Origin: Schizochytrium sp. TIO01
Taxonomy: Eukaryota; Sar; Bigyra; Thraustochytrida; Thraustochytriidae
DNA length: 64,000 bases
Reading direction: 5' to 3'
Assembly: GCA_004764695.1 (NCBI GenBank)
Contig: SMSO01000014.1
Span: 3,051,148 to 3,115,147, forward strand
Shown: piece after piece, positions 1-64,000 of the stretch
Layout of the letters: each line of letters opens with the position of its first letter
Numbering within the stretch: position 1 is the first letter of the stretch
The notes under the pieces: generated by a model
Database searches by the model: none
Told to the model about the DNA's origin: nothing
What the model saw: the letters and a program-made list of their open reading frames with translations, nothing else
Program-made: the position numbers and the translations under genes

Positions 1-425
1 CAGGTGGTTAATGGATTATATAAGGAGAAAACGTCCCATCGTAAATGTTCACTCGGACAGAAAACTGTGTATTGGAACCAAAAGTTCGTAGTCGACGAGG
101 TTTCAGCCGGGGGTTCTGTGCGTCTTGAAGTCAAGAACAAGGAGTCTTTTCTGACCCCACCAACCCTAATGGGTGTCGTTATTCTGCAGGTTCCTGAGAA
201 TGCGAATCAACTTGAAGACGTGTGGATCCCTATCATGGAGCCCAAGTCAATGGAATCTACAATTGCCGAGTTGCACTGTGTTTTTCAGTTCGAGGGTTCC
301 CTCCCTAACATGCCACACCCCATGTCGCCCACACGATACAATATGGGTCCTGGGTACCACTCGAGTTCGATGAGCTCGTATTCAGAGACTTCCCCTGTAT
401 TAGGGTCTCGCTCTCCATCGAATAT

Positions 426-458
<33 letters not shown>

Positions 459-2346
459 ACAGCAGCAACAAATAACAATGGCCAATTCGTCTAGTGCAGC
501 CGGGTCGCGTTTCGAAATCTCTCATGCTGTGGCCGAACCGCCAGCACCTAGGCGAGCACAACGATCTCCGACACAAGAAGACGTAAACAAAGCCATACGT
601 CCTTCATCTGGTTTTGATGGACACGCTGCTGCACTTACGATCAATGAGTTGATGGATTCCTTGGAAAGAGTTAAGCACATTATTGAGTCTCACAGTGGAG
701 CCGGCGCTGGGGCTGGTACTACAGTAATTGTTCAAGCCTCGGATCCTGAAAGGCTCGATCTTCTTCGAAGCGCGCGTGATGAACTAGAGAGTATTCAAGC
801 CCAGATCGAAGCTGAAGCCACCCTTTCTCCTGAATGGCGCGCCAAGCTTGTGGACCTTGCTGCAGCATATGGTTCAGATCTAGCTGTGCTCCTTAGCACA
901 GAAGCTTGGGATGATGTGAACCGGAGACGGTCTCGTGTTGTTGGAGGTAACAGTAAAATGCAACACCAGCAGCAGCAAAACCCTCTTCAAGAAGCATTGT
1001 CTAACCACAACAATAGCAGTAGGTCGTCTAATGGAAAGGCACCTGTGTTCAAAGAAACCACCAAAACCTTTGCCTTAGAAAGCCTTGAGCTTTTTGATTC
1101 ACTTCTGGATAAAGGCTATGCAGTGGAGATACTCGAGCCAGGACAACCTGGCGCTGCACCGATCGCTAAGGGCGATAAGGTTTCTCTTGAGTATATTGTG
1201 TACATATGGGATTCGGTGAATATGCTTGCTGTGTCTTATGCAGATTCTGCCTCTTCGGGAAACTTAGAGTTCGTTGTAGGAGATGATGAGCAGCCTGTGG
1301 GACTTAGTTTAGGACTTGAATCACTCAGCGAAGGCGCACGATTTAACATTTGCATTTCGCCACCACTTGCCCATGGTGAGAATGGCACAACTGACGTCCC
1401 ACCCAATACACACGTCCTCTATGAAGGCAAAGTTGTTGGCGTTGAACGCCATGCGGCTTCAGTAGCCTCAGAAACAGTGGAGCTTGCCGAGACTCATCCA
1501 GACGCGTTATTGAAAAATAAACGCGCTTCCTTGCGTTATCCTGCACGCCAAAATCGGGTGTCTCTTGCTATTCCGGGTGAACCTATTGACTCTACAGATT
1601 TGCAGCAACCTCCACCTCCAACTTTGCAGACACCACTCATTTCTCCTGCTGCATCTTCGTCGTATAATTCATCCTCATCCACGAATACTCTCACTACCTG
1701 TCCCTCTGGAGACGGGGACTCTAACTCAGCTCCTGGAGCACTCCCTGCACGCACCAAATCACCTTTCCAACAAGAACTCTCGACTGCTGTGACTTCGAAG
1801 TCTAATGCACGTGCTAATGCGGAGTTAAGCAACACCAAAAAACACTCAAGTCATGAGCAACAGCCACCACCATTGCCTCCACGCAGTGATTACTTGTTCC
1901 CCAAGACTGGAGGCCCTATGAAGGTCCCCCCTCGCCCAACCCGGAACCTAGCTCCAACCGTTTCTGCTTCTAGTACAGCGAGTGCGCCAGTGCCCCCTGT
2001 ACCGCATACTCGTAATCATGGAATGAAACCATCTACTTCTGACACCCCGCCACAGACTGTGTCTTCTATATCCTCAGCGCCTGCCTCAAGAGCTACGCAA
2101 GCAGGAGCCAATGCTCATAATGACATTCCTACGAACGGCAGTCCTAACCTTGGAAAGTCAGTGAATGAGTGGCTTGCTGATGTTGGCTTTGAACAGTTTG
2201 CACCCGCTTTCCATGAGTTGGGGGTAGAAGAACTTGCGGATTTTGGTCTTTTACACAAGTCCGATCTCGAGAGGATTGGTATGCGCCTCATCCAAGTTCG
2301 CAAGTTTATGGCTCATGTGGCCAATCTTGGAATTAGTATCGAATAG
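1..2346 (+). CDS. C2 - FKBP-like - SAM domain scaffold protein (5' end missing)
   Basis: The reading frame is open to the left edge, so the N-terminus is missing; the first bases (cag then gtggtt) could even be an intron acceptor. The first ~100 residues resemble the C-terminal half of a C2 domain (YWNQKF, then alternating beta strands ending in a hydrophobic WIPIMEP). A 15-residue poly-Gln run lies at about 427-471. A segment encoded at about 1050-1465 resembles an FKBP-type prolyl isomerase fold (KGDKVSLEY, GARFNICISPPLAHG, VPPNTHVLYEGKV). The aromatic Trp of the usual VIxGW motif is replaced (GLSLGLESL), so catalysis is doubtful. A long Pro/Ser-rich linker carries PPPLPPR-type SH3 ligands. 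A SAM domain (2155-2340; VNEWLADVGFEQF to RKFMAHVANLG) closes the protein. I infer a membrane-linked adaptor; no known orthologue is recognised. Convergent with the TOM1-like gene. Confidence 0.75.
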
Positions 2347-2988
2347 ACCATACATACAACTACTACATAACCTGTAATACCAAAATGATGTTTGCCAGTG
2401 CCACGAGTCCTATTATTCTATTTTTATTCATTATATACCTTTTTTTTTTAATTGCTGCAGTCAGCTAGCTTGTAACAAATAATCAAGGTTTCGAAGCGAT
2501 TATGGACTAGACTCTGTCTAATATTTTCAGTGTCACGACATCAAAAAAATCTGCTATTTCAAAACGCAGAAAATCTTTCAGCATTTTTAAAAAAGAAATA
2601 ATTTCGTATTTGTAAGAGAGGTATTCAATTTGTTATCTGATCACGTACATTTATCAGTTCACCTTATCATTCGGTATTTCTTTCTATCCATCTATTGTGT
2701 TTACGTTGGCTCAAGTTCCTGGTTTCCTCCCATGTGTCTCTTGTCTTCAATGTTCAATTCAGAAGGTATGATATTTTTCTAGCGGGGAAATAGTGTAGAG
2801 CAAAATAGGTTGCCCTCATGTGTCGCTAATGCTGAGGCGCGATCCTTTCACGTCTTTCAAAATAAAATTGAATAATAGAAAAACGTTAAAGAACCATATG
2901 CATAGGCATGGTCTGGCAGCTGACACCATGAACAAAACTTTCTCAGCTTCGTTCAAAAAATCCCTTGTTTACTTTTAACATGAAGGAA
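2347..2988. other. Intergenic, convergent 3' ends
   Basis: AT-rich stretch between two converging genes. It presumably holds both 3' UTRs and poly(A) sites. No coding frame, RNA gene or repeat worth naming is visible. Confidence 0.5.
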
Positions 2989-4384
2989 CTAGGTTCGCTC
3001 TAAGAGGTCCGTGCTGAAGGCCTCGTCCATGCCCAGGGAAGCTGCGTGAGCGCGACCCTGTTCGTCGACATGTCCATCTTGGATTCGTGTGCGAGGAAGC
3101 CAGTAATACACAAAGACCGTCGCTGTAATTGGCAGATGGTAAGCTATCAGCTTAAGAAAGATGCGTACAATTTCCTCGAATGCGGTCTCAAAAACAACGC
3201 ATTGCTCTGGATCCCTGTGAAACTCGCTCATATACGTATGAAATATAGTCCCCGTCGAAGAGTAAGGATAAGGAGAAAAGTGTCCGTGAATCAATGTCAA
3301 AGTTAGTAAACGTGTTTCAATTTTTCGCAATACCAATCAAAGGAGAACCAAAGCAACTTACTCGTAAACGAACTTTAGCCACACATCGAGCACAACCTGC
3401 GCCGAAGCGCCCAAAGCATTGAAAATAAGGAGTGTGCGAAGAGCCTTTTGTTGCAGCGCTACATCGATTTCATCGCGAATAGAAGCATCTGCATATACAT
3501 GGTGCCACTGCATTGCTCCAGCCAATTTGCGCATAACCTTGAGTCCTGGAATGGAGAAAAGTGCAACGACCATTAGTTGAGACACAGACATGACTAACCA
3601 TCGCGGGTGGAAACAAAGGTCTTGTTTACGGCCCATTGCCACAAGAAAAATGATCGTAAGGTAGAAAACCACTACGCCTAACAACGGAAAGTAATACCTT
3701 GAAAAGATCTCTGGATCGGTGCCGGTTTCTGCAGCTGTTTTAGCATAATTTGCGCAAGTTATCAACGATTGGACTCCTCGAGCATAACCTGCGGCAAATG
3801 TAAGCTTTTGGTTCCTGTCTATAAGGTATTTGATAGTCAGAAACAGTGCTTGCACAGTGCCGAGAATGAGCATTAGCAAGTTGAGACCATACCATCGCGT
3901 GCGCACAAAGACCACAAAAATTCGGAGAGTCGCCAAAACGCAAATAACAAGCAAAACAGCGCTAGCAGTGCCAAGCGTGACACCTCTTACGCAGTCCCAG
4001 TTCAAAAGCAAGTCCGACTCGGTCGAAGCGCAGTGAGGCCACATGGTAAATCGAAACGAGCCAGCAACAGGCTTGAAGCGAAGTAGATTTGAAGAAACAC
4101 CACTCAGCACCTATCAGAAGTAAAGAAGACCAAAACTTTAGCTAGAAACGAACTCAAGAGAGCTGGTGCAGAAGAGCAGGTCCCTACGAGTACATATACT
4201 TTTGCTTTAAGAAGACGGTCTTGACATGATAGGGATGCCTCTCTGCATGACAAGCTGCCTCCTTTCCTCGTTTCTTTTTAGAATTGTTTTTATTTTTTAT
4301 TTTCCATAGTTTCCTTTTCTTATATACCTGCTTAGAGTCCATGTAGTAGACAATGAAAACTGAGAACATGTCTTTTGCATTCAT
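2989..4384 (-). CDS. TOM1/THH1-like multispanning (probably seven-TM) membrane protein, three exons
   Basis: Three exons join in frame into 343 residues: 4384-4328, 4110-3362 and 3214-2989. Exon 1 has the only ATG; exon 2 opens directly after a stop-containing TAG acceptor, so splicing is required. About seven hydrophobic segments are seen: after NWDCVRG, at WYGLNLLMLILG, a weaker one at GVQSLITCANYAK, YYFPLLGVVVFYLTIIFL, WLVMSVSQLMVVALF, LLIFNALGASAQVVL and IVRIFLKLIAYHLPITATV. The order and short loops resemble the THH1/TOM1/TOM3 family (also related to GPR137), which are endomembrane or vacuolar proteins binding small GTPases in plants. That assignment rests on topology and general composition, so a GPCR-like protein is the alternative. 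It is divergent from the coiled-coil/propeller gene, with about 0.6 kb of shared upstream DNA. Confidence 0.7.
3215..3361 (-). other. Intron 2 of the TOM1-like gene (147 nt)
   Basis: On the minus strand the donor is GTAAGT (3361-3356) and the acceptor TTTCACAG ends at 3215. A perfect TACTAAC branch-point consensus lies at 3308-3302, although it is unusually far (almost 90 nt) from the acceptor. Splicing joins GA|G codon phase correctly and removes the stop that otherwise ends the second exon. Confidence 0.8.
4111..4327 (-). other. Intron 1 of the TOM1-like gene (217 nt)
   Basis: Donor GTATAT follows ...AAGCAG. The acceptor is a pyrimidine-rich tract ending TTCTGATAG at 4111. It joins two phase-0 exons. 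Confidence 0.75.
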
Positions 4385-5008
4385 TGCTGTTTCTATCGCT
4401 ACGCATTATGTGGTACCATGGTAAGAATGAGCGCATTTATAGTTGGTATTCTCATTTATTATTGCAGTAGATAGTGCGCAACATATTTGCAAGTGAGTGC
4501 CATAGATTTGAAATCGGAACATAGGTACTAGCTCTTTTATTCATGTTTGTCTCTTGATTCGTATTATCGACGCACGTGCGCTGATAATCTCCTAATAATG
4601 TCTAGGTGAAGTACCCTGGTCCTAGGCAAGGGCAATATAACCAAGCTACGCATACTGATGACTGTCATATCAAGGCTACATGAAAGGCGCAGAGTTTCTT
4701 GCAGATGTTATGTTTTGTTTTGTTGTTTACGCTTATATAATCAATCAAGAAGGGGGAAGAACGTTTGGAACAACGATTTTTAAGGGTGAGATTTGACCTA
4801 TGTCCGTTACGCATGGAAGCCCATTAAATCGAGACTAGCGTACAGAAGTCCAACAAACTAAGTGATAGGAGCATACAGCAGTAAAATCACTGGCAAAACT
4901 TATGATACAGACAAAAAGTACTCCAGCTGTTTAAGAGGAGGATCTTGCTTTTAGTGGAACAAAAGCAGCACAAGGTCCGCACGAGAATAAGTAAAAACTT
5001 TGGTCCGA
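4385..5008. other. Divergent intergenic/promoter region
   Basis: About 0.6 kb between divergently transcribed genes, presumably both promoters and 5' UTRs. No specific promoter element can be supported by eye. Confidence 0.4.
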
Positions 5009-8000
5009 ATGTCAATGCAATCAGGCCTACGAGATTCCAATGCAAAAAACACTGGAAGTCATTCACAGCCCGCTGATGCGGACCAAGGGAGCTTGGGAGA
5101 AGAAGGCGAGGATGAATTTTTAGACACTTCACGAAGGGAAACCCATCGAATTGCATCTCAAGCTGTTTCTGAGGCAACAAACAATGCATTAACAGCACAA
5201 TTGCATCGCAGCGAGACCTCACGCTCAACCACGCTGCAAGCAATCTCTGACGCAACAACCAATGCAGTAAATTCCCATATGCAGAAAAGATGGGATGCCT
5301 CACGGTTTGCTGCTACCCACGCTATTACAAATGCAACGAATGATGCACTCGCATCTCAACTCCGACGTAGTGAAACATCACGTTTACTTACAGAGCAAGC
5401 TATCGCAGATGCAACACGAAATGCCTCAAAATCACATATTCAGCAGAAAAAACAGGCTTCTCGTATGACGGCTACCCAAGCAATAGCAGATGCAACAAAT
5501 AACGCCCTTCACGCCCAAATTGAGCGTAGCAAAACATCCCGCTTCGCTACTGAGCAAGTCATTACTGATGCGACAAACAATGCTTTGAAGGCGCAATTGC
5601 AACGTGTCGAAACTCTTAGACTTGAACGTGCTGAAACATTTCACCAAGCAGCAGCACAGGCGATTTCTAATGTAACGGCAGATGCGCTCAAATCTCACCA
5701 TGACCGAAATCAAACATCTCGAGCTTCCGCAGAAAAGGCAATAGCTGATGCGACGAGCAAAGTAGTGGATAAAAATATGCAACACCAAGATACAACTAAC
5801 GAGCGAATTGCCGAAGCCTCAAGGCTTGCAGAAGGTGAAGTAGTATCAGGATCAATGAAGCGCTCTGATAATCAGGGACAGCGCATCGAGTTTCCCTCGG
5901 AACTTAGTGCTCAAGCTGATGTAAGACTTAAAGACAATTCTTCGGATTCTTTAGTGAGCAGCAAAAGTCGCGACCTCACCAAATTTGACTCCTTTCGCTT
6001 TAGTCCATCATTCCCTCAATCAGATGATAGCAATGAAACCAGGATTAGAAATATGTTACAGCATCCAAATAAAAGTAGACTAGGTAGTGGATCTCGCGAA
6101 GAATCTCAGGTCGATGAAACCGACCGTGGGCATTCGGAGATGTCGATTAACTCTAAGCGCCAGGGCTCTTTAGGTTCGCTAGACTTGAGGGAGGAAACTG
6201 CTTTTCCGGTTTCAAATCGTTCACACGACAGTATGAAGAGAAGGAATACTTTTAAGGCTCCGGAGGAGGACAGATACATACTTGAGATGCTTGCTTCAAA
6301 AAGAGATAGTATTCATCGCTCCATGTCCTCGATTCGAAGTCAAAAATTACTTCAAGGTAGTCGTCGATCTCTAGCTTCATCAAGCAGCCCTGGGCGCGAT
6401 TCTGTTGGAGAAGCTTTGATCGATTCGCTGCTTGCAAAAGATGCAAATGAGCTAAATATGACGGACTTAAAGCTTTTAGAAGCGGAACTTACTCAATGGC
6501 AAGTTCGTACTGATGATATGAGAAGCAAATTGGAACAGCACAAGCAGTATCACCAGGTGAAACATTCTGAGGAGCTTCGAACAGAACTAAATCACATAGA
6601 TGTAAAGGTTGAAAAAGAACGAGAAGAAAGACAGAGACTTGAAGCCAAGCTTCAAGAATTACGCGAGAGAGAGGCTATTTATGCTATTGCTGATGATCGA
6701 GTTGAAGAAGAGCTCCAAGGTATGGAACTGCAACATCAGCTTGAGCATATTGCAATGCTTCGTATCAAGGCAGACCGCCTGCGGGAAGAGCGAGAAGCAT
6801 TAGAAGACTCAGAGAGAGTCAGAAAGGTCGAAATCGATGCTATTTCTGAAGAAAATAGTCGCCGCTCAATTTCAGGAGAAGCAACATTACAAAGACTCTT
6901 GACCAAAGTCGATGAGCTAAGGAAAGAACTAAGTCATCCGGAATACAAAAAGGACACCGGGTTCACGAAGGAGCTGCATTCGTCCTTTGCTATCGAAGGG
7001 CACGAAATAACGTCAGCAACAAGAGAATATGGCCGGTTTGCGAGAATGTTTGACAAAGTAGCACAAGTAAGAGAAGAAAGATGGGAGAGTAAGTTAAAAG
7101 AACTCGAGACGGAGCTGGGAGATCTTTGCGATGAGCGAGCCCGCCTCGCAAAAGAGGAAGAAGACTTGCGTGATCGCCGTGATCACCACAAGCGTCTTGT
7201 TAGACAAGGTCTTGATTACTTGGTAGAGCTTGAGCTTGGGAATGCCCCACCCCCCGAGTACGTCCTCAAGAATCTCCATAATAACAACAACCACAACCAT
7301 GAGGAGGATGCGGCTGCAGGTGATAGAGCTTCTTCGAATGAGCCCTCCCAGAGCGGCGAAGATAACAATGATACTCAAGCATTCGATGTTTTTAATTTTG
7401 ACGAGCTTGCAGATAGTGTTGAAGCCCACATGGAAATTGCCCAGTCTCGCATTGCCTCGTATAGTGCCAACCTCAAGCTCTTGGATAAAGAACGTGAATG
7501 GACAGCTACAAGTTCTATTTTAGCTCCTCATGAGCAGAAGCCATACAATGGTTTTCTTGGTGCATCTTCATATCAGAAAGATCGATTGGCATCTTTCCAC
7601 TTAGTACGTGGTGTGCTCTTAGATGTAGTGGACAACTTTTTGGAGACTTATACACCTATTGACCAAACTCAACTCAGAAGCGAGGCAGTCGCAGCTATTG
7701 AGAAATGGAGAGCTAGCGGTCATTTCCTGGAGCGCCGCATTCAAGCCGAGATTGAAGAAGACGCTGTTCGCTTAGTCGCAGATGAAGTCGTTAGCACAAC
7801 ATTAGACTCTGTGTTACGCGGTATTTACGGAGAGGTCCAAACGGCACTCTTATTGTCTCAAAAAATTGCTGATAAACTCGTTCTAGGTTCCGTTTTCAGT
7901 TTATGGCAAGGTGATGGTCCAGTGCCTGATAATGTTAAAGATCAAGTAACAAGTACCTTTACAGAACTACAGCATCGGAGAGATGTAAGAGATATTGCAC

Positions 8001-10201
8001 AAAGGGAACAGTCGCGAAAACCAATTACGTCACTTTCTTTACGACTAGAAAAGGCAATGTTGCCTCAAGAAGTTAGTGTTTTTTATTCAACTCACGCGGC
8101 ATACAGTGAAGCTTCGATGGCTCGAATTCGCGAAGAGTTACAAAAGAAAAGAGCACAAGAAGAGGCTTATGAAGATGAAATAAATGAAAGAAGGTTAGAT
8201 CTTGACATGGAGGCAGAAGAGGCGGCACACATGATCGAGGAACCCGATGCATCACAAGAATCTGATGACGAGGAGGATGACAGTTCGACTTCCATTCAAT
8301 TTGCTCTTGCGCATGTCTTGGAGCCCGAAAAGGTCCAGTTAAAGGCACCAGAATTCCGGCTTTTAGAGAAGGCCTTTTGGAATAATATTTCCTTTCGTTC
8401 AAAACATATCAAAGTTTCCCATAGCCTTGGAAAACCTTCAGCAATAGCTGGTTCATCTGGTGGGGAATATATGGCAATTGGAACTACTTACGGTTATGTT
8501 TTAGTGTACGATGTTCGACCTGATAAAGCTCTTCTCCTTCGCAAATTTATTGGTAAAACTGGTCAAGGTGCTATACTTCAGCTCGTTTGGAGTATGGATG
8601 TAGGATCCTTACTTTTAGCATTAGAAGAGGGGGGTACCGTTCGCCTTTTGAGTACTTCAACAGCTTCTCAACCAAGCAAAGGCCGCGGATGGGCGAAATC
8701 CTTTAAACCCGTGCCATTAGAAGAAGTGCTCGTCTTATCTTGGAGAGACTTTGACCGTCCTGTACAGGAGGATCTTTTTGCAGAGGCTAACGATATTCAG
8801 CATTACAAAGCAAAGATTCAGGCAAACCAGCGACGAGCTAAACGAAAGCGTAAAGGTACCGTTGAAGTATCAGAGAGTGATTTACAACCTGTCTACGTTG
8901 CTTTTCATACCGCTCATACACTATTTGGGGTGCAGCTTAGCATTCTCATTGCTCTGCAAAATGGAGATATTGTCAAGTATAATTCAGACTATAATAAAGT
9001 CTATGGTGATAGAAGTGTCTATTGCCCATCGCATGCCCACGTTGAGCCTCCTAACCCCCGAGATGACAGTCTTATTCCTGGTCAACCACGAGGAAAAGGA
9101 GAACTGTTTGGATCAACAATTCGTAGAGAGTTTTTTCAAGATCACAAAAATGTGCCAATCTTTATTGGTTTTGTCAATCGCTGCTCAGAGGTTATGTATT
9201 CAATTGATTCTAAAATGCGTATGCGGCAATGGCCGTATGAACCAAGCCAATTTTCAGGCTTTGGATGGTTTGTCCCTGCCCAACGATATTCACTTGACCT
9301 TCGTGCAGTTGCATATTCATCAGACAAAACCTTTCCTGTGGAGAAGTTATTTCCTCCCGAGGGTGTTGAAATACCAACAGGAACGATTGCAGGCGGGGGA
9401 GGTAAACCCCCATTGAGTGAGGATGAGATTCTTAAAGATGATCAAAATTTTGTGACTCTTGCTCGTGAAGAGGAGCGTTTGATTGCTACCTTGAGTCTCC
9501 AAGACCGGCCCTGGCTGGTAAGAGAGGCTGGTCAAAACCAGCGAATAATGCAAATTTTCGCGCCCGAGGAAGCCGCATTTGATAAGAGTAGTCCTCATCA
9601 TGTTTTAATTCATTCAAAGGGAGGAATCCTTGTGCAACATATGGTCTCCTACTTTGCACCTAAAGTGTCTGAGGGGGTACTCGAAGATGTGACACTTTCG
9701 CATTCAGGGTCCGAAATTTTTTTTCTCGTCCGTTATACTGCTACTTCTGAAAAGCCAGCAACAGTTCGGATCTTCGTATTTGATACAGCCACAGCAACAC
9801 TTGAGCCTACTGCTGTTGAAATTCTCATGGAAGGCAAGATAAGACCACGCCTCGTTGTCTCCCCTCTTCTAAATGAACTTGATTCCGATTATGTCTATGT
9901 ACTGATGAACTCAAATGTCTACGTTGTTTCACTGACAAGCGGGCTCTTTGCTACTCAGCGTCTAAGTCCCCTTGGTCAAAATGCAGAGCCTGGTGTAAGT
10001 TTAACAGACATGGTACTTTTTCGAGATCATGAACACTTGGCATGCATTGGAGCAAATAGCGACACGATATACTTGTTTGCTATCGAAAATTTAGGGTCAG
10101 AGGATGACCAGAAAAGGGACAAAGATGCATCGAATGATTCACAAAGTATTTCAAAGTACAGACCCCGAAAGCAATACTCTCCACGAGAATGTACAGTTTA
10201 G
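5009..10201 (+). CDS. Large repeat / coiled-coil / beta-propeller protein, probably flagellar
   Basis: 1730 residues from ATG 5009; the longer frame begins at TTG 5000, and a second ATG is at 5015. Residues ~42-265 are about eight degenerate 26-residue Ala-rich repeats (core RSETSRxxTEQAIADATNNAL), predicted helical. A Ser/Arg-rich linker follows. Residues ~480-700 form a strong coiled coil (repeated REEREALED/LREREA-type heptads), followed by an Asn/His-rich patch and a globular helical region. The C-terminal third (8350-10090) has WD/propeller-like blades, e.g. GEYMAIGTTYGYVLVYDV, GSLLLALEEGGTVRLLS and SEVMYSIDSKMRMRQW. Coiled coil plus WD propeller is typical of cilia/flagella-associated (CFAP) and dynein-linked proteins. 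I cannot name a family member, so the flagellar role is inference. Uninterrupted by introns. Confidence 0.7.
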   Translation: MSMQSGLRDSNAKNTGSHSQPADADQGSLGEEGEDEFLDTSRRETHRIASQAVSEATNNALTAQLHRSETSRSTTLQAISDATTNAVNSHMQKRWDASRFAATHAITNATNDALASQLRRSETSRLLTEQAIADATRNASKSHIQQKKQASRMTATQAIADATNNALHAQIERSKTSRFATEQVITDATNNALKAQLQRVETLRLERAETFHQAAAQAISNVTADALKSHHDRNQTSRASAEKAIADATSKVVDKNMQHQDTTNERIAEASRLAEGEVVSGSMKRSDNQGQRIEFPSELSAQADVRLKDNSSDSLVSSKSRDLTKFDSFRFSPSFPQSDDSNETRIRNMLQHPNKSRLGSGSREESQVDETDRGHSEMSINSKRQGSLGSLDLREETAFPVSNRSHDSMKRRNTFKAPEEDRYILEMLASKRDSIHRSMSSIRSQKLLQGSRRSLASSSSPGRDSVGEALIDSLLAKDANELNMTDLKLLEAELTQWQVRTDDMRSKLEQHKQYHQVKHSEELRTELNHIDVKVEKEREERQRLEAKLQELREREAIYAIADDRVEEELQGMELQHQLEHIAMLRIKADRLREEREALEDSERVRKVEIDAISEENSRRSISGEATLQRLLTKVDELRKELSHPEYKKDTGFTKELHSSFAIEGHEITSATREYGRFARMFDKVAQVREERWESKLKELETELGDLCDERARLAKEEEDLRDRRDHHKRLVRQGLDYLVELELGNAPPPEYVLKNLHNNNNHNHEEDAAAGDRASSNEPSQSGEDNNDTQAFDVFNFDELADSVEAHMEIAQSRIASYSANLKLLDKEREWTATSSILAPHEQKPYNGFLGASSYQKDRLASFHLVRGVLLDVVDNFLETYTPIDQTQLRSEAVAAIEKWRASGHFLERRIQAEIEEDAVRLVADEVVSTTLDSVLRGIYGEVQTALLLSQKIADKLVLGSVFSLWQGDGPVPDNVKDQVTSTFTELQHRRDVRDIAQREQSRKPITSLSLRLEKAMLPQEVSVFYSTHAAYSEASMARIREELQKKRAQEEAYEDEINERRLDLDMEAEEAAHMIEEPDASQESDDEEDDSSTSIQFALAHVLEPEKVQLKAPEFRLLEKAFWNNISFRSKHIKVSHSLGKPSAIAGSSGGEYMAIGTTYGYVLVYDVRPDKALLLRKFIGKTGQGAILQLVWSMDVGSLLLALEEGGTVRLLSTSTASQPSKGRGWAKSFKPVPLEEVLVLSWRDFDRPVQEDLFAEANDIQHYKAKIQANQRRAKRKRKGTVEVSESDLQPVYVAFHTAHTLFGVQLSILIALQNGDIVKYNSDYNKVYGDRSVYCPSHAHVEPPNPRDDSLIPGQPRGKGELFGSTIRREFFQDHKNVPIFIGFVNRCSEVMYSIDSKMRMRQWPYEPSQFSGFGWFVPAQRYSLDLRAVAYSSDKTFPVEKLFPPEGVEIPTGTIAGGGGKPPLSEDEILKDDQNFVTLAREEERLIATLSLQDRPWLVREAGQNQRIMQIFAPEEAAFDKSSPHHVLIHSKGGILVQHMVSYFAPKVSEGVLEDVTLSHSGSEIFFLVRYTATSEKPATVRIFVFDTATATLEPTAVEILMEGKIRPRLVVSPLLNELDSDYVYVLMNSNVYVVSLTSGLFATQRLSPLGQNAEPGVSLTDMVLFRDHEHLACIGANSDTIYLFAIENLGSEDDQKRDKDASNDSQSISKYRPRKQYSPRECTV
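5132..5800 (+). repeat. Coding tandem repeat, 26 residues x about 8
   Basis: Tandem 78-nt units inside the coding region. At protein level they share SR..T.QAI.DATNNAL..Q; at DNA level they are strongly diverged, so this is an old, selected protein repeat rather than a recent slippage array. The seventh unit carries an 8-residue insertion. Confidence 0.8.
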
Positions 10202-10342
10202 ATTGAGATTCACCCTTCTACCTCTCATGCCTTTCTCCTGATGATATAGGTATATATAAAAATCAGACTTCATTTTTGTTTTGTTTGGATGATTCGCTTA
10301 AAACTAACTTATGATGTCCGGTGACAAAATGGCACATCGGGC

Positions 10343-13300
10343 TTATGCTAAAGGGTGCCCATCACTGTCATCATCTGTAGTATCTTTGGGACGGGGCGTT
10401 AATGATGGCCTCTGAGGAACGGCACGTCCTGTTGATGCTACAGGAGGAGGTGGTCGCGAAGAAGTGCGAGCCATTGAAGTCGGACGCGCAGGAGTAGGGC
10501 GACCACTGCTTCCATTTTGTGCATCAAGACGGGCCATTATTTGAGATCGATTTTGCTGAAATTGTTGAGCTGAGGTGGAAGAGCTTTGCACGCTTACTTT
10601 TGGGCGCGGGGGTTCCTGACGCGAAGGAACTGGGTCGTTCGAACGAGTTGGCAGTGAAGAACCTATACTTGAAGATGATGGGCTTCTAGCAAAAACCTCT
10701 GCAGACTTGTTTGGTAGAGGAGGGGGGACTTTAGCCGAGGTGGATGCAGATCGAGTTGGGTTAGGCTGTGACTGGGGCGCGGGTGGTCTCAAGCCAGACA
10801 CTGAAGAAGAGGTTTGCCGAGCTGGAATTTGGTTAGCTGAAGAGAAGCTTGCATGGGGAAGACTCCGCGACGGCGGACGAGTTGGAACCTGGCTCGGTTG
10901 TGATACAGGCACAGGTGGTGGAGTATGCATCGCCGTGCCGGAGTTAGCTTGAGCGATATTTCGTGGAAGAGACGATGTTCGCGGAGTGACAGGCGGAGGA
11001 ATGACTTGTTGGGCTGCTTGACTAGGTACAGGAGGCGCGGGGGGTGAGCTTGCTGATGTAAACCCAGTACGCGGCATTGATTGACGAGGCTGTACTGGTG
11101 GGGGGGGCATCGAGTAAGAAGATGCTGATGGGTCAAAACGCGGTTGAAGCGAACGATTGCTTGCACTTGGCTGAAGTGAGCGGTTGCTTGCACCCTGTTG
11201 CATCGACGTTGTTGCGATTGGGGCTTGAAACGGAACCTGAGTTACAGTATCCTGAGTTGACACTGCACCATGCGCATTTCTTGTCTGGGCAATAGCTTCG
11301 ATGTCACTCTGAGTCAAATTGAAAACACGGTCACGAAGGTCCCATACGATTTCCTTCTCTGGAAATTCGTGTCCTTCCACAACAACCATGGTACGTAGCG
11401 AATTTACAACCCACATGGAACCTGGACGGCCTCCGGAAGCACCAGAGTCCTCCCAGACCTTTTCAGGCTTGAGAGAAGAACGAACACACCAGTGCTTCGG
11501 AACACAATGTACAGATGTCACATCGGGTGGGGAATCTGTCGTTGTGGCTACCATACCAAGTGCAACGAAAGCAGGGCTAGGAGGAATTGGCCTCCATGCA
11601 AAAAACGGCGAGCCATGCTGTTGACTCCAAACCTGGTTGAAGCGAACCGGGTTGGGCATGATCCGATTAATAAGTGGCCGCATGAGTTCGTTCTGGCCTG
11701 AAACTCCCCAACGCTCATTATCACGCATCTCTAACGTGTACTTCACACCACGAATGGGGTCGGATGGGGAACTCTTGGAAAAGATACCCTTGGACCCACC
11801 TGGCTTGTCAAGGGAGCCATGGGCATAGTGACCCAAGCAAACCTTCGACCGGTTCTGCTTTAGGAGCGAAGACTCAACATCTGGGTTCCATACACTCGCC
11901 TTGAGCTTAGTCATAGAACCACGCGAATTCCAGACACGGTTGAAGTGGTGCACCTCCTTAACCTTAACACGAAATTGCGAAACAACATCGGCCTGAAGAG
12001 CTTTATTCTCAAGTGCAATCTGTTGACCTTGACGGGGATCGGAATTCAGTTCCTCAATGCGTTTGGGTTCAATCACAATATCGTTGAAGTTCTCTTGGGG
12101 GACTATCAAGCCACGCTCAGCCATAGAAGCCTCAAGGCGGCGATCAAAAAATGCGGCGCGGAATTCGTCCAGTGATAGATAACCGTCCATATCACGATCA
12201 AGGTTTCGCATAACCGCATAAACTTGATGAGGCTGAATATGAATGCCCAACCACTCAAGGGCGCCGTATAACTCAGAGCACCCAACCTTGCCGTTCCGGT
12301 CCGAATCAAAGGCACGAAAAGCATCCAAGATGAACATACCACGTTGATAAATTCTACCCTTGATTCGGCTAATTGTGGCACGCTCCTCAAGTAAAGTATA
12401 CTCATGGTCAGTAATAAAGACACGATGTAATGTCGTGTCACGAAGGGGCCTTCGTGACCTACGACGACACTCCCGGACTTCTTCAAACCAACGCTCTCGT
12501 GCTTCAGGAACATTGACCTGTAGTGCGCGTAGGAGCATGTTGAGATGGCGCTCCTTAAAGTACACTTCACTGTTAATAAAGCGGTACGTTTCATAGTATG
12601 AGGTTTGGTGGTATTCGCTACCGCCTTTATATCCTAATGAGGAATCGAGCAACGATTTGGTGTAGAGTGAGTGCATACCCACAAATGTATTAGGATTATT
12701 GTCAATGATGGTTTTGCCTTGCCTCTGTCGCATGTGCATGAGGCCACGCAAACATTCTGCTTCGTAAAGCGAAAGCACTGAAAAGTGCCGTCCACCTTGC
12801 AGATGATAGAAGACTCGTTGCTCAACAAGAGCTTTGAAACCCTCCATGTCGACACCTCCAAACTGATTGATATCGACATTTTGTTGATAGAGTCGTTTTA
12901 AAGAATCTGCAAGTTCGTAAATCAAAAAGTTTTCCAGATACTCGCGTTGCTCCTCAGAAGAAAGTGGTTCGCCATCAAACCCACCAGATGCGACGAGCTT
13001 GCCCTGTTTTTCATCAGCTTCTACCGTAACATCATCGAATCCCACAACTTCGTTTGTGCCTCGCAAGAGGTTATCAGGAGCGACGTCAAGAGCTAGCATT
13101 AGCTCAAAGAGTTCATCTTTATCAAGTCTCTTATTACCATCAAGATCGAGCATTTCAAAAGCACGAGCAAGGTGGCTGCGTTTTTCATCCGTCATACGCG
13201 TTTTAGTATCCCCAAGTAAATGTGGAGCGTTGGTGATAGCGGCTAAATCTGGAACCCACTCCATCAAAATGATCACATTTTTGATGCGACGGTGCGTATG

Positions 13301-16300
13301 CAAACTCCAGCCTGGATCGTAATGATTTCGGCTAATAAACATAGACTGTGGGAAAGCAATAGGCGCAGGAGACTCATTAAGCTTCCTGTGCATAGCAAAT
13401 TCAGAACATGAGAAAAGACCCATGGCAGGAGCTGCATTCTCTTTTCCGAGTAGATCAACATCCCAAGGCCTAGGCTCTTCGTCTTTTCTGGAGTACTTCT
13501 TCTTAACATACTCTTCAGGCTCCATTTGTTGCACCTGCTCTTGCTCTTGTTCTTGCTCTTGCTCCTGCTCTTGCTCTTGCTCTTGCTCCTGCTCTTGCAC
13601 TTGTTCTGCATTGAACACTTGCTCTTTGGCAACCTCATCATTTGATCCAACACCCTCTACCCCAGCCAGCGTTGGTGCTAAGGAACCAGAATGAGCTGCA
13701 GCCCGGCTACGCTCTTCAGCTTGTCGCATATTCTCAATGATCATATTGATGATGTTGTGATCTGATTCGGAAGCAATCAAATCTTGATGATCTGTAACCA
13801 TGGTATTAATCTTTTCCAGGAATGGACGAGCCTTTGGTACAGCTGTAGCAACGGAAAAGTCCATTCGTTCGCGGAATGCATCAACAGATTTTTCCAAATA
13901 CTGGCTTTGGGGTGAAATGTCGCCACGAGTGCCAACCTTATCGGTGTTACAAAGAATGTAGTAATGTGCACGTTTCCTCCAGACATTGCTTGTGCTCTGT
14001 TCACAAAGAAGGTTGAACTGAATTTTTTCAGATCGCATTGAGTTAATCACTAACCACTCTGTAACCTCCCTTAAATTTTCAGCAAGCTCAGCTGAGTACT
14101 GGTAACTACCTTCTTGGTTTTGAGCGCGTTGCGCAGAAGCATTTTGCGCAGCTAGTTTTGATAGTTCATTAGGACTGACCGTCTGACCACGGCCTGCAGC
14201 AATCTGGAGCTTAATCAACATGCTCACTTCTGGAATGATAAGCACTTCAAGAGTTTGGCCAATTCCAATACCACGCATACGAAATGCACCCTGAGCATAG
14301 TCCCGGAATGTCATATCCTTACCTAGAGTAATTGCGGCACGGGCACTGATTGCTTGTTTAATGTCCATACCAGTTGTATGGACCTGGTCATAAAATGAGA
14401 AGCGTCGGTCTGGAGCAATACCTGAGCGATCAAGCGGAATCACCTTTCCAGACCGCGTTAAAACCATCTTGCGGTCAGCACTATCCAAGAAGACTACACC
14501 CTCTAGCTCCTCGGAAAGACCGTTGCGAAGTAAGAACGCAGCAACTTCAATGTTGCTTAGGCCTGTAATCAATGCACCTGTATCAATAAGTGCGTGATAT
14601 GTTGGTTGAGCTGTCGCGATTGCTTTCAGCAAGCTTTCAACTGACCATCCGTTCTCAATGAGACGAATTGACATTACTGAAGGATCAGTCAGGTAGTAGA
14701 GCATTTTACCATCAGAGCCTTTCTCATAGTGGCATTCACCAAGTTCCACCGGCAAAAGATCCGAAGGGGTTCCACTGAAGCCAATGCGCCTTTGAAACAT
14801 GATATTACCTCCGAGTTCTTGCCCGCAAGCGGAGATTTTAAGACCGTGATGCTGCATGGTCTCCGGGAAAATATACGCTGAAAGATAATAAAGGATAGCA
14901 TGGGGTGATCTGTGTAAAAGTCGATAGAGGACGTCGATCTGGTGTGCATCTGATAGATCAATCAATTGCAAAGGCCATAAGTCATCGAACTCAGGATTAC
15001 GCGGGGTGCCAGTAGCTCCTCCTGATTTATCCTCAAGTGCAGTACCCTCATCGCTAACATTGACCTCCTGCTCGCCAAACTTTGTTTCTTCAGTTGTAAC
15101 ACCTGCAGATGCTTTGAAGCGACGCTTATGAGCTTCGACCTTGGTACCTCGCACACGGCCGCCCGCAAGGGATACCCACTTGATAAAAAGTCGTGAGGCT
15201 TCTCGCTTCATGTATGGACCGACATCCTCCTCCAGGAGCTCACGGAGATGGCGAAGGAGCCACATGAAATCTGACATTCTCAGGCCTTCATACCGATAAG
15301 CAAGAATGGTTAGACCTAATACTACGTCAGGGTGAGAAAATTCTGAGGCACGGGAAGGACAATCCTTGCCCACAAAAGGAATAGCAAGAAGCTTGCGGTT
15401 CTTCGGCATGAAGGGATCGAGAGCCATAAACTTCTCGAGATCAGACTTATTCAAAAGACCGAACTTAACGCGGTTAATCTTTGCCATCACAAAGGGCGTG
15501 AATGTTCCAATCCACTCGCGTGCAAGATTAATCATCTTAACGCTTTCATCAGTCAAGCTAGTATTGATGATCTCTGCTGCCTTGGGTGCCCCCTTTGCGC
15601 CTCTTGTCATGTAATCGAGAGCATCCTGATCAGAAATACCATGAAGTCCACGGGTGGATAGAAAAAGAAGCATCCATTGCGCCAACAAACCTCTCAATTT
15701 AGCTGTATAAAACGAACGAGACAATAAGACCAAGTGTGGTTGTTGCTGCATCAGATTGAGTTCGCAGCCATTCTTGATAGCCTCGTTGATTTCTTTCAGC
15801 AATTTGTTTGCTGTGCGCGAACTAGTGTAATCTAATGTGGTTTGACCAGCATCTTTAGCAAAGAACGCATCAAGAAGATGAAACGGAATCATCCAGCGCA
15901 TACCATCATGGCCCCGGAGATGACTTCTCGTGAAGTCAAGCGGAACCTTGTTACCAATGGGCCAGTTCAGCTCAGAACGAAGCGGGTGCAAAATCAAATC
16001 CACTTCATCAAGTATCAACACGCCATCACGGAAGAGATCGAGGATTCGAGTGGATAGACGCATTTGTTCACGCAGCATATTCGCCTCACCTTCCGTAAGC
16101 ATCTTCCGCGGTTTTGTTGTCATACGGAATGCTTCCTTAAAAAAGGAAGCAATCATGCTAGGCGCTGATCTCATTTCATCATCGCTCTCATACTTTGCGG
16201 CATCTAGAAGATGTGCAGCTTCAACAAGCTTTAAAAAGAAGCTTTTTAAGGCCGTAGGTGTTGTACATACCACCGCACGGGACTTGCGGGCAATCAAAAG

Positions 16301-19300
16301 CTTGCGGTACATCAGCTTGTCTACACTCGTAAATCGATCAAAGACAAAAGTGTAGACAGGCTTCTGAATGATAGCAGAGAATTTATCACGCATAACTGCC
16401 CGAGAGAATTCCAAAAGCGCGTGTGGAACAACTTGGACGACTAGCGATTTACCGTCGCCAAGAAGAAGAGCCAGAAGTGGGCCGACGACGGTAGTTTTAC
16501 CAGCACCCATAATCATTTGGTGACAACGTGACTCGCCATTTTGCAATGCTCCCATGAAGTCATACACAAGCTCAACCTGTGACTTGCGCAAAAGAATACT
16601 ATACGTAAATTCGAAAACAAGGAATCGTGGATCGTAGGTGTATCGAGATTGTCCACTGGTTGGTTGGTGAACATAGTGGCGATGAGCCGTTAGCTCGGAG
16701 ACTACTGCATCACTTTTTAATTGGAGGGCCGGCTCGGGTTCCTGAGCCGCCAATGCACGATAGAGCTCGTGTGCGGCACCAATGGCTCGCAAAGTCTGCG
16801 CCATGCGATTCACACGCATTAGAATAGCAGTACACAAATCATGCACCTCGGTGAGAGTTTCCCTTGTTAAGAACGGATTCAGCTGTGAAAGGTGGAAATC
16901 ACCAAGTCGTGACATTAGGTTTCCAACAAGAAGCTCAAACCATATCTTGGGTTCGTTACCACTGTACTGATTCAATAAGTAGCCAAGACGCTTCCGCATT
17001 CCATATTCCCCATATGTTTCCTTTGAGGAAACATCAACCCAATTGACGAGGTCAAGCATGCTTGTCACAGACGATTCAGCAATTTTGCTGTCTCGTTCGT
17101 ATAGCTGCTCTAGCTTGAGAATCAAATCCTGGATTTTATCGCGCTGTCGAAGCTTATCAATTGTTGCTGTATTTGAAATGCGCTCAAACGCAGCAGCATC
17201 ATCACGCATACGCTTTAAGAGATCCAGAGCAATATGAGAGCGAGCCATAGCATGCTTATCAACCTTGAGCAGCTGTTCTGGGTCTCCCTTCGGGACAAGG
17301 CTGACTTCGGCCATACCAAGACTCTGACGAGATTCGTGTGAAACATGCGGCTCCAAACCGATGGATTCAAGTGGCGCAGAGGAGAACGCCCTCGCTTCCT
17401 TCGCCTCGAGACCGACAAAACTGCTTCCGTCTGGGCCAGTGGCTTCCAAAGGTCCAAACTCTCTAGATTCCAAGCCCAAATCAAGGACACGAGGCGCAAG
17501 CCAAGCACGATCACGGCGATGATTTGCACTTAATGGAAGGCTCACGTGTGTTCCTGGACGCCACGGTGTAAATTGGGTTGTTGTAGGCGGCCAGTGAATG
17601 GCTGCTGCCTTGCTTCGAAGCAAGCTGTTACAGCGTTCCAGGAGTTTTTGTACTACATTTTGCCCCTTGAAAATGACCGTGAATTTGTGTTTACGATCAT
17701 CCTCGTACTTAGGCATTTCACGAATAAGCTCTGGGTTATTAGAGAGGATCCGTAGAATTGAAGTCATTGTCTGAGTCTTTTTGAACTTGTGGGGAGGCAT
17801 CATATGTAAAAGTGCACACGCCCAGTTGTACGGGTTATCATCATCCAGGATGCGAACGGACAAGGTACCTGTCATTAATTCATAAAGAAAGAGAAATCCC
17901 TTCGATGTTTCACCTCCTCTGATAGAAACACCCCGCTGCACCATATCGTTGAAGATTCGCAAAGCTTCCACTCCGCTCGTGTCTGCAGGACGTTCGTACG
18001 ACATTGGTTTGAGCGATGAAAACGCGCGCAATGTTCTTCGCCATGAGGATGCATTCTTGCGATCCTCAAGTGCAGTGTCATCTCGGACTTGATCAAAGCA
18101 CACGCTTGGTTTCGGGCGTTGAGGATGAAAGACTACAAGCTCATCAAGATCAGTCTTGGAAGTTTGTCCAAGTGCAGTAAGTTGCATAGCGTTTAAGAGG
18201 GCCCGGCGATTGAACAAAAGCTGACCATTATTTCGCTTTGAAGCGCGTAGCAGGTTTCGTGCGGGTGCACTATTTGCAATTTCCTCCAAAAGGGTCAATT
18301 CTTCTGATACAGAAAGGCGACAACTCGCGCTTACGCGTCGATGTTTGATTGCATACAGGGACATTTCTTGAACCAAATTCCATGGAAGTCGCATCACATT
18401 GCGAGATCCTATTGTCACAAGACTGAGCTTCAAGCGACAAGCATGAGCATCGGGATGCATATCAAAATTCATACTTCCAAGGAGATCTAGAAGCTGATCT
18501 TCCTCGGCTGAAAGCTCGGTGTCAGTGACACATGCATCTGCAATTCTATATGCCTGTTCATAACGACGAGACATGAAGCGCATGAGAAACAGATAAAGTG
18601 CTGAGCTCAATGTTGGGGTGAACAAGAAAAGCTTGGATAAATGCACCGGGTACAGATAGTGACGCACATCGCCAAGGTTTGAGTTCCATTCAGGACTTGT
18701 TTTATTCAGAACTAGTTCCGTGGCAAAAAGGAGCTTTGGAACGACTGGGCGTGTTGGAAATGCTGTAGCTGCAACCAAAATGAAAAGTTCACCCTTCCAG
18801 TTCTCCAGGAGCACGGCATGTGGTAAGCCTTGAAGGAGATTGATAACTCGTGGATCACGGTTCGAGCTGATGTAAAGACCAGTATGCTCCTGGCTAAATA
18901 ATTTCAAGTTTGATGGGGTGCCAGGCTGAGCAGCCTCTTCCTGCAAACGGAATGAAAGTCTCACTCGAGGAAGTTCCACAAAGTCAATGCGGCATACGTC
19001 ATCTGGTTTTTGCACATTCGAATACGTCCAAACAAGAATATGTGATAAGTTGTCAAGACGCAGCAAGATGTTTGAGAGCTCTTTCAGAGGGCTTGAGGCA
19101 GGGGCATGCAACAAGTTAAGTAACGTATGGCATTCCTCAGTTCCCATACGAGGACCAGAATCTATTGTGATGTATCGCCGAATAAGTGCATAAGCCTTAG
19201 AATTGCCATAACCACTTGTATCATCTGGACCATGAGGTATAATTTCCACATGAAGACGTGATTTAGGCTTCACAATTCTGCTCATACGATCCTGCGAGGC

Positions 19301-22300
19301 CTCTTCGTCCTTTGGAAGATGATCTAGATTACCCCCCTCTTCGTTTCCGTCCGTTCGAACAATCTCATAGCCAATAAGAGCCTTACTTTCGAGATCTTGC
19401 CAGAATTCATACTCATCGAGAAGACTCTCAGGAATGAGACCTTTCAGAAGACGGCGTGGGATGTATTCTTGAACTCCCATTTCCTTTGTTAAGTTTCGTG
19501 TGATGACAAGGGATGACGCGGGTGGACGTGGTTTGTCACGAACGGATCCAATGCTAAGTACTGGCGAACCAGTTGACCAGGACAACGAAGGGACCTCTCC
19601 AAAGTCACCAAGGCAAAAACTTGGATCGGAGCTGTAGACAAGTGAGCGGTACCAGCGGCGGCCGTGTTCAATGACTTCATACACATGTACAACACGAGGT
19701 ATCTGGAAGACGACAACCTCAAGGAGCGTTGGCGGAATTGGACGAGAAGGGGTGTCGGGTGGAAGATCGGGATCGAGATAATAGTCAGGTCCCTTTACAA
19801 AACCACCCAACACAGCAAAACTCTGCTTGCCATAAGAGTTCTTTGGTAAACATAGCTCAACATGAGAAAGAATCGTATTCGCGTATGGATCCAAGGTGGC
19901 CTTGATCCAACCTTCAGTGGCATCGAGAGAACTTGGGTATGGGCGTGGGTATGGGTTCTCTGCATCCGCGCGCCAGTCTGGAGTCCATAATTGCACATCA
20001 TGGCGACGGCCAACGAGACGCTTCCAACTGCGATTCTCGGTGTCCTTGACCTCTGCACATTGAATTCCATGGCCAAGGTTGGGATTGATATCACCAAAAA
20101 CATCCCGAAAGTCCTCCATATAGACAAACTGATCATCCAGCAGTTTCATAGGGTGCTTCTTCAATGTAAACTCGCCTATTTGCACATTAATTTCTGTATC
20201 TACGCTTTGCGTAGTCACAACACGCATCCATTCTTCAAAGTCTCGTACCTCACGTGCTTCGTCAAGGCAGCGCCGCAGCTCGTTCACCTCTGTGTCAGGC
20301 ATGAAGCGGCCAAGACACCCAGCGATTTCCGGCGATTGCCATGTACGAATGAGAATGTCAGGCTCTTCAGATGTTTTTGACTCTGTGACCATACCACTCT
20401 GCTTATCTTCAGTAAGACTGATCACCCTTACAATAGCCTCCATGGTCTTATTTCTATCTTGTGGGTTAGCCTCAAGCCAGCGAAGCATTTTACCACGGTG
20501 TTTTTGATATAGAGAGAAAAACTCGTTCGGTGAAATGCCCAAGTTTAAGGTGTCGTCTGCTTCTCCATCAGCCTTCTTACCAGATCGTTTCACACCCTTG
20601 GCAGCAGACTCTGGGTCAAGTTCCATGTGAAAACGAAAGTTGACTGTGACGAAGATGTACGAAATGAGAATCGCTGATACAACACGACGATCCATATCCT
20701 CCTCTCGAGTTCCCAAACAGAGGTAAGCCATATGAGCATGGAACACACATGCAAGTTGCATTTTACGTGCTTTGGTTGCAACACGACACCATTGATCAAG
20801 CATGGGGTAAACTGAAGAGTCCAACTTGGTTCTGAGCTTGCTGCGCATTTCCACAATGTAGGGGATAGAATCCGTTGTTCCAGGTACATATAAACCACGG
20901 ACCATTGATTCGGGTCCAGAGCGAGAAACGGGATCTTCTGCGACCCTGCGTGCCACTTGCTGTTCAATCTCATCCCGCTCAATAAGAAAATCCATGTACT
21001 CAAGAATGCGTACGACTAAACGGGTCACATATAAGATGACTTGCGAGGACCCAGGTGAGTAATGTCCAACATCGAGTTCAATAGCATAGAAGAGCATATT
21101 TTCCACAGCATCCAGAATGACTCGAGGAGCATGCTGGAGCTCATTAAACAACAAACCCACCGGAGTACAAAGGTGAGAACGATCTTTTGTTGGCACAACT
21201 CGAGGTTCCTCAACAAGGCCATCTGGCTGGAACATCCCTGGTTCGTAGAGGCAAGCATCAAGCACTTCCTGAAGTTTTGGTTCTGACAGCGCAGAAATGC
21301 GAATCTGATCAGAGAAAAACTGTAAAATGAGAGGAATACGTAGGTATGGAGCAGTCAAATACTGCAAAAGCAACTCACTGTCACTTGCCCTAATTTTGCC
21401 TCCAAAGTCGGGAAGATCCTTGACGTGCAAAACATCATCTTCTGTTTCGATATTGGTACCAGCCAAGTTAGAAGCATCGCCTCCAGACGGTGGTGCACGA
21501 GGGAGAGTGTCCGCGCCAAGGCCAACAAAGTCGAGTAGTGAATGCAAAGCAGACTTTTTGACATGTGTATCCGGCCGGTATGTGCGAACGTAAGCTGCAC
21601 ACGCAAGTTTATCTTTTCCAAATCCAGCAACATCTAAGGTAATGCGACGCTCAATTTGAGGAGGATGTCCCTCAGTAGAAATAGGTGCGTTTTCGTCATC
21701 TTTGACTTTTCCAATAGTCCAAATTAGTCGAGCGTCTGTTGCCTTCCAGTGACGAAGCTCCGGCAAAGCATTTGCTGTAGGTGCAAGGAGTGACTTGAAA
21801 AGAAAAACAATATCTCGGAAAAGAGCAAGTTCTGGGTAATGATCTACAAGAGCTGGGTTCTGACCCGCAAAATATGCTGCAAGGCCACGACTACCATCAG
21901 AACGATCAAAGCCCATTTGCACACAAAGCTGGTTCACGAGTCGCTTATCAGCGTCACCAAATTCCATAGAGTGCTCAAAGCGGAACATAACATGATCGAG
22001 GCGCACGGTTTCCTTCAGTGCAGTGAAGTAATCCAATACTTGTGTTCGAGCTGTAGTTAGGTAAGGATCCGCAAACGCCAAGAAACCACTCTCCTCCACG
22101 AAATAGCCAATATCAAAGGCAAATGGATGCACCGGTCCTGCAGCCTGGCCGTCGTAATGAAGTGAGAATTGTGACGGGATATCAGAAGCGTAGACACGAA
22201 CAACACAATCAGCAATCGTTGCAATGCACGCCATCGTAATAATACGCGCTGCATCAAAACTACGGGTAATGCGCACAGAAAGCGCCGCACTGACAAAGTG

Positions 22301-24838
22301 GCGACCTACGAGTTCCAACAAGCGTAAAATGTCAGCTTGTGTCTCGTATCGCATTGCTCTAGAGTACCAAAAACAGTGATCGGGGCGGCGCGGGTCGTTG
22401 CGAGGAAGCGGAAGAGGAATAACTTGAGTAAAAAGATGCTGGATCAGTGCAACACGAATACAATAAGTGTTGCGAATCAGGTCCTTTTGGTTGTCAAGCA
22501 GCGTACACACATTGACACAATGACGAAGGGCTAACGCTACATCGTTGAAATTTTCGACTCGGTCTGGAACTAAGGTGAGCTGGACTGGGCGTAAGATAGG
22601 TGGGGGAGTTGCCTCGCCAGCCAGATGTTCGACACTGCAATCACGACGAAACTGCCCAAACATAGGCATACAAGCTGCCCAGGCAACCTTGCCACTATTT
22701 GGCAAAGCCAAGGCCGGTGGGAGACTTCGCTCATCGAAGGGTTTGCTAAGGGTTGCAATGCGTCCGTCAATTGAGTTAATAAGGGTGGCAATCTCTTGTA
22801 AATGCTCAGTTGTGGTCGGGGAGTTTTTCTCTTCGAGACTGCGTTTTGCAGCATTATCAGCAAGTTGCTTGAGCGCTGTCCGCATTGTCACAGCATCACC
22901 TCCGTAGACCATGTTTACCCTGCTCAAGTCATGCTGCATCATTTCGCAAACTTCCATACGAAAAAGAAGTGACACATGTTTAGCCTGATAATGATTCAGA
23001 CCAAGGAAGATAAGACATTGGCGCATGCATGCTTTGAGCAAGTGAAAGAAGGAGCCATCGGCGACGTCTCGCTGCGTGCGCATATCCATGACCGAGATAT
23101 CATAAGAGGCACGATTATTGTATAAATGCTGACGCGTGAGGTATGACATGAGAGTCTCATAAATCATCTTGGCATTGTTTTTAACATGGTAGAAAATCTT
23201 CGCTCGAAAGAGAAGAAACCAAAAGGATGAGTCGATCAAACGTTCTGCTGGGATGTCTGCGACCGTGTAACAAAGGTTTCGTTTCATTTTGCCAGTTTCT
23301 TCATCCAACCGTGCGGCGTGATAATCGAACCCATCCCAGCGCGGGGTTGGCTCGCCAGCAAAGTTCTGCTGCATTTGTTGTTCTTGCTCTGCCAGAGGAT
23401 GACCAGTGTTACATATAGTAATAGAAAATGTACTCTCCTGTCTTACGAGGATGTACATGACCAAATGGGAAAGGACGCCACGAGTACCCGAGGTCTTGTA
23501 CCCAGTATTCTCCTCAGATCGTCGGTTTGGCTTTGGGGGTGAGGGTGGTGCTGTTTGGCTCTCCGGCCTGCTGTCATCGTCTTTGTTTCCATCAGTTTTA
23601 GAGAATCGCTTTCTCATACTCTGTCGCTTCTTAAAGCTTTTGCGACTGCTAGGGTTGTCAGGCTGCTCAGCTTCATCTTCAGAAGAGTCGGATGATTCAT
23701 CAACGAGATCTCCAACAGATGTATCTGAAGTCCACCCACCGGGGAAGCAGATTACATCTCCGCTGCGCATGCTACGCACTCGCTGCACGAAACCGTGTAA
23801 GAAAGCATGGAAGTCAGCCTTCTGGGTCTGTGGTTGCAAGGGTAGGTTAACGACGACCCATGCAGCCAATGCAAATGCATTTTTGAGACTACGCAATGCC
23901 CACTTATCTCCGTTCTTGGCAACAAGCCTTTCCATAGCAGAACTAATGAACTCCAAAGTCATTCCAAGGGAAGTGAGTTCATCTGTAGGATTAGAAGGCC
24001 AAGTTCCCATGATGTAGCGGTCAGCAGACATACCGATAAATCCCGGATGGCGCCATAAGGGCTCCTTGCCGAGCATAAAACCAGAGGTAGGACCGGCTAT
24101 TGTCACGTTTGATTGCGGAGTGCTTGGAGGTGGCACGTTGAGGGGCATAGAATTCTGAGAAGATGCAGGAGGAGGAGGAGGCTGGGGAACTCCTTGGTTA
24201 ACCCGCAGCGTTGGCATTGATGCCACCGGCGGTGGTCCAGGTGACGTAATGGAGGACACAGATGATGCAGCGGGACGACCTGCAGGGGGTAAAGAGGAAG
24301 CTGACACTGATGAGACCATTCCCGAGTTTGCTGTAGGTCTCAAAGCTGCTGATTGAGCCTGTGATGAGGGCGCAACAGGTTCACAATAGTTTTTAGGGAT
24401 AAGGCCTGATCGTCCCCGAATTGTGCCATACCACCATTCAGGATCCTCAGATTCAACAACTTCAACAATATCCCCGACCTTGACTTCCAGTTCATCCTCC
24501 GCACTAGGCTCAAAATCCCATAGAATGCGAATCTGCTTTTTGCTACTTGAAGGCTTGGACGATGACGGCGTTGCCGATCGTGCCTGGGATGCAGTTGCAG
24601 CAGCAGTTGCGCCAGTCTTTGGGCGAGGTGGTAGCGCGGTGCTAGATGTCCCTGATGAAGCATCATCAAGTACCTTGACATAATCACGTGGGAAGAGTCC
24701 CTCCGGCCCTCCTGGCTTGCGACCTTTCCACCAACCGGCTTCGTCCGTGGAGTTCGTTACCTCAATTATATCACCGGTCTTGAGGCTAATCTCGTCATTG
24801 GACTGAGCATCAAAATCATATAATGCACGGGCCCTCAT
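10343..24838 (-). CDS. Giant SH3-SH3-DUF3638/DUF3645 (SF2-like NTPase)-EF-hand protein
   Basis: 4831 residues in one open frame; the start is ATG 24838, since the longer frame starts at TTG. Two SH3 domains lie at residues 1-58 (ALYDFDAQSNDEISL) and ~96-152 (ILWDFEPSAEDELEV), followed by Pro-rich linkers. The core matches the DUF3638/DUF3645 family, found in very large fungal proteins often labelled ubiquitinyl hydrolase. It shows a Walker A QMIMGAGKTT near residue 2776 (16510), DEVD near 2943 (16010), GFSGTPSD near 3349 (14780), and TTGMDIKQ with QGAFRMRGIGIGQ near 3500, an order like SF2 helicase motifs I, II, III, V and VI. A Glu-Gln repeat (~3750-3770) precedes one EF-hand (~3896; DLDGNKRLDKDEL) and a pair (~4180-4220; DSDRNGKVGCSEL, DRDMDGYLSLDEF). 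The tail is Pro/Ser-rich. Function unknown; Ca2+ binding and NTP binding are inferred from motifs. Confidence 0.85.
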   Translation of the reverse strand: MRARALYDFDAQSNDEISLKTGDIIEVTNSTDEAGWWKGRKPGGPEGLFPRDYVKVLDDASSGTSSTALPPRPKTGATAAATASQARSATPSSSKPSSSKKQIRILWDFEPSAEDELEVKVGDIVEVVESEDPEWWYGTIRGRSGLIPKNYCEPVAPSSQAQSAALRPTANSGMVSSVSASSLPPAGRPAASSVSSITSPGPPPVASMPTLRVNQGVPQPPPPPASSQNSMPLNVPPPSTPQSNVTIAGPTSGFMLGKEPLWRHPGFIGMSADRYIMGTWPSNPTDELTSLGMTLEFISSAMERLVAKNGDKWALRSLKNAFALAAWVVVNLPLQPQTQKADFHAFLHGFVQRVRSMRSGDVICFPGGWTSDTSVGDLVDESSDSSEDEAEQPDNPSSRKSFKKRQSMRKRFSKTDGNKDDDSRPESQTAPPSPPKPNRRSEENTGYKTSGTRGVLSHLVMYILVRQESTFSITICNTGHPLAEQEQQMQQNFAGEPTPRWDGFDYHAARLDEETGKMKRNLCYTVADIPAERLIDSSFWFLLFRAKIFYHVKNNAKMIYETLMSYLTRQHLYNNRASYDISVMDMRTQRDVADGSFFHLLKACMRQCLIFLGLNHYQAKHVSLLFRMEVCEMMQHDLSRVNMVYGGDAVTMRTALKQLADNAAKRSLEEKNSPTTTEHLQEIATLINSIDGRIATLSKPFDERSLPPALALPNSGKVAWAACMPMFGQFRRDCSVEHLAGEATPPPILRPVQLTLVPDRVENFNDVALALRHCVNVCTLLDNQKDLIRNTYCIRVALIQHLFTQVIPLPLPRNDPRRPDHCFWYSRAMRYETQADILRLLELVGRHFVSAALSVRITRSFDAARIITMACIATIADCVVRVYASDIPSQFSLHYDGQAAGPVHPFAFDIGYFVEESGFLAFADPYLTTARTQVLDYFTALKETVRLDHVMFRFEHSMEFGDADKRLVNQLCVQMGFDRSDGSRGLAAYFAGQNPALVDHYPELALFRDIVFLFKSLLAPTANALPELRHWKATDARLIWTIGKVKDDENAPISTEGHPPQIERRITLDVAGFGKDKLACAAYVRTYRPDTHVKKSALHSLLDFVGLGADTLPRAPPSGGDASNLAGTNIETEDDVLHVKDLPDFGGKIRASDSELLLQYLTAPYLRIPLILQFFSDQIRISALSEPKLQEVLDACLYEPGMFQPDGLVEEPRVVPTKDRSHLCTPVGLLFNELQHAPRVILDAVENMLFYAIELDVGHYSPGSSQVILYVTRLVVRILEYMDFLIERDEIEQQVARRVAEDPVSRSGPESMVRGLYVPGTTDSIPYIVEMRSKLRTKLDSSVYPMLDQWCRVATKARKMQLACVFHAHMAYLCLGTREEDMDRRVVSAILISYIFVTVNFRFHMELDPESAAKGVKRSGKKADGEADDTLNLGISPNEFFSLYQKHRGKMLRWLEANPQDRNKTMEAIVRVISLTEDKQSGMVTESKTSEEPDILIRTWQSPEIAGCLGRFMPDTEVNELRRCLDEAREVRDFEEWMRVVTTQSVDTEINVQIGEFTLKKHPMKLLDDQFVYMEDFRDVFGDINPNLGHGIQCAEVKDTENRSWKRLVGRRHDVQLWTPDWRADAENPYPRPYPSSLDATEGWIKATLDPYANTILSHVELCLPKNSYGKQSFAVLGGFVKGPDYYLDPDLPPDTPSRPIPPTLLEVVVFQIPRVVHVYEVIEHGRRWYRSLVYSSDPSFCLGDFGEVPSLSWSTGSPVLSIGSVRDKPRPPASSLVITRNLTKEMGVQEYIPRRLLKGLIPESLLDEYEFWQDLESKALIGYEIVRTDGNEEGGNLDHLPKDEEASQDRMSRIVKPKSRLHVEIIPHGPDDTSGYGNSKAYALIRRYITIDSGPRMGTEECHTLLNLLHAPASSPLKELSNILLRLDNLSHILVWTYSNVQKPDDVCRIDFVELPRVRLSFRLQEEAAQPGTPSNLKLFSQEHTGLYISSNRDPRVINLLQGLPHAVLLENWKGELFILVAATAFPTRPVVPKLLFATELVLNKTSPEWNSNLGDVRHYLYPVHLSKLFLFTPTLSSALYLFLMRFMSRRYEQAYRIADACVTDTELSAEEDQLLDLLGSMNFDMHPDAHACRLKLSLVTIGSRNVMRLPWNLVQEMSLYAIKHRRVSASCRLSVSEELTLLEEIANSAPARNLLRASKRNNGQLLFNRRALLNAMQLTALGQTSKTDLDELVVFHPQRPKPSVCFDQVRDDTALEDRKNASSWRRTLRAFSSLKPMSYERPADTSGVEALRIFNDMVQRGVSIRGGETSKGFLFLYELMTGTLSVRILDDDNPYNWACALLHMMPPHKFKKTQTMTSILRILSNNPELIREMPKYEDDRKHKFTVIFKGQNVVQKLLERCNSLLRSKAAAIHWPPTTTQFTPWRPGTHVSLPLSANHRRDRAWLAPRVLDLGLESREFGPLEATGPDGSSFVGLEAKEARAFSSAPLESIGLEPHVSHESRQSLGMAEVSLVPKGDPEQLLKVDKHAMARSHIALDLLKRMRDDAAAFERISNTATIDKLRQRDKIQDLILKLEQLYERDSKIAESSVTSMLDLVNWVDVSSKETYGEYGMRKRLGYLLNQYSGNEPKIWFELLVGNLMSRLGDFHLSQLNPFLTRETLTEVHDLCTAILMRVNRMAQTLRAIGAAHELYRALAAQEPEPALQLKSDAVVSELTAHRHYVHQPTSGQSRYTYDPRFLVFEFTYSILLRKSQVELVYDFMGALQNGESRCHQMIMGAGKTTVVGPLLALLLGDGKSLVVQVVPHALLEFSRAVMRDKFSAIIQKPVYTFVFDRFTSVDKLMYRKLLIARKSRAVVCTTPTALKSFFLKLVEAAHLLDAAKYESDDEMRSAPSMIASFFKEAFRMTTKPRKMLTEGEANMLREQMRLSTRILDLFRDGVLILDEVDLILHPLRSELNWPIGNKVPLDFTRSHLRGHDGMRWMIPFHLLDAFFAKDAGQTTLDYTSSRTANKLLKEINEAIKNGCELNLMQQQPHLVLLSRSFYTAKLRGLLAQWMLLFLSTRGLHGISDQDALDYMTRGAKGAPKAAEIINTSLTDESVKMINLAREWIGTFTPFVMAKINRVKFGLLNKSDLEKFMALDPFMPKNRKLLAIPFVGKDCPSRASEFSHPDVVLGLTILAYRYEGLRMSDFMWLLRHLRELLEEDVGPYMKREASRLFIKWVSLAGGRVRGTKVEAHKRRFKASAGVTTEETKFGEQEVNVSDEGTALEDKSGGATGTPRNPEFDDLWPLQLIDLSDAHQIDVLYRLLHRSPHAILYYLSAYIFPETMQHHGLKISACGQELGGNIMFQRRIGFSGTPSDLLPVELGECHYEKGSDGKMLYYLTDPSVMSIRLIENGWSVESLLKAIATAQPTYHALIDTGALITGLSNIEVAAFLLRNGLSEELEGVVFLDSADRKMVLTRSGKVIPLDRSGIAPDRRFSFYDQVHTTGMDIKQAISARAAITLGKDMTFRDYAQGAFRMRGIGIGQTLEVLIIPEVSMLIKLQIAAGRGQTVSPNELSKLAAQNASAQRAQNQEGSYQYSAELAENLREVTEWLVINSMRSEKIQFNLLCEQSTSNVWRKRAHYYILCNTDKVGTRGDISPQSQYLEKSVDAFRERMDFSVATAVPKARPFLEKINTMVTDHQDLIASESDHNIINMIIENMRQAEERSRAAAHSGSLAPTLAGVEGVGSNDEVAKEQVFNAEQVQEQEQEQEQEQEQEQEQEQEQVQQMEPEEYVKKKYSRKDEEPRPWDVDLLGKENAAPAMGLFSCSEFAMHRKLNESPAPIAFPQSMFISRNHYDPGWSLHTHRRIKNVIILMEWVPDLAAITNAPHLLGDTKTRMTDEKRSHLARAFEMLDLDGNKRLDKDELFELMLALDVAPDNLLRGTNEVVGFDDVTVEADEKQGKLVASGGFDGEPLSSEEQREYLENFLIYELADSLKRLYQQNVDINQFGGVDMEGFKALVEQRVFYHLQGGRHFSVLSLYEAECLRGLMHMRQRQGKTIIDNNPNTFVGMHSLYTKSLLDSSLGYKGGSEYHQTSYYETYRFINSEVYFKERHLNMLLRALQVNVPEARERWFEEVRECRRRSRRPLRDTTLHRVFITDHEYTLLEERATISRIKGRIYQRGMFILDAFRAFDSDRNGKVGCSELYGALEWLGIHIQPHQVYAVMRNLDRDMDGYLSLDEFRAAFFDRRLEASMAERGLIVPQENFNDIVIEPKRIEELNSDPRQGQQIALENKALQADVVSQFRVKVKEVHHFNRVWNSRGSMTKLKASVWNPDVESSLLKQNRSKVCLGHYAHGSLDKPGGSKGIFSKSSPSDPIRGVKYTLEMRDNERWGVSGQNELMRPLINRIMPNPVRFNQVWSQQHGSPFFAWRPIPPSPAFVALGMVATTTDSPPDVTSVHCVPKHWCVRSSLKPEKVWEDSGASGGRPGSMWVVNSLRTMVVVEGHEFPEKEIVWDLRDRVFNLTQSDIEAIAQTRNAHGAVSTQDTVTQVPFQAPIATTSMQQGASNRSLQPSASNRSLQPRFDPSASSYSMPPPPVQPRQSMPRTGFTSASSPPAPPVPSQAAQQVIPPPVTPRTSSLPRNIAQANSGTAMHTPPPVPVSQPSQVPTRPPSRSLPHASFSSANQIPARQTSSSVSGLRPPAPQSQPNPTRSASTSAKVPPPLPNKSAEVFARSPSSSSIGSSLPTRSNDPVPSRQEPPRPKVSVQSSSTSAQQFQQNRSQIMARLDAQNGSSGRPTPARPTSMARTSSRPPPPVASTGRAVPQRPSLTPRPKDTTDDDSDGHPLA
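13528..13608 (-). repeat. Gln-Glu dipeptide repeat inside the giant protein
   Basis: Hexanucleotide-like (CAAGAG/CAGGAG) units encode about a dozen QE dipeptides just before the first EF-hand. The mixed synonymous codons indicate it is maintained rather than a fresh expansion. Confidence 0.85.
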
Positions 24839-26907
24839 GGTATGTGTCCAGCCTTCTCTCAATAATACCGAGTGCAATCTGGTCTTTCAGACCTTTGGTC
24901 ACGAAGGCCAAACCTCAAGTGTATTCTAAGACAGCACGAGTCACAAGCGTCTATTAGATGCTACGAGTTAAGTCTCTGATCAAAATGTCTCAATGAGTTC
25001 CTTTGGCAATTGGCCGGAAAAAAGACCTTGCTTGCAAGTTATCGTTCGACTTGCAATTTAAATCGTCAAAGCTCAAACTCGTAAGTTTGCTACCTTTGCA
25101 GTTTTTACCTATGTGCTGAGAGGTCTTCTATTCCTTACGTTTCTGCTTGGTTTCACAGCAGGGGTCAAGAGCAGCTGAGGGTCACAGGAGTAAGTTAAAT
25201 TCGAAAGTCGTCTGAGTCGGAGTCTCCAGCGGATGCCTCGTATCCTTCCCTGGAAAAACGAGCTTCGCAGGCACCAAGGCCCAGCGGAGGCAACTAGCAC
25301 CGGGCAAGCACGGGACCCCGAGAGGTCCACGCCGTTACGGAGCTGTCCCCCGGGAACGCAGCGCCTCCTGCGGCGAGCGTCGCCGTTCAGAGTCTGGGTC
25401 TCAGGCCGCTGACAAATATTGCCTTCAATTACCCTCCTTTATGACAGGTAGATGATTATAACGAGTACTATGCCAATTATCTTTTTTCCTTGTTTTCTTT
25501 TCTTTATTCTTTATTCTTTATTCTCTACTAATGAGATCATCGATATCACTGATTAGAATATCGTTGTCAACAAGAATTATGAACACCAATTGAGCATGAA
25601 TTCGAGGTCGAGAGAAGGCGAATTTCTGGTCGACTTTTGCTGCTTTGACGTGGCCCTGCAGCGCAGATTATTGACGGCGGACCCCAGTTTCTAGTTCGCT
25701 ATGGAGGTAGGTATATGCAGTAGGTACCCTGCTAGGGTGCTTTCTCGCGAATGTTATTGTTCATGTATTACAGTTCTCGCTTTTATTTCCTGCTGCTGCT
25801 GCTGCTGCTGCTGGAAGCTGCCATTTACCCATTCTCTTCTTCGAATTCTGTACTGCGAAACGAACGTCGATTTGCTCAATCTGCTCAACGCCGCTTCTTC
25901 AGAAGATTTAGCTTGGCGAGGAGAGCCTGCTAGGCATTGACGGGCCGTCGACAAGATGTAATGCAGGGCTGCTGTCAATAGTGAGGAGGAGTTAGTGAGT
26001 TATGGGTCAGGAACACCACGAAGGAGCACAACAAGGTTGCTGACTCGCTGGACTCAAACTGGCTGTGGCATGATGCATAATACTTCAGTTCGCCTTGGCT
26101 CCATCGGATCGAGCATCGAACTTTCGCAGACCGACCGATGGGCCGATTCCTTCTTGCGAAAACCGAAGGTCAGAGGTCTTCGATATCGCACAGAATCGAC
26201 AATGTATTTGAGAGAGCGAGCGCTGAACCTGGTGTAATGCGTGAGCTCTGTGTATTAGGACGATGTGGCATCCACTTCGCAGTAGAATGATGCCGACCAG
26301 CTCGTTCTCTGCCTCATCCTGTCACCTTTTCAAGAACCGTGTCACTCGCCAAACGTTCTCTCCCAAAGGGATAGCAACGCGAAGATCAGCCAGGCAAGCT
26401 CGACATATCCAGCGAGACCACACTAAAAGCACCACAAACAAGCTAATCTATGTTCGCCTGTACATGTATAGGCGTTTTGCTTTGAAAGCAACGCGGCCAA
26501 TGTCTACGTAAGCACCCAAGCAGAGCTTGTTCGTCTTGGCGCCGTAAACTACTATTTCCATGCATTTCTAGGATGTATGCTTTCGTAGAAAATGTTGCAA
26601 TAGTTGCAATAGTTTACAGCGTGGTCGCAGCGGACCCGCACTGCTATGGTTTCTGTTAGATACTCCCTACTGCAAGTGTTCTCCTTACCTTAGTACGTCT
26701 CTAGATAGGTAGTCTGTTCTATTGCATTTACTCCACCTTACTTACAATAGTAGTAACATCGTGAACAAATGGAATGTGGCAAGCGAGCACTGAGCAGATT
26801 GGCAGGCATAGCACATTTGCCCATCGCGCGTGGGTCTCCAGTTGCTCTGCGGGGACCACGCGTGCTGCGGGTATCCCACGAAGACAAATACCCAGCCTCC
26901 CCAAAGC
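24839..26907. other. Divergent intergenic region, about 2 kb
   Basis: Lies between the giant gene (-) and the NFACT-R gene (+). It holds a GC-richer block at about 25100-25420 and a (CTG)8 run at 25790-25813. Short frames here lack recognisable protein character. Presumably two promoters; an unrecognised upstream exon of either gene cannot be excluded. Confidence 0.4.
25790..25813. repeat. (CTG)8 microsatellite
   Basis: Eight perfect CTG units between divergent genes. Confidence 0.9.
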
Positions 26908-28260
26908 ATGCAGGTTTTGGCTGGTCTGCGAATGAACTGGCCAAGCCACAACCTGAGACGTGCAGCAGCAGCCGAGGTGCTCCTTAGACCATGCCAGAAC
27001 TTCACGAAGAGCGACGTAGACTTGACGGGTTTGAGAGCGCGCACGATATCTTTAAAATCGAATTCTCGCTTTTCTTCAAGCAGCATGCTTAATGGTAGTC
27101 AGAAGGCACGATATGGGATTTGGGAAATGCGAGCGAATGTGAGCCTAGCTTTTGATTGTGGCATGTCCGCAATTGGTTTTCAGAACCAAAAGGTCCTGCG
27201 GAGTATTCTGCATCAATGGAGCTTACGTCAGCAACGGTATATGCACACAGAAGGGGCCGGTGGCGATGATGAGATATCTTCAACTCCTGAAGAAGATGCC
27301 ATGATTGAGCGTCACGCGGCTCTCTCGGAGGCCATCCGGGCGAGTTTGACAAAGCTGAAACGAGAACAGGCTGCGCTTGAACGAAGTGCAGCCCAGCTCG
27401 GGGACCTGGACGCAGTCCGGGAGATGGGTGATTTAATTGTTGCCAATATGGCTAGCGCTAAAAATGTTTTCTCCAAGGCGCGGTCACAGCAGGCTGCAAC
27501 CGTTGTACTTAGCGCTGATAAGTATCTAGACGATGGCAGTATTGTTAAAGTAGATATCAAACTCAACACGGCGAAATATGCTAATGTGAATGACCAGGTG
27601 GGAGCAATCTTTAAGAAGGTGCGGCGTATGGAACGCGGTGTAGAGGTGGTAGAGGAGCGTCTTTTGCTCTCTATGGAAAAACAAGACCTAGTAGAGGCTC
27701 TTGCCGAAAAGGTTGATGCTTGGGACTCGAACATTCTTGCGGAACTTGAGGGATTAGAGGCCCTTGCGACCAAAAATCCGCACATTAGCTGGCCCCCACC
27801 ACAGAGCAAAAAACAAGTCAAGACAGGCCTTCGTGCAAAGAAATTCCGCCGTTATCCTGGTTTTGAGGAAGGAGTACAGATTTGGGTGGGTCGAAACCGC
27901 AAAGAAAACGAAGAACTCACTTTACGCATTGGCCGCCCAGGTGAGATTTGGATGCATGCACGTGGAAGCCCTGGATCGCACGTAGTAGTGCGCACGCTTG
28001 GGCCAATCAAAACGCCGAGTAGGGAAACATTGCAACGGGCTGCTGACCTCACGGCTCTATATAGTAAACTGAAGGCAGAGGCCAAGGTACCAATCACCCT
28101 TGCGGATCCCCGACACATTCGCAAAGCTCCTCGCACGCCTGTTGGCACTGTGATGCTGATGGAAGAGATTGGCACGATGATCGGAATTCCAGACCGAGTC
28201 CATGATTTAGAAGAAGTGACACAGGAGGTTGAACCGTCCAATGAAACTTCCTCAACTTAG
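26908..28260 (+). CDS. NFACT-R domain protein (RqcH/Rqc2-like C-terminus), probably organellar
   Basis: 450 residues from ATG 26908; frame upstream of this lacks an ATG after TAG 26809, and later ATGs at 26932 and 27084 are alternatives. The first ~100 residues are Arg/Ser-rich and poor in acids up to an RQQRYMHTEG segment, as in a mitochondrial presequence. A predicted coiled coil follows (about residues 130-165, LTKLKREQAALERSAAQLG). From residue ~321 the NFACT-R (DUF814) domain is clear: GVQIWVGRNRKENEELT, GEIWMHARGSPGSHVVVRT, then ADPRHIRKAPRTPVGTV. NFACT proteins (bacterial RqcH, eukaryotic Rqc2/NEMF) bind the 60S/50S ribosomal subunit and tRNA to elongate stalled nascent chains. The NFACT-N domain that normally begins the protein is absent, so tailing activity is uncertain. 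Convergent with the antiporter gene. Confidence 0.8.
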   Translation: MQVLAGLRMNWPSHNLRRAAAAEVLLRPCQNFTKSDVDLTGLRARTISLKSNSRFSSSSMLNGSQKARYGIWEMRANVSLAFDCGMSAIGFQNQKVLRSILHQWSLRQQRYMHTEGAGGDDEISSTPEEDAMIERHAALSEAIRASLTKLKREQAALERSAAQLGDLDAVREMGDLIVANMASAKNVFSKARSQQAATVVLSADKYLDDGSIVKVDIKLNTAKYANVNDQVGAIFKKVRRMERGVEVVEERLLLSMEKQDLVEALAEKVDAWDSNILAELEGLEALATKNPHISWPPPQSKKQVKTGLRAKKFRRYPGFEEGVQIWVGRNRKENEELTLRIGRPGEIWMHARGSPGSHVVVRTLGPIKTPSRETLQRAADLTALYSKLKAEAKVPITLADPRHIRKAPRTPVGTVMLMEEIGTMIGIPDRVHDLEEVTQEVEPSNETSST

Positions 28261-28650
28261 GTGACTAAATTTGTAGTGAATAACCCCCCCCCCCCCCCAA
28301 AAAAAAAAAAAAAAACATTTTGTGCTTTTTACGTATCTACTTCGGCATTTTTCTTGTTCTTTCCACAGTATTACATCATTGTAGTATATGTGAGTCTGGG
28401 ACAAGCCTGCTATGATTTACGCCATAGGGAAGCCAAACGGCCGAAGATTAGAGAAATCTTATAATTGTTTTCAAGCCTATTCGCAACCAAGATTCCTTGT
28501 TTAAAAGCAAAGAATTTAGAATTTATAAAAGGAGAATTTAAATGGTCTAATAAATGGACTCGCCTGTGGCAATGCTGCACAAAACTTGGCGAGACAAAGT
28601 CAAATTTCACATAGGGTCTAGCTCTCAGAAGACATGAGACACAGGTAGAG
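28261..28650. other. Convergent intergenic region with poly-C/poly-A tract
   Basis: Short 3' intergenic segment. It starts with a homopolymer tract (see next entry) and otherwise shows nothing. Confidence 0.5.
28284..28315. repeat. C15-A17 homopolymer pair
   Basis: Fifteen C followed directly by seventeen A, beginning 23 nt after the NFACT-R stop codon. Its exact length is likely to be unreliable in any assembly. Confidence 0.9.
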
Positions 28651-30780
28651 CTAGATTTGCTTGTCAATGTCAATGTCAGTGACATGATCGAGGATTTCGA
28701 CCCGAACAGGCTGGGTGGTACTACCATCATCAGAGGAGGAGTCACTTTCATCATCGTCATCGTGCTCATAAACCTCGAGAAGACCAATGCTTGCTGTTGA
28801 TTCGACTTGGGACTGTGTGATAGAATTAACACGAGAGCCTCCAAAGTTGGAGCCCATTCGCGAACCAACACGCAATGAAAGCTGGCGATGTGATGGCGGA
28901 CGGGTAGATGCTGATGGGCGATTGCGACGTAAACCATGAGGGCGAATGTGCGATAAATTTGCTGATGAGCGAGCGTTGCTGAGTAGGAAGTCAATATCTT
29001 GCATATCCTGGTGAACAAAGCCTCCCAAACCAAACTGGTCATCATCCTGTTCCATACGGTTGACAGAGACCTCAAACTCTTTGTTACGTTCCTGCAGGAG
29101 TTTTTCTGCGAGACCAAAGGCTGCTTCGGTTCCAATCTCGTCCTCCTCTGATTGAATGCCGGCATACCAGCGTCCCACACGCACGTTGCCGTTTTCAGGA
29201 TCTCGGAGAGCCTTCTTGACGTCTTCGTAGAGCGTGCGGAGGCGCTGGCGGATAGCACCCTCTTCATCGTGATTAGGTGAGCGATATCTTGAGGCAGGCA
29301 AGCGCATTGTGTGATCACAGAGAAAGGCCTCAAAGATAATGTACACGTCAAAGTCGTTGACACGCGGATGATATGAGCGAATATCGACGATTTCCAAATT
29401 GGAGTCCATGATGGCACGCAGGAAGCGGTCCTGTAGACCCATACTTCCTGTACAGCGCGTCTGCACAAAATAGTAGAGGGGTGGGTTGCCTTTGGCATCC
29501 TCACCGGTTTCGTTACGTGCTTTATCTACAGCACGCTGGGCCTTGCGAGTGAAGTATCCAATAACGAGACGCAGTAAAATGGGCGAAATGATAATGGTGA
29601 TGAGGATGGTCAGGATGATACTTGCTGCAATATCATCTGAGACAAACGCTTCCTGTTTAGCATAAACAACAACGATGAAAGCAAATTCACCGAGCGCGCT
29701 CATTGCTGTAGAGACAACCATGGCATTGAACTTGGTGAGTGGACGAGCCCAAATGAAGGTGGCAATTTTACCAATGAGAGCAATGAGAATCATTGCTGCG
29801 TGTTTGACTACCTCGACATTTGCGAAAGAGCTCACAGGAATTTCAAAGGCAATAGTACAGCCAAAAAAGATTCGTAAGAGCCAAGTTAGGATACGCTTGA
29901 CCTGGCTCACCCAGACGCGCTGTACTTGCTCGGAGGTACAGAAAGAAAGACCAGCAATAAAGCAGCCGAGCAAGTAGCTACCACCTGCAGCTCGTGCAGC
30001 AGGCGCGAGTCCAAGGGCAAGTAAAAAGAGCAATGCAAGAGCAAGGTTGTCTTCGTACTCGGGTTTAACTCGCGGGAAGACAAAGCGGTTGAGAATGCGC
30101 GGGATAATGTAAATGGCGACGAAGCCAAAGCCAAAGAGGAGAAGGAAGGCGACTAAGATGGGTTTTACGATATTCCATCCGGTAGGATCCTCCAGAGCAC
30201 TAAGTTCGGAGAGAAGGATGAGAGCGATGATATCATCAAGCACGGCTGCTGCAATAATGAGTTGGCCTGTTGGAGAGTTCAATAGCTTGCTGGCACGAAG
30301 CACAGAGAGCGCAATACCCATACTTGTGGGTGAAACTGAAGCGCCGACGACGAAACTGCCCTTCATGTCAAGGCCCATGAGCTTGTCGCCAATGAAAAAC
30401 CCGATGGCTAAGGGGACCATACTACCTGCAACCGCGACGATCGCTCCTCTGACACCAATGAGACGCAGCATTTCAAGATCTACTTCGACACCAGCCTCAA
30501 TGACGAGGAGCATCAGTCCAAGTTCTCCAATCATTTTCCATGCTCCAACCTTGGGAACAAATTCGAGGAGGTAAGGTCCGAGGATCATTCCTGTGATAAT
30601 TTGGCCTACAAGTGGTGGTGCGCCTGCAAAGGAAACAAGCTTGCCAATTCCCCAGAGTGCTATCATGAACACGAGAGATGCATAGAGCTGGTCCCACGAG
30701 TATTCATCTTCGCCTTCACCTGAACCCGACAAGTATCTCCAGTCTCCGCGCAGGAAATCCTCCATTAGTGAAGAGAACAT
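28651..30780 (-). CDS. CPA2-family Na+(K+)/H+ antiporter
   Basis: 709 residues; ATG at 30780, with a second ATG five codons later. After a short acidic N-terminus, about 12 hydrophobic segments form a KefB/KefC-type exchanger: APPLVGQIITGMILGP near residue 54, EAGVEVDLEMLR near 95, and a DD ion-binding pair (D182-D183) in VLDDIIALILL. A ~290-residue hydrophilic tail includes acidic and Ser/Arg-rich segments but no recognisable Rossmann (TrkA-N) fold, unlike bacterial KefC. The family exchanges monovalent cations for protons across plasma, vacuolar or organellar membranes; location cannot be read from the sequence. It converges on the NFACT-R gene, and its upstream side faces the 7 kb gene-poor stretch. 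Confidence 0.9.
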   Translation of the reverse strand: MFSSLMEDFLRGDWRYLSGSGEGEDEYSWDQLYASLVFMIALWGIGKLVSFAGAPPLVGQIITGMILGPYLLEFVPKVGAWKMIGELGLMLLVIEAGVEVDLEMLRLIGVRGAIVAVAGSMVPLAIGFFIGDKLMGLDMKGSFVVGASVSPTSMGIALSVLRASKLLNSPTGQLIIAAAVLDDIIALILLSELSALEDPTGWNIVKPILVAFLLLFGFGFVAIYIIPRILNRFVFPRVKPEYEDNLALALLFLLALGLAPAARAAGGSYLLGCFIAGLSFCTSEQVQRVWVSQVKRILTWLLRIFFGCTIAFEIPVSSFANVEVVKHAAMILIALIGKIATFIWARPLTKFNAMVVSTAMSALGEFAFIVVVYAKQEAFVSDDIAASIILTILITIIISPILLRLVIGYFTRKAQRAVDKARNETGEDAKGNPPLYYFVQTRCTGSMGLQDRFLRAIMDSNLEIVDIRSYHPRVNDFDVYIIFEAFLCDHTMRLPASRYRSPNHDEEGAIRQRLRTLYEDVKKALRDPENGNVRVGRWYAGIQSEEDEIGTEAAFGLAEKLLQERNKEFEVSVNRMEQDDDQFGLGGFVHQDMQDIDFLLSNARSSANLSHIRPHGLRRNRPSASTRPPSHRQLSLRVGSRMGSNFGGSRVNSITQSQVESTASIGLLEVYEHDDDDESDSSSDDGSTTQPVRVEILDHVTDIDIDKQI

Positions 30781-31300
30781 TCTGGCTAGCGTCCTTGCAG
30801 AGAGGTCTGCCTCTTCTGCCAGTTCGCCAAGGCAAAGCTAGAGGCAGGAGCAAACGCCACCACCTCCGCCAGCAGTAAGGGGTTTGTTGGTCACTTGCCT
30901 GATTTACAGTCAATTTCACTTTGCTTTTTTAACAGAGGGGTCTCTTTTTATTTTTTTAAACAAAAAAATAAAAAGAGAAAAGAAAGTAAATTGGTGTGCA
31001 AGTGCTGCAGCTCTTTTATGGGCCACTCCTGATATTCCGAATGGAGCCTACGCTATCAGCTAAGCCTATTCTACCCACACACCACGAGCTTGGCCCTGTG
31101 TATTGTTCGCGTTGTTCTGTTACCTCTTCTTTTTCTGCAACTACCTTGAACAGCCAAACCTTCTTCCTTTAGGATTCTTCCCTTGCTTTACTTTGCTTTA
31201 CTTTTTGTTATTGCTGAGCAGAGTTTTTTTTTTTTTTTTTTAAAATTAAAAGTTTCTTTCAAAAAGCTCAATTGATCAAAGGTGAAAAGAAGTTGAAGTG

Positions 31301-31350
31301 AAATGAAATGAAATGAAAAGAAAAGAAAAGAAAAGAAAAGAAAAGAAAAG
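31301..31350. repeat. (AAATG)3(AAAAG)7 pentanucleotide repeat
   Basis: Three perfect AAATG units run into seven perfect AAAAG units. Confidence 0.9.
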
Positions 31351-32988
31351 AACAGGAAACGAACTGTAGGCAATTCGAGGGGAAGGAAAATACTGGCAAT
31401 CGGCGAAGGTGAAAGGTCCCAAGATTACTCGGACTTGAGATAGCCGAGAGTCCGTTCTTTAACTGCCGACGCTTCAACTCCTGTCGTCCTTGCGTGTTGC
31501 CTTCCGTGCGTGGAGCGTCAAAGCCAAGCCTCTTTGCGCCGGCTCGCTCGTTGCTTGTAGGCAGCTTTTAGTGCTGCTTTTGTTGGTTCCTTCAGCAATT
31601 TTGGCAGTGCAGTGTAATCAAACAAGACCTCTTCGCGAGCAAGTCTTGCAAATCATGCAAAGCAAGCACAGCTTAGCTCAAGTGTCGCTGAGCAACCTGG
31701 GCAACCTGCTCGCCCGACTCTATGGTAAGCCTGCCTGTCCTACGCGTGGCTTTGGCCACGTCTGATTGTGACAATGAATCAAAGTACTCTCGCTATTTTA
31801 GTTGAGTTGAACTGAGTTGAGTTGATCTTAGTTTTAGTTTTAGTTTTAGTTTTTCTTTTCTTTTTCTGTGCACGCGCGTTTTCCTTGTTTTCAAAGGTCT
31901 CTCTTTCTGCCAAGCACGTGCACAACTCGTTCGTGCTCAACAGCTCAAGTTGCTCAACAGCGGGCACTCACCAACACGGGTTTACTTGCGCAGGCCGATC
32001 GGGTTTGCAGGTTTCTCTTCCGATCTGCTCGTCGAGTTTCCACCGGGTTGCAGGCGCTGACTCGGATGGACTGATCGATCGACAACGATGAGCTTAGGTC
32101 CCAAGGCCTCCAACTGGCAAGGATCCACAGGCTCAAGGCAGCAACAACTGCAGGCACTGGCAGGATCAGAGGTGGATTCGCTCTGTGCGTAGGTGGTAGG
32201 CAGCTGCCAGGCTTGTGGTGGATCTGGCGAATGTGATGGAGGAATACAATGTGCAGGGGTGACGGTGGTCTCGATGGATTTTCTAGCAGTTTAAGTAAAA
32301 AACGAGATGGACCGCATTATATATATCATTACTATCATTATTATTATTATTACTAAACAAAATTAGGATTTGAAAAATGTTCATAAATGCTCAGAGCCTG
32401 GTGACTCTCTAGGATGGTGGATGACAATGAATAGCAGCGCTTGAAAGTGATTATGCGCTCCGCGAGCGATTACAGAAACTATGTACAAGATTAGGGGCTC
32501 CGCGGGATCCTTTTCCAGGTCGAAGAGCAGCCGTGGTAATCAGATATTCTCAGGCAGCTCCTCCTCTTTCTTGTTTTTCTGGATAATTCAAAATCAACTT
32601 TTGCAAAAAAAAGAAAAGAGAAGCGGTAATTTCATTTTAAAAAGAGAGAAAGAAAAAGAGAATAATAGTAATAAAAGCTTTAGCGAGATGGATTGAAGTG
32701 TATCTGACTCTTAGTGTTTCTCATAGTGACAGAGACTTGTAATCAGAAAGAGAGCAACGAATGATCCCCGTCGATTGGGCAACGATCTCCAATTTGTGTG
32801 TTCGCCTTCCCCCTCCATTATCAGTTCGGGTGAGGGGGAGAGGGGGGTGTTCGTAAGCATTGAGGAGCAGTCTGCGCTGAGGGTAGCTAGGCCAGAGGGG
32901 GAACCACGGCCTTAAAGCTGACAAATTACCAGCGGTCCTCACTCGTGGTCCCGCCCTCCCGACATTAGCATTTTTATTATTGTGCTGT

Positions 32989-33039
32989 CTTCTTCTTCTT
33001 CTTCTTCTTCTTCTTCTTCTTCTTCTTCTTCTTCTTCTT
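32989..33039. repeat. (CTT)17 microsatellite
   Basis: Seventeen uninterrupted CTT units (GAA on the minus strand), intergenic. Confidence 0.95.
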
Positions 33040-36000
33040 TATTCTTTTTTTCTTTCAGGCTCAGGATGAAAAAACTGCTTTCAACTTACATTACCAGCTT
33101 AGTGGTGTTCTCCATAGTAGCAAACAGCCAAAGTTGATTGATGAGTGCAGACCAATTCCTCCAAGTTCCGAGTTGTTCAACACCGCTGATTGTTCGTTCG
33201 TCTCCCTTCGTGAGATGGAACCAAAGGCTGCCTTGCAACCTATTACCACATCGCTTAAGCAGTCTGTCTCATGTAATTGTTTCAGCCTGAGAGTTCATTA
33301 TACACATAGTGCCTACTGCTGTGCGAACGTCGCGAGTGTTTTTTTACAAAAAAATAATAATTTACTTATCATGATAATTTTAATTAAAATTAATTAAGTT
33401 AAATAAGTTTTCTTAAGTTTTTTTAAGTTTTTTTTTTTTTTTAATCTGGTGGAGAAGACGAATTATTGAAATCGCGACTACCACAAAACGTGGTTAGAAC
33501 TGGGTTCTCCGAGCATCTTACTGATTGGGGGACCTAGAACTAAATCAACCTGGTGTCTTGACGGCAGCAGCAATAGATGTTTCATAGCAGAGACACTGCC
33601 TATATTGCATGCAGCACCACCAAGTCAGACTCACTGTGAAAAATTGTTATGTTCTTCGTTTCTTTTCACTACAAAGTCAAGGGGAAAGAGAGAAAGGGCG
33701 AGCGGCGCGCGCCAATAACCCTGCATGTGCTGGCGCGTACCTGTGTCACTCAGTCGGTTGCTCTCCCTTTCTCTATCTGTTTATCTCTACCTTTGCGTGC
33801 GCCTGGTGGTATACAAATAGTGCAGCACGGATCAGCGGCCAAGTTCAAGTCCAAGCTCATCAAAATGCCCACTCTTGCAAGAAACGAGGGAGCAGTTTCC
33901 AGCAGGAGCGATGACGCAGCTCTTTTATTACTATTATTGTTCTTAATAAATTAAAAGAAACTTGACAAAAGCGAATAAGGAATGACAAATAAAAAATGAA
34001 TAGAGGAAAGTGGCGAGGGAACAATGAATTGAAGACAACGCACGTGGAGCTAGGGTTTCCTGCAATTTACACTGATGGTTTCGATAGTGGCCAAGCTAGG
34101 ATGGAAATCTCGGCGGTGACGGCCTTCGCAAGCACAATGGTCGTTACGCTCGCTATGAAGGACGATGGTTCAAGACTACCTGTTATTTACCTTGTTTGAC
34201 TCCTGAAATCAGCTCTGGAAGCCCAAATGAACTAGTAAGGAAAGAACCAGGAGGAATCGCAAAGTCGTAAATCAGAAGCGATGAAGAGCAAATCAAACCG
34301 ATCTGCTGAATTCGCACGTGCAAACATTCTCGCTGCAGCAACTTGAGCCTGTGAAGTCCAAAACGAAACTATCCGCGACTAAATGAGTTCAAACCTTTCG
34401 TTGTAACGAGCAATCATGGATATATTCATCTTGCATTGTCGCCATTCTCATCGGAATCATTCATAACCTCTCATGATTTGTACGACACAACTGCGTCCTG
34501 ATGGTTCTTGATTTCAGGCTATTTGATGTGCAGGAAAACAACGCTCCCGTCCCTCGCGGTTCACGCTGCCAACTCCGTGACGATGCTCAGTTTTGGCGAG
34601 CATGGTTCAATCTTCTGAAGAACGACGCAAAGCGAAGCGAAGATTGAAGCTCCTATCTACAATCAATCGCTCGCCTACAAGATAGGCGCACACATGCCAG
34701 AATGCCGCAGAGCGTTTTTTAATTAAATTCGTGAATATTTTACTCTCCTCAGTACCTGCATGGAAATGCTAGAGGTAATAATAAATAAGAAGACCCCTGA
34801 TGCCTCTTCTTTTAGTAGTCTTTTGTATAGTCTTTTAATTCATTTCATTTCATTTTAAATAATTCTACTACTCCACCACTCGCTGTAATAACACAACAAC
34901 AAAATGAAGAAAACCATGGGAGAATGAAACAAAGCAAAGCATTGGAGCAGGGTATCCTCAGCTTAGCAGGCAGGAACAATAAGAAACGCCCTCACGCAGA
35001 ACCTACCTGCACCTACCTGCTATTAAAACCAAGCGACTCATGTAGTCAATCTTAATGTGTCTCGGTGAAACAAATGAGAGGTTGTTTTCATGCACCTCAT
35101 TGACCATGATGAAGAATCACTGCCCAGGTGTCGGCAATGCGTGAGCTGCAACTCGCAATTGAGCTGAGCGCCGTTGCGAACCAACCGTGAACTGCACTGA
35201 GTCGAGAATCGCGGGGCTCCCAGCCAGCGTAGGAGGTACTGTCAATCTGTCCTCTTCCATTTATCAATTACAGTGATCTGTATCTCTCACTAAGAACACA
35301 AGCAGAAGCAAGTGCAGACAAATCCTTTCTCGTTCACGGCCGCGCTGGACGCCATCGCCAATGCAATTCGGCATCACGACCACTGCAAGAGGCTCCACAA
35401 GGCTTCTGAGACGTGTGTGCTGAAGAGTTATTCTTAAGCACAGACAGCTTGCACGGCTTCGTCCCAGCTGATTTGCAGCTGCTCCTGTGTAGTGTGCAGT
35501 GATGACCAGTGATAGAGATGGGCGTGGACTCCAGCAGAGCTGGCTGCAGTCGCATCGTACAAATCGAAATGGAAACAACGTCAAAGAAGAAACTTTCGAG
35601 TGCCAGGTTGAAGCAGCTTGGTTCTGCTCAAGATTGCTTTCCCTGGAGAGGGCTCCTTCCCGATCTGGTTTTCTAGCGCGACTTTCTTTGATGAGACTTT
35701 CAGGAAAGTAGGGCACCTCGAAGCTTGGAACGATTGATTTCATACATGTGCTTATTCGTGAACTATTGCTTTTGATGAAGGTTATTTGAGGGGAGTCTCG
35801 TCGCGATTCTAGTTCTCGTTGGTGGTGTCTAAAAGTTCCGCCTCAACAATTCTCAAGTATCGCTCAAACATTTTTCAGGTAAAGGGGCAGAGAAGAGATC
35901 TGGGAAGTGGTGTATGCGACGACCATGGCATGGTTATATAGAGCAGCAGAAATGCGCAAGTGGGGAAAGAGGCGGTCGCAATCATCAGTCAAATAAATAC

Positions 36001-36847
36001 CTAAGCTTGAAGAACTTAAAGAACGAGTGGCTGACTACTCCGCACAACACTAAGTCCTACTAGCTGGCTGTGTAGGTGCACAGCACACACGTGCCGCGAG
36101 GAGAACACATAAACACTTAGATTGCTCAGGCCCGTAAGAAAGCTAAACAGGTATTAGGATCTCGCAATCAATTCTTTTATTTATCTGTCGTAGTTGCAAC
36201 AAGCTTTGAGAAGTTTCCATTTTCTAACCATTTGAATATTAGTGATTTTGCAAGTTGGTGATGAATCTCTCATCTGCAAGCGAATCTTCTCGACATGAAA
36301 GCACAACAGTGAACGTCTTGCAATTTCAAAGTGTTTGCAACAGGCATTTAGGCTAAAGGAAAATGAAGTCAGGCCCAAGGAGAAAAGAAACAAGGAAACT
36401 TTAAATAAAAACTTAAAAATAAATTTTAATTAAAACTAAAACTTTAAAATAAATAAATGCCCAGGTTGAAAAAATGTAAAGAATTAAAAAGAAATTATCT
36501 TTGGCCTCCTTCTTATTTTGTTTGTGGTATAGGTTCACGGGCTGCGCTGTTTTGATGCATTGAGGAAATGGTCGCTTTCCTTTGAGTAACCTATGTCCTA
36601 CATGCCGAAACTTCTGGCCTTACATGTTCTTTTCATTTCCTTATTGTATATAACCATAAATGAATAAAAATTCATTTATTTTATCTGCCCATCTAAAAAA
36701 TGCACGAATTCAGAGTAGACCCAGCAAAGCCGAACACAATTCGGTGATAGTGATAGCAGAATCCACTGCGTCTCCAGCTCGCTGGGGCTTGCTCTTGCGC
36801 TGCTTTGGACCTAGCGGCGCATGTTCTACTAGCCCAAGAACTCTCAA

Positions 36848-36892
36848 TCGTCGTTATCGTCGTCGTCGTCGTCGTAGGAGGAGGAGGAGGAG
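36848..36892. repeat. Adjacent CGT and AGG triplet runs
   Basis: A CGT-type run followed immediately by an AGG run in intergenic DNA. Confidence 0.8.
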
Positions 36893-37945
36893 TGCTTATT
36901 GTGTCAGCTCCTCAAACTTTATTTTTTTTTAAATTACATGCAGCTGTGCGTGCAAACTGCAGCTGCATGTGCTAGTGAGCTTCGAAGCAACGAGTTGAGT
37001 TTGGGTGGTGAGTCGTGTCAAATGGCGTCACAACTCGTAAGAAGCTGGTTGCAGCTGCTTACTGAGCCCTCTCCGAATCATGGCTCGTTCGCGTGCGTCT
37101 TGGAGGTTGCTGTGCGCGTGCGTAGGGTGGCGTCGGGTTCGGAAGGAGAGAAGATGCGAAACTTGTACTCTCTTTCCTCTTTCCTCCTTCAACTTTAAAA
37201 AGGGCGTCAAATCTTCCTCTCTTGATTCGTCGAGAGCGCAACCCCCATTATACTTGCATGAAAGCTTTTATGGAGGAATAGGTGAGACTGCGAAATCGGG
37301 GCTACCTATGGAGTGGTGATAGAAGGGACTCTGTGTACATTTTTGAACTAAATGGCCACGCTTGTTGTCTGTGTATGTTTGTTTCAACTAGACTCGCTTA
37401 AAACGCGTGGGACATTCGGATAGTGGCGTGAAAATAAACATAAAAACGTGCAACTGCAAATACATTGCAAATCGTACGTTAGAAGTACTGGATTTATCTT
37501 ATACTGTTTGCAGTGGTTGAAAATTTCCTCTTGTGAACCGCAGATATAATTAACTCAATAACAACTAGAATAGATTAAGATTTCATTGCATGGGGCTACC
37601 GTCGCTTGAATTAAGGCTCCAATGGGTTGTTTCAAGTGAGTGAACCTAATTAGAGAGCGCTGACCCTTATTTCAATTGTTGAAATATTCAAATTAATCAA
37701 TAAGCAGCTGCAAGTAGTTTTAAACCATTGCTCTTTCGTTTTACAGGACCAGAAAAAGCAAACAGACTCAATGAGCAGAATTACAAACAATAAATTCATC
37801 GTTCATACTATAAGCTTAAATTTTGGGAAAATGCGGTCTAGAGAAGGTGATTTTAAAAGGCTAAAATCATTATGACTCATCACTTTTAAAAACAAAATCG
37901 GTACACTCCACGTTTTGTCCAGGTACAGAATGTATGGGACTCTAA

Positions 37946-38266
37946 TTACTGCTGCTGCTGTTGTTTGCAAATGGCCTTGTGGCCAGAACGCCAATGGGCA
38001 AGCTGGCAGTCACGGCTGCAGTAGGTAGCCTTATGGCATCCACCACAGATCATCTCAGAGCGCTTGTTGCAACCGTCGTTGGAGCAAATGGAATCTGCAG
38101 GCTTGTTTTGGTCAAGGGTTACAACTGGTGCGGCGGCTTGCGAAAAGCTATTCTGGCGAGAAAGAGACGCCTTAGGAGAGCCTTGCGAAAAGCTGTTCTG
38201 GCGAGAGAGTGACCCTACAGGGGATCCTGGGCCCTGCGAAAAGCTATTCTGACGACTCAATGGAAC
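37946..38266 (-). CDS. Ser-rich repeats plus MYND zinc finger: probable C-terminus of the opsin gene in a shifted frame
   Basis: An open frame with no ATG at its start overlaps the end of the opsin frame by about 20 nt and lies one nucleotide later in phase. It encodes three copies of (L)SRQNSFSQ separated by GPGSPVGS- and GSPKAS-type spacers. A complete MYND finger follows (C-SNDG-C ... C-GG-C ... YCSRDCQ ... HWRSGHK..C, eight ligands), then a short poly-Gln end. The last opsin-frame residues (NRMNSFSVPNSPTGS) are a diverged copy of the same repeat, so both frames belong to one gene. Continuity needs either a one-base frame change at 38261 or a small intron with length 1 mod 3. For example, an acceptor CCCCAACAG ends at 38267, paired with the weak donor GTTTCA 91 nt upstream. 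MYND fingers bind Pro-rich peptides in partner proteins. Confidence 0.7.
   Translation of the reverse strand, partial: VPLSRQNSFSQGPGSPVGSLSRQNSFSQGSPKASLSRQNSFSQAAAPVVTLDQNKPADSICSNDGCNKRSEMICGGCHKATYCSRDCQLAHWRSGHKAICKQQQQQ
38138..38260 (-). repeat. Three SRQNSFSQ coding repeats
   Basis: Units begin at 38260, 38209 and 38164. The RxxSFS core is preserved with synonymous differences. RxNS fits basophilic kinase sites (PKA/CaMK type); this use is inference. Confidence 0.8.
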
Positions 38267-39995
38267 CTGTTGGGGAGTTGGGAACGCTAAAGCTGTTCAT
38301 GCGATTCATGGCAACCTGCTGACCTGGCACCTGTGCTTGGATTTGTTGAGGTGAAACTGGAACGTTAATGTAGGGCATCTGGGGTTGCATTTGCTGCTGC
38401 ATTTGGGGTTGCATCTGGGGTTGCATCTGGGGTTGCATCTGGGGTTGCATCTGGGGTTGAAACGGAAGCCCTGCCGGAGCATAAAACGAAGCGGAGTGCG
38501 GCATGATCATGGGGCTTTGACGAGCGGCTAGGGCTGCAGAGATATCGTTATCATCGTAGGTATGTCCAGTGCTAGACGGAAATTCGGGCATGTCGCGGAG
38601 AGTCTTGCCTGGCGTAGCACGAATGAGATGCAGTGAACCAGCAGAACGACGAATCTCAGACTCGACCTCACGAGCACGGGCAGTTTCGCGCCACAAGTAA
38701 GCAGTCTGAGCCCAGTGGCGAATGAGGTCTCCTAAGAATGCCTCATCAAGAACGTGATGTACAATTCCATGGGACATCTCGTTGTTGCGGTCCTCCTTCT
38801 CTAGCATAGAGACACTGTTGTCGTCAAAGGTGTATCCAAGTACAGGAATCTGGAAAGGCTCCGAGCCGACAATCTTCTTAAAGTCCTTGAGGGAGTTCGG
38901 GTGATCAAAGTGCTTGGTGAGGCTGACAAGAATAGTCTCAAACTCATCAACACGTCCACGGCGAAGAATCTGTTTTGCGTTGTTGAGGTCCATAGCCATC
39001 ACACACTCCACATTGACATCCTTAAGCATGTACATAAACAAACGCTGGTAGCTCACTTCGGGCTCAATGACCAAGACCTTGACAGTCTGCTCAGCGTTCC
39101 ATACACGGCTCTTGTTGGCTGCGTTTTCTGCGTCTTCATCTTGCTCCGGGGTGGGTACAACCATATGCGTAGAGTAGCGCACAGTGTGGCTGACAGGGTC
39201 AAGCTCGTAACCAGTGTAGACACAAACATTGGAGCCACGGCTCTGAAGGTAGGGAAGAAGCTTGTTGTATCGCATGTACCACATGCCGAAGCCAAAAAGG
39301 TTCTTGCCAATCAAGTCGCCAATAGCATGTCCAATCACATCACCTTCGTGGGAGATCACATTTAGAACAGGGGGGCCAAGGAAGTAGAGAAGAGGAAAGA
39401 TACCCCAAGAAATGAAGAGCAGGGCAGTAATTCCGTGGAGCCAAACAAGAAGATCACCCTCTGCGAACTGCTCTTGGCGCATGCGCTCAAGAAAGTACAC
39501 GTCTGTCATGAAGTAAATGACTGTGGAAATGGCACAGGCTAGGAAGATGTAGCGCACAAGATCTGTCTCTTGAAATGTTGCTGTGATACCAAAACCCATG
39601 ACGAGGAGATCCTTCATTACCATGAAGTTAACTTTCACAGGTTCAACATTGGGACCAAGCATACTAATTAAACCAAAGAATCCAAACAGCATAACAGGGC
39701 AGGTAACCATCCATACAATGTATCGGCCAAGCGCAACATCACGAATTTCATCACCAAAAGCAACACGCGCGAATAACCAATTTCCCTTGCCAACAGCAGC
39801 TAGTCCATACACCACAGCAGTCACAAACTGTACATAGATCGAGTACAGCGTACTACGGCCGTAATGCCACTGGTACGTATAGAAGATTACAAAAAAGATG
39901 GATGTGGCACATGTTACACCACGAACCAACGAGCCAGCAATACCTAAAGGTTCATACTCGACCAAGGTCATCAGGACCTCTGTCTCGGTCGTCAT
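38244..39995 (-). CDS. Channelrhodopsin-like opsin with degenerate receiver domain
   Basis: 583 residues from ATG 39995. Seven TM helices occupy residues ~18-245. The retinal lysine is K231 in GHAIGDLIGKNLFG, with D227 kept as second counterion. TM3 reads RYIVWMVTCPVML, the channelrhodopsin signature (RYxxWxxTCPV), and TM6 has SWGIFPLLYFLGP. At the primary counterion site (BR D85, ChR2 E123) there is V94; BR D96 is G105; ChR2 E90 aligns with T59; ChR2 C128 is C99 and D156 is G134. Loss of these carboxylates resembles anion channelrhodopsins, reported from labyrinthuleans (RubyACRs), rather than pumps or cation channels. Residues ~304-395 look like a two-component receiver (VKVLVIEPE), but the phospho-Asp position is Ser (ILVSLT) and the Lys is missing, so it cannot be a normal phospho-acceptor. 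A QPQM repeat tail follows. Anion conduction is inferred. Confidence 0.9.
   Translation of the reverse strand: MTTETEVLMTLVEYEPLGIAGSLVRGVTCATSIFFVIFYTYQWHYGRSTLYSIYVQFVTAVVYGLAAVGKGNWLFARVAFGDEIRDVALGRYIVWMVTCPVMLFGFFGLISMLGPNVEPVKVNFMVMKDLLVMGFGITATFQETDLVRYIFLACAISTVIYFMTDVYFLERMRQEQFAEGDLLVWLHGITALLFISWGIFPLLYFLGPPVLNVISHEGDVIGHAIGDLIGKNLFGFGMWYMRYNKLLPYLQSRGSNVCVYTGYELDPVSHTVRYSTHMVVPTPEQDEDAENAANKSRVWNAEQTVKVLVIEPEVSYQRLFMYMLKDVNVECVMAMDLNNAKQILRRGRVDEFETILVSLTKHFDHPNSLKDFKKIVGSEPFQIPVLGYTFDDNSVSMLEKEDRNNEMSHGIVHHVLDEAFLGDLIRHWAQTAYLWRETARAREVESEIRRSAGSLHLIRATPGKTLRDMPEFPSSTGHTYDDNDISAALAARQSPMIMPHSASFYAPAGLPFQPQMQPQMQPQMQPQMQPQMQQQMQPQMPYINVPVSPQQIQAQVPGQQVAMNRMNSFSVPNSPTGSIESSE
38383..38460 (-). 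repeat. 12-nt tandem repeat encoding MQPQ units
   Basis: Near-perfect ggttgcatctgg (plus-strand) units encode consecutive MQPQ tetrapeptides, with one MQQQ variant. High DNA identity suggests recent expansion or contraction. Confidence 0.85.
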
Positions 39996-42827
39996 TTTCC
40001 TGGCAAACTAATGCAGAGCTCGTTGACAAATTCAAGATCTTCAGCCTTGTCAATTGATAATGGCCTTTAAGACCTTTATCCTCTCTACAATGTTGTCTCC
40101 CTCTCCCTGCTATACTGCCAGATTGCTTATGTTTGGGTCAGATGATTTTCGAATTCAGGTTTGCTTCTGATCCTCGCCACAAACTTTGCCGGCTTCTTCA
40201 ATTCTTTTTAATCAGACTATTAAAACTCAAACAGTCTGAGAATAATTAGCTCGAACATATTGCAAAGTTGGAACTGATCAGTTGATTTACACTTGCTCTA
40301 GAATGTGATACCATCTCTATTATCCGGGACTTCTAGCGAATAAGACCTCGATGTACCCATGCATTTCTTTATACTCACTGTAAACCACAAGTGTGGCTTT
40401 TGAACCATCAACGGATAATAATAATTATGAGCAATATACTAACGGATCACACAACGGACCTTATTTTGTTCCACAGCGTAGACATGGTGCTTCAAGTGAA
40501 CAGTTTAGACTTCGAATACTTCGCAACGGTTTCAGAGAACATGTAAGTTTTGTTTTACGTATTCTCTGCGTATGCTCTGCACCAACTGAGTTGTTGCGGT
40601 AAAGGGTTTTTTAAAAGCGTCCTTTCTAGCCGACGCAGCATTGTGAAGGATTCACACGAAGCCTAGGGGAGGACGACATTTGTTTCATCTCAATTACCCG
40701 TTTCTTTTAAAAATAGAAAATAAAAGCATCTATGAAATCGAATTGAGAGACTTGAGATCAAGTGTACAAGAAATAGTCTGCACCATCTTGATTTCTTCTT
40801 CCTGGGAGTTAGAGATAGAGAGCATGGACATTCTTCTTGACATTAAAAGCTTCTCCAATAAACTGTCTTTGATATATAGATCAATGACCAGTACATCGTG
40901 CAGGCAAATCGTTGAGGTAAAGTTAAGGAGCTTTCACTTCAATGCTGCTATGAGTACAGATGGCACGCGTCACAGCATCACCACTTGAGGTAAATTTGTG
41001 GCAAATAAACTAAAATAAAATAACGGATTATCTTCATTTAATGGAAAGAATAAAACCGTGTGGTTCTTTCATATTTCCTTGACCAACATCAGTGACACAG
41101 GCTCTTTGGTCGACGTCATAGGTAGTTGCGTCAAGAGTAAAGCGAGCTGAAGACGTTGCAAACATTGCTCGAGTTATGGTCTATTTGCGGCACTAACTTT
41201 AATCATACCTATATATATTTATTTTAGTTTCTTTATTAAAATTAGGTTTTAAATAAGACCATAACGACAATGAGTATCAGATCTCGGTTATTTCATAGTT
41301 GAGGTAATTTCAGGATCTAAGGTCCATGAAACAGTTTTCTTTAGTATTGAGCTGGCTGGCCAACCTGCGAAGCCTGCTCTTTATTTTCTTTATAATCTAG
41401 TTTCTCAATAGCAACTTGAATATTGAAATTATGTATGTTGTTAAAGAAGTTGTACAATGACCTTCGCGCGCGAAACTTGTTTCAAGTGCTGCCGGCTCAA
41501 TAATATTGCAGAGGCTACCGCAAAACTTTGAGGAAGTCAACCAGTTAAGTTGTGTTTGCCTCAAAAAGTTCCTGTAGAAACTGTACACCATTCCAACGTC
41601 AAGGTGACTGCCGCTGCAGATTGGATTGGTGAAGAAGCTAAATTCAATGCTAGCTAGCTCTTACCTCACTGTGCTTCTCAGACTGTGATATGTTCCTCAT
41701 TCCTCCCACAACAGTGGATGAAAATAACACTCCAATAGCGCATTATCGTAACAGTGTAAGCTCAAGTTTGAAGGCCAACGTTGCGGAACATTCATGGTAT
41801 TTATATACATACCTGCCCTTTTTTTCCTTCTAACTTTTAAAATGACTGTTGATTATTACTATTATAACTATGATTATTTACTAAAAGTATGAGAGAGAAA
41901 GAGAAAGGGAGAGAAATCATTTCTTCACTATAGACTCCAGAGTAAACGGTATACACCCCTATTAGCTTAATGATTGAAGAAATGGTTTTCCAAAGGGGAC
42001 ATCCTAGTCCTCTGATGCGCGCTTCACACACTTGTGTGTCATGACTATAGGCTAAACTAGCATTTTCGCTTTCCTCAGGGTGTATAGTTCATCCTACGCA
42101 GTATGTATATCTTAATTTCCTACTCATGGCTTTATCGTGTCTAATGTCTAGGAAAATCCCCAAAACATAGCCGGACAATCAGCAATTACTGATTCAAAAA
42201 AAAAAGAATAACTTCCGGTATTTACTACAAACTATACTTTTGGTCATAGAGCCTGCACGTGGTATGTTGGGCAACCAGGAGGCAGAAAATTATTCTGAGC
42301 GGAGTGGCGTCATCTTTGGAGATGCCAGGTAAAAAACCATAATTGCAAGACCTTCCGTTTCTAGGTTCGCTTTTTCTAGTGAGCAAATATAAAAGCAAGA
42401 CGAGAGTTACTAGGGTTAATAAGAGTTATTTCGAAACGTTCAGAATCTCATGCTTGAAACGACATCAGCATATTTACGGCTCGTTTGTGCGCGTCTTCAC
42501 TTGTTTTCCCGAATTAATGCTGTCGATATTGAATCATACAAGGCTCTTTAAATGATGAAGAAAATAACTTTTTAACGGAATTCTAATAAATAAATCCGTT
42601 AGGAGAAAATAACAGTCTACCTTTTGTCAACAATATTGTTGTAAAGTGCCACGCAGCTTGTGAGTAAAGCCGCACGAGCCTGTGCATCCTTGGGGCTTCG
42701 TTGGTGCGTCATAAGTCCACTAGGACTTGAACTATTCTAGTTGATTACATGTTCAAATTTGGACATCTTTGTGAAAGAGTCTTTTGCTGCATCTCCATGA
42801 AAGTCGTTTTAGTACTATCAAAGACCT
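39996..42827. other. Intergenic region upstream of the opsin gene
   Basis: AT-rich, with no convincing gene. Small open frames (e.g. 40680-40988) have no recognisable features. The part just upstream of 39995 must contain the opsin promoter; no motif is claimed. Confidence 0.45.
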
Positions 42828-43301
42828 ATGACAACACTAAGATATAAAAGGCATAGACATTCGAAGACTGTAGCTTTTAGTGGTAGTATTTTTAACATCG
42901 AATTATTGTGCACACGTCTTTCGAGAACTCTTAAAATGTATAACTCGAAATGTCATTCTTGTGCACATACCGGTCATATTCCTCGATTGTTATATTGGCA
43001 CCTATATTCTCATAGTTTATTTAGTTATCTCAAGTGCCCTCTCTTTCGCGTGCGAGCGCGAATACTGCAGTCTAGGCCAGATAGATCAAGGTTAACTCCC
43101 CCTAAGATAAGTAGCGAAGTGATCACGCCAGAAATACAGCGAAAACGAAGGACAAAGACTAGCCGAGATAGCACAAGTGATATCAAAATCAACATCGATT
43201 CTCTTCTAGAGAGGGCAGTGGATCCTTCGGAAGTCAAGGTAAGACTTCTGGATATGGTCACAAGTTGCCGGAGGCAAGCTCTAAGATCACTCACCCACTG
43301 A
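42828..43301 (+). CDS. Hypothetical small basic protein (doubtful)
   Basis: 157 codons with a real ATG. The C-terminal half (from ~43085) looks protein-like: basic stretch RKRRTKTSRDS then an amphipathic segment INIDSLLERAVDPSEVKVRL. The N-terminal half looks like random translation of AT-rich DNA. The length is compatible with chance. If real, the coding part may be only an exon of the second half. It ends about 216 nt before the lebercilin-like gene on the same strand. Confidence 0.25.
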   Translation: MTTLRYKRHRHSKTVAFSGSIFNIELLCTRLSRTLKMYNSKCHSCAHTGHIPRLLYWHLYSHSLFSYLKCPLFRVRARILQSRPDRSRLTPPKISSEVITPEIQRKRRTKTSRDSTSDIKINIDSLLERAVDPSEVKVRLLDMVTSCRRQALRSLTH

Positions 43302-43517
43302 GGACAACTTATATGAAAATAATCCATTGACTCGCATATAGCTGCTTGCTCACGACATCAATACTGGTGATTTAAGGGTTATCAAAGAACAATAGAAGAG
43401 CGACCTGTTGCGAAGGTGTCTTGCTTGCAGGATCAACTATATTAGATTCACTGTCTTGGAACGTGGCTGCAATAGCTTCAATTTTTGCTGCGTAGGAAGT
43501 GAACAACGTACTTTAAA

Positions 43518-45281
43518 ATGGACAACTCTGGAGAATATAGCCAGGAGGAATTTGAAGACGATACACAACAGCTTCGCTACTCGTCTCAAGGCCGTAAAAC
43601 TAATGCACAAAATCCAGAAGATTATTCTGAAGATGCTGATGAGTATGAAGATATTGAGTCATCTGAAGACGAGGATGAAAGCGCCGGGATGGGCGAACAA
43701 GAGCAAATAGAAAAACTTCGCCTTGCGAATGATGTTTTACGAAAACAGCTTAAGGACTTTGGTCGTGTTTTCGAGGCGAGTATGAACAGCAAACCTGGAG
43801 CAGGACTCGCTTACAAGGCTAGTTCTGGTGGTTCATCTGATAATGGAAAACGATCTTTGCGAGCAATTATTCAGTCTAAGCAAAAACAAGTGCAAGGGAT
43901 GCAGAAAAAGCTGGATGCATACAAGAAAAACAACCAACAGTTGAAAAGACAAATGAAGGAAGCATTCACAACAGACCGCGTCCTCTTACTTACGAATGAA
44001 GTTGAGGAAAAACAAAGGCAAATCGATCAACTTGTGGAGGACAACCGAAGCTTACAAACCTTGCAGAGAACACACGCCAAGCGCATTGCAAAACAACAAG
44101 AGTCTCGAGGAAATTGGTCGACCAAGCTCACGAATCTTCAAGAAGAACTTCGTGTCGCTCGGGAAACCTTGCGTAAATACCGTGAGAAGTCAAGATTTGC
44201 CGAGGAAGAATCCAATCGTCATCGAGAGCACATTATGAAGCTAACAGATCGCAACAAGGAACTCAAGTCAGAAATTAAACGATATGAATCAGCGAATGGA
44301 AAGGCAAAGACTCGCGAAACACTTGATGCAGAGGAGCAGCAGTCCCGCTGGGACGAAGAAAGGCGTAAGCTTGAGCATGCTATTCAGGTCCTTGAGAAGA
44401 GCAATAAACAAGAGCGAATTAAAGCACATCAAGCTACTAAGCAACTAGAGGTCAAGGCACGTGAACACGAATCTGCAATCGAGAAAATGCAGACTGAGCT
44501 TGATCTACGTGAAAAGGATATGCGTTTTCAGCTTGTGCAGATTAAAAAGCTCAAGAAGGGTTTGCGCGAGCTTGCCCTTGGAGACACCCCTCTTAACATA
44601 GGCGACACACCTTGGTCGAGCAATATGCACCATTTCCTTAACAGTAGCGTTAACTTTGATGATGATGAAGGGAATGATAAACAGAGTCCAGCTGTTTCTC
44701 CACATCAAAGATCGTCACCAAAACATTCAGTGCAGTCGCCAACTATTTCTAATTCAGGTCGCGAACCAGCATCCCCCAGCACATCTCCAAAGCCTCGACC
44801 TGGTCCCCCCGAAGGCCGCAGCCCCCCAATTGAGCGTGGGCCTCGAGTCGCGCGCACCAGTGCATCTGCAGCCAGTGCAATTCCAAGTACAACACAGGAT
44901 TCCTCCGAATATGACGTCAAGAAAAGTGAAGACATGACTCAAGAGGAAGAAAATGGCTCTACTGAAGCTGGTGAAACAACCGAAAACGTGAATGCAAATG
45001 ATGCTGAAGTAGTCGATGACTATCATGAGGAACCCATAATTGCAAGGAACAAAACAACGGAATCCATCAACGAGCAGCACAACAATCGAGAAAGAATTGA
45101 GGATGAAGTTGATCAAACACTTGAAGATGAGGACTACACTGAAGGTGATAACATCGAGGATAATGACTCATCTGCCTCACGAACTAATTCAGGTACAGCA
45201 TCAGATATTTCCTCTTCCCAACCAAAGTCTGCATTCGCAAAACCAATGATGAAATCGAAAAAGAAGAAGAAGAAGTTTTAA
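43518..45281 (+). CDS. Lebercilin-like coiled-coil protein
   Basis: 587 residues; ATG in good context (aaaATGg). The acidic N-terminus (residues 1-60, SSEDEDES) is followed by a long coiled coil (about 65-360). Within it, the segment with EEKQRQIDQLVEDNRSLQ, LQRTHAKRIAK and LREELRVARETLRKYREKSR-type spacing resembles the lebercilin domain of LCA5/LCA5L. Lebercilin localises to cilia and interacts with intraflagellar transport in animals. After residue ~390 the protein becomes Ser/Pro-rich, then very acidic, ending in a KKKKKKF-type basic tail. The assignment is by heptad pattern and motif spacing, so another ciliary or centrosomal coiled-coil protein is possible. A flagellar role fits an organism with zoospores. 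It converges on the MYB gene. Confidence 0.65.
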   Translation: MDNSGEYSQEEFEDDTQQLRYSSQGRKTNAQNPEDYSEDADEYEDIESSEDEDESAGMGEQEQIEKLRLANDVLRKQLKDFGRVFEASMNSKPGAGLAYKASSGGSSDNGKRSLRAIIQSKQKQVQGMQKKLDAYKKNNQQLKRQMKEAFTTDRVLLLTNEVEEKQRQIDQLVEDNRSLQTLQRTHAKRIAKQQESRGNWSTKLTNLQEELRVARETLRKYREKSRFAEEESNRHREHIMKLTDRNKELKSEIKRYESANGKAKTRETLDAEEQQSRWDEERRKLEHAIQVLEKSNKQERIKAHQATKQLEVKAREHESAIEKMQTELDLREKDMRFQLVQIKKLKKGLRELALGDTPLNIGDTPWSSNMHHFLNSSVNFDDDEGNDKQSPAVSPHQRSSPKHSVQSPTISNSGREPASPSTSPKPRPGPPEGRSPPIERGPRVARTSASAASAIPSTTQDSSEYDVKKSEDMTQEEENGSTEAGETTENVNANDAEVVDDYHEEPIIARNKTTESINEQHNNRERIEDEVDQTLEDEDYTEGDNIEDNDSSASRTNSGTASDISSSQPKSAFAKPMMKSKKKKKKF

Positions 45282-46031
45282 AAACCTCCTTGGGTGTTAG
45301 AAAGCAGGACAGTAAATCCCTCTCAAATACAATTATTATCTTGTTCTACTATTGCATGCTTGCTTCATATTTGTATAGGTTTTCAATATAGGCCTCTCTC
45401 TCTCTCTATATATATATATAATATTATAACTCTTTTAAAGTACTGACTGCACTAACTTAATCCGAGCTGTATTGTTGTCGCACAAAATAACAGTGGAGGT
45501 TTGGTCAAGGTGTAACTTGCAAATACTTTGTATTGATTCATAAAGGGTTGTAAAGGGTTGTCACGGAAATCAAAAACGGCAATTTGGCCAGAAAGTTTTA
45601 TATATACCGACTACCTACGCAAACATATATATATATTCGAAGTTTCGAAAGAAAAGAAACAAGGTTCTGATTTCATGCTTGCTCGTGGTGTCCAAAGGGA
45701 GTTGTTTCTGCAAACTATACCATGGACTTCTTTGAAGTTCAGGACACGGTACATACAGAACACGATGATAGTGTCTTGACATTTCCATTAATTTCCTTGT
45801 TTGTAAATAGTGTGATCCATTGTTTCATCAATCTCTCATTAAGGGAAAACAAATTTCCTTTAAAAGTAGGACTTTCTAAGGATTATTTTTGTTGAACCAG
45901 CTTGTGAAAGCATCACTGAAGAACCGTAATAAGCTTCCCTTATCTAAGTGTCCATGTGATTATTGTCAAAGTTCAAAACTCGATGACAAACAGACATTTA
46001 TTTTGTATTGATAGACAGAGTATTCTTCGAT
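45282..46031. other. Convergent intergenic region
   Basis: 3' regions of two converging genes. Contains a short CT then AT dinucleotide run at about 45394-45424. Nothing else seen. Confidence 0.5.
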
Positions 46032-48107
46032 TTATAACCCCTCTAAGCAGGAATCTACCAGCGCCGCCTCAGCCTCATCGTCAAAAGAAAAGTTCAGGTG
46101 CTCGTTCAAGCTTCGCAAATTCGAGGAAGGACTCTTTGAAGGAGTCAAGGAAACTCCATTCATAAATCCTGGCGAGTACACAGGCAGAGGACTCGGTGGT
46201 ACACGAAGTCTGGAAATCGAATGGCGGCCTAATGAAGATGGTGTGCGTGTCTTATCATTTGCTCCCTTCGGGGTCATCAAAAGATGGTGGGCATCAGACA
46301 ACAAGGAACTTGCAGTGTCCGCAGATGCAGCTGATGTTGAGGTCATATTGCCAAGACGAGAACGAAAACGGGATGGAGCATCGTCAGATGAAGATGAAGA
46401 CGCAGCCGGTGTCGATGATGAGCCGCCCAATTCATCGCTATCCAAGTCGGTGCAGAACTCACCGGTAATGTCATTACGGAGACTGGAACCACGCGATACT
46501 ATTGGGGATCCGAAGAGTCGCGCAGGAGACATCATTGAAATAACCGGAGATGCGACGGAGTTGAAAACCGACTTGACAAGACTGTTGATAGAAGAAGATC
46601 CACGTAAGCTCTTGGAGAGACTGAGCGGGGTTCGTAGTGCCGCCGGCGAATCCAGGGGTGAGAAGGAAAACGGGATAGGGCTATTAAGACCAGATGAACC
46701 AAATCCCAGGGTTGAAGAGATCGTTCCCGTTGTTGCCTCGGGGCTGAGAGGCGGTGGTAATGGAGATCGGTGCTGTAGAGTTTCTGGATCAGTTTTAACG
46801 CTGAGTTGCTTTCGTGCGTTGCGACGCGCTGCCGCAGGAGGTGTTGACCGCGATGCAGGGCCTGTACGCTTTGGTGCAGTGGGCTTCTTTACCTTGGTCT
46901 TGGGCTTCAAGCTCTTCCTATTTGTAACATCGGCGAGCTGCTGCTTCTTCGGGCGCCCCACAGACCTCTTGACCTCCTGCTGTACAACCGGGGCACCGTC
47001 ACTGTCAAGAACTTGATTTTCCTTATCCTTACTCGCAGACCGTGCCGACATTGAATTATTAAGTCCAGAAGGTGTTGTGTTAGCGCTAGAGGTTGCTGCG
47101 ACAGCTTTGGCCTTTTGAGCTTCCTGTGCGGCGCGGTGGCGCTCTGCAAGTTTGGCGCGCAGCTTTTCTCGAAACTCTTTTGAGTCATGAATAACCTTGG
47201 TTGCAAGGCCCGTGGGATCTACCACGCCATTATCTCCCGCCCTGGCAAGAAGTTTAACGCCTTCAATGTAATCAGGTGCTTCTTTATCGGCACGCCCTTG
47301 CAGCTCTTGCACAACTTCATTGGCTGCCTCCGCAGTGGTCTTGATGTACTCAGTAAGTTCTGCCAAGCAAGCAGCCCTCCGGGGTCGTTCTTTACGATTT
47401 CTTTTGCGAGGCACACTGGAGTCATTACTTGCGGGTGTCTGACGTTTACGCGAGCTTGTACTATGGCTAGCTACGGGGGTGTTCAGATCTGTGGATTTCA
47501 GAGGAGTAACATCATCCTTGTTGCCGAAGGCGTTCCCCTTGCGCGTGCACATAGATCCAGGAGTGGGAGCTTCCAAGTCAAGCTCCATTGCTGCTGCTGC
47601 AATTGCAGTTGTAGTTTCATCGGGGCTAATGCTAGCTACAGGCTTCTTACGCTTGTGCTTGGTTTGTGGTGTTGCCAAAGGTGCAGAGATTGGGAGACCA
47701 TCGAGGACTTCTTTGTTTAGTCTCCTTACATTCCTACGCATCATAGAGTACCAGTGATTCTTGATAGCGTTGTCTGTACGACCTGGAAGGAGTTTAGAGA
47801 TCTCTGACCAGCGGTTCCCTAGCCTCTGATGTGCCTTGGCCATGATGGCCTCTTCTTCTTGTGTCCATGGATCTTTGCGAATGGTGGGGTCAAGGTGGTT
47901 GTGCCAACGCTCGCGGCATTGCTTGCCAGTTCTTCCCTCAATTCGGTAATCTGAAATTAGCCTTGTTGCAATTGTGGACCATCGCTTTGTTCCGTGTTCC
48001 TTTACTAGCGTGCGGATGGCATCGTCCTCGCGTTGACTCCACGCACGCCGATCACTGCCGGCTGAGCCAGGCGTGCCTTTCTTCACTGAGCTTTCTGGTG
48101 TGCTCAT
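46032..48107 (-). CDS. Two-repeat MYB (R2R3-type) transcription factor
   Basis: 691 residues; ATG at 48107. Two MYB repeats occupy residues ~20-126, with the canonical tryptophans W23, W43, W68 (R2) and W81, W100, W119 (R3). [12 protein letters not shown] and [17 protein letters not shown] are the DNA-recognition helices of the c-Myb/R2R3 class. R2 carries roughly a six-residue insertion before GRTGKQC (LISDYRIEG) not usual in animal or plant MYBs. Further on, [11 protein letters not shown] resembles an AT-hook, and a Lys/Pro-rich basic stretch follows. The rest is Ser-rich and low complexity, ending in an acidic motif [17 protein letters not shown] that could be an activation or docking segment. 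Nuclear regulator; targets unknown. It is divergent from the JmjC gene, 3.5 kb away. Confidence 0.93.
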
Positions 48108-51100
48108 TTTGCAGTTTGATTGCTTTTTCTTTTAGTATAGTATGAATAAATGAGTAAATCAATGTCTTTATAGCGCAGTCAGAATCACTGGTGAACCAGA
48201 CTATCTCACTCCAACCGTTCTCAGGACCTAGTCAGATGAAGCCAGCAAGTAGACTCTTATTCTTTTACCAACTAGCCTTCTTTCCAGTATCTTCCACCTT
48301 CACTTGCAATCTCTGTTTGTCTGTCGAGGTGTTGAATTGAATGCACGAGTATGATCTTTGATCTCTGCTATCAAGTTGAAGAAGCAAATCCAAGTAAATC
48401 AGAGTACACTAAGTACGACTAGGCAAGAGTAGGTCAGCAGCCAATTAGGCCCTCCTCTAGGACCTCTTACCGAAAACTACTGCGGTCCCCAAGGGAAAAA
48501 ACCAGCCACACCACACACCTGCCTAGAGGATTTTCTGAACAGCCAAGCTCTTCACGCAACTTTGTTGAAGCTCCTCTATGCAAGCCTTATCAGCTCTCGT
48601 CAGGAGACTTTGTTGATCTGCAGAGCGGCCGATTACTTCCCAATGGTTCTCAGTAGGTTTACTTTTCTTCAATTTACTTGCTTGGCGCTCTTGGCAACCT
48701 TAGCAATACCTATATGGGTCCTACCGAGGATTGCAGAACACTGGTCTCGCTCCACGCTCCTCGAAGAGAACAAGCGCAGGCTGGCGAGTCAGAGCACGTC
48801 TCCCTGCGTAGCCAGGGCTCTTCTCCGCCCAAAGCTGCTCGCCTGCCAGTGCCAGAGTCGCCTTTCTCCGCAGCGAAAGCGCTATCTGAAGGCGTTTCGT
48901 CTGTGGCAGATGGCACGATCGGATGGCTTCGATGGAATCGCCAATGTCGATGAGTCGAGCGAATGGTCGCGCTCTTGGGCCTGCTTCTTCAGGTCCACGG
49001 CGGTCAGCGCAAACGATATTTAGACTCTAGGTGCGCTCGTATGGAACGCCTGTAAACGCAGGTCCCGGTTGTCTGCAGAATCAGCTGAGGTCGGGCAGGG
49101 AGGAAGGAAGGATGGATAGATAGATGAGTGAATGAATGAACGAATGAATGGGATCGAGGATGAATCCAAGTCTTAGTTTCCGCCTTTTCTGCCTTTTTAA
49201 TCGATTTCGTCCAAAGGGCCGCTCGCTGGCTCGATTCCGGCACCTGGCTGAGCCTAGAAGGCGGGGGGGGGGCAGGCGGAAGAGGAGGAGGAAGCGGAGG
49301 GCGCCGAGGGAAGCGCGGGAACGCAGAACAGGCGAGGGAATGGAGGTCTGGGTGGGGCGCCGAGGTGCCTCCGGCAAAAATCGAAGGTTTCCCACTGGCA
49401 TGAATTTTGCGGTCTCTCCCTCTTACCACCTGCTCTTCTCGGTAAGCTTGGTCCACTACGAAAACATCCCCCTCACAATGATGCTAACCTAACTGGGAAG
49501 TGCCCTCAGAACCTTCACTGGATATCGGATCTTGAAAGTTTTTGAAATTTGCAAGGGACGATTATTCCCTATGAGAGGACGAACGTTGCCTGTTGAGGAG
49601 GTAGGAATTTTCGGGTGTCTCACAATAGGTAGTGTCGGTTAAGTTTATTTTGTGAGGGAGAAAAAAATACATCTCCAGTGTGATAGGAGGACAAAATACT
49701 TCAGGGAAAAATATAATACACCCACCTCTCCACTGGGGTCACACTGAAGACTATTTTAAAACAGACTGGGTTGTGCAGTCTGGCAGACCACATATCCTGC
49801 ACTTCCACGGAACTTCTTCTCCAGATAAATATCCCTCAATAATATTTCTATAGTCTATAGTATCCTTCGGATGCTCTATAGTACGGTGAAAGATATATTC
49901 CATATTATGCCTGGACCCCGATAACACGAGCAATTGTGGTTTAGGTCACTTTGCGGGGCGTATTTTCTATAGTAGAGGTCTCTTTGCAAGAGAAGTATTC
50001 CATGTAATGTCCATAGTGCAAAGGGGACATAAAAATACGGTTGCTGACTGAGAATGATTGAGGGAAATGAATGAATACATTGAACGGATTGCAAGTCTGG
50101 GCAGGTTAAGACACCTGCTCCTGCAGCGATTTATGCAAGACTGCTCGGCACCAGTGACGCATGGAACCCTCCATTCAAGATGATGACTCAAATCGTATTG
50201 GTTTAGAAGACCAGTGAAAAATATAGGTACGAGGTATTGGTGGTAGGTAGGCTACACATGCTGACCAACAGAATATCACAGGGAATGGGACTTCACTTAG
50301 CTAGCTTTTCAAGACACAGGCTGTCTTCAGCCTGAGGGACTGGTTCTAAGGTTCTGTGGACCTGGATATTTGCAAATAAAGTGAAGCGTAGTAGGTACCT
50401 AGATATCTACAAACACAAGGTCTCGTTGTGAAGGATTTCAGAGGTGCAGGAGGCAGGCCTCCAGTGGTGAGTTGGAAGATATTAATCTCAAGTCAACTCA
50501 CACCACTAAAAAATTAAAATACGCCACCGACTGGAGCTGACCTTACCATATTTTTGGACATCTGGGGAAAACCTGAACACTTGGTTGTCATAGTTGATTT
50601 TTATTTGCTTGCCTGATACAGCTCGGGCAGTTGGTTAAGATATGCACGTATGGATTTGCTAGCAAGCTTAAGCTGCAAGAAGCCCAGAGATCACATCAGC
50701 AGACCTTGCCAGAATTTCCATGATGAAGGGGAATGAATTGATGGAGGTAGGAAAACAACCGTCTTTTTTAAACTCTTACCATTTCGATTAGGTATTTTTG
50801 GATGTGTTGAATTTTCATATTGTGTGTAGTACTAGGTCTATAAAATCTGCAGCAGAGACACAAACTTCCCAACATAACACGAAGTATGAAGCATGGCCAA
50901 CTCTTTGAGAATAATAGTAGCAGCCCTACGACCACTTATTGTAAAAGCTTACGTTGGAGAAGCTCTAGACCATATGCTTTATTTTTTTCGTACTGAGCTA
51001 TGAAACTTGATATCAATAAGTAAGGTTTTGATCTTCAGTTTTTGACAAGGCGCCGACAATACCTTTAAAAGCCCCATCAGATCTTATCCGATGTATCTGG

Positions 51101-51604
51101 TTTATATTGATAGCTAGACTTAAGCGCTTGAAGTCTAAATATGTCCTGCTTCATCCATGCGAAAGTAGATTATTTAAACACATTCTTGTTTAATGTTTTG
51201 CTGTCAGGAACTCAGAGTTCCACTTATGAATATTATTGTAAATAGCAACAGTGTTGTTTCTGTGTAAATTTCATGCATAACAAACCTAATGAGAAGTAAA
51301 AACTGCTATATTTGTAAAATCAAGAATCAAACAATGGACGAAATATTGACTATTGTGCATTGACTACACATATGAATTTCACAGCACTTTGCTTTACATA
51401 TTCAAATTTTCTGGATATCAAGCAGCCAAGAAGGTAAAAATAGAACCACTTTCTTTTAGGTCATTCATTATCTACTGTATCATGGGTGCAGCATTTCATT
51501 TGATTTTTTCAATTGCTTTTTAGTGGCACTTAATGTAAGCCGAAGCAAGCAAAAGAAAGCAGAACACAGCAAAACTTGATATTAGGCAGATATTTTGCAA
51601 GACC
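48108..51604. other. Intergenic region, about 3.5 kb, divergent
   Basis: Between MYB (-) and JmjC (+) genes. GC-rich block at 48700-49400 includes short GGAA/GATA/GAAT runs (49090-49150) and a G10 run near 49263. Frames in the block (e.g. 48643-49023, starting with a hydrophobic signal-like stretch) are not convincing. From 49500 onward it is AT-rich with no feature. Confidence 0.45.
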
Positions 51605-52621
51605 ATGGCACGTAGACCGCAGTTCCTGCCTGGCAAAGGCGCACTGAGTCGATGGAACTTATCTGAGGTTCTTGCTGCTCACGCCCCAGAAGACTTAGTG
51701 GCAGTCAAGCGCAGTACGAACCGATGGTTTATGTACAATGAGACGGGCAATGAAAACCTGCTCACGGACGCTTCGGACAACGTGGAACAACGACGATGGG
51801 GAGAGGTTGTGGACATTGTTCTTGAAAAAAAATCCGAAACTCCCAAGGGCGAGTATTCCTACTATACTGGCCCTGTACCAGGCCCACCGAGCAAGGCCTC
51901 TGCAGTATGGATTTCTAGTGCCAACAGTGGCACTAGGGCGCATTACGATGCCTTTGACAATGAGTTTTACCAACTTGAAGGGCGAAAGAGAATCCGTATT
52001 CACGCTCCCCTTGCCCACTTTGCTATGCATGTATATCCCGATGCTCACCCAAGAGCTCGTAAGTCTCAGGTAAATAGCGATTGTCCCGATCTGGAACGAT
52101 TTCCACTCTATTCGTCGATTGGAGAACCTGTGCTTGATGTAGAGCTTGGTCCTGGTGATAGTATCACAATTCCAGCATTTTGGTTCCATGAAATTGAGTC
52201 ACTGACACCGTCAGTCTCGGTCAATTCTTTTGCGATGAGTCCCGTCACAGCAGCAGCCAGCCGCGTCTTCGCAAACCCGTTGGTGCTAGACCGAGATTTT
52301 GTCCACGACGTTATTACCACATGTACTGGCATTGGCGCCAATGAATTCCTATCTCGTCTCATCTCTTCTCGCTACACGCCTCTTTATGGAGAGGTAGATC
52401 CGTCCACATTACCTACACCGGCTAGTTTACCAACTCCAGTTGCAAAAGCCTCTGTACAGACCTCCTTCGCAAGTCTTAAGGCAATGAGCGGAGGAGTTCA
52501 GGGCGATATGGATACGCAAGGTGTTTCTGAAATTGTTATGGCACACCTTCTAGAACTCAGTTGTGTCCGTGCAGGAGCCCCGGGTAAGGTTCACGCAACT
52601 CTCGCTGGGCTTCTTGCGTGA
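51605..52621 (+). CDS. JmjC/cupin-8 Fe(II)/2-oxoglutarate dioxygenase
   Basis: 338 residues; the ATG has an ideal context (gaccATGg). A cupin_8/JmjC core spans residues ~85-215: VWISSANSGT, iron ligands H113 and D115 (AHYDAFDN), YQLEGRKRIRIH with K128 or R129 as a possible 2-oxoglutarate contact, then LGPGDSITIPAFWFHEI carrying the third ligand H195. This HxD...H arrangement matches small JmjC hydroxylases such as FIH, JMJD5, JMJD7 and TYW5, which modify proteins or tRNA. The typical 'receive-a-gift' N-terminal segment is short, so an unrecognised upstream exon is possible. The substrate cannot be inferred. The C-terminus beyond residue 240 is helical and unassigned. Confidence 0.85.
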   Translation: MARRPQFLPGKGALSRWNLSEVLAAHAPEDLVAVKRSTNRWFMYNETGNENLLTDASDNVEQRRWGEVVDIVLEKKSETPKGEYSYYTGPVPGPPSKASAVWISSANSGTRAHYDAFDNEFYQLEGRKRIRIHAPLAHFAMHVYPDAHPRARKSQVNSDCPDLERFPLYSSIGEPVLDVELGPGDSITIPAFWFHEIESLTPSVSVNSFAMSPVTAAASRVFANPLVLDRDFVHDVITTCTGIGANEFLSRLISSRYTPLYGEVDPSTLPTPASLPTPVAKASVQTSFASLKAMSGGVQGDMDTQGVSEIVMAHLLELSCVRAGAPGKVHATLAGLLA

Positions 52622-53110
52622 AGATCTGTTGTCATATGTAATCCTATAGATGTAAGCGCTTCAAAGCTCGTCGTTTCTTTCTTGTTATTCTTTTTTATCA
52701 AAAAACTGCTAGAAACTTTCTATATAATCTTGATTTTTTAACCCTTATATCGAGCTTTCAAGATAGATTTATTTGTTTATTTAATGAAAAGACTTTTTTG
52801 TTGTTGTTGAACTGTATTGTCTTTCTGATGCAGAAACTTCTAATATACCAAATTAGAGTAAGTTGCTGACCCTTTTTTTTTTAATGGCAACCAAGAATAA
52901 TAATCCAATGTGAAATTGAGTTCTGTTTTTCATATAATGCCCACGTGGAATCATTCTGACTATTTCCATCCTATCCAATTGCAAATAAAATAAACATAAA
53001 AATCAGTGAAGACTTAAGCTCGCGTATTATTTTTTGCACCCAGTAGATCATGCGAGTGCTAACTTTTTTATGGGAGGCATCTACAAGAAAATCGTGACGG
53101 AACTGTCAAA
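52622..53110. other. Convergent intergenic region
   Basis: AT-rich 3' region between converging genes; no feature. Confidence 0.5.
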
Positions 53111-55477
53111 TCAAGTGGTCGCTTCTCGACAAATGTTATCCGCAAATTCACATACGCATGGAGTGCCTTGAAGGGTTTCATCGAGACACCGCATCTTACG
53201 CCACTTTCGTGAGCCTGTACCTTGACGTTCTTCACAAGTGGCATCGCATTTAGTTGTTGGTGATTTTGTCGGGAAATTCGTAGGCTGGGGAGTTGGCTTT
53301 GGCGTCTTCGGTGCCTTGGTTGGCCGGGGTGTGGTCGGTTCCTTAGTGGGTTTCGGGGTTGGAGTCTTCGTAGGTTTGGGTGTTTTAGGAGCCTTAGTGG
53401 GGCGAGGAGTAGTTGGGAATTTGGTTGGAAAACTTGTTGGAACTGGCGCTGGAGTGGGAGCGGTTGGCTGATTAGTTGGAAAGAAAGTTGGTTGCGGAGT
53501 TGTTGGATATGGAGTTGGTTGAGCGGTTGGTACCTTGGTCCGAATTTGTCCACTCTCAATCACGGAACGAGTTGATCCCAATGGAGCAGTCGTTGCAACA
53601 CACTCACCTGCAACGCACCACCCTTCTGTATCAGAGCTACGCATGCATTTGGAGCCATTGTCAACTTCACCAATGTATGTCTTTGCATTTTTCCGATAAT
53701 AATCTGCACGGCATTGGCCACCGGAAGGTTTGCACTCTTGCATGCAGCCTCCGCCCTCCACTCCGCAGATACTCATACCATATGCAGCGCAAGTATCAAG
53801 ACATCGCCCAAAATTGCACCGCCCCTCAGTACCCTCAGCCGTTGTGCACGGAGTAGTCACGGACTCCAGAACCCCAGTAGCACTGCTACAACACTCTGGA
53901 CTTGAGAAACTACCACCCTCAATCAAAGGGTTGCCATCAGCTAGAGAGTTTTTGGGGTGCATGGAAAATGTAGATACAGAGCACTCTTGGGATGTGTGGG
54001 TGAGCTTACACTCTACACATCCAGTACAGCTCGTTGATCCATCCGCACATTCACATTCCTCTTCAGGTAGCAAAAAGCGGTCACCACAAGCCAAATCACC
54101 CGTCGCATTGCGCCAGTAAGGGCACTTTGGAATTCGGGACTCGTATGCATTCGTCAGGCGAAAGCAGCTCTTGTCACGAGTAAGGATCGAATAAGCATAG
54201 CGGTTCGTCCCACGAATTTTACCACCTCCATAATCCATTAAGCCACCCGTTTCCTTTTGCCCATTCTGAAAAGTATGATCCATACCTCCTACAGCATGCC
54301 CAATTTCATGAGCCATAGTTCTCCAAGACATGGATGCTGTTTGGCAAGCGCTGCCACCTTTAGATGGATCTCTACACACACTTCCTGTAGCTGCAAAGCC
54401 ATGTCCATCAGAAGGACAGCCATGAACAAAGACCCAAGTTGCTGCGTTCTCTTCAACAGTGACTGAGCGGGCAAACGCAAACATTGTCTCACGAATCAAC
54501 TTGTAAGGGAATGGGCATGTTTCTTGCTCAACAGAGAAGTGAAACACCTCATGCCAGTCACTTGGAACAGTACTACCTGCGAACATTTCGCGACGGATCC
54601 GAAAGTTTATGTTCAGTTGAGCTTCAAAAATTAGGCTGGTCCTGGCAATATAGGACTCAAATTTCGATTGCACAGTCGTGAGGCTCTTTTTCTCATTTTC
54701 CCAAGTTGCACGGGTAGCTGCAAGGCCAAGGTCAATGGTTTGACGTCTTGTATCAAAAGGGTAGCAGAATGGGAAAAAGGCTAATTCATCCCGATATGGG
54801 TCAACGTTGATATCGCGAAGCGTGAAGGGAGTGTTAGAGACAGACGAGGTATCAAGCTTCCTTGGCCGATCAACTTCTGGATCAATTTCTTCATCACTCT
54901 CACCGTTATTAATAGGTGGCTCCATGAAGTCATGCACAAGACCAAAATATGCATCCTCCTCGGGTTCGATGTCTCCCTGAAGCCTTCTGAAGGTTGCATC
55001 ACCCATATCATGGCGAACTTCACTATGGTGCATGAACTCTAGAACAGGCTCGCCATATTTGTGATATGCTATACTAACGCGTGTTTCGTGTAGGGGATCC
55101 TTTGTAACGACAAGCCAGTGATGGGCCTCCTTGGCATGGAACGAAAACAAGGCGTCGGTAGAGTTGATCATCGACAAACTGCCATCGCTGGTCTCAACCT
55201 TTGCATCTGGAGTATATATACCGCGAACTCGGTGTACTAACTGCTCGATTTGCAATTCTTGACCTTGCTGATTGATCCATCGAACCTGAACAGTACCATG
55301 ATGATGGCTGTGCTGCTCAAAATTTACATGCTTTACTGTTAAAAGCTCTCTGTGCCATGGTTGTACTGTTGGCTCCTCGGGACCGTTCAAACCTGCTAAG
55401 CGAGCATTCCCAGAATGAATACTGAGACTCACCGAGAGGCAAATTGCCAAGGCCCGGCTGATGAAGTTTATTCCCAT
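53111..55477 (-). CDS. Secreted metzincin metalloprotease (ADAM/M12B-like) with Cys-rich module and Thr/Pro stalk
   Basis: 788 residues from ATG 55477; the frame continues upstream only with non-ATG codons. Residues 1-26 are a signal peptide (hydrophobic ALAICLSVSLSIHS, probable cleavage after GNA). A prodomain-like region (LFSFHAKEAHHWLVV) precedes the catalytic domain. The zinc site is HEIGHAVGGMDH (first His residue 390), with a later Met in LMDYGGGK suitable as Met-turn. The third ligand position reads D or H (GMDH), as in reprolysin-like metzincins. A disintegrin-like/Cys-rich region (about 54080-53620) follows. A long PTPxPT/KAPKTPKPT stalk (53240-53540), likely O-glycosylated, then leads to a final short Cys-containing segment (CDATCEERQG to CVCEFADNIC). 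The role is probably extracellular proteolysis or matrix contact; the substrate is unknown. Confidence 0.85.
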   Translation of the reverse strand: MGINFISRALAICLSVSLSIHSGNARLAGLNGPEEPTVQPWHRELLTVKHVNFEQHSHHHGTVQVRWINQQGQELQIEQLVHRVRGIYTPDAKVETSDGSLSMINSTDALFSFHAKEAHHWLVVTKDPLHETRVSIAYHKYGEPVLEFMHHSEVRHDMGDATFRRLQGDIEPEEDAYFGLVHDFMEPPINNGESDEEIDPEVDRPRKLDTSSVSNTPFTLRDINVDPYRDELAFFPFCYPFDTRRQTIDLGLAATRATWENEKKSLTTVQSKFESYIARTSLIFEAQLNINFRIRREMFAGSTVPSDWHEVFHFSVEQETCPFPYKLIRETMFAFARSVTVEENAATWVFVHGCPSDGHGFAATGSVCRDPSKGGSACQTASMSWRTMAHEIGHAVGGMDHTFQNGQKETGGLMDYGGGKIRGTNRYAYSILTRDKSCFRLTNAYESRIPKCPYWRNATGDLACGDRFLLPEEECECADGSTSCTGCVECKLTHTSQECSVSTFSMHPKNSLADGNPLIEGGSFSSPECCSSATGVLESVTTPCTTAEGTEGRCNFGRCLDTCAAYGMSICGVEGGGCMQECKPSGGQCRADYYRKNAKTYIGEVDNGSKCMRSSDTEGWCVAGECVATTAPLGSTRSVIESGQIRTKVPTAQPTPYPTTPQPTFFPTNQPTAPTPAPVPTSFPTKFPTTPRPTKAPKTPKPTKTPTPKPTKEPTTPRPTKAPKTPKPTPQPTNFPTKSPTTKCDATCEERQGTGSRKWRKMRCLDETLQGTPCVCEFADNICREATT
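53240..53540 (-). repeat. Thr/Pro/Lys-rich coding repeats (protease stalk)
   Basis: Imperfect units such as TPRPTKAPKTPKPT and FPTNQPT recur. Two near-identical blocks (PTTPRPTKAPKTPKPT) suggest local duplication. Confidence 0.8.
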
Positions 55478-58400
55478 TATTTGCGTCAGGCCAATTAAAA
55501 GAGATCTGCAATTACGGTTGTGGAAATCTTGCTTTAACAACGACACAAACTCTTTTCATTCAAAGAAGAAGCCTGCCTCTTCCTAGGCGAGAGCAGAAAT
55601 AGTTGAGTGACTATTGCTCCGTGCCAACTGTATGATTAGGATTTGCTTGACTCAATCTCAACGCTGTGACTAGCTTTTCAGGGCTCAGTTTCTGATCTCC
55701 CTGTATAATCTTGTTTTGCAATGAACACAAACTATTTGCTACTGCAAGTTTCTTGCTTACCCGTAAGATGTCCGCTCTTTATGCCTGCGGAGGTGTCGTT
55801 CCAACTATAAGCGCACGAGTGTTTTTTTATTTTTTTATTTTTTATTTTTTAAAAGTTTTCTGGAGGAAACTGACATACACCGAAGAGTATTTTTAATATC
55901 AAATTGCACCCTCTATCTGATTTTCTCTGTGCAGCACGTGTCCTGGAGAACTTGCTCCTCGCCCGCAAGGGCGTTATTTACTTGAGTGATCTTTGGTACC
56001 CAGGCTTTTAGCATTTCTTTCTCTAAGTATTTTGAAGACTAACTACAATAAGAAGTAGCATTTCCTGATCAGGGGAGTATAGCCGCTATTATCCTGTGTT
56101 AATAAACTTTGTCATTCTCTTTCCCGTATCCTAGCTTGAAGCTGAGTTGGTTGAATTTCACTGACCTCCCACAAATATCAGTAGAGCGCCTGTCCAGTTG
56201 AATGGCTCGCCTAGCACATGCTCTTTGAGCGGAGGTTGCGCAATATTCATGAAATTCCTTTTTTAAACCTTTTCTTAAAAATAAAATAAAATAGAGTAGT
56301 CTTTCCTTTCATTATCATCTATCATCGTTGTAAATGGGAAAGAAAAGTGTTCACAGTCGTCTCTCCCGCGAGTCCAGAGAGCACAATTGCGACTTGGGCA
56401 GTACGACGCAGGTCCTTCGTAGAAAAAGGGCTCCAACTTAATAAACTACAGCATGTATAGAGTTGACTTTTTGATTCAACTATAAACCTTAGCTTATATT
56501 TTTAACAATTAAAAGTTGAATAAAAACCCACGTCTTAATTTCGTTCGTGCATACATGCATGCGCGCATGCATGCATTCTGCGTGGAGAAAGTACATAAAA
56601 ACATTCGATTGCAATCGAATTCGCACACTGCACATTGCAGAACCTGCATCGCAACTCAAAGTGAGTAGCATAAACATTTGTCCTGCGATAAGAAAGGCAG
56701 TATTTATGCATTAGGCGCTGAGTTTTCACTTAGAATTTAACCTCCTTACTTTATTTATGTAAAATCATATCAATAAAATGCAACACGTCAAAACCTATTA
56801 TTATTTGCTATATGAAGCGTCGAGAACTTCTACCTACTATGAATTTAGCCTTTGAAAATCCAGAGTTTTGACGGATATCTTGGTTGTTCTCGTTGAGAAA
56901 GTTTTCCATGTCGGAGGGCCTGGATTAGAGAGGTTCAGCTTTTTCATGAATAAAATTACATTCTCACTGTCAGATAAAGGATAGAGGTTTGGGAGCATGC
57001 GCGTATAGAGAAGCCGGGGCAAACTTCTCAGACACCAACTGCAAAGGCCAAAGTGCATTGATTGCGGCATTTATTTGACACAACACAAGAGCATCGAAAA
57101 TCAGCGATCAAAATAAACTACCTCGGAGATGTTAATTCCTCTTTTTTCTTTACGTTCCTTTACATTTTTTATTTTTAAAAAAATCTAAAACGTAATACCG
57201 GTAAGAGGTCTTATCGTTTTACCTATATGTTGAGAACTGTGTCGCACATCGTACAGTTGTGCATGTTAACTATTGTGCACATGAAACATGCTCTTTGTGG
57301 ACAAAACTTTGACTCCACCCACACTCGCTCTTTACCTGATTGAGCTCAAAGCAAATGTGCAGTTTTGCAATAACAAGGTTCACAGAGACCCAGATAAGTA
57401 CTAGCTCGATGGTTAGTCATATTAGGTAGATGGGGGATATTGGAATGGGTCTTCATAGTTGCAGCACGGGCAGTTTTTAGTCACGCCGGGTTCTTCCGTT
57501 TAAATATAATAGTTTCCACTACTCCATCCTTGAAGACACAAACTTGGGTTTCTTCAAAGGAGCAATGTGCTGTGGAATTTAAATTTTCGCATACAGCAAA
57601 AGAAGAGGCGGCTGCGGCACCGATCTTAAAGCACCAGTCGGCGGATGACATCTTTGGACGAAAATACGATGTACCTCATATATGAGCTCTAGTACTAAAT
57701 GAATAAGGACCAGGGTGTTATTTTCTTCAAGAAAACCAAAGGAACTAAATTGATGTTGCTTCAAAACTCAGATCAAATAAGATCGACTGTAGTACCTATC
57801 TCATTAAGTGTGCATCAATGCTTGGCAGAGGGGGATTATATCTTTGGATCGAATCCATAAACGCAAACTCTAGCACGTCAGCAGTTCTAGGTGGCTGTCA
57901 GGGATGTGTGTGCGAGTTCGCTAACTTACTCTTTCCTCCTTTGTTATTTCGTCAATTGACGCTCTATAGTATGTGTAACGCAATGCAATAGAGCAATTGC
58001 ACGACCATTTGATGTTGAAAGTCAGCCCAGAGTTCCACTAGAGACCAAACTTGCGCATAATTTAGTGAGGTAAACTTATCAGCTATACGGGAGAAAAGCA
58101 GCGGTGTGTTGCTATTCTAAATCACCATTTAACATACAATGCCGCTACTCTCAGAGACAATTCCTTCAAATCTTTAGGGTTGGGTAGAATTCAAGCCAAA
58201 ACAGTCACGATAACATGGCGTGCCGCTGCTAATCGTAACAAAGTCTTCCTACCGCGCTTGGGATTTATTCCTACGTGGGCGATGGCAGAAACTAGTATGT
58301 GCCTACTCCACAAACTATTGCAAATTGAGAGAGTATTGCTCTACGCTACATTTGGTGTGGAAGTCTATAGGGCTTCATCGTGTTCGTGTTTCTAAGGCGC

Positions 58401-59127
58401 TTTCACTGGTTCTGCAGTACTTGTACGTGCAAAAGAGAAGTCTTCATAGTCTCAGTGCTCCCTTAAACTATGCTATACATACATATACCTGTATTATCTT
58501 TGCCTTGGCCGACCTCATCCTCTGAGGTCTGAGAAAGAGAGTTCTTTCAGGAAAACCTTGAAGCCTACCTCCCTGTAATTGAAGCCCAAGATTCCTTCTT
58601 TCTCAATGTCTAACGAACAAAAGAAGACAGCGCAGAATTTGCCTAAACAGGCTTATAAGTCGAGTCCTCATACATACCTACTATACGAGAAAGAAACTGG
58701 GGAAGATGGGAAATATCATTGACACAAAGAGAAGGAAAGAGTGAAGAAGAGAGTGAATCGAAATCCAAGTCTACAATCAATCCCACCATCGACACCCACG
58801 AGACCCCTGGAGCGCCATTTGAGACAATTGAGCTTGTCTTCAAGTTTGCAGCGTCGCTCGGTGAAGCTGAGCGTCAGCAGCGGGGCTTGTGCCGTGGTGA
58901 GATCTCTGCTTCATCGTACTCGTTAACTTAATATCTACATTCTGGATCGGGTTGACTCCCCAAGAAGAACAAGAGAGCTTTCTTCGCCTTCCTTACCGTG
59001 AAAAGGACCTTCTTGGTCGGATTCGTGAGCTCAACCTTTCTAATTTGGCGTGTTGTAGTTAGCGTTGGTTATATCTCGATTGTGGAAAGGTTGGGGTTTC
59101 CTCGACAAATATTGATTGCGAGTAAAG
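55478..59127. other. Divergent intergenic region, about 3.65 kb
   Basis: Upstream of both the protease and the PqiA-like gene. No convincing gene. Notable for two perfect palindromes near 56560-56620 (separate entry). The remainder is AT-rich. Confidence 0.45.
56546..56620. other. Two neighbouring perfect palindromes, one in an alternating purine-pyrimidine tract
   Basis: A 31-nt strictly alternating pyrimidine-purine tract (56546-56576) contains the 20-nt palindrome at 56554-56573, centred on GCGCGC with flanking ATGCAT. Thirty bases on, ATTCGATTGCAATCGAAT (56603-56620) is a second perfect palindrome. Read directly from the sequence; role unknown. Confidence 0.9.
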
Positions 59128-61230
59128 ATGACCCAGAATGAGCTGGAGAATGGCTCTAATCTTAATCATAGCGAAGGAAGAATACCTTCTGCAAATGGAA
59201 ATAGTGATCACTATGGGGGAGGTGAGGAATATGAGAACCCTCGCGTGGTGATCATTGAAGAAGAAGTGGTGAATGACGATGCTTCGAGTAGTACTGCCAC
59301 GCCAACAGAATTCGATCCTCGCTCTGCACTAAGTTACAAAGGTGATCTAATGTACTCACTAGCGTTTCACCGCACCACTCCGAAAGCAGCAATTTACCTT
59401 GTCTCGATGTTCATGATTCTTGCTCACCTCATGTTTGCATACGGGCAAGCTTTCCCGATGTGGCGACTCTATTACAAGGTAGACATGAACATGACTTTGC
59501 ATGCATCGTCTCTTGAAAGCAAAGCTCTATTTACCCAGCTAGGCATTAGCAATCCTACGCATATTCAAATGCATGAAGACCATAATGTAGATACATTCAC
59601 CTATGGTTTCGCAATTGAACAGCTGTGGAAAGCTCACAACTTGGGTTCCAAAGTTGGTCCGCGCATTGCCGCGCTTTTGCTCGTTCTATTTTCGGGTGTA
59701 TGGCCCCATTTGAAACTGGTACTTCTACATGTATACTGGCTTGTGCCACACAGCGAGCTGGTGCGGTCTTCTGCGTTATACTGGTTGAGTACGTTCGGTA
59801 AGTGGTCTCTGGCCGATGTCTTTGTTGTATGCGTTATGATTGGGGTTTTGAACATCGACATGGAGCTTGATCCTGCCGCTATCCTTGTTGGCCTGGAGCA
59901 TGAAGTCCCAGAAGTTATCACTCTTGCCCGTAAGGCTGTGACCGAAACCCAGTTTGAAAAGATGGTCTGCGAGGATTTACTGAAACTCAAGTGCACGCAC
60001 TGGTATGATCTTCGCTGCTCCGCTTGCCGACGTACAGCAGATCTTCTTTATTCAAACCCTTCAGCGGTTGAGACAATTGGTGTCCAGGCTCTTAAAGGTA
60101 TCAAATCTGAAGGCGGCGGTCGAATGGAGCTGCGCATTGCAGGTCTTGATGGTACCTATGTGTTTTGCTTTGCTGTGATCATATCTTTGCTTCTCAGTTT
60201 TTTCATTGATGCTCTGGACCACCGGGCCAAGGCAAAGAATGCTAAATCTCGTCGTGGAAGTCCTCCTTTGGGTGCTCTCGGTGTCACAGGCTCTCCCTCC
60301 TATTTACTTGGTAATGATAGGCTTGCGGAGCAAGCTATTAGTCAGTTGGAGAATCGCTCGGATGGTGCCCCCCGAGGATACACTCTTCAGGGTGACATGC
60401 TTCCTCCCATTCCAAAGTACGGACCTGGGCCTGTTTTGCTTATTCGCCGTGTCTCTCGTCGTGTGTGGAGCATGCGCCAATATATCTGGCTTACGTTAGG
60501 TGCGTTTGTGGCTGTGGGTGTAGTCATAACAGGTATTTTCGTGCAAAGTATGGAGCGTGAGGTTCTCGGAAGCCTTCCGGCTGTCGCAAATAAGATCATT
60601 GGCGTAGAGTGGTACCGAACCTACTCTTTATGGACTTTGACAGAGGTTACAGGCGCCTCGGGTGGCGCTGATTTTTTGCTTATGGGAACGTTTGGTTTCT
60701 TCTGTGTCTTCGGCCCAATTTTACGAGCCCTTGTTACGGTGATACACTTAACCGTACCCGGGTCCAAGAAGCAGCATAGCCGCTTGATGACTGTCATTAA
60801 CTTTTTGGGTAGCTTCTGTGCCTGGGAGGTATTTCTCGTAGCCCTTTTTCTAGTAGATGTGGAAATGCCTCCGATCACAAGTACCATCATTAATTCAGAT
60901 GATACGAAGTGGTGCGATATTCTCCACGAGGCTGGATTCGACCCAGCTTGCTTTCAGGTAGAATTTAATATTCTCAAAACTTTCTTGCTAGTTGTTATTG
61001 GCGGCACATTACTTATGTTCGTCACAAGTCTCGCAGTTAAGCTTAGTTTTAAGGGTCTAGACCCTTACATGGATGGTGATTTAGGCGGCCCGTATTGTTG
61101 TGAGTGCTGCCCACCTCTGTTTATTGATTTCCATCGCGATCTCCGTTCAGAGGATGATGCCCTTGAGGAGCGTTCTGAAGAGGCGCCGTTGTTGCTTGAC
61201 GACCATGGCCAGCATTCGGTAACATCTTGA
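59128..61230 (+). CDS. Double PqiA-like integral membrane protein
   Basis: 700 residues from ATG 59128 (aagATGa; the longer frame starts at TTG). After an acidic cytosolic N-terminus there are two similar membrane halves. The first (residues ~85-390) carries the PqiA signatures FSGVWPHLKLVLL near 188 and FGKWSLADVFVV near 223, plus a soluble insertion with CxxC-like cysteines (RCSACRR). The second (~450-650) has FGPILRALV and INFLGSFCAWEVFLVALFLVDVEMP in the equivalent places. Bacterial PqiA/LetA proteins are inner-membrane partners of MCE lipid-transport proteins and also contain two tandem units, though only ~420 residues. A role in lipid handling is therefore a family-based guess. The zinc-ribbon cysteines of bacterial PqiA are not obvious here. 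The tail is acidic with a CCECCPP motif. Confidence 0.75.
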   Translation: MTQNELENGSNLNHSEGRIPSANGNSDHYGGGEEYENPRVVIIEEEVVNDDASSSTATPTEFDPRSALSYKGDLMYSLAFHRTTPKAAIYLVSMFMILAHLMFAYGQAFPMWRLYYKVDMNMTLHASSLESKALFTQLGISNPTHIQMHEDHNVDTFTYGFAIEQLWKAHNLGSKVGPRIAALLLVLFSGVWPHLKLVLLHVYWLVPHSELVRSSALYWLSTFGKWSLADVFVVCVMIGVLNIDMELDPAAILVGLEHEVPEVITLARKAVTETQFEKMVCEDLLKLKCTHWYDLRCSACRRTADLLYSNPSAVETIGVQALKGIKSEGGGRMELRIAGLDGTYVFCFAVIISLLLSFFIDALDHRAKAKNAKSRRGSPPLGALGVTGSPSYLLGNDRLAEQAISQLENRSDGAPRGYTLQGDMLPPIPKYGPGPVLLIRRVSRRVWSMRQYIWLTLGAFVAVGVVITGIFVQSMEREVLGSLPAVANKIIGVEWYRTYSLWTLTEVTGASGGADFLLMGTFGFFCVFGPILRALVTVIHLTVPGSKKQHSRLMTVINFLGSFCAWEVFLVALFLVDVEMPPITSTIINSDDTKWCDILHEAGFDPACFQVEFNILKTFLLVVIGGTLLMFVTSLAVKLSFKGLDPYMDGDLGGPYCCECCPPLFIDFHRDLRSEDDALEERSEEAPLLLDDHGQHSVTS

Positions 61231-61812
61231 TCCGTACAATAGAGTAAAGGATGTGATGTTAGATTTAGTGAAAACATATCTATATTCTTTTCACTTGTAA
61301 TCAGTCAATATCGCAGTGCATATTCATCACTTGTTACTCGGTATACTATATCTGAATATAAAGTCAATGATATGTTTCGTATTTATATTATTTCAAAATC
61401 CCACGATTTCATGAATATTTGTCTACTGGAAAACAGTTTAAGTTGTGCACACATGCAACCAAATTAAGTTAAGACATCCTAGCGACCCAGGTTATCTTGC
61501 TTAAAGTAGTAAGAGTAGAGAATTGTGGAGGTGCCAAGAAACAATGGCTGTGAAAAAAGAAAAAAAGCTCAAGTTTATAAAAGTTTCTATCAGAAGTACT
61601 CACGTTGATTGTGTATAGTTTCGGAGGAGACCTCCATTTGGTTTTGTATCTTGTTGCTCTCTGCTAGACAGAGTGCAAACGAGATGGACTTCAGGTAGGG
61701 TGGATTGCAATGTTACACAACATGATGCTTTCGCCCGTAGTAGTAGTTACTGTACCGCTCATGCGGTGTTCTGTATGAGTGGTCAGTGGTCAGAGGACTT
61801 GCGTTGGCAAAT
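61231..61812. other. Convergent intergenic region
   Basis: 3' regions of the PqiA-like and BAR-SH3 genes; no feature seen. Confidence 0.5.
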
Positions 61813-63791
61813 TTAAGCCTCGTAGCGCTTGATATATGTGGTAGGTACAACACCCTCCTGGCCGTTAAGCTCACAACGCCACCAGCCATCATCAATCTTC
61901 TCGAGAACCTTGAGGACATCATTCTTCTTAAATGCTAAGTCACCAGGGTCAACTGGGTTGAAGGAGAAGGTGGCGATGTAAAGTTCGCATCCATCTGGAG
62001 ACATGGCAGGTTGCGGGCTACGCCTGCCACTAGCGGGTTCTTGCGGCGTCACAAGGGAGGGTGCAGACATTGGTGAGGGGCCCTCATCAAGCTGTGGAGC
62101 AGAAGGTTCAGGTGAGTTGGCAAAGTACTCTGCAGACCCATTGCCTTCCCGTGGCGAGGGTCCAAAGTTGGAGGAGACGCTCTGGCGATCAGATTCCTGG
62201 CCATTGGCTACTACGCCCTCCTGGAATGTTGACACCAAAACCAGTATCAGTGTCCGTCGCCGTTGATGAAGATGAAAGCTGACCAGCAGAAGAGTACGAA
62301 GCACCCTTCTTAGCTGGGTTACCAGCGTACTGGTTATGGGAATGGTGGTCATATCCGCCAGTCGAAGGCGAGGACTGAGCACCAGGGGAGGCGTAGTATT
62401 GTTTCTGCTCAGTTTCCGAGCCGTAGCCACCAGGGGAGTGGACCTGCATGGTATTATCCGTGTTGGGAAGAGTGCCGTACGAACTGAGGTTAGGGTCGTA
62501 GGACTCACGCGAGGGCAAGCTCTGGCTTGTCATATTGTCATACTCAGGGTGAGCAACCATCATACCCTTTCCGCGATGTCTGGTTGCCCACTTTTCTTGG
62601 ATACGGGAGAAAATCATCTTCTTTGGAGGTTGCTTGTTCATGGCCTCACCAGACTGAATGAGGTCCTGAATGCGCTCACGGGGCTCGTCGGTGTCACCCA
62701 GAGTGGTTGCCTTTTCTACAATATCAACGAGCTGGTGTGTCATAAACGAGTGCATCTCAAGCTGGCTAGCGACAAAGGTTGCAAGGATAGGTTCAAGCAT
62801 TTTCTTGCGGTTGGCAAGGAATGCTGTAAGGTCCTCGGTAAGACCAAGGTGCACTTGACGGTAGGTGTGATTAGCGGCTTCGAGTTTGCCTGTGAACTTG
62901 AGAAGGGCGGGGTCATGACCTTCACGACCCTTGTCAGTCAATGTGCGAACACGACGGCGGTAAGATTCGACGTCAGTGCGCATACCCGCATCCTGCGTAA
63001 TGAGGCGTTTTCGCTTAGGGAATTCTTCATGAAGGATCCTTTCGAGTTCCTCAATAGCTTTGTTTTGGAGCACATGCATTGCTGAAGGCTGGATTCTACT
63101 GTGCATGGTGTAGAAGCTATCAGCAACGCGAAGGGCGTCAAAGGCGGCATTTTCTTCGCCGTGTTCATCAACAATGCCAGTAAAAGGACCGTTGGCATCG
63201 GTCTCGCCAGAGGAGCTGTTAAAGTGGTGTTGCATGATCTCGGACTGCTGTTTGGTGGTATCCACAAAGGGAATAGCAAAGTAGGTGGCCAGAGCAGCAT
63301 GCACGGCACCGGAGCGTTCAGTTGCCTTGCGGGAGTCCTTAAGCTTCCTCAAGATGTTAATTAGCTGTTGCTCAAGGGACATGAATTCATGCACGAGTGA
63401 CTCAAAGGCGCCATCATACAGGGTGCTTTCTGTCTTGCCGGAGGTGACCAGCAATTTTTGCACCTGCGTACATAAATCGATTCCACATAGTTGATCATTG
63501 AGATAAATAATGTTAGTTTCTTTGCTTCTCGCCCACACGCATTGGCCATTTCTACTCTGCCTGCCTGCCATCCATGAAATATCTTCATGCACTCATGCTT
63601 GCGCTCTATTAAAAATACACTTAAAATCTATAGCATGGTTTCCCAAGTTCTCTGGACTCCAATGAAAAAAAATCCATGCAACCTTTGCATGCATGGACGC
63701 ATCAATCATGGCCAGCCTCTCATGGCTTAAGTTTTCGAAATACTCTATCTTCACGTACCGATCGGCGCTTCATAACCTTGAGGGACTTCAT
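61813..63791 (-). CDS. BAR-SH3 protein (amphiphysin/Rvs167-type), spliced
   Basis: Exon 1 (63791-63759) encodes MKSLKVMKRRS and ends at a GTACGT donor; exon 2 starts at 63463 with VQKLLVTSGKTES in phase. The BAR domain covers roughly the first 240 residues (long amphipathic helices: YDGAFESLVHEFMSLEQQL, LERILHEEFPKRKRL, YRRRVRTLTDKGREGHDP). A Ser/Gly/Tyr-rich linker follows. A clean C-terminal SH3 domain ends the protein (ELYIATFSFNPVDPGDLAF, DDGWWRCELNGQEGVVPTTYI), but in a frame one nucleotide later. The BAR frame stops at 62189, while the SH3 frame is open from 62508, so a join between these is needed. One solution is an intron at 62322-62211 (total 523 residues). Family members bend membranes during endocytosis and recruit actin regulators through the SH3. 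Confidence 0.85.
62211..62322 (-). other. Candidate intron 2 of the BAR-SH3 gene (112 nt)
   Basis: Donor GTAACC after ACGCTG, acceptor GGGCGTAG, with CTGAT-type branch sequence inside; its length gives the needed +1 frame change. A 73-nt alternative with donor GTCAGC and the same acceptor also works. A one-base assembly error is the competing explanation. Confidence 0.4.
63464..63758 (-). other. Intron 1 of the BAR-SH3 gene (295 nt)
   Basis: Donor TCG|GTACGT and acceptor TACGCAG|GTG. Both exons are phase 0. It supplies the ATG missing from the long exon. Confidence 0.75.
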
Positions 63792-64000
63792 GGTGGTATT
63801 CAGGCTCGAGTCCCTAAAAGCTCCTCAAGTTTTTTGACAATTGACTGCGCTGCGTCAATCTCGTCGATATGTATCAAGTTCTACGCTCAACTGACTTCTC
63901 TCGTCTCCAAAGTAGGTCGCAGGTCGAGCAGCTCTTGCTCGCCTGGTCGCGTGTTTGTCTTCGGACGAGCCTGCGTGCGTGCGTGTGTGCGATCGGGCGT

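Follow-up and report, generated by a model that had tools for sequence, protein, structure and literature searches.

The question raised by this locus is whether an opsin and a MYND zinc finger, which lie in different reading frames of the same strand, are two parts of one protein and what such a protein would do. In the window (the whole 64,000-nucleotide stretch of DNA analyzed, from Schizochytrium sp. TIO01), the opsin occupies a minus-strand open reading frame (39995-38244) of 583 residues counted from the first Met, and the MYND finger lies in the frame 38296-37946, which differs from that of the opsin in this assembly. The initial annotation read the two as one photoreceptor of apparently new architecture. 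The best explanation of the whole, to which we give slightly better than even chances, is a single gene for a labyrinthulean channelrhodopsin with a docking tail, the stop at 38244 being an artefact or a strain allele. Within this explanation, the domain order, the joint presence of the domains in relatives, and the missing phospho-acceptor aspartate are read directly from sequence comparison.

Features of the opsin-MYND locus, in window coordinates
Feature	Coordinates	Strand	Basis
Opsin-MYND gene, likely single	39995-37946	(-)	Opsin ORF plus next frame
Channelrhodopsin-type 7TM opsin, residues 19-252	39240..39941	(-)	Pfam PF01036, solved-channelrhodopsin alignments, invariant columns
Pseudo-receiver (REC-like), about residues 304-436, with Ser in place of the phospho-Asp	38688..39086	(-)	Predicted fold, alignment
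Long helix predicted at the end of the receiver core and beyond it, about residues 418-459	38619..38744	(-)	Structure prediction
Gln/Met-rich linker with QPQM repeats; length differs from P0004	38376..38459	(-)	Translation, alignment
Ser-rich repeats with R-x-x-S-F sites: MNRMNSFS, then three SRQNSFS copies	38138..38309	(-)	Translation, alignment
Frame-change site, with in-frame stop 38244-38246 in this assembly	38244..38266	(-)	Codon score, P0003/P0004 continuity
C-terminal MYND zinc finger, eight C/H ligands	37967..38086	(-)	Pfam PF01753; 25/43 identical to P0005 (gap columns excluded)
MYND-frame stop codon, likely the usual protein end	37946..37948	(-)	ORF list; codon score drops nearby

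The opsin matches Pfam Bac_rhodopsin (PF01036) at 7e-25, and the nine best of the 15 solved sequences matched at E ≤ 1e-6 are channelrhodopsins (5.7e-15 for 3ug9; 3.3e-7 for the GtACR1 structure 6csm). K231, D227, C99, and D129 are invariant in five aligned sequences (window protein included), as is the motif R91-Y92-x-x-W95-x-x-T98-C99-P100. Alignment to solved channelrhodopsins identifies K231 as the Schiff-base (retinal) lysine and D227 as the helix-G aspartate/counter-ion. From the alignment as read by eye, we take C99 and D129 to be the counterparts of the ChR2 C128/D156 pair; Val94 stands at the bacteriorhodopsin D85 position and Thr59 at the ChR2 E90 position. The locus thus encodes a 7TM Bac_rhodopsin domain with the retinal lysine and the helix-G aspartate, its closest solved relatives are channelrhodopsins, and the C/D pair is present; the channelrhodopsin-type assignment first made on K231, D227, and the RYxxW motif stands.

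Phenylalanine at the bacteriorhodopsin D85 position is a RubyACR feature in the portion of PMC12448745 available. The window gene has V94 instead, and the phenylalanine occurs in its two paralogues in this genome (L002 and L003). According to an excerpt of PMC8406140, a ChR2-E90-type glutamate is kept in most anion channelrhodopsins (ACRs) but not in prasinophyte or Labyrinthulea ones, and Thr59 fits Labyrinthulea because that source excepts the group. The channel is probably anion-selective; the signs are indirect, namely V94 and T59 in place of carboxylates and the ACR name that PMC12221091 gives to A. limacinum channelrhodopsins.

The window protein is, by its sequence, a labyrinthulean channelrhodopsin and so belongs to a known group. 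It shares with RubyACRs and AlACR1-3 their lineage, the channelrhodopsin motifs, and the lack of a glutamate at the ChR2 E90 position (PMC8406140, in part). A profile search of the genome (64.06 Mb, 37 contigs) located at least three Bac_rhodopsin places and at least 10 zf-MYND places; the three opsin genes found compare with three channelrhodopsins, AlACR1-3, named in A. limacinum in the available part of PMC12221091. The window gene probably corresponds to one of these three. According to the same source, AlACR1 declines significantly as zoospores settle, and the declines of AlACR2 and AlACR3 are without significance.

The receiver-like domain that the initial annotation placed after the opsin, around residues 300-400, takes a receiver fold in structure prediction, with four of the five strands of a full receiver and moderate model confidence. 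Pfam detects no receiver domain in the window protein (a paralogue reaches 0.24, below the cut-off), Foldseek returns no match to the model at E ≤ 0.001, and NCBIfam profiles give no match at 0.01 for the four proteins searched. At the phospho-acceptor position, placed by eye against the general receiver pattern, the window protein has serine, and P0003, P0005, P0006, P0007, and L002 have asparagine. The domain is accordingly a pseudo-receiver, with the receiver fold and without the phospho-acceptor aspartate, as first described. The full-length prediction is poor (pLDDT 48.6), leaves the MYND region without a resolved fold, and is unusable for the tail or the MYND finger.

The Ser-rich repeats and the complete MYND finger noted early on in the downstream frame were both recovered. 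The finger scores 3.1e-9 against zf-MYND (PF01753; 37.2 bits, cut-off 22.7), and its eight C/H metal ligands were read by eye. A chance match was considered and ruled out by the Pfam score and by conservation in relatives.

Protein searches, with the best 8000 candidates scored in each, yielded at least five distinct relatives (P0003 to P0007), and the fused homologues that the initial annotation proposed to look for are among them. P0003, from Hondaea fermentalgiana, is a 680-aa protein (73% identical over 99%) with opsin, receiver region, and MYND in a single frame; P0005, an unnamed protein of 630 aa (46% identical over 74%), has the same three parts in a single frame, and Pfam detects both opsin and zf-MYND in each. 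P0004 (436 aa, 98% identical over 59% of the query) derives from an MMETSP transcriptome and is assigned to Aurantiochytrium by its record name and its 98% identity, the taxid printed in the record being that of a fungus. It begins in the last TM helix and continues through receiver region, Ser repeats, and MYND finger, the last also detected by Pfam, in a single frame. The proposed union of opsin, pseudo-receiver, and MYND in one protein is thus borne out by P0003 and P0005 over its full length and by P0004 from the last TM helix onward. P0006 and L003 are nearly the same sequence. P0007, a protein of 415 aa in which the opsin is incomplete, comprises opsin and receiver, with Pfam matching the opsin only and no MYND finger evident on reading its sequence. 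Among viral contigs, one scan gave 49 pattern matches, none of which is a relative by tblastn.

The database entry of the Hondaea orthologue bears the name 'Programmed cell death protein 2', which suits no part of it other than the MYND finger. PDCD2 likewise has a MYND finger, but P0003 lacks the PDCD2_C domain, which occurs together with MYND in another protein (L010). The PDCD2 identity was therefore rejected and the name taken to be a mislabel.

Because these relatives carry the MYND finger in a single frame, a one-base frame change peculiar to this assembly or strain most likely accounts for the stop at 38244, which would then not be the usual protein end. The change falls inside the Ser-rich repeats, P0003 and P0004 align continuously across it, and P0004, compared as a transcriptome-derived protein, matches the window on both sides with no residues missing between. 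Trained on seven other long ORFs of the window, a codon score switches between the opsin and MYND frames at about 38250 and falls off close to the 37946 stop. Its values for the MYND frame are only weakly positive (0.9 to 7.6), those for the remaining frames negative; within the Q/M repeats (38480-38420), the opsin frame is outscored by a third one, an effect that repeats can have. The initial annotation had regarded transcripts ending at 38244, together with a lack of fused homologues, as fatal to the fusion. The outcome is largely in its favor: a transcriptome-derived protein crosses the stop in one frame, and there are fused homologues, but among cDNA-derived sequences none spans the TM helices to the MYND finger in one molecule, because P0004 begins only in the last TM helix.

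Alternatively, the protein of this strain could truly end at 38244: the product of a frameshift allele would be an opsin-receiver protein without MYND, and the MYND frame would be untranslated 3′ sequence. The stop is present in the assembly itself, a DNA search for a second copy or haplotype of the region matched the window alone, and both paralogues are intact ORFs that end without MYND. Against this reading, which we consider unlikely, P0004 and the Hondaea protein read through the site, and the coding signal continues downstream of it. A second gene of the window (61816-63592, minus strand) bears on the same point: its BAR (62192-63592) and SH3 (61816-62529) domains lie in two overlapping frames, and the codon score changes frame near 62220, in the direction also taken in the opsin gene. 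Either an intron or an error may lie behind this second change, and in the latter case the assembly would contain occasional errors of this kind. An intron joining the two frames, to give a MYND protein that lacks one of the Ser repeats, is highly improbable: 11 GT..AG stretches, 15-400 nt long and of the right length class, bridge the frames and one of them, of 52 nt (38266-38215), gives a clean junction, but P0004 retains, without a gap between its flanks, the residues that such introns would remove, chance GT..AG matches are likely because the Ser stretch is repetitive, and several long ORFs of the window are unbroken.

With the stop read as a frame change, conservation can be followed along the whole protein (gap columns are excluded from all identities, which removes five columns whenever the MYND finger is compared with that of P0005; P0004 stands for the tail of the A. 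limacinum protein, as the window protein is called here after its presumed host). Between the A. limacinum protein and P0005, identity is 122/233 (52%) in the opsin, 55/128 (43%) in the receiver, and 25/43 (58%) in the MYND finger, compared with 17-23% for linkers and repeats (linker 9/42, Q-rich linker 15/66, Ser repeats 7/41); the helix has 9/26. The Hondaea protein compares with P0005 similarly (126/233, 54%; 52/128, 41%; and 26/43, 60%, respectively). Between Hondaea and A. limacinum, the opsin (204/234, 87%) and the helix (25/30, 83%) are followed by the MYND finger (37/47, 79%) and the receiver (99/128, 77%). The MYND finger is thus kept about as well as the opsin in the distant comparison and slightly less in the close one, and in both its identity is far above that of the linkers in the distant set; the difference between 25/43 and 122/233 does not suffice to rank it above the opsin.

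The tails also carry putative phosphorylation sites, counted as R-x-x-S followed by F, I, L, M, V, Y, or A, a motif chosen after the tails were inspected. P0004 and P0003 have four each, in tandem repeats, a number reached by 0 of 2000 shuffles in either case. There are three in P0006 (20/2000 shuffles), three in P0007 (1/2000), two in L002 (252/2000), and none in P0005.

The two paralogues lie head to head (C31:1324595-1330256), with about 2.7 kb between the matched stretches, and consist of opsin and pseudo-receiver by alignment. Neither has a MYND finger at the end of its intact frame, and no zf-MYND place adjoins them; the window gene differs in adding one at its C-terminus, and MYND is therefore not needed for channelrhodopsins in general. 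The novelty first claimed for the architecture accordingly holds in part: its base is a known group whose paralogues share opsin and pseudo-receiver, but the MYND output end is apparently undescribed. No literature linking a channelrhodopsin to MYND was found in searches that did not take in the RubyACR paper or Rozenberg 2020, possible places for such a tail. The combination of channelrhodopsin and MYND gave nothing relevant by title and start of abstract, that of rhodopsin, MYND, and receiver domain gave nothing, rhodopsin with zf-MYND retrieved C. elegans work only, and rhodopsin, MYND, and thraustochytrid gave no such fusion among the matches listed, judged by title. MYND is also absent from the text of PMC7693036 on modular rhodopsins.

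Among seven of the nine other zf-MYND places of the genome, the finger most similar to that of the opsin gene belongs to P0008 (L015:277-1650, plus strand), with a pairwise score of 133 compared to 60-96 for the other six. P0008 is a low-complexity protein with a C-terminal MYND finger and, near its N-terminus, MGCASS, which we take to resemble an acylation signal. In the window itself, a divergent gene for a coiled-coil protein (43503-45278, plus strand) starts at a distance of 3.5 kb from the opsin gene's start and resembles the cilia-type protein Lebercilin (4.9e-8), though its 33.2 bits fall slightly short of the 34.3 cut-off. A minus-strand ORF of 4847 codons (10343-24886) begins with a stretch that resembles SH3 domains by eye.

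The resulting protein would comprise the 7TM opsin followed by a long cytoplasmic tail with, in order, pseudo-receiver, Q/M linker, Ser sites of basophilic-kinase type, and C-terminal MYND finger. In the zoospore, light would open a channel, probably for anions. The pseudo-receiver may serve as a fixed protein-protein or dimer interface rather than a phospho-switch, and phosphorylation of the R-x-x-S-F repeats by kinases could tune sensitivity or binding. The latter is suggested by the motif counts and by analogy to ChR1, whose phosphorylation is said to regulate phototaxis in Chlamydomonas (cited in the accessible part of PMC10637977). Through the MYND finger, the receptor would dock to a partner responsible for its placement in the flagellar or cell membrane or for its coupling to signaling, by analogy with DAF-25/CHB-3. 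As relatives share this combination of domains, the light sensor is probably also a docking platform.

DAF-25/CHB-3 is a MYND protein required for the localization of a membrane guanylyl cyclase to sensory cilia (PMC2991253 and PMC2991246, both in part), and DAF-25/CHB-3/Ankmy2 share with the role proposed for the window protein the link between MYND and the placing of a membrane receptor, in their case in cilia. They differ in that their MYND finger sits on a separate ankyrin protein, while in the window protein it is part of the receptor, so the likeness is one of analogy only. Green-algal histidine-kinase rhodopsins and two-component cyclase opsins also place further domains, including a response regulator, after the opsin (excerpts of PMC12558739 and PMC7693036); the window protein differs from them in having no detected kinase or cyclase, no phospho-Asp, and a MYND end. 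For Labyrinthulea, the available part of PMC8818676 proposes zoospore light sensing by membrane current and also reports channelrhodopsin homologues in a labyrinthulomycete without flagellate zoospores; zoospore phototaxis is therefore not the sole possible role.

Two other readings of the tail are each improbable in our estimation. Light might reshape the opsin-pseudo-receiver unit so as to expose or hide the MYND finger and the phospho-sites, which would switch partner docking and make a putative adaptor output primary and ion conduction secondary. Equally doubtful is a tail that acts mainly within the molecule and regulates ion selectivity and the photocycle, a role put forward for the cytoplasmic domain of GtACR1, with the MYND finger only stabilizing it and no outside partner. 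Full-length and tail-less GtACR1 do differ in nitrate preference and photocycle, but the GtACR1 tail is described as intrinsically disordered (both from the accessible part of PMC10637977); here, two recognizable folded domains are conserved, and MYND domains are thought to act in protein-protein interactions (PMC2991253, in part).

On the favored reading of a single-gene channelrhodopsin with a docking tail, that tail has two recognizable folded modules, one of which, the MYND finger, is kept in distant relatives about as well as the light-sensing part. The group includes a cultured model species, so the function of the tail is directly testable, and the MYND tail may serve as a natural docking tag for optogenetic channels.
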